Of a DNA stretch of 38,481 nt, positions 1-38,481 are shown piece by piece. Both the position numbers and the translations under genes were made by a program. The stretch comes from a virus. The stretch is from positions 1-38,481 of the IMG/VR virus record IMGVR_UViG_3300043395_003956. One strand, given 5' to 3'. How positions within the stretch are numbered: position 1 is the stretch's first letter; each line of letters begins with the position of its first letter. The notes beneath the pieces were generated by a model. That model was not told the DNA's origin. It did no database searches and saw only the letters and a list, made by a program, of their open reading frames with translations.

Positions 1-309
1 TATGAGCTTACGTCGGTTTCCCACATCAAACTTCTTATAGAGTGTTTTGGCCTTGTTTTTAGCCCAACCCTCATTGATCAGCGTGGGAAAGAACAAAGTC
101 ATTTGAAGCCGGTAGACCGACGTTTCTGTGTGCTCTGCTACAAACCGATTGATTTCAGTAAAGTAATTTTCGCGCACAAACTGCGAGAAGATCGTCACAT
201 AATCTCTTGCTTCTTTTGAATAAACCTGTCCGCCCTGTCTACGATGTACGCGAATTCTATTTTCGCTGGGAGGAACGTACGGAATAGCGAGTCTAAGGCT
301 AGCCGTCAT
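1..309 (-). CDS. rusA: RusA-like Holliday junction resolvase (3' end cut by window edge)
   Basis: The reading frame starts at the ATG whose last base is 309 and runs off the left edge, so only the first 103 residues are visible. Early residues give I-P-Y-V-P-P-S-E-N-R followed by R-V-H-R-R and V-Y-S-K-E-A, which resembles the RusA opening (PxPPSxNxxY.. then the basic strand). Near the edge K-K-F-D-V-G-N-R-R-K matches the RusA D-x-x-N active-site region (usually RRDxDN). RusA-type enzymes cut four-way junctions during late replication or before packaging. Its ATG overlaps the upstream stop as ATGA, so it is translationally coupled as the last visible gene of the minus-strand cluster. The fold is inferred from motif resemblance; the missing C-terminal part holds the remaining acidic residues. 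Confidence 0.72.
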   Translation of the reverse strand, partial: MTASLRLAIPYVPPSENRIRVHRRQGGQVYSKEARDYVTIFSQFVRENYFTEINRFVAEHTETSVYRLQMTLFFPTLINEGWAKNKAKTLYKKFDVGNRRKLI

Positions 310-854
310 ACGCGGTAACTCCGAGTATTGTGGTCTCTACGCTTATTGTCCAGTTCCATCTTCTTTGTCTCGATGAGACGCGAAATGACAGAACGATCGC
401 GCGAAGCGGCCTTAGCAAGCCCCTCCAGAAGCTCACGATAGGTATCTGCTTCAACGTAGGCCACATCTGCTTCGATGTACCGGATGTCTGCAAGACTTTG
501 GTCTTCTTTATCCTGTGCAGTCCCCGGCTTTGTTTTACGGACGAGTGCCTTCGTCAGTTTGAGCCGCTTGTCTGCGTTGAGCACCTCTGCACGCGCCACG
601 GTGCAGAGGTTCTCCAAGTAATCCGCATAGTTACACATCAACGTGTAGATTTCCGCAAGTTCTTTTGTCGTAAAATCTGACACGTTAGATGGGAGTTTTC
701 CATCAAATGGGTGCCCACTTGAATCCAGGGGGCGGGTTGGAATTTCCAACCCGAGCTTCTCTACTCGGGAAAGCGCGCGATCAGCGGCCCCAGAGTAAAG
801 CTCTTCGCCTTCTTCGAGACTTACGGTGAAGTCTGTAGAGGATGAGCGGGACAT
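306..854 (-). CDS. hypothetical coiled-coil protein
   Basis: About 182 residues, family not recognised. The second half is almost all charged helix (L-E-N-L-C-T-V-A-R-A-E-V then many E/K/R heptad-like stretches) ending in K-K-M-E-L-D-N-K-R-R-D, suggesting a coiled coil. I prefer the ATG ending at 854: it sits 8 bases after the upstream stop and has GAGGTG just before it. An alternative in-frame start at 929 would add 25 residues and overlap the upstream nuclease by 68 bases. It lies between a Cas4-like nuclease and a RusA-like resolvase, so a helper role in recombination or DNA end processing is possible but is inference from position only. Confidence 0.7.
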   Translation of the reverse strand: MSRSSSTDFTVSLEEGEELYSGAADRALSRVEKLGLEIPTRPLDSSGHPFDGKLPSNVSDFTTKELAEIYTLMCNYADYLENLCTVARAEVLNADKRLKLTKALVRKTKPGTAQDKEDQSLADIRYIEADVAYVEADTYRELLEGLAKAASRDRSVISRLIETKKMELDNKRRDHNTRSYRV

Positions 855-861
855 TGGCACC

Positions 862-1671
862 TCAAATCTTTTGGGGGCAGAAATACGAATATGGGCAGGC
901 GCTACAATCTTCTTTAGTTGCGTCTGCAATAGGCGGTTGCCCGCTCTCGATTGCTGCCTCGATCAGCGCACCCTTCTTTTTCCACCAGCGCGCGAAGTGA
1001 ACCTCGTCGTAGGTAACGACAAATTCTTTGACGCTATGGGGCCAGGTCTTGCTGACATACAAGAAGCTGATGAAGGGCGTATCGAGCGCGCGTGCGTAGA
1101 TGGCTATCGCCTGAATCAAGTGCTCAGGCTTTGGCTTGGTGAGCGTGTCAAACTCTTTACCAATGCTCTTAATCTCCAATAGGACGCGTGCTTGAGATAG
1201 GGTGGCAACTCCATCAGTGTGCGATCCGCAGACAAACGCTTCGTCCAGATCAACATGGAGCTCATCTTCAAACTGGCCGGGGAGCGCAATATGTAGCGCC
1301 TTCTGCACAACATCGTGGATTGCATGTCCCATCGCAAATGTAATCTGAAGCTCAGCCGAGATTGTATTGCGTGGACGCTCAGAACCCTCGACGTCGTAGT
1401 AAAGGCGGCGAACGCAGGAATGAGCGGAACTCGCGTGAATCGTACCGACGCTCCGCTCAGGCTTCTTGTACTTGCCCGTGCCCTTGCAAGTACGGCAGGT
1501 GTTTGTAGCGGGGAGCTCTTTCCACTGGTTGTATTCTGTAAGAGTCATTCCCTCTTGCTGGCCCATCTTCTTTACGCCAGCGTAGTAGTGCCCTCGGAGA
1601 TTGATGCTTTTCCGAACAGCCTCAATTTCCTCCGCACTCAATGTTTTCAGGTCAGCGATGGTCTTGATCAT
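862..1671 (-). CDS. Cas4/RecB-like PD-(D/E)XK nuclease with Fe-S cluster
   Basis: 269 residues. The RecB-family nuclease motifs appear in order: G-H-A-I-H at about 115-119, G-S-H-T-D-G (D153), L-L-E-I-K (E166, K168), and Q187-A-I-A-I-Y192 as the QxxxY motif. Four cysteines are placed as in Cas4/AddB iron-sulfur nucleases: C86 (C-V-R-R-L-Y-Y) before the core, and C256, C259, C265 at the C-terminus. Family knowledge says these are 5'-3' exonucleases acting on single-stranded ends. An extra N-terminal C-R-T-C-K-G-T-G at 59-66 looks like a single DnaJ-type zinc knuckle and is not standard for the family. It overlaps the upstream resolvase-like gene by 20 bases. Phages use such enzymes in recombination; no cas genes or repeats are present, so a CRISPR role is not indicated. 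Confidence 0.88.
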   Translation of the reverse strand: MIKTIADLKTLSAEEIEAVRKSINLRGHYYAGVKKMGQQEGMTLTEYNQWKELPATNTCRTCKGTGKYKKPERSVGTIHASSAHSCVRRLYYDVEGSERPRNTISAELQITFAMGHAIHDVVQKALHIALPGQFEDELHVDLDEAFVCGSHTDGVATLSQARVLLEIKSIGKEFDTLTKPKPEHLIQAIAIYARALDTPFISFLYVSKTWPHSVKEFVVTYDEVHFARWWKKKGALIEAAIESGQPPIADATKEDCSACPYSYFCPQKI

Positions 1672-2125
1672 TTTTATACGCCTCTAAAAGTCGATGAAAC
1701 CAATGCTCAGGTATGATGAAGTAGGCTTCTCCCTCTGTACGGAACTCAACAAAGAACAGCGGAATCTGGCTTCCAGTTGCATTTTGCGCAATCTTGGATA
1801 ATTCCTCTGCCTTTAAAGAATATGACTTATTATCTGTGTATTTACACTCAACACGCAAAATGTCTGACTTTACATCCCCCTTATCAACGGGGGTCTGCCC
1901 GGATGCAATCGTTTGTCGTGCATCCAGCTTCTTTGCTACACGCCGCTCTTGTTTGTCCGCCTGCGCTCTCGTACTTCTACTCCCACGCGGACTGTGGGAA
2001 GCAACGGGAGTGTCCTCAACCTCATGGCGGGAAAATGCGCGGTCGCAAGAGCGACAGCGCAGTTTTCCCAAGGACCATGAAGTGAGGTCGGTTCCTTTGC
2101 AGTGAGGGCAGGTTCCGCGGCTCAC
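1652..2125 (-). CDS. Hjc-like resolvase / PD-(D/E)XK endonuclease with zinc ribbon
   Basis: 157 residues from a GTG start (last base 2125) that overlaps the RecA stop as GTGA. The N-terminus carries a zinc ribbon: C6-P-H-C9 and C24-R-S-C27. The second half has the layout of archaeal-type Holliday junction resolvases and small phage endonucleases: E60 in K-Q-E-R-R-V-A-K-K-L, an S-G near 75, K-G-D84-V-K-S-D88-I, then V-E93-C-K95 as the ExK pair and a downstream helix. Such enzymes cut branched DNA. Directly following recA and preceding a Cas4-like nuclease, it belongs to the recombination block. With the RusA-like gene the phage appears to carry two unrelated junction-cutting folds. Exact substrate is inference. 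Confidence 0.8.
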   Translation of the reverse strand: MSRGTCPHCKGTDLTSWSLGKLRCRSCDRAFSRHEVEDTPVASHSPRGSRSTRAQADKQERRVAKKLDARQTIASGQTPVDKGDVKSDILRVECKYTDNKSYSLKAEELSKIAQNATGSQIPLFFVEFRTEGEAYFIIPEHWFHRLLEAYKNDQDHR

Positions 2126-3279
2126 CCGTACGAGCAGCGAACTTTCGCCGCTTGCATGGTATCTGCCTCAATCTTGTCAATGAGCCCCTGTTCCAGAACA
2201 AACTTAGTTGCGGACTCTACGCCTTGACCGATCTGGTCTCCGTTGTAGAAGTACCAGGGGCCTTTGCGTGTCATGACGCCATAATCCGCAGACACCGCAA
2301 TCGAGTGTGCAACTCGATTGATGCCCATGAATCGGAAGAGGTAGTCATACGTTCCGGATGCGCCTTCGTGCCCGCCGGCTTTCTGTTTGGTAATTTCCCA
2401 ACGAACAGTCTTGCCGATTGTCAGTTCGCCCTCCCGCACCTTTCCTTGCGGGGACATCTCAATCGTTACCCATCGTGCATGTTTTAGCGCCCAACCTCCG
2501 GCTTCAATTGTCTTAGGCGAGTATTTATTCGCGCGGTCGGTGTTGTCGCGCACCTGATTGATGCCGATCACACATGTGAGATTGGGGTTTCCCTCGTCGT
2601 CTGGCCCAAGGGCTGCGTTGAGTTTACGCGCAAATTTTGTGTTGAGTAGCGCGGCACCACCCACACGGTTTGCGTCACTCAACTCGGACTCATCATCGTG
2701 CTCAGTCAGGAGAGAACCAAACGAGTCGATGACGACAATATCGAACTCACGGCTGGCGATGAGATCGATAGCGATCTGAAGCGATTCCTCCGCAACGGAA
2801 GGAGGAACTGTAACGAAGTCCCCAATCTGCCCACGAAGTTGTGCTTCGAACTCTGGAAGGAACGGCTCTTCATGCTTGGCGTACTGAGCTCTGATCTCCG
2901 AGATTTCGCGGTCAGACATCGCAACTTTGACCCCGCAGAGTTGCGCGTACTCTTTGTCGTAGATCATCTCCGTAGAGACGATTGCGACGGAGGTCTTTTC
3001 GCCGTGTCGCTCTTGGTGATTCCGAATGATCTGATTAACCAGCCAGTTCTTTCCGACTCCCTGCTTTCCGGTCAGGAAAGTCATACCTCCCGCCGGAAGT
3101 CCTCCCCCAAGCGCAATATCCAGATCAAGAATTCCCGTGGGTAGCCGCTTCATCATCCAGGGCATCGTGTACTCTCCGGCAGAAAACACTTTGCCGGGGT
3201 ACTTGCTCTTTAGCTTATTGATGACAGCAGCGGCTCCAGAACCGCTACCGTTTCCGCTGCTCTTGGCGCGAGGTGGCAT
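2122..3279 (-). CDS. recA: RecA/UvsX-like recombinase with unusual P-loop
   Basis: 385 residues. The RecA core is clear: an L-P-T-G-I-L-D-L-D-I-A-L-G-G-G entry strand, Walker A G-K-Q-G-V-G-K-N at 71-78, Walker B F-D-I-V-V-I-D-S, G-I-N-Q-V-R-D-N, the L-L-N-T-K-F-A-R-K helix, and a C-terminal G-D-Q-I-G-Q-G segment like that of bacterial RecA. It polymerises on single-stranded DNA and drives strand exchange. The P-loop is odd: the residue after the catalytic lysine is Asn rather than the Thr/Ser that normally binds Mg-ATP. The codons read GGA AAG AAC TGG, so this is no translation slip. It overlaps the preceding zinc-ribbon gene and the following resolvase gene. Function as a recombinase is likely; ATPase behaviour could differ. 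Confidence 0.92.
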   Translation of the reverse strand: MPPRAKSSGNGSGSGAAAVINKLKSKYPGKVFSAGEYTMPWMMKRLPTGILDLDIALGGGLPAGGMTFLTGKQGVGKNWLVNQIIRNHQERHGEKTSVAIVSTEMIYDKEYAQLCGVKVAMSDREISEIRAQYAKHEEPFLPEFEAQLRGQIGDFVTVPPSVAEESLQIAIDLIASREFDIVVIDSFGSLLTEHDDESELSDANRVGGAALLNTKFARKLNAALGPDDEGNPNLTCVIGINQVRDNTDRANKYSPKTIEAGGWALKHARWVTIEMSPQGKVREGELTIGKTVRWEITKQKAGGHEGASGTYDYLFRFMGINRVAHSIAVSADYGVMTRKGPWYFYNGDQIGQGVESATKFVLEQGLIDKIEADTMQAAKVRCSYG

Positions 3280-3430
3280 GATGCTCCCATGGCTTAGTCC
3301 CGCAGTTTGGACAAACTGGGGTGAGTGAGCGTGTGTCTACTTTTCGCGATCCGCAAGAAGGACAAACACCCTTCCCGCTCATCGCAATCTTCATGTGCTC
3401 TTCTTCGAGTACGACAGCGTATTTGTCCAT
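3245..3430 (-). CDS. small zinc-ribbon protein
   Basis: 61 residues with two CxxC knuckles, C23-P-S-C26 and C40-P-N-C43, the pattern of a treble-clef or zinc ribbon. Outside the ribbon only a basic tail (R-Q-E-Q-R-K-R) stands out. The ATG ending at 3430 has GGAG eight bases upstream and is preferred, at the cost of a 40-base overlap with the HU-like gene; an ATG ending at 3397 would give a shorter protein with a weaker site. The 3' end overlaps recA by 35 bases. Likely nucleic-acid or protein binding; specific role unknown. Real because of the cysteine pattern, coupling and start site. Confidence 0.72.
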   Translation of the reverse strand: MDKYAVVLEEEHMKIAMSGKGVCPSCGSRKVDTRSLTPVCPNCGTKPWEHHATSRQEQRKR

Positions 3431-3708
3431 TTGTTCAACTCCAGTCGAAGTGCGCGTATGGGGTGAATCCCCAGTACCAGCTTATACGACGTAGCTCGCT
3501 CAGGCTGCGCCGCCCCAACAGGAGTTACGAATGAGGAGAATTCGCGTACGGTACTCGTGATCCGAAAGAGACCCCGAAAGACAACATCTTGCTGCCTTAC
3601 GAGGCTCTCCGCAATAACGTCTTTTAGCGTGGCAAAGACGAGCTGAACTGTCGATAGCGGCAGGCCAGTCCGCTTTACGACCTCCTTTTCTATGTCTGCC
3701 TGGTTCAC
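3391..3708 (-). CDS. HU/IHF-like DNA-binding protein
   Basis: 105 residues. The first 55 align by eye with HU/IHF: M-N-Q-A-D-I-E-K-E-V-V-K-R-T-G-L-P for the first helix, a second helix (T-V-Q-L-V-F-A-T-L-K-D-V-I-A-E-S-L), then D-V-V-F-R-G-L-F-R-I for the strand that is usually VxLxGFGxF. The normally basic beta-arm and the PxTG region are diverged and the tail is longer than in HU (about 90 residues). It starts with GTG sharing one base with the polymerase stop (TAGTG), so it is coupled to DNA polymerase. HU-family proteins bend DNA; here it may serve replication, recombination or genome condensation. The divergent arm makes the binding mode uncertain. Confidence 0.78.
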   Translation of the reverse strand: MNQADIEKEVVKRTGLPLSTVQLVFATLKDVIAESLVRQQDVVFRGLFRITSTVREFSSFVTPVGAAQPERATSYKLVLGIHPIRALRLELNKWTNTLSYSKKST

Positions 3709-6113
3709 TACTTTGCATCTCCCCAGGACGCCGCCGAATCCATTGAGATAAGGATCGGAACATCCATCACAAACGGGTTTTCCATCTGTGCGCGGATCTC
3801 TTTCTTTGCAATATCGAGAACCTCCGGAATGTCAGGAACCTCGAATACAAGCTCATCATGGATCTGCATAAGCATCCGAACGCCACACGAACGTAAGATG
3901 GGACTGGTCTCGCAGTTGATCATCGCCTGAATTGCGATGTCTGCGGCAGATCCCTGAATACGCGAGTTGACGGACTGGCGTTCTGCTTGCTTCGCCAGAC
4001 CCTTATCCTTAGAAAGAATGTCAGGCAATCTCCGATAGCGCCCCAAAATCGTCTGCACGAACAAATCGTTTTGGCAGGCGTAGTGCGTATCTTCGATGAA
4101 CTCGAACACCTTTGGATAGATCGAGAAGTACTTCTGAATCAGTTCTTCGGCCTCTGGGCATGTGTCATATGATGCACCATTTCGCGCGATCTTCTTCACC
4201 ATTTTGAGCCCAAGCTGAGAGCCCAACTTCTTTGCTCCAATTCCGTACAGCAAGCCGAAGCCAACCGCCTTCATTTGAGCGCGTAGCTCCAGTAAGGCCA
4301 GCTGGTCTTTGGTCGGATGTTCCGCCTTCTTGGCCGCCGAAATGTCGTCGTAGTTCGCACCAACTGCGAGTGCGCCAGTCATTGAGTGCAGATCTTTTCC
4401 CGACTTGATCGTGCTGATCATTGTCGGATCTCCACTCATGTGCGCCATAATGCGCATTTCCAGCTGCTCGTAGTCCGCAACCACCAGCACCATTTGCTGA
4501 TCTCGCGGAAGATTTGGCGGGCGTACATGCTCCACTTCAGGCAGGCACCAGTCATCCGAGGAACCCCATTTGCCCGCGATGAAGAATTTCCGAATCCTAC
4601 GGCCCCAATCCCCGCGTGCAGGAATGTTCTGTAGGTTGGGATCTCCAGACGAAAGGCGCCCCGTGACGGTACCTGCGATCTTCAGATCGGTATGAATTCG
4701 CTTTCGCCAATCAACTGTTTTCGGCAATGCGTCAATGTAGGTGCTGTGCAGTTTTTGGAGCACGCGGTGCTCTTGCAGGCATTTGGCCCGCGGATCTCCC
4801 TTCTCGGCCCAGTCATCAATGACTTCTTTAGAAATGCTGGGCTTCTTCTGCCCAGTGGTTCCTCCAGAACTCATCTTCCACGGAGGCGCCCCAAATGGGT
4901 CTACCCACTGGTTTCCTCTCTTCTCAAAGAAGAGATCGACTAGTTGGGTCGGGCTATTTGGGTTCACAGACCATCCCGCAAGGGAGACGAATTCGCGCTC
5001 CAGCCGTGAAATATCGTTCGCCATTGGCGTCGCGAGTTTCTCAATCTCATCTACATCAAGCTGAAATCCGCGGCGCTCCAACATCCACAGGATGCGGACA
5101 AGCGTGGCTGTGGTGGAGTTGTAGTAGTCCAGGATCGAAACCCCTGGCTGAATAAACTCCTCTGATAATTTCTCTTCTAATGCCGCTACCAACATGAACG
5201 AGGCCCACGCATCTAACGAAGCGTAGTCGCCCACCATCAACTGAATCATGTCCAGCGGGGGTCGATCATTCTGCGAAAGAGACGACAAGTAGTGCAGCAG
5301 GATCTCATGCGCTTCTATGAGAACATCTGAATCACCAAGGACTTTCGTCACTGAATCACGATCATCCTTATCTACAGGCCCAAGTCCCATTAACTCAGAA
5401 AAATCGCTTACGTATCCAGCCTTTCCGCGCGTAGTTGGGCAGAGTCCATACTTCCGCCCGATCTTTAGAACCTGTGACGCTGTTAGCAGCTTCAGAGGAA
5501 AACTCCTGCCAACAGCCAGGCGCTTCGACACGAGTTGCATGTCTTCGAGCGCACCTGGATCCATCTCGATTTGACCGACAAGCGCCAAGAGCTCCAAGGC
5601 AAGGGAAGGATCCTTAGTCTCGAGTGCATCGTGCATGCGGCACAGCGTTTCCACTTCCTTGTCTGTGGTGCCTACAGATCCAAAGACCTGAGTAAACGGC
5701 GCCATCTTTAAGCCCAGATAGTCTGCCGCACACTGCTTTAGACCATGGCGTCCCTGCCGATTTTCGTCGTGAAGCCAGTCCATAGCGACCGTATCAAAGA
5801 TATGTCCCTTGATTTCGATCCCATGATTCGCAACCATGTGCATGTCAAACTTTGCGTTGGTCATGCACTTTGCAACTGTGGGGCACTCCAGAATGGGCTG
5901 AAAAATCGGCAGGAGGCGTACAGGAGCGCAAAAGCGAGTGTTTTCGAACCCAAATGAGAAGAACTTGATCCGAGCCTCGGTCTTGCTCAGTCCAGTGGTT
6001 TCTGTGTCAAACCCCACACGGTCTAATTTAGACATTATGTTGACTAAAGAAACCGCCTGCTCTCTCGTGCTTACGTACATCGGCTCTGGCGTATCGATAA
6101 ACTTATAGCGCAT
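3708..6113 (-). CDS. polA: family A DNA polymerase with 3'-5' exonuclease
   Basis: 801 residues. Proofreading domain: D36-T-E38 (Exo I), N-A-K-F-D90 (Exo II), Y297-A-S-L-D301 (Exo III). Polymerase domain: G-T-V-T-G-R-L-S-S and N-L-Q-N-I-P (482-498), motif A V-V-A-D547-Y-E-Q-L-E-M-R, motif B R-A-Q-M-K-A-V-G-F-G-L-L-Y-G (611-624), motif C H752-D753-E754. All catalytic carboxylates are present. Motif A has Glu where E. coli Pol I has Ser (DYSQ). Motif B keeps Phe at the position matching E. coli Phe762. About 150 residues (140-290) are inserted between Exo II and Exo III. There is no 5'-3' nuclease domain. Its ATG has GGGGGAG just upstream. It is the replicative polymerase of the phage by context with helicase and primase. 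Confidence 0.96.
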   Translation of the reverse strand: MRYKFIDTPEPMYVSTREQAVSLVNIMSKLDRVGFDTETTGLSKTEARIKFFSFGFENTRFCAPVRLLPIFQPILECPTVAKCMTNAKFDMHMVANHGIEIKGHIFDTVAMDWLHDENRQGRHGLKQCAADYLGLKMAPFTQVFGSVGTTDKEVETLCRMHDALETKDPSLALELLALVGQIEMDPGALEDMQLVSKRLAVGRSFPLKLLTASQVLKIGRKYGLCPTTRGKAGYVSDFSELMGLGPVDKDDRDSVTKVLGDSDVLIEAHEILLHYLSSLSQNDRPPLDMIQLMVGDYASLDAWASFMLVAALEEKLSEEFIQPGVSILDYYNSTTATLVRILWMLERRGFQLDVDEIEKLATPMANDISRLEREFVSLAGWSVNPNSPTQLVDLFFEKRGNQWVDPFGAPPWKMSSGGTTGQKKPSISKEVIDDWAEKGDPRAKCLQEHRVLQKLHSTYIDALPKTVDWRKRIHTDLKIAGTVTGRLSSGDPNLQNIPARGDWGRRIRKFFIAGKWGSSDDWCLPEVEHVRPPNLPRDQQMVLVVADYEQLEMRIMAHMSGDPTMISTIKSGKDLHSMTGALAVGANYDDISAAKKAEHPTKDQLALLELRAQMKAVGFGLLYGIGAKKLGSQLGLKMVKKIARNGASYDTCPEAEELIQKYFSIYPKVFEFIEDTHYACQNDLFVQTILGRYRRLPDILSKDKGLAKQAERQSVNSRIQGSAADIAIQAMINCETSPILRSCGVRMLMQIHDELVFEVPDIPEVLDIAKKEIRAQMENPFVMDVPILISMDSAASWGDAK

Positions 6114-6130
6114 GGCTCCCCCACAAAGCC

Positions 6131-6162
6131 ATGAGGCCCCCCTCTTGCGAAGGGGGCCTCAT
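6131..6162. terminator. strong hairpin between polA and the zinc-ribbon gene
   Basis: ATGAGGCCCCC at 6131-6141 pairs perfectly with GGGGGCCTCAT at 6152-6162, an 11-bp GC-rich stem in the only sizeable gap (59 bases) inside the minus-strand replication cluster. No T-run follows on either strand, so it is not a textbook intrinsic terminator. It could act as an attenuator, a processing site, or a block to translation between the two genes. Confidence 0.6.
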
Positions 6163-6172
6163 AGCCATGATG

Positions 6173-7288
6173 TTAGCGGAACTTGTCGTACCGCTTGGTG
6201 CTTGAGGCGAATCCAATATCGCCATCACGCAGACCAAGCATTTCCGAATATTCCGCGTTTGACTTCGCCTCAGTGTACTGGTCGAAGTCGTACTGTACCT
6301 TCAGCAGATCGGTCAGGGCGTCATCGTAGACGAACTCGCCTTCGGCAGAGCCGGTCACAATCGGAGTCTTGAACTCCGTTTGGAACTCGGATGCAGGAAT
6401 GACCGAATCCAGCATGATCGTCGGGAAGCCGTTGCTTCCGGTGACTTTCTTCAGCTTCGCGATAACTTCGTAGTATTCATGCGGACGAGGATCTTGGCAC
6501 GAATCGCAGTCATACACCGCGTTCGGAAAATCAACGGTGCCGCAGTGACGGCAACGAATGTCTTGATCGCCGTAGTTTGCAATCTCTGCATCGGTCATCT
6601 TCGCGTTGTTCGTGTCGAGCAGGATCTCTTCACACGAACGGCAGACGAACACAGACGGGAACAACGTGCCCCCGCACTTGCACATCGTGCGCGCCTTTCG
6701 GGTAATCTCCTGAATGACTTTGAATTGGGTCACGGAGAGGTGCAAGAACTTCTTACGGAATACCGCAATATCTTCCGACTCCGTAGCACCCGGCTGCGAC
6801 AAGATGTTCTTCTTTTCGCGAATGCTCTTGATCTCAACCCAGCTGTAGACCGGCTGGCCTTTCAGCTTCCCTTCGCTGTAGGTCAACGGCTTGCCGTTCT
6901 TGACAACGGGCGTGCGCTGGAACAGCGAGTAGTGAATGACGTTCAGAAAGAACCGGTTGGGCTCTCCATACTTCGGCTCTTTGACCGCTGGATGGTTGCT
7001 GTCCGCCAGCTTCTGCAACGTGCAGTCAGAAGAATCCTGCCCACGGAAATAGCCCCACGAGGTATTTCCGAAGTTGTTCTGGTACTGCACCTGAAAGAGC
7101 GGCGCCGCGTAGTACGGCATGTCGACTTCGCCATCGTGATATTTCGCGCGAGTCAACTGAATTGTAGCGGTCTCATCCTTGTCAATCTTCAGTTCATCGG
7201 ACCACTTTGCGGTCCAGCCATTGCTCTTACGACGGGGGCCGCGACCAGGGCGGCTACGGTTTGCGCTCAAAGGGATCGACTTTGCCAT
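6173..7288 (-). CDS. double zinc-ribbon protein, possible ssDNA-binding protein
   Basis: 371 residues, family not firmly recognised. Residues about 40-195 are beta-rich with many aromatics (Y-Y-A-A-P-L-F-Q-V-Q-Y, W-G-Y-F-R-G, R-F-F-L-N-V-I-H-Y), a composition typical of an OB-fold nucleic-acid binder. Two four-cysteine sites follow: C203-x-C205 with C216-x2-C219, and C246-x2-C249 with C261-x2-C264. It lies between primase and DNA polymerase, and no other single-strand binding protein is visible in the replication module, so an SSB (compare T4 gp32, also a zinc protein) is my best guess. There is no clearly acidic C-terminal tip, which argues against a simple SSB. The start overlaps the primase stop by 22 bases and has GAGG upstream. 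Confidence 0.85.
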   Translation of the reverse strand: MAKSIPLSANRSRPGRGPRRKSNGWTAKWSDELKIDKDETATIQLTRAKYHDGEVDMPYYAAPLFQVQYQNNFGNTSWGYFRGQDSSDCTLQKLADSNHPAVKEPKYGEPNRFFLNVIHYSLFQRTPVVKNGKPLTYSEGKLKGQPVYSWVEIKSIREKKNILSQPGATESEDIAVFRKKFLHLSVTQFKVIQEITRKARTMCKCGGTLFPSVFVCRSCEEILLDTNNAKMTDAEIANYGDQDIRCRHCGTVDFPNAVYDCDSCQDPRPHEYYEVIAKLKKVTGSNGFPTIMLDSVIPASEFQTEFKTPIVTGSAEGEFVYDDALTDLLKVQYDFDQYTEAKSNAEYSEMLGLRDGDIGFASSTKRYDKFR

Positions 7289-8226
7289 ATGCGTTTAGCC
7301 TCACTGATACTGACTGGGGAGCGACAAAGCTCTTGCAGTTCCTCTTCCGAAAGGTCATCTGGTTGATGAATTCCTTCCGGGAGCGGGACCACATACAACT
7401 TTACCGCCTGAAGTTTTTGACTGATTTTCAGAGATCCTGCACGACCTGCATCGTCGTTATCGAGACACAGAATCACTTTGGATGTCAGACTTTCAATCAA
7501 TGTTTTTTGGGCGTCGGTCATGTAGCTGCCCATTAGAGCAACCACATTCGTAAGCCCGGATTGGCAGAACCACAGAGCAGCTTTGAAGCCTTCGACAACG
7601 TAAACAGGTTTACGCGCTGTCTCCAGCTCCTTTGCCACTTTATCGATCCGCCAAAGATGGTCTCCTTTTGAGAAGGAGGGGACATTCAGCCCATATTCTG
7701 CTAACTCGGTCGTATAGACCTTGTATTTGCCAAACTCTCCGGTGGGCTGCTTTCCTACGATGCCCACGAGTTTTCCGCGCTTGTCGCGAATCGGAAAAGT
7801 AACTCGTGACAATTTTTTATCATATCCAATATCGTTTTCAAAGAGCACGCGCTGACTGAACCCTGCCTCCAAGAGTTGTAGAGGGCACCAATCAAAAACT
7901 CCAAGCAACCGCTCAGGAAGTTCGTCGGCTTCTCGTACTACCTTGAACCTGGAGATTTTTGGAGCAGGCGTTCTCTTTGCGATCTTATCAATGGTTGTAC
8001 GGCTCTCACCCACCTTTGTGAGAAAAGAGCGCAGATTTCCACCTCCACATCCAGCAAAGCAGTTCCAGAGCCCTGTCTGTATATTGATCGACAAGCTTGG
8101 CTTACTCTGCCCAGGCACCTCCCCATGAATGGGACAAAAGCCCATGTAGTTGTCGCCGGACCCCTGACGAAGCCCGACGACATGTTTTTCAAAGATGGCC
8201 AAGAAGTTAGGATCTGAATGGGTCAT
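7267..8226 (-). CDS. dnaG: DnaG-type DNA primase
   Basis: 319 residues from the ATG ending at 8226. A CHC2-type zinc site lies at the N-terminus (C31-P-I-H34, then C56-x3-C60), as in primases. A TOPRIM domain follows: V-Y-V-V-E212-G with the metal-binding glutamate, and V-I-L-C-L-D256-N-D258-D as the DxD. It makes RNA primers for lagging-strand synthesis and should pair with the helicase just upstream. The frame stays open to a GTG ending at 8277, but that would overlap the helicase tail by 71 bases and add only a Lys/Arg-rich stretch that is the shadow of the helicase tail. It is shorter than bacterial DnaG (about 580), lacking a separate C-terminal helicase-binding domain. Confidence 0.9.
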   Translation of the reverse strand: MTHSDPNFLAIFEKHVVGLRQGSGDNYMGFCPIHGEVPGQSKPSLSINIQTGLWNCFAGCGGGNLRSFLTKVGESRTTIDKIAKRTPAPKISRFKVVREADELPERLLGVFDWCPLQLLEAGFSQRVLFENDIGYDKKLSRVTFPIRDKRGKLVGIVGKQPTGEFGKYKVYTTELAEYGLNVPSFSKGDHLWRIDKVAKELETARKPVYVVEGFKAALWFCQSGLTNVVALMGSYMTDAQKTLIESLTSKVILCLDNDDAGRAGSLKISQKLQAVKLYVVPLPEGIHQPDDLSEEELQELCRSPVSISEAKRIWQSRSL

Positions 8227-9616
8227 CTCGCTTCTTCGGCTTCTTCTTTTCTTCTTTCTTCGGGCCTCCGCCCCCACCTTCTTCGTCTTCGGCGCCCTCG
8301 CTCATCTCCATCTGCTTCTTCATCTCAAGGAACGCTTTTACGTTCGCATGATTCTGTTGCACACTGAAATCTGAGCCAGGGTTGGCGTTGATGATGAACG
8401 GTGGGATGACGGTCTCTCTACTCTTAGAGAACACCAGAAGTAGAGAAGCTCCGCGCCCCGATGGATTCGGCCCGCGGAACGCCCGAAAGGCTATGTCTGC
8501 ATCTTGTCCGATGCCGTCAGCAAACGACAAGTCGTCCAGATCTCCAGACGGCTCTTTTGCATTTACGCGGTTTGCTTGCGTAGTTCCAACAACCGGGCAA
8601 CCAACAAACTGCGCCATACCCTTGAGGTCCTGTGAGATATGGCTAATCTGCTTCCAGTCCGCAGTCCGCTGACCTGATCTTCCATCGCGCATCAAATAGA
8701 AACCATCTACTACGATTAAGTCTGGCTGGAAGCGCTCCGCAGCGGCAATCAAATCTTCAACGGTGCTCCCGTTCTTCTTACCCTTGTCGCTCATAAACAT
8801 CAGCGCGCGATGATGAGTCCCTTCCTGTTCAGTCTCTTCTGTCGCCGCAAGTTCATCCATAATATCGAAGAAGTCGCGAGCGTCTTCTTCCGATAACGTT
8901 CCGCGCCGAAGTCGATCGTAATCTACGTTTCCGAGCACGGAACTTACACGGGTCAGCATGGCCTCTCTTGAAATTTCTTTCGAGAACAGCATGACCCGAT
9001 GATTGGTCAGGTACGCATGTGCTGCCATTGCACACGCAATCCATGTTTTCATATTTCCAGGCCGGCCATAGATGACGATAAATTCCTCGTCCCGCATTCC
9101 GCCTGTCTTCTGGTTTAGAACTTCCCAAGGATAGGGAATCCCGACAATACCTCCAGCTTCCGCATGCGTTGTGTACTGTTGCCGAAGAAGCGCGATTGAG
9201 GACGACAGAAGAATCCCGTCATCTTCATGCGCATCAACGTTCATTCTCCGAATCTTTGGCAGGAACGAATCCAGAATCAAAGAAGGATCGGAGTCTCCCT
9301 GAAGCTCATCCTGCATCTCGTTGAGGATGCTTTGAAGGTCCGTCTGAACCTTCTGTGTCCGCACATCCGAGATCAGAGCGTTCAGGGAGTTTCGACTTGG
9401 CGAGTAGTCAAAGCTCGGAAACTTGCGCAGAAATCTCTCAACAGTCGGAACTTCTCCGCGCTGTTGAGGATCGTGGTATTCGCGCCAAAGCCAATCAAAG
9501 GCTTCGCGAGCAGGCTCCAGTGTGAACCATTCAGGTGTTAGTCCCTTTTTCTTCGGCGTGTTGAAGTCTGCGCTACTCAGGATGTTGCTAATGAGTTCGA
9601 GCTCTGGATGCGGCAT
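8207..9616 (-). CDS. dnaB: DnaB-like replicative helicase
   Basis: 469 residues. An N-terminal helical domain (about 1-125) is followed by a RecA-like motor: G-R-P-G-N-M-K-T at 184-191 (Walker A), L-F-S-K-E-I-S (motif 1a, the DnaB FSLEM equivalent), D-L-I-V-V-D-G at about 299-305 (Walker B), V-V-G-T-T-Q-A-N-R (motif 3), and A-D-G-I-G-Q-D-A-D (the DnaB SGxIEQDAD equivalent). It unwinds the fork as a hexamer. The last 30 residues are low complexity, an E/D run, five Gly, then a Lys-rich tail. The start shares one base with the preceding stop (TAATG). The primase directly downstream fits a helicase-primase pair. Confidence 0.93.
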   Translation of the reverse strand: MPHPELELISNILSSADFNTPKKKGLTPEWFTLEPAREAFDWLWREYHDPQQRGEVPTVERFLRKFPSFDYSPSRNSLNALISDVRTQKVQTDLQSILNEMQDELQGDSDPSLILDSFLPKIRRMNVDAHEDDGILLSSSIALLRQQYTTHAEAGGIVGIPYPWEVLNQKTGGMRDEEFIVIYGRPGNMKTWIACAMAAHAYLTNHRVMLFSKEISREAMLTRVSSVLGNVDYDRLRRGTLSEEDARDFFDIMDELAATEETEQEGTHHRALMFMSDKGKKNGSTVEDLIAAAERFQPDLIVVDGFYLMRDGRSGQRTADWKQISHISQDLKGMAQFVGCPVVGTTQANRVNAKEPSGDLDDLSFADGIGQDADIAFRAFRGPNPSGRGASLLLVFSKSRETVIPPFIINANPGSDFSVQQNHANVKAFLEMKKQMEMSEGAEDEEGGGGGPKKEEKKKPKKRDDPFRS

Positions 9617-9888
9617 TACAACTGCTCCTCATCTTGGGTCTCATCGCGGGCATCTGTGGCCGCCGCAATTCCTAAATCTTGTTCAATTTGTGCGCGAATC
9701 TTCTCGACCAATGACATAAGCTGGAGACCCAGTTCTTCGTTCATGAACTGGGTCTCCCCTCCACCGATGACGCCCTCAAACACCTTGTTTTCAAGGTGAA
9801 CGATGTACGTCACTTTGATTTGCGCACTCACAGGCAGAACTTCGACCTTAGCAATATCTAGGCGAAGATTACCGAATGAGTGCTCCAT
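9616..9888 (-). CDS. small hypothetical protein with acidic tail
   Basis: 90 residues, not recognised. The N-terminal half alternates hydrophobic residues (L-R-L-D-I-A-K-V-E-V, I-K-V-T-Y-I-V-H-L) as in a small beta-sheet; a helix follows, and the C-terminus is acidic (D-A-R-D-E-T-Q-D-E-E-Q-L). The ATG ending at 9888 has GAGG seven bases upstream and is chosen over a TTG 14 codons earlier. It overlaps the preceding gene by 20 bases and its stop is joined to the helicase start. Position directly before dnaB suggests a replication accessory role, which is inference only. Confidence 0.7.
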   Translation of the reverse strand: MEHSFGNLRLDIAKVEVLPVSAQIKVTYIVHLENKVFEGVIGGGETQFMNEELGLQLMSLVEKIRAQIEQDLGIAAATDARDETQDEEQL

Positions 9889-10186
9889 ACGTTGCCTCGG
9901 CTGCGGTCTTGCCTTGTTCCAGGTGCTCAACGAGCAACTCCAGAACCAGCTCTCGCGCTTTGCTAATTGTGCTTTGGTCTTGGTTGCACGTCAGGCTAAC
10001 ACCAACTCGGACTTCGAAGCCGTTCCCGTAGTCCTTGTCCGAGAACGACATTGAAGCATTGACGTTAGCCTTACCATCTCCAATAATTTTCTGAAGTTCA
10101 TCCATGCTGATTCCAAGCTCCGCAGGAGTCATCGGGTACGAGATTACGCGTCGTTCGCCGTTACAAGCGACTTCGACGTGAATCAC
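9869..10186 (-). CDS. small hypothetical protein
   Basis: 105 residues from a GTG start overlapping the upstream stop as GTGA. Not recognised. It shows a beta-rich middle (N-V-N-A-S-M-S-F-S and F-E-V-R-V-G-V-S-L-T-C) and a C-terminal amphipathic helix (S-K-A-R-E-L-V-L-E-L-L-V-E-H-L-E). No catalytic motif is apparent. Tight coupling on both sides in the replication cluster supports it as a real gene expressed with the helicase and primase. Confidence 0.7.
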   Translation of the reverse strand: MIHVEVACNGERRVISYPMTPAELGISMDELQKIIGDGKANVNASMSFSDKDYGNGFEVRVGVSLTCNQDQSTISKARELVLELLVEHLEQGKTAAEATYGALIR

Positions 10187-10605
10187 GCGAGATCCTTGGG
10201 GAAGGTCACACGGGGAGTCTGCACAACAACGTCGCAGAGCCCCTCGTAGTGCACCTTGAACTCCGGCGGAAGCCGCTCAATCTGCGCAGGATCAACAGTC
10301 AGCTTCAGAACTCGGTAGTTCGTGAGAACTTCGGTATGCCCGAGTTCCTCTGCCAACTCTTGAATGTCCTCAATCCGGTACTCCTTCTTTGTGCCGCCGG
10401 GGGCAACCTTGAAGTTGTAGTCCCCAACAGCATACGAACCAACGCCGCGCTCACGCAGTTCAATCTTAGCGCGCTCGGTGATGTCGATCTTCTCGGCGGC
10501 AAGCTGTCGAAGCTCTTCAGTAAGCTCGGGCTCAGAGGCGTTGAGAATTTCTTGAATTTGGCGAATACGAATACCAATGTCGACCAAGCGCTGCACAGTG
10601 TCCAT
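10183..10605 (-). CDS. hypothetical protein with N-terminal coiled coil
   Basis: 140 residues from the ATG ending at 10605, which has GAGGG seven bases upstream; a TTG two codons earlier is less likely. Residues 5-50 form a charged helix (R-I-R-Q-I-Q-E-I-L-N, E-E-L-R-Q-L-A-A-E-K), followed by a compact region with Y-N-F-K-V-A-P-G-G and Y-R-V-L-K-L-T-V-D-P. Family not recognised. It starts 2 bases after the UDG-like stop and ends in a GTGA overlap with the next gene, so it is a coupled member of the replication operon. Confidence 0.7.
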   Translation of the reverse strand: MDTVQRLVDIGIRIRQIQEILNASEPELTEELRQLAAEKIDITERAKIELRERGVGSYAVGDYNFKVAPGGTKKEYRIEDIQELAEELGHTEVLTNYRVLKLTVDPAQIERLPPEFKVHYEGLCDVVVQTPRVTFPKDLA

Positions 10606-10607
10606 AA

Positions 10608-11318
10608 TCAAGCCCTCACGATCTTTTTGTGGTTCTCTACAATCTGCATAGCGTACCGAAAATCACCCATTGTATCGAATGTATGCCCCTTCTTTTCTTT
10701 TACAAGAGAGCTGTCTCCCTTGCGCAGCAAGAAGCCGCAATCAAGTACAGGAAGCATCGCGTAGCGAACATCCTGCTCTGTGGTCGGAGATTTAATGGAA
10801 ATATCCATCAACTCTCCGCGTCTCTCCAGAATATTTACGGTCTTACCCAACAGATGAGACGCTGCGACCTTTCCACCTGCGATGATAAGAAGCGGGTCTA
10901 TTGCGTAGATTGTGTCGTGAAGCCGAGATTTACACTCCTTTAGTTCAGTTGCAGATGGTGCGCGATCATCTTCGGGTCGGCACAGCACTGCGTTTGTTAT
11001 GAACACGCGGGCTGAAATGTAGTCAGCCAACTTCTGAAAGTACTCATCGTTGTCTTCAATGGTTCGGATCTTGTCGATCTCTTCATCTGCTGGCCAGACC
11101 TTCTCAAAGAGCTGAAGAAGGAGACGCCCTGCTTGTCCCACAAAGGGAACTCCCTCCTCGTCCTCTTTTTCGGCGGGAAAACTTCCAACGTATAGAATAT
11201 CTGCGCTCACGCTTCCAGCGCCAAAGACTACTTGAGATCGACTCTCACACAGCTTTGGACAACGCGTGCATCTGCGGTACTCGTGCTGAAGCTCACGAAT
11301 ACGACTTAGCCCAATCAT
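10608..11318 (-). CDS. family 4 uracil-DNA glycosylase-like protein, catalytic motifs degenerate
   Basis: 236 residues. The fold is recognisable from C17-T-R-C20, G-V-P-F-V-G-Q-A-G (56-64), I-T-N-A-V-L-C113-R-P-E and C129 in E-L-K-E-C: the four cysteines are spaced as in Fe-S UDG family 4. The two active-site loops are not standard. The usual GEAPG reads V-G-S-F-P-A, and the usual HPSxLLR reads L-D-C-G-F-L-L-R, with the histidine replaced by Asp. It may therefore be a weak glycosylase, one with altered specificity, or a non-catalytic scaffold. It lies between the SF2 helicase (8-base gap, GGAG before the start) and small genes of the replication block, so a role with the polymerase is plausible. 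Confidence 0.82.
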   Translation of the reverse strand: MIGLSRIRELQHEYRRCTRCPKLCESRSQVVFGAGSVSADILYVGSFPAEKEDEEGVPFVGQAGRLLLQLFEKVWPADEEIDKIRTIEDNDEYFQKLADYISARVFITNAVLCRPEDDRAPSATELKECKSRLHDTIYAIDPLLIIAGGKVAASHLLGKTVNILERRGELMDISIKSPTTEQDVRYAMLPVLDCGFLLRKGDSSLVKEKKGHTFDTMGDFRYAMQIVENHKKIVRA

Positions 11319-11326
11319 TTTAACTC

Positions 11327-12703
11327 CTATATGCTATTCCAGTTCCATCGAGTTGTGACACGATATTTCTTCCTCTCGCTTTCCTTCACAAGAGAGAGGA
11401 TCATCCCGCGGCACGCGTCAATTGATTTATCGAGCAAGAGAAACACCCATGGGTCTTTCTTGCCTGGGAGCGCACGAAGGATTCGACCCACGCTCTGCTG
11501 GTACGTAATCGCCGAATGAGATCGCGCAGCGAATGGCGTCAGTAGGATGAGCGTATCCAGATCTTTTCGGTTGTAGGCCGCCGCTCCAACACCAATCGAG
11601 GCAAACACAAGATTGCTGCGATTGAGAAGTTCCAGGCGATCCTGCGCTTTGGTCCCTCCATGGATTACGCTGCTTCCTTCGTTTGCGCGCTGAAGTTCTT
11701 CGATGTGCTCGGGACCATGAGAGAGCGCGTAGATGGTTCGACCTCTGGCTAAGCACTGGTCAATGATCTCTTGAATAAGCGCGTTTCTCTCAGCGTTTTC
11801 AGCAAGAGTCTTGTGCATCCGTCCAATATTTAGTTGCCCAGTTCGGTCAAGCATGCTCTTGCGTTCTTCTTCTCCATAGAAGATTCCAGTCTCTACAACG
11901 AATACCGTGGGCGTGAGATCCTGACTTACATCAGAAAAAAACACTGGCCCAAGGTGAGAGAAGAAGATTCCTTCGCAACGATCTGTTCGAGTGGGAGTCG
12001 CAGTTAGCCCAATACGGATGCCAGACCCAACCGCGCTGGCCTTTGAAAAGAACTCCGCGGCCATGATGTGACATTCGTCGTAGATAACCAGTCCAAATCT
12101 CGTGTAGAAATCTGCGGGAAGAGTTCCCTCTTCTGCCCTCGCTGCAAGAGTCTGCACCGTTGCCAGGCAGATCCCTTTGTCGTACTCAAATTTCTTTCCC
12201 TGAATCCATCCGATTTCTCCAAAGAAATCGAAGAATTGATGCAACTCTGCTACCCAGTTTTCAAGATGCGCTCGCTGTGGACTGACAATCAGAGTAGGGA
12301 CGCCTTCGTATGCGGCCTTCAGCCAGCCAAGAACGGTCTTTCCCTTACCGCACGCCAGGTTGAGGATGCCGCGATCTGCGTCCTTAAGTGCTGCCCAGGC
12401 TTCTTCTTGATTTTCGCGAAGGCAGAATTCTGGCTTTAACCTAAGATCTATAGTATCGAACTCAAGATGCTCCTCTTCGACAGGGCATCCCAACTCAAAG
12501 AGCTGCGTGTCGCTCAGCGTATATTTCGGAACTTGATAGTGATTGTCGACAGTCACCACCAAGTTTCGATGTCCGCGAGAAGAGTCGTCTCCAAAAGACA
12601 GCATGCCTTCCAGAGTAGTTTTCTTCACATGTGATTTTGGGAGAAAAAGATGCCGGCCCCGGTAGGCCGTGCCTTGCTTCAGGGCCGGAATCTTTGTTGT
12701 CAT
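11327..12703 (-). CDS. SF2 DNA helicase (UvsW-like)
   Basis: 458 residues. Motif Q-like R-E-N-Q near 96-99, Walker A L-A-C-G-K-G-K-T (116-123), motif II D209-E-C-H212, motif III T-A-T-P (234-237), and motif VI Y-Q-Q-S-V-G-R-I-L-R near the C-terminus are all present. The R-E-N-Q and DECH arrangement and the length resemble T4 UvsW and other phage branch-migrating helicases. Residues 1-80 form a separate N-terminal domain without known motifs. It would remodel stalled forks or recombination intermediates. The start is coupled to the preceding gene by an ATGA overlap. Confidence 0.9.
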   Translation of the reverse strand: MTTKIPALKQGTAYRGRHLFLPKSHVKKTTLEGMLSFGDDSSRGHRNLVVTVDNHYQVPKYTLSDTQLFELGCPVEEEHLEFDTIDLRLKPEFCLRENQEEAWAALKDADRGILNLACGKGKTVLGWLKAAYEGVPTLIVSPQRAHLENWVAELHQFFDFFGEIGWIQGKKFEYDKGICLATVQTLAARAEEGTLPADFYTRFGLVIYDECHIMAAEFFSKASAVGSGIRIGLTATPTRTDRCEGIFFSHLGPVFFSDVSQDLTPTVFVVETGIFYGEEERKSMLDRTGQLNIGRMHKTLAENAERNALIQEIIDQCLARGRTIYALSHGPEHIEELQRANEGSSVIHGGTKAQDRLELLNRSNLVFASIGVGAAAYNRKDLDTLILLTPFAARSHSAITYQQSVGRILRALPGKKDPWVFLLLDKSIDACRGMILSLVKESERKKYRVTTRWNWNSI

Positions 12704-13101
12704 GTGGCGGGCCTCTTTCTCAGTCCAGGGTATTTCTTGCGAGGAATTTGCGATAAGGCGTCTGTGAGAGTTTCACTCATTGCTGTGATTGCATTTAGAG
12801 ACGCATTATGCGCCAATACCGACGTAAACGTATCTTCTTCTCCCGCGTCTTCGTAAATCTTCCCCTTCACTGCGGATCTCTGCGAAGTTACAGGTTGCAC
12901 TGCTGTCACCGTTGAGACGGAACTCGTTGGCCTACGATCCCGCTCCAGCGCTGAAATCTTGAGCCGGCATGTGCCCTTCCATCGACAGTTTTTGCATGTG
13001 TCATCCGTGATATCGTAGTAGTCTGGATCTCCATAGCACTCTGGCCTCTCATTGTGCCCGTCATCATCGTGGTTAGAGAATCTACTTGAGAACGTTCCCA
13101 T
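12700..13101 (-). CDS. Cys-cluster protein, first gene of the minus-strand cluster
   Basis: 133 residues. A four-cysteine site lies near the N-terminus (C22, C36-x2-C39, C45 in T-C-K-N-C-R-W-K-G-T-C-R), suitable for zinc or a small Fe-S cluster. The rest is Ser/Thr-rich and basic with no known motif. The ATG ending at 13101 is preceded by GGAGG with a good spacer. As the promoter-proximal gene of the early cluster it could be regulatory, but that is inference. Family not recognised. Confidence 0.75.
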   Translation of the reverse strand: MGTFSSRFSNHDDDGHNERPECYGDPDYYDITDDTCKNCRWKGTCRLKISALERDRRPTSSVSTVTAVQPVTSQRSAVKGKIYEDAGEEDTFTSVLAHNASLNAITAMSETLTDALSQIPRKKYPGLRKRPAT

Positions 13102-13121
13102 GCACTAACCTCCAGTGGGGT

Positions 13122-13138
13122 GCTACAAGTCTTATGAC
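13122..13138 (+). promoter_or_regulatory. CTTATGAC promoter motif, copy 1 (late-type)
   Basis: The 81-base divergent gap 13102-13182 carries GCTACAAGTCTTATGAC at 13122-13138. The copy upstream of the RNA polymerase gene matches it at 15 of 17 positions. TACAAG follows a TG as in an extended -10 box, but no good -35 is seen at the usual distance. The following gene has AGGAG upstream of its ATG at 13183. The minus-strand promoter of the early cluster must lie in the same gap; I see only weak candidates for it. Confidence 0.6.
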
Positions 13139-13182
13139 TGTGTATATTGGGAACTGCAAACCGACTTTAGGAGCCACAAATC

Positions 13183-14274
13183 ATGCCCGTAATCGATCAG
13201 CACGACGACCTCTGCGAGCTGTTTAAAACCCGCGGGCCCAAAGTTGGGCTCGACTTCATGAAGACCGCGTCCTGGAAAGAGCGCGATGATCTGTACGACC
13301 GAGACTTTGCGCTGATCATTGTTGATTCGACTGGAAAAGAGCATCGCAAGTTTGCCTGCTACGACGAAGGAAACACGTTCCTATCACAGTGGTATCTGCT
13401 GAACGCCGAACACGAGCTTCCTGCTGGTGCAGTCAAAATCGCTGCTGAGAATCTTCTGACTGCCGCAGAAGATCTGCAGATGGAATCGCACCCCGTGCTT
13501 TACTTGCTTGCAAACGCAAACGCAGATCTTCCCAACGATGGCCGTCGTGTTCTGGTGAAGGCGGCGGGCGCAACAACATACGCAGCCAATGTAGAATTCG
13601 AGCCTTCGCAAATTCGCCCGATGGGTCGTGGCATGCACGAACCCAGAGGTCGGCATCAGGTAAAGGAGGGTTCGGCGTACGACGCTCTTTCAAATCTGAT
13701 TCGTGTCTGGAACGACCTCGATCCCTATGACCGACACGAAGCCGCGGTAGACATTGTTAAGGTCGCAAGCCTGACGGGCATGGCGGTTCCCGCGCATATT
13801 GAGCAATACAGCGGAGAGCGGCTCAACCCGCGTTTTGAGAAGATCGCATCGCGTCGCGCTGAATACACCGCCAATCCGGAATACCAAGCCGACTACCTCC
13901 GGCTTGCAAAGATGGCCGCCGCGCTCGATCCAGATGACGTTGTCGAGGCGCTCTTCCTGATGGATGAGCGGGCGGGGCTCCTAAACCGCTATGGCAACAA
14001 TCTTCCGGACCCGGTCCTCTCGGTCTTTGGTGTAGAGAAGCAGGCAGAATTTTCGTGGGTAAACGGTGGAGACTACGTCACGGAGTCGATGCTAAAGCGT
14101 TACTCTGGCAGCAACGCATCGCATGCCGCCCTCGAAGATACCTTTGAGGAAGATCTTGTAATGAACTTCCGCAGAGATCCAGTCGGCACGTTCAAGAAGA
14201 TGCCGCTTGAGCAGCAAACGTTGCTGTCACGCCTTGCCTCTCAGTCCCGGGATACGAACAATGGAGGTTACTGA
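13183..14274 (+). CDS. virion-associated protein, unknown
   Basis: 363 residues, not recognised. Mostly helical, with several K-x-A and E-K-x-A runs (F-M-K-T-A, F-E-K-I-A, V-E-K-Q-A) that also recur in other late proteins here. A beta segment (A-L-I-I-V-D-S-T-G-K) lies near residue 45. It is the first gene of the plus-strand unit that ends with the portal, it has its own AGGAG site, and it overlaps the next gene by 14 bases. Candidates are an internal head protein, a neck protein or an assembly factor. No transmembrane segment or catalytic motif is evident. Confidence 0.85.
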   Translation: MPVIDQHDDLCELFKTRGPKVGLDFMKTASWKERDDLYDRDFALIIVDSTGKEHRKFACYDEGNTFLSQWYLLNAEHELPAGAVKIAAENLLTAAEDLQMESHPVLYLLANANADLPNDGRRVLVKAAGATTYAANVEFEPSQIRPMGRGMHEPRGRHQVKEGSAYDALSNLIRVWNDLDPYDRHEAAVDIVKVASLTGMAVPAHIEQYSGERLNPRFEKIASRRAEYTANPEYQADYLRLAKMAAALDPDDVVEALFLMDERAGLLNRYGNNLPDPVLSVFGVEKQAEFSWVNGGDYVTESMLKRYSGSNASHAALEDTFEEDLVMNFRRDPVGTFKKMPLEQQTLLSRLASQSRDTNNGGY

Positions 14275-16123
14275 CCTTCAAACGTTCAAAGACGAGAAGG
14301 TGCATCCTCTCGTTCTTCTTCGCACGTACCTCCGACTCTTTGGCCCCGCGGCCTTAGAGTGGGAGCCATTCGTCGTAAAGAGGTCCGTAGAAGATCGGTT
14401 AAAGATTAATATTTCGCGAGTAAACTATCTCAAGTTGCTTGCAGCAATCACCGTTGCAAACCACGATAATTTTTGGAATTCATGGGAAACGTTCCATGCA
14501 GTGTCGCAAGCACTCGCAGGAAAAATCCCATCCGTGTCGCATATTGATAACCAGTCCGTTTCAGACTTTATGATGGCCGTCGATTCGGCCAATGCAATTC
14601 GGCAAGACTTAGGATCTTTGGGAGATTTGCCGGATTTCTCGGAAGAAGTACGCCGTTACATGGCTGCTCAGCTTCACGAATCTGGGATTTGGTATGTACC
14701 GGAGCCGTTGGAGTTTCTAAACCCGCTCATCTCCAAAGTTACGCAGATCTGCGGAGAATGTGGAAACGAAGAAGAGCCCAAAGAAGACGGGCTCTGTAGC
14801 TATTGCACGGATCGGTACAACACGGACAGCCTGCTGAAGTTTGAGCCCGATGATGACCTAAAGAAAAAATTCAATGGCTCAAAAGTAAAAGTGGTCACAA
14901 AACTTCCGACCGCCGGAGTTCAAAAGTCTTTACTCCGCGCACTATCGGAGGGCGGAGAGGTTCTTCGCGAAACCGCAGACGATATTTGCGCAGCTAAAAT
15001 TCTTGATGGACTTCGGGATCTTGAAGAGTATAGAACACAGATTCGAATAAGCAAGACTGCTGGTATCTCGGGCATATCAAAGTCAGTTGCTACTAACAAT
15101 AAAATAGATCGTTTTGACGATGAGGATAAACTAGAACCGAAAGAGCCGACCCCAGCTCCTTACTGGAAAAAAGCAATAAATCCAGTATCGGTAGGTGGGA
15201 CAGCGCTCATTGGTGCTGCGTTGCTCCGAAAACCGGGAGCGGCTGGAAAATTTTTGCAAACAGCAAAAGAAGTAGTAACCAAGCCAGTTACATCAATACG
15301 AAGGGGGCTCAGCACTGGGGCAAATTATGTTGGCCCAGGAGCCGACGAGTTTACTCGAGGAGCGGCGCAAAGTAAGCGCGTAGAGTTGATGTCGGATAGC
15401 CTTCGAAATCTTCAGACCTCGCTAAAGAGCCAAGCAGAGGCCGGAAGGCCGCTGATTGGAGACATAGATCAGTTTAAAGCGTTAGAGGGTGGTGAGCGTG
15501 GGTTAGGGACAGCTTCGGACTCTTTGCGCCGATCTGGATTTTTAAGTGCTGGCCGGCAAAAATTTACCAATGTACAGGTCGATGATGCCGCCGCAAAACG
15601 TCTTAACGATTTAATTCAAGAAATGGATACTGCGTCTGCAGCGGGTCAGCAGATAGATTATAATAAAATTCGTGGACTTTACGACGAATTTGGTCAACTG
15701 GCGCGCTCACAGCAACAGGCTGGAACCGCTAAGTTGAACAAAGGGCTTCTATACTACGCTCCTGGTGAGCGTGTCATGGAGGTTGGGGCTCCAGTGATGG
15801 GATTTGCGGGGGGATACACCGAAGACACTGACCCAGAAACTGGGCGTAAAAGAAGTACCGCAGAGCGGCTTGCACGTGGAGTTGCTATCGGAGGCGTAGC
15901 CGCTGGCACAGGTGCTTTGTTTGGAGGTAGAAACTTAGGGCTTTCTAAGACAAATTTATTCTCTGGTACAGGACGTTCCGGGTTTAGTGCTAAATCCCTG
16001 GTGCCTGCGGTTGGGGGTATGAGTCTCGGACAGACACTTGAAAACGTTGGGGCAGATGTTGCTGGTGCAGGCGCTCGTACCATTGATACCGCTTTTGGGC
16101 AGAAAAAGGATGAGCAATCATGA
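14261..16123 (+). CDS. zinc-ribbon and glycine-zipper virion protein
   Basis: 620 residues from the ATG at 14261, which avoids a longer overlap than the frame's earlier start at 14207. Residues 1-160 are helical. C164-x2-C167 and C179-x2-C182 make a zinc ribbon. Two glycine/alanine-rich hydrophobic stretches follow, about 306-322 (N-P-V-S-V-G-G-T-A-L-I-G) and 539-556 (R-G-V-A-I-G-G-V-A-A-G-T-G). From about 15030 codon use changes: AGA, ATA and AT-rich codons become common, unlike the first half. It ends in an ATGA overlap with the portal gene. The build suggests an internal or ejected protein that can contact membrane; the sequence shows no enzyme motif. Confidence 0.82.
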   Translation: MEVTDLQTFKDEKVHPLVLLRTYLRLFGPAALEWEPFVVKRSVEDRLKINISRVNYLKLLAAITVANHDNFWNSWETFHAVSQALAGKIPSVSHIDNQSVSDFMMAVDSANAIRQDLGSLGDLPDFSEEVRRYMAAQLHESGIWYVPEPLEFLNPLISKVTQICGECGNEEEPKEDGLCSYCTDRYNTDSLLKFEPDDDLKKKFNGSKVKVVTKLPTAGVQKSLLRALSEGGEVLRETADDICAAKILDGLRDLEEYRTQIRISKTAGISGISKSVATNNKIDRFDDEDKLEPKEPTPAPYWKKAINPVSVGGTALIGAALLRKPGAAGKFLQTAKEVVTKPVTSIRRGLSTGANYVGPGADEFTRGAAQSKRVELMSDSLRNLQTSLKSQAEAGRPLIGDIDQFKALEGGERGLGTASDSLRRSGFLSAGRQKFTNVQVDDAAAKRLNDLIQEMDTASAAGQQIDYNKIRGLYDEFGQLARSQQQAGTAKLNKGLLYYAPGERVMEVGAPVMGFAGGYTEDTDPETGRKRSTAERLARGVAIGGVAAGTGALFGGRNLGLSKTNLFSGTGRSGFSAKSLVPAVGGMSLGQTLENVGADVAGAGARTIDTAFGQKKDEQS

Positions 16124-18177
16124 ACGTCGTTACCAGTGAAGTCAATCGATTTAATCCCCGACCCGTATCTGCTGAAGGTGGCCGTGGATTTGGCATTCGC
16201 TATCCTTCACCGTTTTTTGATATTTCTCAGCAGTTTCTTCCCGCAAATCAGCACGAACTTCACAAATGGTGTCGCTACTACTTCTTAACTAATCCAGTAA
16301 TTAACGCGGCATGCTCAAAGATGGCCGAGTACCCAGTTACTCCGCTTGTATACGAGACAGAAGACCCGGAAGTAATGAAGCTCTACAAGAAGGTAGAGGA
16401 CCACCTGAAACTACGATCGTTTCAGGTAGAAGTTGGGCTTGATTACTTTGTGTACGGAAACGCGTTTGTCTCTGTATTTCTGCCATTTGAGAAGTACTTA
16501 ATCTGTAGCTCATGTGGGGCTCGTTACCGGGCGCAGACAAATCGTTTTCGCTACAAATGGCGTGATTCTCGATTCTATCTACATAAGTGCACTTGCGGAA
16601 AGGAGGGCTACGCTAAGCAGCACGACGTGTACATGCGCAGTTTTCGGCAGATCCGACTTGTGCGTTGGAATCCAGAGAACATCGACATTAAACATAATGA
16701 AATTACCGGGAAAACTAAATACTATTTCCGACTACCTAAAAGTGTGATTAACGATATTAAGCTGGGAGACTACGATGAGATCGAGTCAATCCCACTGGAG
16801 TTTCTGGAGGCTGCCAGAGCTGGAAAGTCGTTGCTCTTCTCCGAAGACAACCTGTACCATCTGAAGCGTCCGACAATCGCACAGAAAGACCAGGGCTGGG
16901 GAACTCCCCTTATCTTTCCGTTGCTCAAAGATGCGTTCTACCTTCAGGTCATGAAAAAGGCCAACGAAGCAATCCTCATGGAAAACATTGTTCCAATGCG
17001 GATGATCTTCCCTGGTCAGAATACCGGGGGGAACGAAGGTCCTTATGGATCGTACAACCTGACAAACTGGAAGCGGCGTGTTGATGAAGAGATCAACATG
17101 TGGAAACGGGACCACAACTACATTCCAGTCCTTCCGGTAAACATTGGCTTTCAGCAAATTGGCGGTCAGGGCCGTGCGCTACTGATGTACCAAGAGATGC
17201 GTCTTCTCGCCGAACAGATGCTTGCCGGTGCTGGAATTCCAGTAGAATTCATCTTTGGCGGGTTGCAGTGGTCAGGCTCAAGTACATCACTGCGCGCGCT
17301 CGAGAATATGTTTTTGGGGTACAACAAACAGCGGCATGAGCTCGTAAACATATTCATTATGGGTAGGATTGCATCATTTATGCAGTGGCCCAAGATCACC
17401 AGTCGGTTCGATAAGTTCCGTATGGCAGATGATCTTCAGAGAAGTATGTTCTACCTCCAGCTAAATCAAGCGCAGAAGATCAGTGATCACCGTCTTATGG
17501 AAGAATTGGGCGAGGACTTTGATCTTGAGTCAGACCGTATGGGTCGCGAGATTAAGAAGCAGTTGCAGTCCAACCGCCGGATGCAGGTCGCATCTGCGGA
17601 TATTCAGGGAGAGGCCCAGCTACGCACCTCCCGGTATCAGGCAAAGGCGCAGGCGCTCACAATGAAGGCGCAGGGCCAAGCGCAAATGGAAATGCAGCAG
17701 GAGCAAATGGCAGCCCAGCAGGCGCAGGCCGGTGCTCCCCAAGATCCAAACGCCCAGGCTGCCGCGCAACAACCGGGGGCGCAGCCGGAACAGCCTGCGC
17801 AAGATCAGGCACAGCAAACTCCAGGACTCCCAGAGGGAGCTACCGCTTACGACGAGAACGCGCAGACACCAAATCAAACTGCCCTTCCTACAGCGATGGC
17901 CGGAGCAGCTTCCCCACTCCAGATGGGCGCCGGAGGCGTGGATCTCCGCTACATCGCCCAACGGGCCGCATCATATTTACGTACACTAAAAAAAGAGCAA
18001 GGTGAGGGTGCGATGTATCAAGCCCTCCAGCAGATGCAGACAGAAAATCCATCTTTATACCAGTTGGTTGTCCAGCTGATGAATGACAAAGGATCTAAAA
18101 CAAACCCGTTAGATGCCGCACAAAATCCGGCGACAGACGGAACACCTCAAGCCGACCCAGGAAGGCGAATCGGCTGA
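16120..18177 (+). CDS. portal protein with zinc-binding insertion
   Basis: 685 residues. The first 500 fit a phage portal: an N-terminal helical segment with Y-Y-F-L-T-N-P-V-I-N-A, G-L-D-Y-F-V-Y-G-N-A-F-V-S-V (the typical YGNAF strand), W-N-P-E-N-I-D-I, L-Y-H-L-K-R-P, G-W-G-T-P-L-I-F-P, and the helix G-I-P-V-E-F-I-F-G-G. A zinc site is inserted at C129-x2-C132 and C157-x-C159, uncommon in portals. Residues about 490-600 are Gln/Ala-rich low complexity, and a helical end follows. Portals form the dodecameric ring through which DNA enters and leaves the head. ATGA coupling to the gene before it. The TerL gene lies far downstream rather than next to it. Confidence 0.9.
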   Translation: MNVVTSEVNRFNPRPVSAEGGRGFGIRYPSPFFDISQQFLPANQHELHKWCRYYFLTNPVINAACSKMAEYPVTPLVYETEDPEVMKLYKKVEDHLKLRSFQVEVGLDYFVYGNAFVSVFLPFEKYLICSSCGARYRAQTNRFRYKWRDSRFYLHKCTCGKEGYAKQHDVYMRSFRQIRLVRWNPENIDIKHNEITGKTKYYFRLPKSVINDIKLGDYDEIESIPLEFLEAARAGKSLLFSEDNLYHLKRPTIAQKDQGWGTPLIFPLLKDAFYLQVMKKANEAILMENIVPMRMIFPGQNTGGNEGPYGSYNLTNWKRRVDEEINMWKRDHNYIPVLPVNIGFQQIGGQGRALLMYQEMRLLAEQMLAGAGIPVEFIFGGLQWSGSSTSLRALENMFLGYNKQRHELVNIFIMGRIASFMQWPKITSRFDKFRMADDLQRSMFYLQLNQAQKISDHRLMEELGEDFDLESDRMGREIKKQLQSNRRMQVASADIQGEAQLRTSRYQAKAQALTMKAQGQAQMEMQQEQMAAQQAQAGAPQDPNAQAAAQQPGAQPEQPAQDQAQQTPGLPEGATAYDENAQTPNQTALPTAMAGAASPLQMGAGGVDLRYIAQRAASYLRTLKKEQGEGAMYQALQQMQTENPSLYQLVVQLMNDKGSKTNPLDAAQNPATDGTPQADPGRRIG

Positions 18178-18179
18178 TG

Positions 18180-18434
18180 CTATCGCACAGCATCAGACTT
18201 TCTCTTCCTGGGCGGCTCTACGGGGATCCCTTCGTATAGCTGCGCTAAGATGTCAGAAGTGTGATCAATAAAGCACTTTTCGTGATAAAGTGCCTCACTT
18301 CCTAACGTGGCAAACGCTTCATCTAAGAGATCCCACGAATTAGGGCGCCTTCGCGCTATGTGCCGCGCTAGGCTAATAATTCGTTCTCCGCGATCTACGG
18401 CGGCACCACACCGGTCACAGTAATACCGCATCAT
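18180..18434 (-). CDS. tiny CxxC/HxxC zinc-binding protein
   Basis: 84 residues (or 83; the start is a tandem ATGATG). C6-D-R-C9 and H51-x2-C54 make a treble-clef-like metal site, with a basic end (P-R-K-R-K). The gene is on the minus strand within a plus-strand late region; its stop is 3 bases from the portal stop. Its start overlaps the stop of the next upstream minus-strand frame as ATGA, which supports both. Function unknown. Its position directly before the phage RNA polymerase gene makes a transcription factor or polymerase-binding peptide an attractive guess, without proof. Confidence 0.68.
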   Translation of the reverse strand: MMRYYCDRCGAAVDRGERIISLARHIARRRPNSWDLLDEAFATLGSEALYHEKCFIDHTSDILAQLYEGIPVEPPRKRKSDAVR

Positions 18435-18586
18435 GGGGGAAGAACCAAGATGAGGATACTGGATGAGTCACCACACGAATCACAGCTTCCTGAAGTCCAG
18501 AAGGGCCGTGGTCTGTATGTTGACGCGCATGCACTACAAAGCCAAATCGCCGCATCAGGGATTGCCGGGCAATCCCCACATTCCAT
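18431..18586 (-). CDS. tiny protein with three CxxC pairs
   Basis: About 51 residues from the ATG ending at 18586, with AAGG and GGAG just upstream. Three pairs are visible: M-E-C-G-D-C, C-S-A-C and C-D-S-C, the pattern of a rubredoxin-like or zinc-ribbon fold. The frame is open to 18787, but the upstream part runs through strong hairpins and reads as low-quality protein. A Cys-containing stretch (R-E-F-C-P-L-I-A-Q-R-C) just before the ATG could still be coding if a non-ATG start is used. The stop is coupled (ATGA) to the following zinc protein. Short length leaves doubt. Confidence 0.5.
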   Translation of the reverse strand: MECGDCPAIPDAAIWLCSACASTYRPRPFWTSGSCDSCGDSSSILILVLPP

Positions 18587-18688
18587 TACTCCGCACCTTT
18601 GCGCGATCAGTGGACAAAACTCTCGAAGAGTATCTTCCTCATCCCGCTTAAAAAAGGTTGGAGTAGCATGGGGAATATTGGGCAAACC

Positions 18689-18839
18689 CCCAGCCTCGGC
18701 ACGAAGCCGAGACTGGAGGCGTCCCTTATTCTTCGGCCTCAAGAGCGTCCTCAAGGACATCTGAGGCCGACTGGATGGCCGCCACAAGAGCGGCCATCCA
18801 GAATATTACCACTTTGAGAGCCCGTCGGTGTCGACGGGC
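18689..18839. terminator. cluster of four strong hairpins between portal and RNA polymerase units
   Basis: Stretch 18587-18925 has no convincing gene. It holds: CTCGGC/GCCGAG (18695-18700 with 18706-18711, extended outward by CAG/CTG); TCGGCCTCA/TGAGGCCGA (18733-18741 with 18762-18770) enclosing GTCC-TCAA-GGAC; CTGGATGGCCGC/GCGGCCATCCAG (18771-18782 with 18790-18801, 12 perfect pairs); and GCCCGTCG/CGACGGGC (18820-18827 with 18832-18839, GTGT loop). None is followed by a T-run. They would insulate the portal unit from the polymerase promoter at 18869. A structured non-coding RNA is an alternative. Confidence 0.65.
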
Positions 18840-18868
18840 CATTCCGGGTCATTCATCATTTCTCTCCT

Positions 18869-18906
18869 TTGCCGAGGAGTTAGATCTCGGCTACAATACT
18901 TATGAC
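18869..18906 (+). promoter_or_regulatory. promoter of the RNA polymerase unit with CTTATGAC copy 2
   Basis: TTGCCG (18869-18874), a 17-base spacer and TACAAT (18892-18897) make a fair sigma-70-type promoter. Overlapping its 3' end is CTTATGAC (18899-18906), part of the 17-base block at 18890-18906 that matches copy 1 at 15 positions. The site could thus be read by the host enzyme first and by the phage enzyme later. The polymerase ATG is at 18926 with GGGGA seven bases upstream. An ATG inside the motif (18902) is in frame but has no ribosome site. Confidence 0.6.
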
Positions 18907-18925
18907 CTGCAAATGGGGACCTTTT

Positions 18926-21900
18926 ATGCCTAATCTGAATCCGATTGAGAGCCACAAACTGATGGTTCAGCGCGCGAAGGAAGCGATCGCGTCGCACTTT
19001 CCAATCGAAGGCAGTAAGCATCGGCTGGAGTTGGTTCGGGTCGAACTTGAAGAGGATAGCGCTACTGGCGCGTCTCAGTTCAACTCTGGCAATTATGAAA
19101 GCCAGATGGATGCCCGGCTCAATGATCGAACCTGGGGCCCAGATATTATTGGGGTATTTCGTCTTATCGATAAAGCAAGCGGAAAAGTATTAGACGAAAA
19201 ATCGCGGACTCTTGGAAAGATCCCAAAGATTACGACTCGCTATAGCTACATTGTTAACGGGAATGAGATGCAGCTGGACAGTGTATTCCGGCTGAATCCT
19301 GGCGCGTACCATGCAGAGGCACAAAACGGCGATCTTCTTGCCAAGTGGAACGTTGCGGCAGGTAGCCGTGTAGGGTCATTTGATATTTACATTGAACGCC
19401 GGGATCCAAAGAAGCTCGGCCTTATGACAATGGATGTCAGTAGCAGCGGTACATCCTCCGTTCAAATTCCTATTTATCCCATTCTAAAGGCGATGGGAAT
19501 TGACGATGGACAAATCAAAAATGCACTCGGAGAGAAGATCTACGTCATCAATAGGGATAAGAGTTCTCCTACAGATGTTTTAAAATTTCATAAGGCACTT
19601 GAGGGGAGAAAGAAGGACGCAGACTACACTCCTCCTTCTACTGCCGACGCAGCTAAGTTTACACGCGAAGTTTTTGAGTCTGCGGAGGTTAGCCCCCAGA
19701 CCATGAAGGCAGCGTTTGGAAAAGAATTTGATCGGATTACTGGTGACGCGCTTCTTTTGTCTGCAAAGAAGTTGGTCGACATTTCGCGTGGTGACGTTCC
19801 TGAAGATGATCGGCAGTCTTTGGCGAACAAGCGTCTATTCGGCGCAGAAGACTTCGTCTACGAAGAGTTGACCAAGGGTAAGACGATCTATGCGTTGACA
19901 CGCAAAATCCGTAATAACGTCGATCGCAAAGATAAGATCCAGGACATCATTCCGGCGTCAAATGCCGGTTATGGCGCAGCGATCCTTAAGCCGTTCAAGG
20001 CTGGACAGCTTCCGACGCAGACCAACCCTCTTCAGTTTGTATCGAACCACACCAAGACAACAATCCTTGGCGCGGAGTTTGGAGGTATCAAAGGCGAGAA
20101 TGTCAACTTGATGGAAGACAAGTTGATTAACCCAAGTCATCTGGGACTTCTTGATCCTCTGCAGACGCCTGAAAGCTCAACAACGGGTATTCATCTACAC
20201 GTTCCTCTTGGCGCAAAAAAGGTCGGTCACGATCTTATGGCGCAGGTCGTAAATGTCCGGACAGGTAAAGTCGAAAGTAAATCTGCGGCGGATTTAGAGC
20301 GCGCTGTTGTAGCTTACCCAGATCAGGTCAAGATCGATAAGAAGCCCGATGGGTCCGTGAAGGTGACTCCACTTTCGGCTGATGTGGTCGTATACGACAA
20401 GGACCGCAATACAACGAAGCGTCCCTGGAAAGACGTCGAGTATGTCCTTCCATCTGCCAAGTTGCTTTTTGCGGTGAGCGCAAACCTGATTCCGTTTGTC
20501 CAGAATGACAACGGAAACCGCGCGATGATGGCGGCAAAGCATCAAGAGCAGGCGGTCGGACTAAAGCAACGCGAGGCCCCTCTTGTGCAAACTCAGGCGG
20601 GCGGCGGTGCTTCATATGAGTCGTTAGTTGGAAACATGGCGGTTGTTTCGGCAAGTGCTGATGGGATTGTGACTGAGGTCACAGAATCTCGGATCGTCGT
20701 CACTGGGACTGATAAAAAGAAGTACGTTCACTCGATTTATAATAACTATCCCTTAAATGGAGCAAAACATATGCTCCATTCGGAGCCTGTAGTAAAGAAA
20801 GGAGACCAGGTACGAAAAGGCCAACTCCTTGCTGATTCAAACTTTACCAAGGGTGGAAAGCTCTCCCTCGGAACAAACCTGCGAGTCGCATACATTCCGT
20901 ATCGTGGGTACAACTTCGAAGACGGTGTTGTTATTTCAGAATCAGCGGCTCAGAAACTTGTGTCCAGCCACTTGCACTCTGCCGAGGCAGAGATGCATCC
21001 AAATGTGGTTGTAAACAAGAAAATGTGGAGACAGTACGCAGGTCCTGTAAAGGCAACTCCAGAGATCCTGCAAAAGTTGGATGATGATGGCGTTATTCGG
21101 GTAGGGCAGCGAGTAGAGCCTGGCGATGTCTTGATTGCGAAGTTACAAAAGCAGTCATTGTCCAAAGATACCGAAGATATCCGGCGTAGACTGAAGGGCG
21201 CCGTCCAAGACTACACAGATTCAGCAGTGCGTTGGGACCACGAATACGGTGGAGAAATTGCGCGGGTCGTGAATAACGGGCGTAAAATTGCCGTGTTCAT
21301 TCGAACTGAACAGACGATGGAGGTGGGCGACAAGCTCTCTGGTCGGCACGGAAATAAGGGCATTGTTACTAAAATTCTGCCCGATGATAAGATGCCCAAG
21401 GATAAAGACGGAAATCCCGTACATGTCCTTATGTCCCCTGCGGGCATTCCCTCCCGTATGAATCCTGGGCAGGTCCTTGAAACGGTTGCCGGGAAAATTG
21501 CGCTAAAGACTGGAAAGCCTTTTGTTGTAGACAACTTTAGTGCAAATACCGACTACTCTGCACTCGTCAAAGCAGAGATGAAGAAAAACAACGTTTCTGA
21601 TACTGACGAGCTATTTGATCCCGAAACTGGGGAAAGTCTTGGGCAAGTTCTGACAGGACACCAGTACATTTTGAAGCTGGACCACCAAGCAGAGAAGAAG
21701 ATTTCTGCGCGATCCGGTGGTTTTGGATACGCATACAAAACCACGGGAGAGGCTTCTCAGGGCTCTGGCCTTGGAGAAGGCGGTCAGCGCATTGGTGGCT
21801 TGGACACATACACGTTGCTTGCGCATGGAGCGAAGCAAAACCTTCGCGAGATGCAAACATACAAGTCTGATCGGGAACAAGCAGAGGATGTATGGACCCG

Positions 21901-24900
21901 GATCATGCGCGGTGAACGTCCCCCTCCTCCGAAAGTTCCTCGTTCGATGGAGCAGTTCACACACTACATGCGCGCAATGGGTGTGTACTCGGAACGCAAA
22001 GGTCGCGAGTATTCGCTAATGCCGATGACGGATAAGCAAACCGTCGCGCAGAGCTCAGGCGCGCTCGCCTTCCCGGAAAAGACTCTTGCTGCCAAGGGTT
22101 CTTTAACAAAGGAAGAACGGGGCGGCCTTTTTGATAGAACAAAGACCGGGGGCCTTGAGGGAACGAAGTGGACTCATATGACATTGGGGGTTCGGATTCC
22201 AAACCCCATGTTCGAAGAGCCCATTCGATTGCTTCTTCAGATGCCTAAGCCTGAGTTTCAAAAGCTGTTGACTGAATCAGGAGCCGTTGGAAAGAAATCA
22301 GGCTTTGCGGTTATTGAGCAAAAGTTGAGAGAAATCAACGTAGATCAGGAGCTTAAGGTTGCTGAGAAGCGGCTATCAGAAGTTTCTGAAAACGAACTCA
22401 ATGTAGCGTACAAGCGCGTACGGTATTTACGGGCGCTCAAAGAACTTGGAGTTACGCCTGTCGATGCGTACACGAATGAGGTTCTCCCAGTTCTTCCTCC
22501 GTCGTTGCGTAGAGTGAGCATCGGATTTGACGGAACGCAGATCATTGATCCTGCCAACAAAATGTACGCAATTATTGGGCAAATGGTTAAGCAGCTAGAT
22601 CAAGCTGAAAAAGAAAAAATGCCGGTAGGCGAGATTCAGAAGATTCAAGCGCAAATCTACGAGACTACGAAAGCACTTCGTGTCTCAGGTATGCAGATGG
22701 AAGGTAAACAAGTCCCGAGCTTGATGGATAAGCTAACGGGCCTCAAGCAGCCAAAGCAGTCGTTCTTCCAATCCGGGGTACTTGGTAAGCGGCAAGATCT
22801 GTCGGGCCGCTCGGTCATCACGCCAGATCCAGAAATGCCACTTGATGAAGTCGGTGTTCCTCGCGAAATGGCGATGGAAATGTACAAGCCGTTTGTCATC
22901 AAAGAGCTCTGGAGAAACATGGGTCGCGCGAACTCTCCTGGAGAGGCGCGACTCATGATTAAGAAGAATCATCCTGCTGCTAATGAGGCACTCGAGCGCG
23001 TTGTTCGTGACCGTCCCGCATTGATGAAGCGAGATCCCGCGCTGCACATGTTCTCAATTTTGGCGTTCCGACCGCGTCTGGTTGAGGGCAAGTCTGTCAA
23101 AATCCATCCCCTTGTGACTGGTGGATTCAACGCAGACTTCGACGGCGACACGATGGCGCTGTACGTCCCCATTACAGACGGCGCCGTGCAGGAAGCGAAG
23201 AACATGCTTCCTTCTAAGAACCTTTTCTCACCGACAAGCGGTGGGCTGATGGTAACGCCCAGCCAGGACTCGGTACTTGGAATTTTCCAGGCGACTGAAT
23301 GGGGCAAGCCCGTGTCAGGCCAGTACACCGAGGAGGAGGCAGTTCGGCTGCTGAAAGCTGGAAAGTTGAAGTCCTACAACGTTATTAATGTAAAGGGCTA
23401 CAACAAGCCTACGACTGCGGGTCGGTTGATGATCAATGCGACGCTCCCTGCACAGTTTAAGGGTGATCAGGATCTTTTGTACGATCCAAATTTCCGCATG
23501 GCAAAGGGCGGTATGAAGCGATTTGCGACCCGTATCGCCAGAGCTGAGCCAGATGAGTTCTCCAGAATGATTGATGACTGGAAGACTCTCGGATTTGGTC
23601 TCGCCTTTAAGAACGGATCCAGCGTTAAGCTGGACGACTTCCATGATGGATATAAACTTCGCGACGAAGTTTTGAAGAAGTACAAGAAGGAAGAGGACGC
23701 GATTCGGAAGGGATCGGGGTCAATCAAGGATAAGGATGACAAGATTGTCGCGCTTTACCAAAAGGCACAAAAAGAACTGAAGCAGGTAGGTGAAGCGCGC
23801 TACAACTCCACACTCAACAATGGGATGTGGGATTGGGCACGCTCTGGAGCCAAGGGCGACTGGAACCAGTTTGGCCAGATGGTCATGGGTCCGATGCTTG
23901 TTCAGGATCCAATGAATCAAACAGTTCCGTTCCCGATTACGAAGTCCTTTGGAGAGGGCCTGCCAGTTTCGCAGTATTACGCGTCTCTCCATGGTGCGCG
24001 TAAGGGAACGATTGACCGTGCCTCTGCAACTGCAAAGCCCGGTGCGCTTACAAAGGAACTCATCAACACCGTCATTGATAATACCATTAAATCAAAAGAC
24101 TGCGGGACAATTCGCGGAGCGCTCTTATCATCAATGGAGTCCGATATTGAGGGTCGCTTCCTTGCAGGAGAAGTCCCCCTGAAGGGAGGCGAGACAATTG
24201 CCAAGGGCACGCTGATCACTCCACAAATTCGATCCAAGATTAAAACGGATGGCCCCAAAAAAGTTCTTGTTCGGTCACCGCTGTACTGCAACGAGGTCAA
24301 GGGAATCTGCGCGACCTGCTATGGACTCAACGAGCGTGGATCGCTGTACACGGTAGGTACAAATGTTGGAATTATCGCAGGACACGCGCTGGGAGAACCA
24401 ATCACCCAGATGCAGATGCGAACGTTCCATACCGGCGGTGTCGGCGGGACCAGTGGAGTTGGTGACTACTTCACAGCAGCGGAAGATCTATTTAAGGTTC
24501 CGAAGAAGCTAAAGGGCTCTGCAACGCTGTCTACGGTTTCTGGAAAGATCGAAAAGATCGAGAATGACGCCCTCGGCGGAAAGATTGTTACGATTGCGGG
24601 CAAGCCGCATGTGGTTCCATTCACGAACCCACTGCTTCCCTCAATTCGCGTAGGAGAGGAAGTCGAAAAGGCCGATGCACTTTCAGAGGGCAGAAAGAAC
24701 CCACACGATATTCTTACTGTCACCAAAAACATGAGCGCAGTCCGCACCCACTTGGCAGACTCGCTGAACGATCTATACGCCGAAACAACTGGAAATGAGC
24801 GGCGCAGGAATATCGAGACAGTTATTCGCGCAATGACGGACTTGACGCGGATTGATGATTCGGGTGATGATCATATGTATCTACGCGGGCAACTTGTTCC

Positions 24901-25282
24901 AATGTCCGAGATCGAACGGAAGAACAAGGAACTGCGCGCAATGAACAAGCGCGAGATCAAGCATACGCCCCAGCTCAAGGCAATGAATAAGATGCCGCTC
25001 GCAGGTCAGGAGGACTGGATGGCACGTTTGAACTTCCAGCGCCTCCAGGAAACGTACGTTGAGGGGGCCGCGCAGAACTGGAAGTCAGACATCCATGGGC
25101 ACCCAATCGCAGGAATTGCGCATGGAGCTGAGTTTGGGCTCGAACCCCCAGGTTCCGTAAAGCTTCCCAATGCCCCGGCCATTCCTGAACGCATGTCAAA
25201 CATCCCGAAAGCCCGGCCCCCCGGAAACCATAGTCCGTCTTTGCCCTCGCAGAACAGCCCTGGCTTCTTTTCGTTCCTTTAG
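18926..25282 (+). CDS. rpoB-rpoC: single-chain RNA polymerase: fused beta and beta-prime subunits
   Basis: 2118 residues. Beta part, about 1-1030: I-P-K-I-T-T-R and I-V-N-G-N-E, Q-T-N-P-L near 365, N-P-S-H-L-G-L-L-D-P-L-Q-T-P-E, L-I-P-F-V-Q-N-D-N-G-N-R-A, G-Y-N-F-E-D-G-V, and G801-D-K-L-S-G-R-H-G-N-K-G. Beta-prime part, about 1060-2118: G-K-R-Q-D-L-S-G-R-S-V-I, catalytic N1402-A-D-F-D-G-D1408 with all three Asp, bridge helix H-G-A-R-K-G at 1689, zinc site C1726, C1788, C1795, C1798, and trigger loop near 1819-1838 (G-E-P-I-T-Q-M-Q-M-R-T-F-H-T-G-G). The N-terminal beta-prime zinc ribbon is absent. E. coli beta plus beta-prime total about 2750 residues, so this is a trimmed fusion. No frameshift or stop divides it. 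It should transcribe phage genes. No alpha, omega or sigma is visible here. Confidence 0.96.
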   Translation: MPNLNPIESHKLMVQRAKEAIASHFPIEGSKHRLELVRVELEEDSATGASQFNSGNYESQMDARLNDRTWGPDIIGVFRLIDKASGKVLDEKSRTLGKIPKITTRYSYIVNGNEMQLDSVFRLNPGAYHAEAQNGDLLAKWNVAAGSRVGSFDIYIERRDPKKLGLMTMDVSSSGTSSVQIPIYPILKAMGIDDGQIKNALGEKIYVINRDKSSPTDVLKFHKALEGRKKDADYTPPSTADAAKFTREVFESAEVSPQTMKAAFGKEFDRITGDALLLSAKKLVDISRGDVPEDDRQSLANKRLFGAEDFVYEELTKGKTIYALTRKIRNNVDRKDKIQDIIPASNAGYGAAILKPFKAGQLPTQTNPLQFVSNHTKTTILGAEFGGIKGENVNLMEDKLINPSHLGLLDPLQTPESSTTGIHLHVPLGAKKVGHDLMAQVVNVRTGKVESKSAADLERAVVAYPDQVKIDKKPDGSVKVTPLSADVVVYDKDRNTTKRPWKDVEYVLPSAKLLFAVSANLIPFVQNDNGNRAMMAAKHQEQAVGLKQREAPLVQTQAGGGASYESLVGNMAVVSASADGIVTEVTESRIVVTGTDKKKYVHSIYNNYPLNGAKHMLHSEPVVKKGDQVRKGQLLADSNFTKGGKLSLGTNLRVAYIPYRGYNFEDGVVISESAAQKLVSSHLHSAEAEMHPNVVVNKKMWRQYAGPVKATPEILQKLDDDGVIRVGQRVEPGDVLIAKLQKQSLSKDTEDIRRRLKGAVQDYTDSAVRWDHEYGGEIARVVNNGRKIAVFIRTEQTMEVGDKLSGRHGNKGIVTKILPDDKMPKDKDGNPVHVLMSPAGIPSRMNPGQVLETVAGKIALKTGKPFVVDNFSANTDYSALVKAEMKKNNVSDTDELFDPETGESLGQVLTGHQYILKLDHQAEKKISARSGGFGYAYKTTGEASQGSGLGEGGQRIGGLDTYTLLAHGAKQNLREMQTYKSDREQAEDVWTRIMRGERPPPPKVPRSMEQFTHYMRAMGVYSERKGREYSLMPMTDKQTVAQSSGALAFPEKTLAAKGSLTKEERGGLFDRTKTGGLEGTKWTHMTLGVRIPNPMFEEPIRLLLQMPKPEFQKLLTESGAVGKKSGFAVIEQKLREINVDQELKVAEKRLSEVSENELNVAYKRVRYLRALKELGVTPVDAYTNEVLPVLPPSLRRVSIGFDGTQIIDPANKMYAIIGQMVKQLDQAEKEKMPVGEIQKIQAQIYETTKALRVSGMQMEGKQVPSLMDKLTGLKQPKQSFFQSGVLGKRQDLSGRSVITPDPEMPLDEVGVPREMAMEMYKPFVIKELWRNMGRANSPGEARLMIKKNHPAANEALERVVRDRPALMKRDPALHMFSILAFRPRLVEGKSVKIHPLVTGGFNADFDGDTMALYVPITDGAVQEAKNMLPSKNLFSPTSGGLMVTPSQDSVLGIFQATEWGKPVSGQYTEEEAVRLLKAGKLKSYNVINVKGYNKPTTAGRLMINATLPAQFKGDQDLLYDPNFRMAKGGMKRFATRIARAEPDEFSRMIDDWKTLGFGLAFKNGSSVKLDDFHDGYKLRDEVLKKYKKEEDAIRKGSGSIKDKDDKIVALYQKAQKELKQVGEARYNSTLNNGMWDWARSGAKGDWNQFGQMVMGPMLVQDPMNQTVPFPITKSFGEGLPVSQYYASLHGARKGTIDRASATAKPGALTKELINTVIDNTIKSKDCGTIRGALLSSMESDIEGRFLAGEVPLKGGETIAKGTLITPQIRSKIKTDGPKKVLVRSPLYCNEVKGICATCYGLNERGSLYTVGTNVGIIAGHALGEPITQMQMRTFHTGGVGGTSGVGDYFTAAEDLFKVPKKLKGSATLSTVSGKIEKIENDALGGKIVTIAGKPHVVPFTNPLLPSIRVGEEVEKADALSEGRKNPHDILTVTKNMSAVRTHLADSLNDLYAETTGNERRRNIETVIRAMTDLTRIDDSGDDHMYLRGQLVPMSEIERKNKELRAMNKREIKHTPQLKAMNKMPLAGQEDWMARLNFQRLQETYVEGAAQNWKSDIHGHPIAGIAHGAEFGLEPPGSVKLPNAPAIPERMSNIPKARPPGNHSPSLPSQNSPGFFSFL

Positions 25283-25290
25283 GAGACATT

Positions 25291-25734
25291 ATGGACAAGA
25301 TCGCAGCCTACGCCATCGCTTTTCGAAACATCGAGCTTGAAAAGAGAGCGGAGTATATTATCGAGAACTTTGGAACATGCGAGGGAAAGATGCCCATCCC
25401 GTATCTACGAGCATATGATGCACTTCTCAACAAGGAAGCCAGCCTCTCTGGAGTGGGTAGAGGACTTGCTGCGGTCGGAGAGGGAATTGGAGGACTGGCG
25501 AGTAGGGCTGGATCTGCCCTTTCTGGTATGAGCGGAGCATCGGTCGGTGGAGTTCGGCAGACTCTCGGTGGAGCACTGTCTCGCGCAGCTGATGGAGTCG
25601 CGGCCAACAAGGACACCGCTGCCCTTCTGGGGGCAGGTGCGGTTGGCGCGGCGGGACTCGGTGTTGGAGCCCTGGGTACCGGATTTGCTGCGGGACGTAT
25701 GACTGCCCCGCGTCCTCGGGGTCCTAGCTACTAA
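25291..25734 (+). CDS. small tagged virion protein with C-terminal glycine zipper
   Basis: 147 residues. It begins M-D-K-I-A-A-Y-A-I-A, sharing the M-D-K-x-x-x-Y start with the genes at 30491 and 32961. Residues 52-105 are Gly/Ser/Ala-rich amphipathic, and 110-134 (A-L-L-G-A-G-A-V-G-A-A-G-L-G-V-G) is a transmembrane-length glycine zipper. A good GGAG precedes the ATG, and its stop overlaps the spike gene as TAATG. A membrane-active or internal virion protein is likely; family unknown. Confidence 0.82.
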   Translation: MDKIAAYAIAFRNIELEKRAEYIIENFGTCEGKMPIPYLRAYDALLNKEASLSGVGRGLAAVGEGIGGLASRAGSALSGMSGASVGGVRQTLGGALSRAADGVAANKDTAALLGAGAVGAAGLGVGALGTGFAAGRMTAPRPRGPSY

Positions 25735-26819
25735 TGCCCAGCTCTCCACTTCGACCTACGTCCGCATTAATCCTACCGGGCCGTATCGTTAGTGTTGATA
25801 CGGCCCGCTGGATTTGCACAGTTTTTTGTACAGTTATAAAGCGTGAATACCGAGAAGTGGTCATCCCCTCGCTCTATGCAACTGAAACAGGAGAGGGGAT
25901 ACATTTCATGCCGGAGATCGGCGCTGTTTTTTATGTTGTAGTTCCATCTGACGGCTCTAATCCATTTTTAATGTTGACTGCACCGCAGGTATCTTCCAGT
26001 ACCGAAGATGGGCAGCCGGGTTCGTTTCATTTTGGTCGTCCATATTTAAATCCTGGGGATTTGTCGTTCTTTACACGAGATGGAAATGGTTTAATCTGCC
26101 GACGCGGTGGGCTAACTGAGATCCGAGGAACATCTCTTTCTCGCATGATCATGGACCCACTTGCCAATCAAGTTCTTACGATTGCGCAAAACTGGAAAGT
26201 CCATACAGTAGGCGGTTCAATTGAATGGAGCCACCTCGACACAGGAGAGGGAGAGTCTGCGGACTTGACTTCTGTGCTCACTGTAGACGCGCGCGAATTC
26301 GTAAGTTCGGAGTCGTGGTCTACAAAGACGACGCAGGGCTCCACTGGGCAGCGGCTATGGTTTGATGTGGCCCCACCCACGCCTCCGCTTATTGACGCGC
26401 AAACGATCTTAAATGTACAGACTGTAACCGGAGCAATTGAGCCCGTTCGATTTACAGTAAAAAAACCAGCAGGGCTGGATAGTGCTGCTGTCGTATTTAA
26501 CTTTCAAGTCAACAGTGACGAAACTCTACCAACGCCAGAACCATCAGCAAATGTGAGCATTTCACGGGCTGGTGATATAGAGTTGCAGACGCAGGGGCGG
26601 CTGCGGGTCACGAAGCTTCCATCGGAAGCGCCAGCAGAGCGGGTATTATTAGGAGAGACGTTCCTTACCGATCTAAGTAGCGCGCTGTCCGAAATCCAGG
26701 CTGCCCTCACACTGTTAAGTCTTCCGACCACAGCTACAGCGGCTTTAATTAGTAAAATTACCAGTTCGCTTAGCAATAACGGTCGTCCCCTGCTATCCTC
26801 CGTCATCGAATCCGAGTAA
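25734..26819 (+). CDS. OB-fold baseplate/tail spike-like protein
   Basis: 361 residues. The N-terminal 90 fit the OB fold found in gp5/gpV/VgrG-type spike proteins: G-R-I-V-S-V-D-T-A, V-V-I-P-S-L-Y, then F-M-P-E-I-G-A-V-F-Y-V-V-V and P-F-L-M-L. Next comes G-D-L-S-F-F-T-R-D-G-N-G-L-I-C-R-R-G-G, a spike-type turn-rich segment, and a beta-rich middle. Residues about 310-345 form a helix rich in Leu/Ala. Such proteins form the trimeric spike under the tail tube and puncture the cell envelope. A perfect 11-bp hairpin lies within codons 15-25. Assignment by fold pattern; whether the tail is contractile cannot be told. Confidence 0.65.
   Translation: MPSSPLRPTSALILPGRIVSVDTARWICTVFCTVIKREYREVVIPSLYATETGEGIHFMPEIGAVFYVVVPSDGSNPFLMLTAPQVSSSTEDGQPGSFHFGRPYLNPGDLSFFTRDGNGLICRRGGLTEIRGTSLSRMIMDPLANQVLTIAQNWKVHTVGGSIEWSHLDTGEGESADLTSVLTVDAREFVSSESWSTKTTQGSTGQRLWFDVAPPTPPLIDAQTILNVQTVTGAIEPVRFTVKKPAGLDSAAVVFNFQVNSDETLPTPEPSANVSISRAGDIELQTQGRLRVTKLPSEAPAERVLLGETFLTDLSSALSEIQAALTLLSLPTTATAALISKITSSLSNNGRPLLSSVIESE
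25777..25807. repeat. perfect 11-bp hairpin inside the start of the spike-like gene
   Basis: CGGGCCGTATC (25777-25787) and GATACGGCCCG (25797-25807) are exact inverted repeats with a 9-base loop, 43 bases after the ATG. No T-run follows. Within coding sequence this could slow ribosomes or act as a partial terminator. Confidence 0.6.
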
Positions 26820-26828
26820 GAGGTTTAC

Positions 26829-28097
26829 ATGCCATCCCTGTTTCTCAAGCCGGTTGATCCGCACAGTTTCTTCGAGAAGCAGGCATCTATCGCAAAGATG
26901 CCGGATGACGATACAAAATGGCCTGCACACGTGCTTAGCAACCTGCATCAGCAGTTGCCTTTTTTATCGCAGTATGATGTTGACCTGGACATGCAGCGTA
27001 TCGAACCCGAAGCCGGGTTTGCGTTTGGGCATGCGCTATTGATGGCGAAGAATGACCCAAGTGCGGCGACTACATCAAAGAATCCACAGAATATGGTGCG
27101 GATTCCGATTATCGTTGCAGATCGGCTACTACAGCCGTTCCACACGTTTGAGTTGGGCGGAAATGTGTATCCCCTGACCGCAGAGCGAATCGAAGCATCC
27201 TTGTTGAATCCTGCGATGTTCCAAGGGCCTGCTGATCAGCCGCAGCGGCAAAAATCTCTGATTGATCAGATGTATCCTCCATATCAGCAGCGTCAGGGCT
27301 TCGGTCGTGTTGTTGGTGACGGCGCGTCGTCGATGGGCATCAATAAATTGAGCAGTGCTGTAGAAGATTCAGTACCGCCTACCCAGACAGATGCACTTGC
27401 AATGACTCCCAAACAACTCGAAACTTTAGCAAAACTGCGCAGAACAGAAGCTAAAGATCGGTTTAACACTCAGCAAGGTGCTTTAGAGAGAACTAAAGAT
27501 TCATTAAAGGGGCTAGTTTTACCTGTAGGAGTTGGATTAACTCTCGGAGGATTCCGAGGGGGGCGTGCAGCACGTGTCGCCAATCAAAGCGTCGCTGAAG
27601 GCGTATTGAAGGGCATGAAGTCCTCTGGAACAGTTTCAGGTAGCGTTGCTGCTGCAAATATGGGTCTAAAAGAGTACGGGCTACACAGTCGACAAACTCA
27701 GCGTGAGAAATTCGGACTTCCCAGAGTCGGAACTCAGGATGAGAATCTTGGGGAACCTAAGGAAGCGGGAGTTCCACTTTCCTTCGGAGCATCAAATAGA
27801 GTTCCTGCCTCTGTAGTTCTCAAAGATTCGAAGATTAAGCTTTCAAACGGAACTAATCCCCAGTCCTTAACCTTCTTTCAGGTTCAAGGGACTAAGTTTG
27901 TATTCGGGATCCCAAATAGTGTAGCCAGTAAGCTTGAGAAAGAGACCAACCAAGATAAGATTCGTAAAATTCTCTGGCCTTTAATGAACGAGGAGATCAC
28001 TGCTAAGCGCTCAGGTAGAGCTTCTCCTGGAATGTTTCTACTGTTTTCAAGATCCGCAGATGGATCTTACAAGCACGAAGTCCCTGGCGGGATCTGA
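26829..28097 (+). CDS. virion protein, two-part build with glycine-rich segment
   Basis: 422 residues, not recognised. Residues 1-180 form a compact domain (S-F-F-E-K-Q-A-S, F-A-F-G-H-A-L-L-M-A, P-I-I-V-A-D-R-L). Residues 195-225 are a charged helix, 228-245 (G-L-V-L-P-V-G-V-G-L-T-L-G-G-F) a membrane-length glycine-rich stretch, and 300-422 a second domain with V-P-A-S-V-V-L and F-V-F-G-I-P. From about 27410 codons AGA, TTA and ACT increase compared with the first half. GAGG lies six bases before the ATG. It is probably a particle protein by position in the late unit. Confidence 0.8.
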   Translation: MPSLFLKPVDPHSFFEKQASIAKMPDDDTKWPAHVLSNLHQQLPFLSQYDVDLDMQRIEPEAGFAFGHALLMAKNDPSAATTSKNPQNMVRIPIIVADRLLQPFHTFELGGNVYPLTAERIEASLLNPAMFQGPADQPQRQKSLIDQMYPPYQQRQGFGRVVGDGASSMGINKLSSAVEDSVPPTQTDALAMTPKQLETLAKLRRTEAKDRFNTQQGALERTKDSLKGLVLPVGVGLTLGGFRGGRAARVANQSVAEGVLKGMKSSGTVSGSVAAANMGLKEYGLHSRQTQREKFGLPRVGTQDENLGEPKEAGVPLSFGASNRVPASVVLKDSKIKLSNGTNPQSLTFFQVQGTKFVFGIPNSVASKLEKETNQDKIRKILWPLMNEEITAKRSGRASPGMFLLFSRSADGSYKHEVPGGI

Positions 28098-28104
28098 GGA
28101 TCAA

Positions 28105-28968
28105 ATGCCTATTCCATTTTGGCCCAAATTTGCCTCTGCCGAGGATGCTCCGAATTACCAACCCACAGCGGGCGATGACCGCTGTGAGACATGTTCTTAT
28201 TTTCGCGCGTTAAATGACGGTTCTGGGTATTGCGAGCGATTTTCATTTCAGTGTGAACCTGCAAGTATATGTGATGACTTTGTTGCAGCAGGTCGGCCAA
28301 AAACAGCAGCGGCCCCCTCAATTATGAGTCGATTAACCGACGCGCTTACTTCTCCAGTTGCTAAGAGAGTTGGTATTTCTGCAGGAGCAGGGGGAGCTAC
28401 AGGAGGCGCAGTTGGCGCGTATGGTAGTGGAGAAGACCAGACTCGCGAAGCAATTCGCGGTGGGCTGGCTGGTGCAGCTACTGGGGCCACCCTGGGATTA
28501 CTTGGGCCAGCTGTTAGAAATATTAAGGCCAAAGATGTGTTTAATAAGCAGCTTTTACAGGAGAAAGATACATTAGGCCAAGTAGTTTCCGAGGGCAAAG
28601 GTGCACAAAACAAGCTTAAGTTCTTATCCGAAAAATTTAAAGCTGCTAAAGATGCAAGAAAGTCTGTTGCAGAGAGACTTCAGGCAGCCAGTGAATATAA
28701 AGAAGCAATAAAGCCCTATGGAACTGGGAGCAATGCCCGTAAAGAGTTGCAGGTAATGATAGACGGGGCCGAGCAGGCTAAGAAGAGCTTAGAAGCGCTT
28801 AAAAATAAGAAATATGTGCCAGATTTAGTGCAACTTGCTACCCCTGGGTCACAACTCGAGGCATATGGAGTCCCTACCCTATCTGCGTTGGTTGGTGGCG
28901 GTTTGGGGTTTGGGCTATCGCACGCCTCAAAAGAACAAGAACGTTTTCGCAAATCTAAGATGAAGTGA
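28105..28968 (+). CDS. Cys-rich and glycine-zipper virion protein
   Basis: 287 residues from the ATG at 28105 (GAGG upstream, 7 bases after the previous stop). Cysteines C27-x2-C30, C43, C50, C56 form a cluster (R-C-E-T-C-S-Y-F, G-Y-C-E-R-F, Q-C-E-P-A-S-I-C) like small phage Fe-S or HiPIP-like domains. Two glycine zippers follow at 90-106 and 118-134, then a long charged coiled coil (145-245), and a last one near 270 (A-L-V-G-G-G-L-G-F-G-L). Codons are AT-rich and use AGA/ATA, unlike the polymerase gene. Function unknown; membrane interaction plausible. Confidence 0.82.
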   Translation: MPIPFWPKFASAEDAPNYQPTAGDDRCETCSYFRALNDGSGYCERFSFQCEPASICDDFVAAGRPKTAAAPSIMSRLTDALTSPVAKRVGISAGAGGATGGAVGAYGSGEDQTREAIRGGLAGAATGATLGLLGPAVRNIKAKDVFNKQLLQEKDTLGQVVSEGKGAQNKLKFLSEKFKAAKDARKSVAERLQAASEYKEAIKPYGTGSNARKELQVMIDGAEQAKKSLEALKNKKYVPDLVQLATPGSQLEAYGVPTLSALVGGGLGFGLSHASKEQERFRKSKMK

Positions 28969-28975
28969 GGTCACC

Positions 28976-30478
28976 ATGCCCCGCCAAACACTCTGCTCTG
29001 CTATTTCTGGGACATTAAACGCGACTGACTTTGATCAGTTTGAGAAAGATTTTTCCAATCCAGATCTTCGCAGAATGATTGAGAAAAATGCCGGGGTTAT
29101 GGAGTGCCTGCATAGGCTAACCGCAACTCCTATTGTATCCTCGGCCAATCTTGCAAAGATTGCATCCGTGCGCATGCCGATTGGAACAGATGTGATTCAA
29201 GTGCGCCCATCTAATTACGGCTACGTAATTAAGGTCTCGGCTGCGCCAGCAGGCATGGCTCCGCAAGAAACCCAGGTTTCTGCTCAGCAGGCTCAGCAGG
29301 TGTTACCACCTGAGATGCTTCAAGCAGCAGATCAACAGGGGGCGGCAACTGTCACTGCTGTTGACGCTGCCCCTGATCCCATGACGGAGCAAATGGCTCC
29401 AGCCACTGCTTTTGGAATCTACAAAGTCACAAGTGCAGAATCTGGAAAACAGGCGGTTGGCTACGTTATCCCCGGCCTTTTTGATCCCGTACAGGGTGGC
29501 CCAACGGGGATGGCTCTCTTCACAAATGGGAATTCGTATTCCGTACAACCACAGATTTCTGGAACTTTGGTCGGAGTCAACCACAATCTTCCCATTCCAG
29601 AAACTGCAGATATGCGCGGATTGGGAGTATTTATCAAGACAAATGGCAAAGCTATTATGTGTACAGTTCCGTACAACATTGTGACTAAGGTTAACCTCGG
29701 CGGGTCTGGCTATTTTGCAGCCCAAGATATGAATGGTAATGATATTCGAATTATTCCGTCCCCTGGACTGGCTAAGCCTGTTGCGTCATCTACTACAGAC
29801 ATCGCGATTCCGCCCGACTTTAAGTTCATGCCTCTGGAAAACCCAATCCAGTTGGCAGCGGGATCTGAACTCATGAAGGCGGCGCAGGCCAACGCATACG
29901 AAACAATGGTGGAGATTCGCGCGTGGGATGGTGGATGCCGTCTAAGCGGGCCTGTCTTCGAGAAGATTGGATCTGGAGAGCATACCTGGGCAGATGGAGT
30001 TTTCTGGTTGGCCGCGGCAGGTATGCCACAGAACCTCAGTTCTGCCTGCCTTGAAAAAGCAGCTTCCTCCGGAAATGTAGTTCGTATGTTTGGATTACGG
30101 CCAGTCTCTACTCGAAACGAGATGTACGAAGACGCGCTAAAAGAGGCGGCCGTCGATATGATGGATACGCATTTGCCTCAGCGTGTAAACTTGCTGAAGG
30201 AAATCTCTGCGATCACTTTTGATAAAAAAGCATCAGCGCTGGTGGACACTGCTTCGGTTGACGCGGTTTTGGCGCTGAACTTTCTTAACCCAGAAAACGT
30301 CGAGACATTTATCGAGTTCTTGCCTCAACTTGAAGAAGCGTCCACCAAGCTTGCAAGCGTTGTACTCGCTGCGCAGATCGGTCTCCAAAGCATTCCGAAG
30401 ACCGCTGCCGTGCGCGCGATGTTTGCGCTTGAAGACGTGATCAACGGCCTCAAGAGTCTAAAAACCTACCAGGTCTGA
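28976..30478 (+). CDS. virion structural protein, unknown
   Basis: 500 residues, not recognised. A helical N-terminus (1-65) is followed by a beta segment (Y-G-Y-V-I-K-V-S-A), a Gln/Ala-rich linker (90-135), a beta-rich central domain (150-310: Y-V-I-P-G-L-F-D-P, F-I-K-T-N-G-K-A-I-M-C-T-V) and a helical C-terminus (395-500: V-N-L-L-K-E-I-S, V-E-T-F-I-E-F-L-P-Q-L-E-E-A). No membrane segment. GAGG precedes the ATG and GAGGGGG follows its stop for the next gene. It does not show a HK97 capsid pattern that I can see. A neck, sheath-less tail or internal protein is possible. Confidence 0.82.
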   Translation: MPRQTLCSAISGTLNATDFDQFEKDFSNPDLRRMIEKNAGVMECLHRLTATPIVSSANLAKIASVRMPIGTDVIQVRPSNYGYVIKVSAAPAGMAPQETQVSAQQAQQVLPPEMLQAADQQGAATVTAVDAAPDPMTEQMAPATAFGIYKVTSAESGKQAVGYVIPGLFDPVQGGPTGMALFTNGNSYSVQPQISGTLVGVNHNLPIPETADMRGLGVFIKTNGKAIMCTVPYNIVTKVNLGGSGYFAAQDMNGNDIRIIPSPGLAKPVASSTTDIAIPPDFKFMPLENPIQLAAGSELMKAAQANAYETMVEIRAWDGGCRLSGPVFEKIGSGEHTWADGVFWLAAAGMPQNLSSACLEKAASSGNVVRMFGLRPVSTRNEMYEDALKEAAVDMMDTHLPQRVNLLKEISAITFDKKASALVDTASVDAVLALNFLNPENVETFIEFLPQLEEASTKLASVVLAAQIGLQSIPKTAAVRAMFALEDVINGLKSLKTYQV

Positions 30479-30490
30479 GGGGGCACGCCG

Positions 30491-31156
30491 ATGGACAAGA
30501 TCGGTGCGTATGCTCTCCTTCTCTCAGAGCATCCTCTTTACATCGAGAAAACTGGTAATCGTTTTGCTATGCCTATTATTGGAGCTATTGGGGGTGGTGC
30601 TGTCGGAGGTATTGTGGGAGCAGCGTCTACCGAAGACAAGGAGAAGAGAAAAAAGCGTGCCTTGCTTGGGGGTATGGGGGGTGCGGCTATAGGGGGCTCC
30701 GCAGGCCTCTTGCTGCGAAAACACATCAATAATCGAAATATTAATCTGGGTAGAGGTATGCCAAGCCCCGTAGACTCACGTGATGTAGTATTAGTGCTAA
30801 ATGCTGATAAGAACGCGAATATTATTGAAAAATTGAGGACGTCTGGGCTGTCTGGACTATCCAAGGACGAGCTGTATTCCGCCACGCAGAGTTTATATGA
30901 GGATACTCAATCTAACGTCGATGCTAAATTTAGTCATCTTTTTTCAGGCGCGAGACCTCCTGATAATAATGAATACGACGTACACTTAGTGAGGCTTCGA
31001 GGAGTCTCCCCATCTTTACGAGGGTTAAATCGAGGCGCAAATCAGATGGACCGACTGGACGCATTCCGTAAGATACACGAAAATAGAGTTAAAGTAGATG
31101 TTAGTCCACGGGTAGATTCTTACGCGTATGCAGCAGATCATATCTATATAAGATAA
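30491..31156 (+). CDS. tagged glycine-zipper virion protein
   Basis: 221 residues. The N-terminus M-D-K-I-G-A-Y-A-L-L-L-S-E-H-P-L is nearly the same as that of the 55-residue protein at 32961. Two glycine zippers lie at 27-45 (P-I-I-G-A-I-G-G-G-A-V-G-G) and 57-75 (A-L-L-G-G-M-G-G-A-A-I-G-G), separated by a basic loop (E-K-R-K-K-R), as in a helical hairpin. The remainder is soluble-looking and rich in D/N/R. AT-rich codons with ATA and AGA contrast with neighbours. The tag, zippers and place in the late unit suggest an internal, membrane-inserting protein. Confidence 0.8.
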   Translation: MDKIGAYALLLSEHPLYIEKTGNRFAMPIIGAIGGGAVGGIVGAASTEDKEKRKKRALLGGMGGAAIGGSAGLLLRKHINNRNINLGRGMPSPVDSRDVVLVLNADKNANIIEKLRTSGLSGLSKDELYSATQSLYEDTQSNVDAKFSHLFSGARPPDNNEYDVHLVRLRGVSPSLRGLNRGANQMDRLDAFRKIHENRVKVDVSPRVDSYAYAADHIYIR

Positions 31157-31179
31157 CACCCATAGTATGGTAGTTAAAA

Positions 31180-32040
31180 ATGGCCCATCCCGCTGAATTC
31201 TTCGTCAAGTATCTCCTCGTAATCGGGGCAGCGTTGTCATATGACGACGTCAACCTAAACTTAGAGATTCACGGTATTTCTGAGATCTCCGAAGAAGACT
31301 TTAAGCGGTGCCAGGAAACCGCAAAGCACCCCGCGGATTTTCGTCCATGGGATGCAAAGCACCGTCCGACAACATCATGGCTTCGGAAGAATAAGATTTT
31401 TTCGCTCGTTTTCCCGGATAAGCCGGTGATTGAGATGCGTGAAAAGATCTTGCTCTCACCTCCGCTTCGCGAAAAGGTCGAGACCCTTGCGATGTCCGGA
31501 GTTCCGTATCACGAGATTTCGCGACAGCTTCGAGAGCTCGGACATACGGTGTCAGATCTCGCAGTTAGCGAGTTTGCGCATTACTTCTGGAACTCAACGT
31601 TAATGGGTGTTGGAGACTGGGCCGAGTACTTACGTACCGACTCGTCGAAGCGAACTTTTCAGCTAAAAGACGCATATCAACTTGCTGTTCGAGCCGGCCC
31701 TGAAGCCGCGTCTTATCGAATGGGAATTCGACGAGAGCTTGACGGTAAGAAGATTATGATGGAAGTTCGCGCAGAGCTGTACCATACCTTCTTAGAGACG
31801 CGCGCACTCCCGCTCTCCGACAAGAAAGTAGAGATGCTGGGTAATCTTGCGCGAGGTCTTGCCCGAATTGATGAGCGTGTTCAGGCAGGAGATACTGCAC
31901 TTCAAGAGACGCTCAAGAAATTCGAGAAGTTTAAGGTTCTTCACGGAGCTAAGAAAGTTCCTACCTTGTTAGAGCTATCTCCCACGGGCTCGGTCTCGAA
32001 CCGGTCGCGGGAAGAAATCGTCCAGAGGGAGAAACGCTAA
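31180..32040 (+). CDS. helical protein with HTH-like segment, possible small terminase
   Basis: 286 residues. Residues about 100-130 (E-T-L-A-M-S-G-V-P-Y-H-E-I-S-R-Q-L-R-E-L-G) read like a helix-turn-helix, followed by more helices (W-A-E-Y-L and A-E-L-Y-H-T-F-L-E-T) and a charged end. Terminase small subunits have such an HTH plus helices and usually lie upstream of terL, which starts about 2 kb downstream. The match is by build only. Ribosome site before the ATG is weak. Its stop overlaps the next ATG (TAATG). Alternative: an unrelated head-completion protein. Confidence 0.5.
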   Translation: MAHPAEFFVKYLLVIGAALSYDDVNLNLEIHGISEISEEDFKRCQETAKHPADFRPWDAKHRPTTSWLRKNKIFSLVFPDKPVIEMREKILLSPPLREKVETLAMSGVPYHEISRQLRELGHTVSDLAVSEFAHYFWNSTLMGVGDWAEYLRTDSSKRTFQLKDAYQLAVRAGPEAASYRMGIRRELDGKKIMMEVRAELYHTFLETRALPLSDKKVEMLGNLARGLARIDERVQAGDTALQETLKKFEKFKVLHGAKKVPTLLELSPTGSVSNRSREEIVQREKR

Positions 32041-32603
32041 TGCCAGCCTTACGCTCAAAAACAGTTCGTGATGAAAACGCGATGATTGCCTTCTTGGAAG
32101 AAGAGAATATTCCGGGCCTTGTCGGAGGTCCCGACTACACCGGAAACTCATCTGGCTGGATCTCAGTTTTCTGCAATGATGCCCATAGAGATCGTGGCGT
32201 TACCCCGATTTACTCTGGAGTGGCGAGCGCTGCCAATTACGGCGACGCGATTACCGCAGGACATTACAGCGATAAGATCAATGTTGCGAATGCATCAAAG
32301 ATTATCTTTGGGCTGGAGGTGGTTGCAGCATCTTCAACTGATCTGCATCTGAACCTTCGGCTTTCCAACCTTGGAAATCCGTCATTGTCCACGGCGTCGC
32401 ACTGGTTCCGGCAACTTACCGCCCCAGACTACGCTTCATCTAAGTACGATGCAGATGTTGCAGAGTACGTAATTAAGAGCAGCCTCCTTACCCTCGGTGA
32501 GAAGTACGTGCTTGAGTTCCCCGTTTCAGCCAACTGGGCAAGCTTTGTGCTGCATCATGCCCACGCGACTGCAAGTTTCAAAATCTACGTGGATATTGGA
32601 TAA
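32040..32603 (+). CDS. beta-rich virion protein
   Basis: 187 residues, not recognised. After a helical start the sequence is dominated by strands (I-I-F-G-L-E-V-V-A-A, L-H-L-N-L-R-L, Y-V-L-E-F-P-V-S, A-S-F-K-I-Y-V-D-I), in line with a jelly-roll or Ig-like fold seen in head decoration and tail proteins. It is joined on both sides by TAATG overlaps. No catalytic or metal motif. A decoration or tail-tip role is inference. Confidence 0.75.
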   Translation: MPALRSKTVRDENAMIAFLEEENIPGLVGGPDYTGNSSGWISVFCNDAHRDRGVTPIYSGVASAANYGDAITAGHYSDKINVANASKIIFGLEVVAASSTDLHLNLRLSNLGNPSLSTASHWFRQLTAPDYASSKYDADVAEYVIKSSLLTLGEKYVLEFPVSANWASFVLHHAHATASFKIYVDIG

Positions 32604-32959
32604 TGAAGCCCGCATTTATGCACGACCCTGCTCGCTCAGAAGCTGGGCATGAAGTAAAGTTCTCCGTTCCCCCACGTGCCGAATACTACGGAAAGAAATT
32701 TCGCGCAGTAATCGTGCTTAAGAACGATGATCTGATCTACCAGTTCTTCAATGTGAAGCATGCAGACTTCCGCAATCTTCTTGCGGAAATCATTGAGGCT
32801 CACTTTGGAAAGACAGATGACTTTAGTGCCTCGTATGTCCCGGAGCTCGAGTCTCTGGGAGTTAGGGCTAAAAAAGTTTGTGACTCACCGTTCTTCGACT
32901 ACTCACACTATACCGAGAAGTTCTTGGGTCTAGTGGATAGTTGTCTTCAGGAGTCATGA
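32603..32959 (+). CDS. small virion-type protein, unknown
   Basis: 118 residues with an alpha-beta look: F-R-A-V-I-V-L-K-N-D-D-L-I-Y-Q-F-F then a helix (F-R-N-L-L-A-E-I-I-E-A-H-F) and an aromatic C-terminus (F-F-D-Y-S-H-Y-T-E-K-F). Not recognised. TAATG coupling to the gene before and a 1-base gap to the next. Confidence 0.75.
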   Translation: MKPAFMHDPARSEAGHEVKFSVPPRAEYYGKKFRAVIVLKNDDLIYQFFNVKHADFRNLLAEIIEAHFGKTDDFSASYVPELESLGVRAKKVCDSPFFDYSHYTEKFLGLVDSCLQES

Positions 32960-32960
32960 A

Positions 32961-33128
32961 ATGGACAAGCTTGCTACGTACGAAATACTTCTTTCGGAGC
33001 ATCCTCTGTGGGAAAAAGAAGCAGGGGCTTGGGGAACTCTTTACGCAGCAAAGACTCAGCCTAAGCCCAAAAGTACCGGCTCTGTATGGCAGGCTTTGAG
33101 AACTTTAAAAGCCGCCTATAGGGCATAA
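32961..33128 (+). CDS. 55-residue tagged protein
   Basis: A short gene with AGGAG eight bases before its ATG, directly after the preceding stop. It begins M-D-K-L-A-T-Y-E-I-L-L-S-E-H-P-L-W-E-K-E, matching the start of the 30491 protein at 11 of its first 16 residues, then a linker rich in K/P and a C-terminal helix (V-W-Q-A-L-R-T-L-K-A-A-Y-R). The shared N-terminus is the strongest sign it is real. It is the last gene before the terminator at 33253. It might be little more than a delivery tag plus a DNA- or protein-binding helix. Confidence 0.78.
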   Translation: MDKLATYEILLSEHPLWEKEAGAWGTLYAAKTQPKPKSTGSVWQALRTLKAAYRA

Positions 33129-33186
33129 GCGTGTTTTCAACTATTCGCACTACAGTTTTTATAGCCAACGGAGAGGCTGGAGTATT

Positions 33187-33513
33187 CTACCTCGCCTGAA
33201 ACGGGTCGTTTTCTCGGATTGGTCCAAGGCCCTTAATTAAAATGATTGCCTTAAAGTCCCACTTCTCCCAGTGGGACTTTTTGTAAACAGCATCGTTAGC
33301 GTCACACCACTCTTTTAAGAGGGATCTAAAAAACGGCACTTCACCTTTCGTGATGTGCCGTGTCAGCCGCAGGTGGAACACCCACTTAAGGGGGTCCACC
33401 TGCGGGATTAGATCCCAGCCGTAGAGATCTCCGAGAAGGCTACGCTCGAAGCTCTTCGCTGCGAGTGGGATCCACGCGAGACTTGGCGGTCTCGACGATT
33501 CTGTAGATTCCAT
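33187..33513 (-). CDS. doubtful hypothetical protein
   Basis: 108 residues if started at the ATG ending at 33513, which overlaps the upstream gene by 74 bases and has only a weak GAG before it. The later part reads like ordinary protein (H-L-R-L-T-R-H-I-T-K-G-E, W-D-F-K-A-I-I-L-I-K-G-L-G). A plus-strand terminator (33253-33282) and an 11-bp inverted repeat (33367-33405) lie inside it, which argues against a long conserved gene. An internal GTG start at 33399 is possible. Not recognised. Confidence 0.4.
   Translation of the reverse strand: MESTESSRPPSLAWIPLAAKSFERSLLGDLYGWDLIPQVDPLKWVFHLRLTRHITKGEVPFFRSLLKEWCDANDAVYKKSHWEKWDFKAIILIKGLGPIRENDPFQAR
33253..33283 (+). terminator. intrinsic terminator of the late plus-strand unit
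   Basis: AAAGTCCCACT (33253-33263), loop TCTCCC and AGTGGGACTTT (33270-33280) form an 11-bp stem ending in a TTTTT run on the plus strand. It follows the last gene of the polymerase-virion unit by 125 bases. It is the only hairpin in the window with a classic T-run. The A-run before the stem means it could also act on the minus strand. Confidence 0.78.
33367..33405. repeat. 11-bp inverted repeat with nested stem
   Basis: CCGCAGGTGGA (33367-33377) and TCCACCTGCGG (33395-33405) are exact inverted repeats. The 17-base loop can add ACCC/GGGT pairs. It lies just beyond the 3' end of the gene at 33440-34012 in minus orientation, so it may be that gene's terminator, although no T-run follows. Confidence 0.5.
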
Positions 33514-34012
33514 CGACTACTCGGATGGAGTGCCCGCTCCGGATCGGATATTCCGAGCGAAGGGTCTCCATGCTGACCTTCAAATACTGCTGTACCATCT
33601 CTTCTTGGCTTTCGCCATCCCTACGTTCAAGATCTCCGAACGCGGTTTCGTGCGTTAGGACTGGGACATTAACGCGCCCACCCTGCGCACGAACATCAAT
33701 CCAGCTCCAACCCCGGAGCCCATGCCACTCATCTATCGTCACTGAGTGCCCAGAAACTTTGCCGTAGTCCTCTGCATTGAGGCCTTTCAGACCGAGGACC
33801 AATCGGCGGGGCTTGCCAGTTGTCTCGATTTTTTCCCCGAACTTTTGTGTTCTGGCTTTGACATAGGCAAACAACTCAGCGGGGTCATCCCCTACCATAC
33901 GGAGAGTGGTTGCCGAAACGAGGGTGTCTGTATCGATCATATGAAGAACCAGGGCGTATCCTGCTTCTTCTCCGCGAATTTGACGAATTTCATAGCCAGA
34001 GACGACTTGCAT
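33440..34012 (-). CDS. hypothetical protein
   Basis: 190 residues, not recognised. Mixed alpha-beta: G-Y-A-L-V-L-H-M-I-D-T-D, a helix (P-A-E-L-F-A-Y-V-K-A-R), R-R-L-V-L-G-L, W-S-W-I-D-V-R, and a C-terminal helix rich in E/Q/M. The ATG is preceded by GGAGG with a 7-base spacer, one of the best ribosome sites here. It is transcribed away from terL and sits between two plus-strand late units, so it may belong to another expression class. No known motif. Confidence 0.78.
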   Translation of the reverse strand: MQVVSGYEIRQIRGEEAGYALVLHMIDTDTLVSATTLRMVGDDPAELFAYVKARTQKFGEKIETTGKPRRLVLGLKGLNAEDYGKVSGHSVTIDEWHGLRGWSWIDVRAQGGRVNVPVLTHETAFGDLERRDGESQEEMVQQYLKVSMETLRSEYPIRSGHSIRVVDGIYRIVETAKSRVDPTRSEELRA

Positions 34013-34032
34013 CGGTTATCCTCCTCAATTAA

Positions 34033-34065
34033 TGCTCATCGTGAGCAAAGTTCTTATGACGGAGG
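34033..34065 (+). promoter_or_regulatory. terL promoter region: dyad, CTTATGAC copy 3 and ribosome site
   Basis: In the 57-base divergent gap, TGCTCA-TCG-TGAGCA (34033-34047) is an exact dyad that could be an operator. CTTATGAC follows at 34053-34060, directly abutting GGAGG (34061-34065) of the terL GTG start. If the motif sets a start within or just after it, the message would have an extremely short leader. Confidence 0.5.
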
Positions 34066-34069
34066 TTGC

Positions 34070-37000
34070 GTGAATTTTTTAGATCCTAAGTTTCTTGGTT
34101 CCTGGGAATATTCAGAGCCAAGGCAGGATGAAGAACGGATATCTGAAGATGCTTTACGAGACGCACAGATACCGCTGACTCCGTCTCAGTTTATTGAAAC
34201 CACAATGATGATGCCCAACCCGCATTCCCGTAAGCTAGAAAACTTCTCATTTGCTGAACGCCAATATCTACGACAAATCTACGACATTCAAGCCCCACGC
34301 GTCCTCCTTATGTGCGGAAGACAGGTGGAGAAGACAGTCCATGAGGACGAGCTGGTTCTTCTTTCGACGGGCAGGCATGTCCGAATCAAAGATGTCCAGC
34401 TTGGAGATCGCCTTGTTTGCCTCAATACCGACGAGGTAGCGGATGGCGTCGAGCTCGGGACTGGGCACCTGGCCACCTCGTCTGATGTGACCTGGAAGTC
34501 CGCCAGGTACAACAAACCTTGTGTTCGCGTTTGTACGAGGCAGGGACATAAAGCGGTGCTCGCTACGACGCACCCCATCCGTGTATGGGGAGGATGGCGT
34601 ACTGCAGGAGACGTGCGTGTAGGAGACCGAATTGCAGTTGTTCGACGTGCGGGGGAGTTCCACGGCCTCGCGCAGTCGGACTCCCGTGTCAAGCTCACAG
34701 CGTTCATGCTTGGAGATGGCCACTGCTCTCCGTCCGGATTGTCATTTACAAACGCGACGGATGTAGTCCTGGCGGACTTTATCGAAGGGCTGACCCAAGA
34801 GGGAATGACCTACGGGGTCTCAGACAAGGTAGGAACAGAAGCCGTAGCTCTCCGCCTCCCAAGGTACCGAGCCCAGAAGCTGTACGACTGGATTGGGGAG
34901 GATGGCCTTCTGGGGAAGACCTCCTACACCAAGTCCATCCCGGAGTGGGTATTCCATCTTCCGCGACAACAGACAGCTATGTTCTTGAATCGGTTGTGGG
35001 CGACTGACGGGCATGTAAAGCAAAATACCGGCTCAAAGTGGTCCATCGAGTACTGCTCGATGTCGCACGAGATGATTCGGCAGGTTCAGGCGTTGCTGTG
35101 GAAGTTCGGGGTGCCTTCTTCTATTCGAAAGAACTGGCCTGCCATTTACAAAAGGCGCGGAGAGGATGTCACTGCGTACATCCTTCGCGTAGAGACACAG
35201 GAAGGGGTTCGGACCTTCGTGCGCGAAATCGGAGCCCTCGGGAAAATTGAACAACAAAATATTCCCAGCTGGGAATCGAGCTCCAATCGTGACACGTACC
35301 CAGAGGAGGTGACCCAGCTTGTCCGGGACATCTACAACTCTGTGCGTCCCACGAAGGGAGAGAGGACCTTGCGCGCCGCTGGAATCGAGCGCCTTCCTCG
35401 GAAGAAGTACACACTTACCCGGAGGAAACTCGAGGAATTCGTCATCTTTTTTGAAGGGGATGTACGGTACGACCAAGAGCGAGTAGCTCTACTGCGCGCG
35501 CATCTCCATTCTGATATTTATTGGGATGAAGTTGAAGAAATCGTAGATGAGGGAGACTGCTGGTGCTTCGACCTGACAGTGCGCGGGCACCATAACTTTG
35601 TTGCAGGAGCGATCTTCACGCACAACAGCACTACATTAGGAAACAAGACACTTTCATACGCGTGTTTGATCCCGCACTTTCGCATCCTCTACGTCTCCCC
35701 ATCTAGCCAGCAGACAAAGGAGTTCTCCAAGACGCGCCTACGAGAGCCCCTTGAGACCTGTCCTGATCTCAGAACTTGGTTTCCCGGGCACCTCACCGAC
35801 AACGTTTTCGAAAAGAAAGCGATCAACCGAAGTGAGATCAAACTTCGGTATGCGTTCCTCAACGCAGACAGATGCCGCGGCCTCTCGGCAGATCTTATTT
35901 GTATGGATGAGTTTCAAGATCTACTTCTCGATAATATTCCGGTTATTGAGGAAGCAGCGTCACATAGTCCGTTTAAATGGTTTATTTACAGTGGTACTCC
36001 AAAAAGTTTAGATAATCCTATTCAAAGATACTGGGACGCGTACTCAACACAGAATGAGTGGGCAGTTCCTTGTGAGCGGCACGGATTCAACAACAACCCG
36101 GGAACTTGGCATTGGAATATATTGGGAGAACGAAACATTGGAATTACTGGGCTGTCTTGTGACAAATGCGGAGAGCTAATTCGTCCAGATCATCCTATGG
36201 CGCAGTGGGTTAAAACTGGAAATCCAAATCCTAAATTTGATATTTTTGAAGGGTTCAGAATTCCGCAGTTGATGGTGCCATGGCTCGAGTGGAGTAATAT
36301 TCTCACTAAATATAATCAGTATCCTCGTGCAAAGTTCTACAACGAGGTTCTCGGTGCAAGTTTTGACTCCGGACAACGCCCCCTGACTGAAGGGGATGTA
36401 CAGTCGTGCTGCGACCCAGATTTCTCTCTTAAGATGGAGAAGCTAAAAGAATTTTTGCCTAAACTTCGAGGAAAGCAGGTTTACGCGGGAATCGACTGGG
36501 GCCAGGACTCGAACAACTCGTACACGATCATCTTCATCGGATCGTATATCGATGGTGCATTCCGCATTGTCTTTGCGCATCGATTCTCGGGCGCCGAGGC
36601 GGAGCCAAAAGAGCAAATTGAAAAAATTAAGAAGCTCTTGACCGCTTTCCAGATCACGCGGGTAGGAGTTGACTACGGTGGCGGCTATTGGCCAAATGAT
36701 GAGCTTCTTCGCACCTATGGATCGCAAAAGATTGTGCGATACCAGTACTCAACGCCTAAGACGATTATGAAGTTTGACGCGGCAAAGGGTCGATTTTTAA
36801 TTCATCGCTCTGAAGTGATGAGCGCAGTTTTTAACGCCATTAAACGGAGAGTGTTTAAGTTCCCAAAATGGTCTGAGTTTGGAAATCCCTTTGGGTCCGA
36901 CATGCTTGCTATTTTTTCAGAATACAATGAAAGAACGCGCATGACTGAGTATAAAAAGGCGCACAACACCACCGATGATAGTTTTCATGCTTTACTACTT

Positions 37001-37087
37001 TGTTTCATTGTTTCGATGATTGATCACCCTCGCCCAGATATCATCGTACCAAGTGCTAAAATTGATCGAGAACTCGACACAGACTGA
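34070..37087 (+). CDS. terL: terminase large subunit, interrupted by an intein
   Basis: 1005 residues before splicing, 574 after. The start is GTG at 34070 with GGAGG four bases before it; the frame continues upstream but reads as the antisense of another gene. Spliced ATPase domain: G-R-Q-V-E-K then S-T-T-L-G (P-loop, residues 83-90), L-I-C-M-D-E-F-Q-D (Walker B with catalytic Glu), Y-S-G-T-P-K (motif III). A zinc-like C-x2-H and C-x2-C pair follows (C-E-R-H, C-D-K-C). Nuclease domain: A-G-I-D-W-G-Q-D-S, V-G-V-D-Y-G-G-G-Y-W, and T-T-D-D-S-F-H as the acidic triad. The protein pumps DNA into the head through the portal and cuts it. The gene has its own promoter and an 18-bp hairpin at its end. 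Confidence 0.95.
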   Translation: MNFLDPKFLGSWEYSEPRQDEERISEDALRDAQIPLTPSQFIETTMMMPNPHSRKLENFSFAERQYLRQIYDIQAPRVLLMCGRQVEKTVHEDELVLLSTGRHVRIKDVQLGDRLVCLNTDEVADGVELGTGHLATSSDVTWKSARYNKPCVRVCTRQGHKAVLATTHPIRVWGGWRTAGDVRVGDRIAVVRRAGEFHGLAQSDSRVKLTAFMLGDGHCSPSGLSFTNATDVVLADFIEGLTQEGMTYGVSDKVGTEAVALRLPRYRAQKLYDWIGEDGLLGKTSYTKSIPEWVFHLPRQQTAMFLNRLWATDGHVKQNTGSKWSIEYCSMSHEMIRQVQALLWKFGVPSSIRKNWPAIYKRRGEDVTAYILRVETQEGVRTFVREIGALGKIEQQNIPSWESSSNRDTYPEEVTQLVRDIYNSVRPTKGERTLRAAGIERLPRKKYTLTRRKLEEFVIFFEGDVRYDQERVALLRAHLHSDIYWDEVEEIVDEGDCWCFDLTVRGHHNFVAGAIFTHNSTTLGNKTLSYACLIPHFRILYVSPSSQQTKEFSKTRLREPLETCPDLRTWFPGHLTDNVFEKKAINRSEIKLRYAFLNADRCRGLSADLICMDEFQDLLLDNIPVIEEAASHSPFKWFIYSGTPKSLDNPIQRYWDAYSTQNEWAVPCERHGFNNNPGTWHWNILGERNIGITGLSCDKCGELIRPDHPMAQWVKTGNPNPKFDIFEGFRIPQLMVPWLEWSNILTKYNQYPRAKFYNEVLGASFDSGQRPLTEGDVQSCCDPDFSLKMEKLKEFLPKLRGKQVYAGIDWGQDSNNSYTIIFIGSYIDGAFRIVFAHRFSGAEAEPKEQIEKIKKLLTAFQITRVGVDYGGGYWPNDELLRTYGSQKIVRYQYSTPKTIMKFDAAKGRFLIHRSEVMSAVFNAIKRRVFKFPKWSEFGNPFGSDMLAIFSEYNERTRMTEYKKAHNTTDDSFHALLLCFIVSMIDHPRPDIIVPSAKIDRELDTD
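34334..35626 (+). mobile_element. intein with LAGLIDADG homing endonuclease in terL P-loop
   Basis: 431 residues in frame, inserted exactly between Lys and Ser of the terminase P-loop. N-terminal block: T1-V-H-E-D5-E-L-V-L-L with I-K-D-V-Q-L-G-D. Block B: L-A-T-T-H80-P. Two LAGLIDADG helices: L-T-A-F-M-L-G-D-G (121-129) and F-L-N-R-L-W-A-T-D-G (217-226). Blocks F/G: C-F-D-L-T-V at 411, H-H-N-F, and the final T-H430-N431 followed by Ser+1. Residue 1 is Thr, where most inteins have Cys or Ser. Splicing is expected because the terminase cannot work without it. The endonuclease can copy the intein into empty alleles. Confidence 0.93.
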
Positions 37088-37119
37088 CAACCACGACGGA
37101 AGTCGTGGTTGTCAGTCTG
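37080..37119. terminator. 18-bp perfect hairpin between convergent terL and membrane-protein gene
   Basis: CAGACTGACAACCACGAC (37080-37097) and GTCGTGGTTGTCAGTCTG (37102-37119) pair without mismatch around a GGAA tetraloop. The terL stop TGA (37085-37087) lies inside the left arm. The symmetric position between convergent genes suggests a two-way terminator or RNA end-protecting stem. There is no T-run on either side. Confidence 0.72.
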
Positions 37120-37129
37120 GGGGATTCGA

Positions 37130-37585
37130 TCAGCCAGACACGCGTGTCTGCTGAGCGTTGAGGACTTCCGCAGCTTTGTACAGAAGCTTGCTCTGCTCGG
37201 CGGGGGTCATGCGCATAACTCTGCGCATTTCCAGGGTCACTTTTTCATTTTCACCAATCATCACTGCGTTCATGAGTAGGGTACTTGCTACCCCAACCGC
37301 GCCGGCAATGCCAACCGCAGGAAGGACATTAGCGTTGATGATGTCGATATTTGCATACTTACCAAGAGCGTAAGTACCGCCAGCAGCCACACCGCCGTGA
37401 ACGATTGCAACGCCTGTTTTTCCAACGCCGACTTTGTCCCACATATCAACGTAGTTGACCCAGAAATTAGTATCTTCGCTCATTTTGACGCCCTCTGTGT
37501 TAGAGTGGTTTTTTTGTACATTAGTTGCATCGGCAACTGAATCCGGAACAACCGGCTTTCTCATTGGTGGTCGTTTTCCAGCCAA
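37130..37585 (-). CDS. small two-helix membrane protein with two candidate starts
   Basis: 151 residues from a TTG ending at 37585 with AAGGAGGG six bases upstream, or 117 from the ATG ending at 37483 with GAGGG seven bases upstream; both sites look good. From the shorter start, residues 22-41 (T-G-V-A-I-V-H-G-G-V-A-A-G-G) and 52-76 (V-L-P-A-V-G-I-A-G-A-V-G-V-A-S-T-L-L) are hydrophobic, the second strongly. The C-terminus is a charged helix. The extra 34 residues are basic at the N-terminal end. Size, two membrane helices and paired starts recall holins, but a virion membrane-contact protein is equally possible. No homologue recognised. Confidence 0.78.
   Translation of the reverse strand: MAGKRPPMRKPVVPDSVADATNVQKNHSNTEGVKMSEDTNFWVNYVDMWDKVGVGKTGVAIVHGGVAAGGTYALGKYANIDIINANVLPAVGIAGAVGVASTLLMNAVMIGENEKVTLEMRRVMRMTPAEQSKLLYKAAEVLNAQQTRVSG
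37135..37150. repeat. 16-bp perfect palindrome
   Basis: CAGACACGCGTGTCTG reads the same on both strands. It covers the last codons of the minus-strand membrane-protein gene, 16 bases beyond the 18-bp hairpin. Possible protein-binding site or part of the terminator. Confidence 0.55.
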
Positions 37586-37609
37586 AGCTATACCCTCCTT
37601 GGCAATTAT

Positions 37610-37617
37610 CTTATGAC
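37610..37617 (+). promoter_or_regulatory. CTTATGAC motif, copy 4
   Basis: The 8-base word recurs in the 25-base gap between two minus-strand genes, with AT-rich sequence before it (GCAATTAT) like other copies. Read in plus orientation it would drive transcription antisense through the HTH gene toward the plus-strand gene at 38313. It overlaps the stop codon of the HTH gene, so chance is a real alternative. Confidence 0.35.
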
Positions 37618-38294
37618 GATTTTATCGCGTTTTTTAACGATTCGAATAAATCATCTTTCATTGGGGTTTCGATTCGCAAGTCTACTGGAAGCTCGTTGCT
37701 CATCTCGATGTAGATGAAGATGCTTATCCGCAGCCGGCGACGAGCATCTGCCAGAAGCTTGTGTGCTTGCTGTAACGCGAGCGATGTTTTATAATCTTCG
37801 CGAGAAACAACATCAGTTAGCAATCGCGCGCTTAGTCTTAGCAAGACTTTCCACGCGTCTCTTTGTACCGCTGCTCCAATAGTACTGAGATCGTTCTCAT
37901 CCATGCGGGCAAATACATCAGCCCAACTTTCCAGTTCTTTAAGAGAGTAGCTCCCCACGGGTCGTTGGTATTGTTCGATGGCAGCCGCGTACAGTTCTCT
38001 GGAGAATTCTTCTGTCATTCCTAATGTTTCGTTGCGCAGATCCAGCATGTGCTGAATTACCATCATCTCTGATTCGAGTCGTCGCACCTGCGCCCGTATT
38101 GCTCTAAACTCTGCGGCAGTTACGCGGGTAGACTGGTCATCCACCAACAATTCGTGAACTTCCTCTGGGTTCAGATAGCGGCTCCGACCATGCTGACCAC
38201 TTGATAGTTGCCCACTGTTGATATAGTTTCTGATTGTTCGTGGGGTCTTGCCAAGAACACGCGACGCCTCGGCTATACTCATCGAGTACTTCAT
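37611..38294 (-). CDS. MerR/excisionase-like HTH DNA-binding protein with coiled coil
   Basis: 227 residues from the ATG ending at 38294 (GGAG six bases upstream); an earlier start at 38351 would overlap the divergent gene and is rejected. Residues 5-50 fit a winged HTH of the MerR/excisionase type: S-I-A-E-A-S-R-V-L-G-K-T-P-R-T-I-R-N-Y-I, then G-R-S-R-Y-L-N-P-E-E-V for the wing and next helix. A coiled coil follows (R-A-Q-V-R-R-L-E-S-E-M), then a helical domain (about 105-200) of unknown type. Probably a phage transcription regulator; targets unknown. No integrase is nearby, so an excisionase role is less likely. Confidence 0.82.
   Translation of the reverse strand: MKYSMSIAEASRVLGKTPRTIRNYINSGQLSSGQHGRSRYLNPEEVHELLVDDQSTRVTAAEFRAIRAQVRRLESEMMVIQHMLDLRNETLGMTEEFSRELYAAAIEQYQRPVGSYSLKELESWADVFARMDENDLSTIGAAVQRDAWKVLLRLSARLLTDVVSREDYKTSLALQQAHKLLADARRRLRISIFIYIEMSNELPVDLRIETPMKDDLFESLKNAIKSS
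38274..38279 (+). promoter_or_regulatory. possible -10 box for the rightmost gene
   Basis: TATACT at 38274-38279 lies about 34 bases before the ATG at 38313. A TTGCCA at 38248 is 20 bases upstream, longer than the usual spacer. It lies inside the HTH coding region. Weak evidence. Confidence 0.28.
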
Positions 38295-38312
38295 TCCATC
38301 TCCGGGTTTTCT

Positions 38313-38481
38313 ATGTTTAGTCGTTCGACCGTTACCAAAGAGTACCTGCAAGGTCTCGCGCAGGCGGCGACTACTGATTTTCTCTCAAATGGAACTCCAT
38401 TGACCGAGGCCGTGGTTAAGCAAGCAGGAGCCTGTGGCGCAGAGTTAACCTCCGAACATGTTCGCCGTATTTGCGAGATGA
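38313..38481 (+). CDS. start of a plus-strand gene, cut by the right edge
   Basis: 56 residues are visible: M-F-S-R-S-T-V-T-K-E-Y-L-Q-G-L then A-T-T-D-F-L, T-P-L-T-E-A-V-V-K-Q-A and L-T-S-E-H-V-R-R-I-C-E-M. Helical and soluble. The ribosome site is poor (GGG at a loose distance). The gene starts 18 bases from the divergent HTH gene. The pattern of a short helix followed by T-x-x-V-x-K-x-A recalls other late proteins of this phage, so a virion protein is likely. Not identified. Confidence 0.7.
   Translation, partial: MFSRSTVTKEYLQGLAQAATTDFLSNGTPLTEAVVKQAGACGAELTSEHVRRICEM

Follow-up and report, generated by a model that had tools for sequence, protein, structure and literature searches.

The viral window analysed here (the whole stretch of 38,481 nt) carries one gene (18926..25282, + strand) whose 2118-aa product is predicted from sequence and structure models to be the complete catalytic core of a cellular two-barrel DNA-dependent RNA polymerase, i.e., beta and beta' fused into one chain. 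What is special here is the near-complete cellular-type beta-beta' set within a single chain. We consider it probable (roughly two chances in three) that this chain acts as an alpha-less core together with a phage sigma, is packaged, and serves early transcription; this reading draws on relatives of the window and on analogy to Salmonella phage Arash. The first-pass annotation had proposed a cellular-type core working as one chain, and this is now backed by the domain content, residue conservation, two models of good confidence and the fused beta of more than 100 relatives.

The open reading frame check returned 2118 codons without interruption, and Pfam places beta and then beta' signatures along this frame, as had been claimed. 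An ATG at 18902 provides a second possible start upstream of 18926; the relatives start at the equivalent of 18926 (MPNLNP/MSNLNP), and 11 homologs are full-length. On the same chain we find Rpb2_6 (residues 576-932, E 3.5e-65) and Rpb2_7 (952-1021), followed by Rpb1_2 (1287-1428, E 9.3e-31), Rpb1_3 (1432-1571) and Rpb1_5 (1678-1843, E 1.1e-24). Given Pfam and the AlphaFold models, the beta half spans residues 1 to ~1020 (18926..21985, +) and the beta' half residues ~1031-2118 (22016..25279, +), with the final 41 residues predicted to be disordered. The fusion junction (residues ~1017-1030; 21974..22015, +) was placed by alignment to the C-terminus of separate bacterial beta and the N-terminus of separate bacterial beta', and the linker comprises ~10 residues.

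The catalytic elements named by the first-pass annotation could all be located by alignment, and all lie on the + strand. The double-psi barrel of beta shows the motif GDKLSGRHGNKG (residues 801-812; 21326..21361), whose two basic residues Lys803 and Lys811 are invariant in 39 aligned sequences. In the beta' barrel, the DxDGD metal-binding loop reads NADFDGD (residues 1402-1408; 23129..23149), and its three Asp are invariant among the aligned relatives. The bridge helix (residues ~1684-1722; 23975..24091) aligns to E. coli and is helical in the model, while Cys1726, 1788, 1795 and 1798 of the second zinc site (24101..24319) align to the bacterial Cys. The trigger-loop region (residues ~1815-1850; 24371..24475) contains QMRTFH at ~1830-1835, whose Phe1834 and His1835 do not vary across 35 fused sequences. 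As noted before, beta' lacks its N-terminal zinc ribbon, both in the window protein and in 60/60 aligned phage polymerases of the clade, whereas the ribbon is kept in 16/16 bacteria and also in the phages Carin-5 and YerA41.

Structure prediction compared with bacterial polymerase points the same way, i.e., the top PDB matches are bacterial beta for the model of residues 1-1062 (pLDDT 84.4) and bacterial beta' for that of residues 919-2118 (pLDDT 86.8), with TM values of ~0.7-0.78 of both half models against the bacterial beta and beta' chains. With regard to size, the chain is ~630 residues shorter than beta plus beta' of E. coli (1342+1407 = 2749), which agrees with an earlier estimate of about 600. 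The accompanying term "minimal" does not carry over to B. subtilis (1193+1199), whose sum exceeds the fusion by only ~275 residues such that the term is a relative one.

The same fusion occurs at 71-89% identity in 11 other IMG/VR contigs. These and further independent contigs exclude a frameshift or assembly join between the two halves, a concern that had been raised beforehand. The complete fusion is present in more than 50 other viral contigs, either as a single frame of 2015-2270 aa or as a longer one with probable inteins, and in more than 100 contigs beta is joined to all or part of beta', i.e., at least to its start. A scan with beta alone as query found no free beta in loci that are not cut by a contig end; the beta-beta' linkage is the only feature that is never lost in untruncated loci. 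On the other hand, beta' is split in one sub-clade formed by Arash and the Vibrio phages D69, D181 and D148. The number of intact single-frame contigs suggests that selection maintains the whole chain, and the fusion is a mark of an entire, mostly uncultured phage lineage.

In a tree with 16 bacteria as outgroup (archaea and eukaryotes were left out), the phage clade stands apart from the bacterial enzymes with support 100. Host contamination could be ruled out, since the proteins of the phages group in a separate clade and portal and terminase genes lie alongside. The portal gene (16120..18177, +), identified by profile search, is directly upstream of the polymerase, as it is in nearly all relatives; its profile search reaches the annotated Arash portal (gp204) plus 74 loci. 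A GTDB genome search with the alignment, from which the outgroup was taken, returned bacterial rpoBC operons and indicated no host.

Cellular RNA polymerases require alpha and omega for assembly. Searches for alpha (PF01193) and omega (PF01192) gave no match in 16 long relatives, while 13/14 and 14/14 control genomes were positive. This favours the earlier suggestion that the enzyme may do without alpha. A search of the relatives' genomes for sigma-like partners, also suggested earlier, revealed a conserved sigma70-like protein (Sigma70_r3, E 3.4e-10) in 16/21 related records, Arash gp10 included. The Sigma70_r2 profile alone missed the divergent sigma of the nearest relatives, which was recovered with Sigma70_r4 and then with the protein itself as query. 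The gene is located elsewhere in the relatives' genomes (in a 164-kb relative at L116:1474-2307, - strand), outside the fragment covered by the window, such that a sigma partner of the window phage is suggested by its relatives.

A candidate promoter box GGTCATAA (18900..18907, - strand) lies in the intergenic region between the polymerase and a small-protein gene, and its core is kept at the same intergenic place in nine aligned sequences. The bipartite motif is strongly enriched across the genomes of relatives when compared with the means of scrambled controls (G001: 22 vs 2.0; G002: 20 vs 0.3; G015: 24 vs 2.2; G008: 12 vs 1.8). Within the window alone, its 4 copies are not significant (scrambled mean 1.3, max 6). 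It is absent in the relative G016, and D69, Arash and G009 show a motif of different form. Many copies of the enriched motif precede genes far from the structural block.

The first-pass annotation considered the polymerase possibly packaged, which gains support by homology. In mass spectrometry of purified Arash virions, Gp206 (beta fused to the N-terminal part of beta'), which its authors annotated as plain beta, accounts for 3516 spectra, the most of any protein, while Gp216 (beta'C) has 1210 and the sigma Gp010 467 (PMC10585845). Divided by length, this corresponds to 2.3, 2.0 and 2.0 spectra per residue for Gp206, Gp216 and Gp010, which is compatible with a ~1:1:1 stoichiometry. The particle preparation comprised 116 phage proteins, metabolic enzymes among them, and carry-over into the particles is possible according to the authors (PMC10585845).

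In the preferred reading, one chain comprising beta and beta' would tether the active-site barrels 1:1 and might thereby render the alpha dimer and omega, the assemblers of cellular enzymes, dispensable. The chain would team up with the phage-encoded sigma70-like protein and may read promoters that combine a downstream box of the GG(T)CATAA type with an A-tract located 16-17 bases before it. Core and sigma would be synthesized late and then packaged (the Arash homolog was detected in virion preparations), could enter with the DNA and would transcribe the early phage genes. That a packaged two-protein holoenzyme, i.e., a chain without alpha, omega and zinc ribbon that is joined by a sigma70-family factor of the phage and reads private promoters, drives the early transcription of the whole lineage is put forward more tentatively, as a proposal that may well hold but might as easily fail.

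Among the alternatives, the best placed, which we still regard as unlikely, is a non-virion enzyme for middle or late genes, with early genes left to the host enzyme and the polymerase in Arash particles being carry-over from the lysate. Such carry-over is mentioned by the Arash authors themselves (PMC10585845), P23-45 and phiKZ-type phages own separate non-virion enzymes (PMC10770324, PMC7598289), and the gene is located among late virion genes. However, Gp206, Gp216 and sigma are abundant in Arash with similar values per residue, Gp206 even ranking highest of the virion proteins, each record encodes just a single polymerase of this kind, and many of the enriched motif copies stand before genes distant from the structural block. 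A search for a T7-type polymerase as second enzyme gave no match, nor did it match any control.

Improbable is a partly host-dependent hybrid, in which the chain would continue to rely on alpha, omega or sigma of the host. The predicted beta and beta' folds are near the bacterial ones, and we count in its favour that the tryptophan pair that melts the host -10 box is replaced in the phage sigma when compared with the sigma70 sequence. The phiKZ-like phage enzymes, in contrast, do not need alpha (PMC7598289). Furthermore, hosts differ among the relatives (Salmonella, Vibrio), and a conserved phage sigma exists. Least probable of all is a post-translational cut into beta and beta' that renders the fusion functionally meaningless: the beta' split of some members implies that continuity past the barrel is not essential and a protease might come from virion assembly, but the linker is very short, the beta-beta' linkage is never lost in untruncated loci, and the natural fusions of Helicobacter and Wolbachia function unprocessed.

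In these bacterial rpoB-rpoC fusions, the beta C-terminus is linked to the beta' N-terminus; unlike the window fusion, they have full length, retain the zinc ribbon and work with alpha and omega. Single-chain two-barrel polymerases were already known from crAss-like phi14:2 (gp66), YonO and P23-45 (PMC10770324, PMC7481178), and the literature on phage beta-beta' fusions yielded only crAss-, YonO- and P23-45-type enzymes plus killer plasmids. The phage enzymes phi14:2 gp66 and P23-45 gp64/gp96 share the single chain with two barrels, and gp96 is a virion enzyme for pre-early gene transcription; yet they are highly diverged and fall into another major clade of the published dendrogram (PMC10770324), whereas the bacterial domain set is nearly complete in the window fusion. 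An enzyme of crAss/YonO/QDE-1 type, with little or no similarity to cellular beta and beta' profiles, is ruled out by the Pfam E-values of 3.5e-65 and 9.3e-31.

The phiKZ/AR9-type virion and non-virion polymerases are two-barrel enzymes without alpha or omega as well, one of them packaged, but consist of four or five chains without a recognisable sigma (PMC7598289, PMC7824862), while the window lineage is fused and has a sigma. The point at which they divide beta', behind the catalytic barrel, is seen again in the Arash-type members. Arash, D69, D181 and D148 share the clade, the portal neighbour, the linkage of beta with the N-terminal portion of beta', the related sigma and the lack of alpha with the fused relatives, but encode beta'C as a separate gene cut after the catalytic barrel and show only ~30% identity. 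In D181, beta is cut once more, adjoining a homing endonuclease gene.

The fused clade probably overlaps the mReC phages, i.e., environmental Caudovirales from IMG/VR that encode multi-subunit polymerases (Weinheimer and Aylward 2020, PMC7481178), whose beta and beta' align readily to their cellular counterparts and group separately from the bacterial ones. The text of that paper differs in treating beta and beta' as subunits, mentions fusion for crAssphage alone, and contains no alpha, sigma or virion evidence (PMC7481178). The mReC terminase family PF03237 has matches in Arash and in part of the relatives, with 9/16 relatives matching and 3 of them above cut-off. The mReC capsid family PF07068 had no match in 16 records, in a search without any control match.

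It has long been asked how much of an RNA polymerase is really needed. With a naturally occurring single chain that can be aligned to bacterial enzymes at residue level and comes with its own sigma, this becomes directly testable in vitro. A natural two-part sigma-dependent polymerase is also on offer and, if the more tentative proposal of a packaged two-protein holoenzyme is true, it would be the simplest known of the cellular, sigma-dependent type. A packaged enzyme would probably let the virus begin reading its own genes with its own machine. The fusion can further serve to mark this large lineage of phages, most of which are uncultured. Within the lineage, one chain, two and three pieces form an evolutionary series in which the beta-beta' linkage persists and beta' is cut, in part where jumbo phages and cyanobacteria split it.

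Beyond the polymerase, an Rfam search of the window gave no matches and a tRNA scan found none. Two small genes on the - strand lie between portal and polymerase, i.e., one for a Cys-containing protein conserved in 8 relatives (18180..18434) and one for a Cys-rich protein, in divergent orientation to the polymerase gene and conserved in 13 relatives (18431..18787). The terminase large subunit (33746..37087, +) is interrupted by an intein (Intein_splicing, LAGLIDADG_3) and matches phrog_675 (E 2.3e-54) and GpA_ATPase rather than PF03237.

The polymerase gene forms a single uninterrupted frame from an ATG at 18926 to a stop ending at 25282 (+, 2118 codons), as the first-pass annotation had proposed. 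The window covers the whole 38,481-base IMG/VR record, which represents part of a larger phage genome. Pfam places the beta domains Rpb2_6 (E 3.5e-65) and Rpb2_7 before residue 1022 and the beta' domains Rpb1_2 (E 9.3e-31), Rpb1_3 and Rpb1_5 (E 1.1e-24) after residue 1286 of the same chain, and only about 10 residues separate beta from beta'. In a search of solved structures, residues 1121 to about 2058 match bacterial beta' chains (E about 1e-100 to 1e-120). An alignment of the chain to 16 bacteria, E. coli among them, confirmed the anatomy read earlier from the sequence, i.e., the NADFDGD loop, bridge helix, second zinc site (four cysteines) and trigger loop (carrying Phe-His), and also revealed the two beta-barrel lysines. 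The beta' N-terminal zinc ribbon is indeed missing, as had been noted: CxxC occurs in that stretch in 0/60 clade members, while 16/16 bacteria and the phages Carin-5 and YerA41 have it. The gene encodes an intact, conserved and complete RNA polymerase core in one chain.

We carried out the overlay on bacterial enzymes with AlphaFold models of two overlapping segments. The model of residues 919-2118 (pLDDT 86.8, pTM 0.83) matches bacterial beta' with TM 0.70-0.78, and that of residues 1-1062 (pLDDT 84.4, pTM 0.78) matches bacterial beta with TM of about 0.7 and a high rmsd of about 12 A, which is probably due to a domain swing, beta' being missing from the model. The C-terminal 41 residues are predicted to be disordered.

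In a protein scan of IMG/VR, another 11 contigs carry the full-length fusion, with identities of 71-89%. Among the relatives analysed in a profile scan (best 80 of 162) and a second scan with beta alone from divergent members (best 80 of 407), we observe three architectures: a single chain of 2015-2270 aa (up to 2962 aa with probable inteins inserted); beta joined to the N-terminal piece of beta' (beta'N, about 1450-1530 aa) plus a separate C-terminal piece (beta'C, about 600 aa); and beta carrying about 100 residues of beta', with two further pieces after it. Within the best 80 of the second scan, each uncut beta frame runs on into at least the beginning of beta'; the three 'beta only' loci are all cut by contig ends. 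Probable inteins, i.e., large in-frame insertions, are seen in the polymerase genes of loci L037, L042, L056, L061, L065, L066, L073 and L096. Their positions are conserved: three in beta (around residues 414, 678 and 841), one right at NADFDGD and one at the trigger loop.

Two maximum-likelihood trees (78 and 103 rows; quick search, LG+G4, bacteria as the only outgroup) both unite all fused and semi-fused phage polymerases in one clade apart from bacteria (support 100). The polymerases with split beta' form one clade (support 100). A branch of the first tree sets the fully fused members apart from the rest; in the second tree L064, which has a long branch, is placed basally, though only weakly supported (66). 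The long branch leading to Carin-5 and YerA41 is of unsure placement. A single change between 'full' and 'split' suffices on the tree, and the simplest reading of these sequences would be an ancestral fusion, followed by one cut of beta' and then a second.

The two-piece form, cut after the catalytic barrel, is found in Salmonella phage Arash and the Vibrio phages D69, D181 and D148. Enzymes of the phiKZ type and of cyanobacteria are reported to share a split at this same position (PMC7598289). Beta is one piece in D69, but in D181 a homing endonuclease gene separates it into two genes. The Arash metal loop reads AADYDGD, and in the alignment Arash gp206, deposited as subunit beta, continues through the N-terminal half of beta', catalytic barrel included. 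Several records filed as phage, among them OR844998, OR846602 and AFYI01000006, carry bacterial rpoB and rpoC and seem to be pieces of host chromosome.

With regard to partners, the suggestion that the enzyme may work without alpha agrees with the 16 long records, in which neither alpha (PF01193) nor omega (PF01192) was matched, the controls being detected in 13/14 and 14/14 genomes; each of the 16 shows one polymerase of this type. The proposed search for a sigma-like partner was run in relatives, the gene lying beyond the reach of the window. The 164-kb relative G001 encodes a sigma70-like protein of 277 aa (Sigma70_r3 E 3.4e-10, Sigma70_r4 weak), with homologs in 16/21 records, including Arash gp10 (E 1.4e-21) and a D69 protein; the other five records are incomplete or unassessed contigs. 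In the alignment, a conserved core (...YDPsrGa..sthv..nlk...RfvkkhQN..RI.E...) precedes region 3, followed in the fused clade by a region-4-like helix-turn-helix. The sigma-like gene of G013 (L212, 144807-145535) has one in-frame TGA. A phage sigma co-occurs with the one-chain core, and no alpha or omega genes were found in the 16 long records.

That the polymerase is possibly packaged gains support from Arash, and extends to the window phage by homology. Tandem mass spectrometry of purified Arash particles gave 3516 spectra for Gp206, most of any protein, 1210 for Gp216, 467 for the sigma Gp010, 1333 for the major capsid protein and 877 for the portal (PMC10585845). Gp206 is by alignment beta plus beta'N, and Gp216 is beta'C. 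Spectra per residue amount to 2.3, 2.0 and 2.0 for Gp206, Gp216 and Gp010, compared with 4.3 for the major capsid protein and 1.5 for the portal. These values fit a 1:1:1 complex present above portal level, though spectral counts are a coarse measure, the preparation contained 116 phage proteins and its authors name carry-over as an alternative (PMC10585845). In the proposed mechanism, the putative polymerase would be injected and serve early genes; tethering of beta to beta' would replace alpha in assembly, and sigma would bind to the fused core at its flap and clamp helices and would read a two-box promoter. The Arash helicase gp217 adjoins beta'C (L014, 17268-20491) and matches the polymerase in abundance in the particles, with 1148 spectra or 2.4 per residue (spectra from PMC10585845). 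A weakly related SF2 helicase lies at 11327-12703 (-) in the window, and such a helicase is a possible polymerase partner.

A candidate promoter class emerges from the intergenic 7-mers, of which GTCATAA is most over-represented in G001 (15 vs 0.9 expected) and GGCATAA in the related record G002 (8 vs 0.4). An A-tract lies 16-17 bases upstream of these GG(T)CATAA-type sites, a spacing equal to that of a two-box sigma promoter. We compared the number of distinct cores with an A-tract to 40 scrambled cores: 22 in G001 (scrambled mean 2.0, max 6), 20 in G002 (0.3, 3), 24 in G015 (2.2, 7), 12 in G008 (1.8, 5) and 10 in G012 (1.6, 7). The window alone has 4 (1.3, 6), which is not significant, and core plus A-tract is not enriched over scrambled cores in G016, Arash and D69. 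The motif is GGGTATAAG with A-tract in G009, GTTATAAGTAATATG in D69 and a weak GGTATAA in Arash. Candidate sites in relatives are L215-L223 (G001), L230-L236 (G002), L245-L252 (G015) and L253-L262 (G009); those in the window, all (-), are 13132-13139, 34054-34061, 37611-37618 and 18900-18907, the latter intergenic beside the polymerase and kept in position in 9 aligned sequences. The boxes may instead be T4-late-like or host-read promoters.

Single-chain two-barrel enzymes (crAss phi14:2 gp66, YonO, P23-45, killer plasmids) and alpha-less phage enzymes (phiKZ, AR9) are established (PMC10770324, PMC7281927, PMC7598289), and phages with cellular-like beta and beta' were described as multi-subunit RNAP-encoding Caudovirales, mReC (PMC7481178). 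A 2024 source mentions in one sentence cellular-clade 'derivatives with fused DPBB domains', which shows that the general idea had already been in circulation. In the main texts covered, we found no report of a full cellular-type beta-beta' in one phage chain, nor of lineage-wide beta-beta' linkage or a matching sigma in phages.

An iterated profile built from the portal of the window (16120-18177) picks up 74 loci as well as the annotated Arash portal, and the polymerase almost always lies immediately downstream of the portal. Between the two genes, the window encodes two small Cys-containing proteins (18180-18434 and 18431-18787, -), conserved in 8 to 13 relatives. The minus-strand half carries a family A DNA polymerase, DnaB-like helicase, primase, RecA-like protein, uracil-DNA glycosylase and an SF2 helicase. 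The terminase large subunit (33746-37087, +) contains an intein with a LAGLIDADG homing endonuclease domain, and several of the polymerase-gene insertions match this intein in profile searches.
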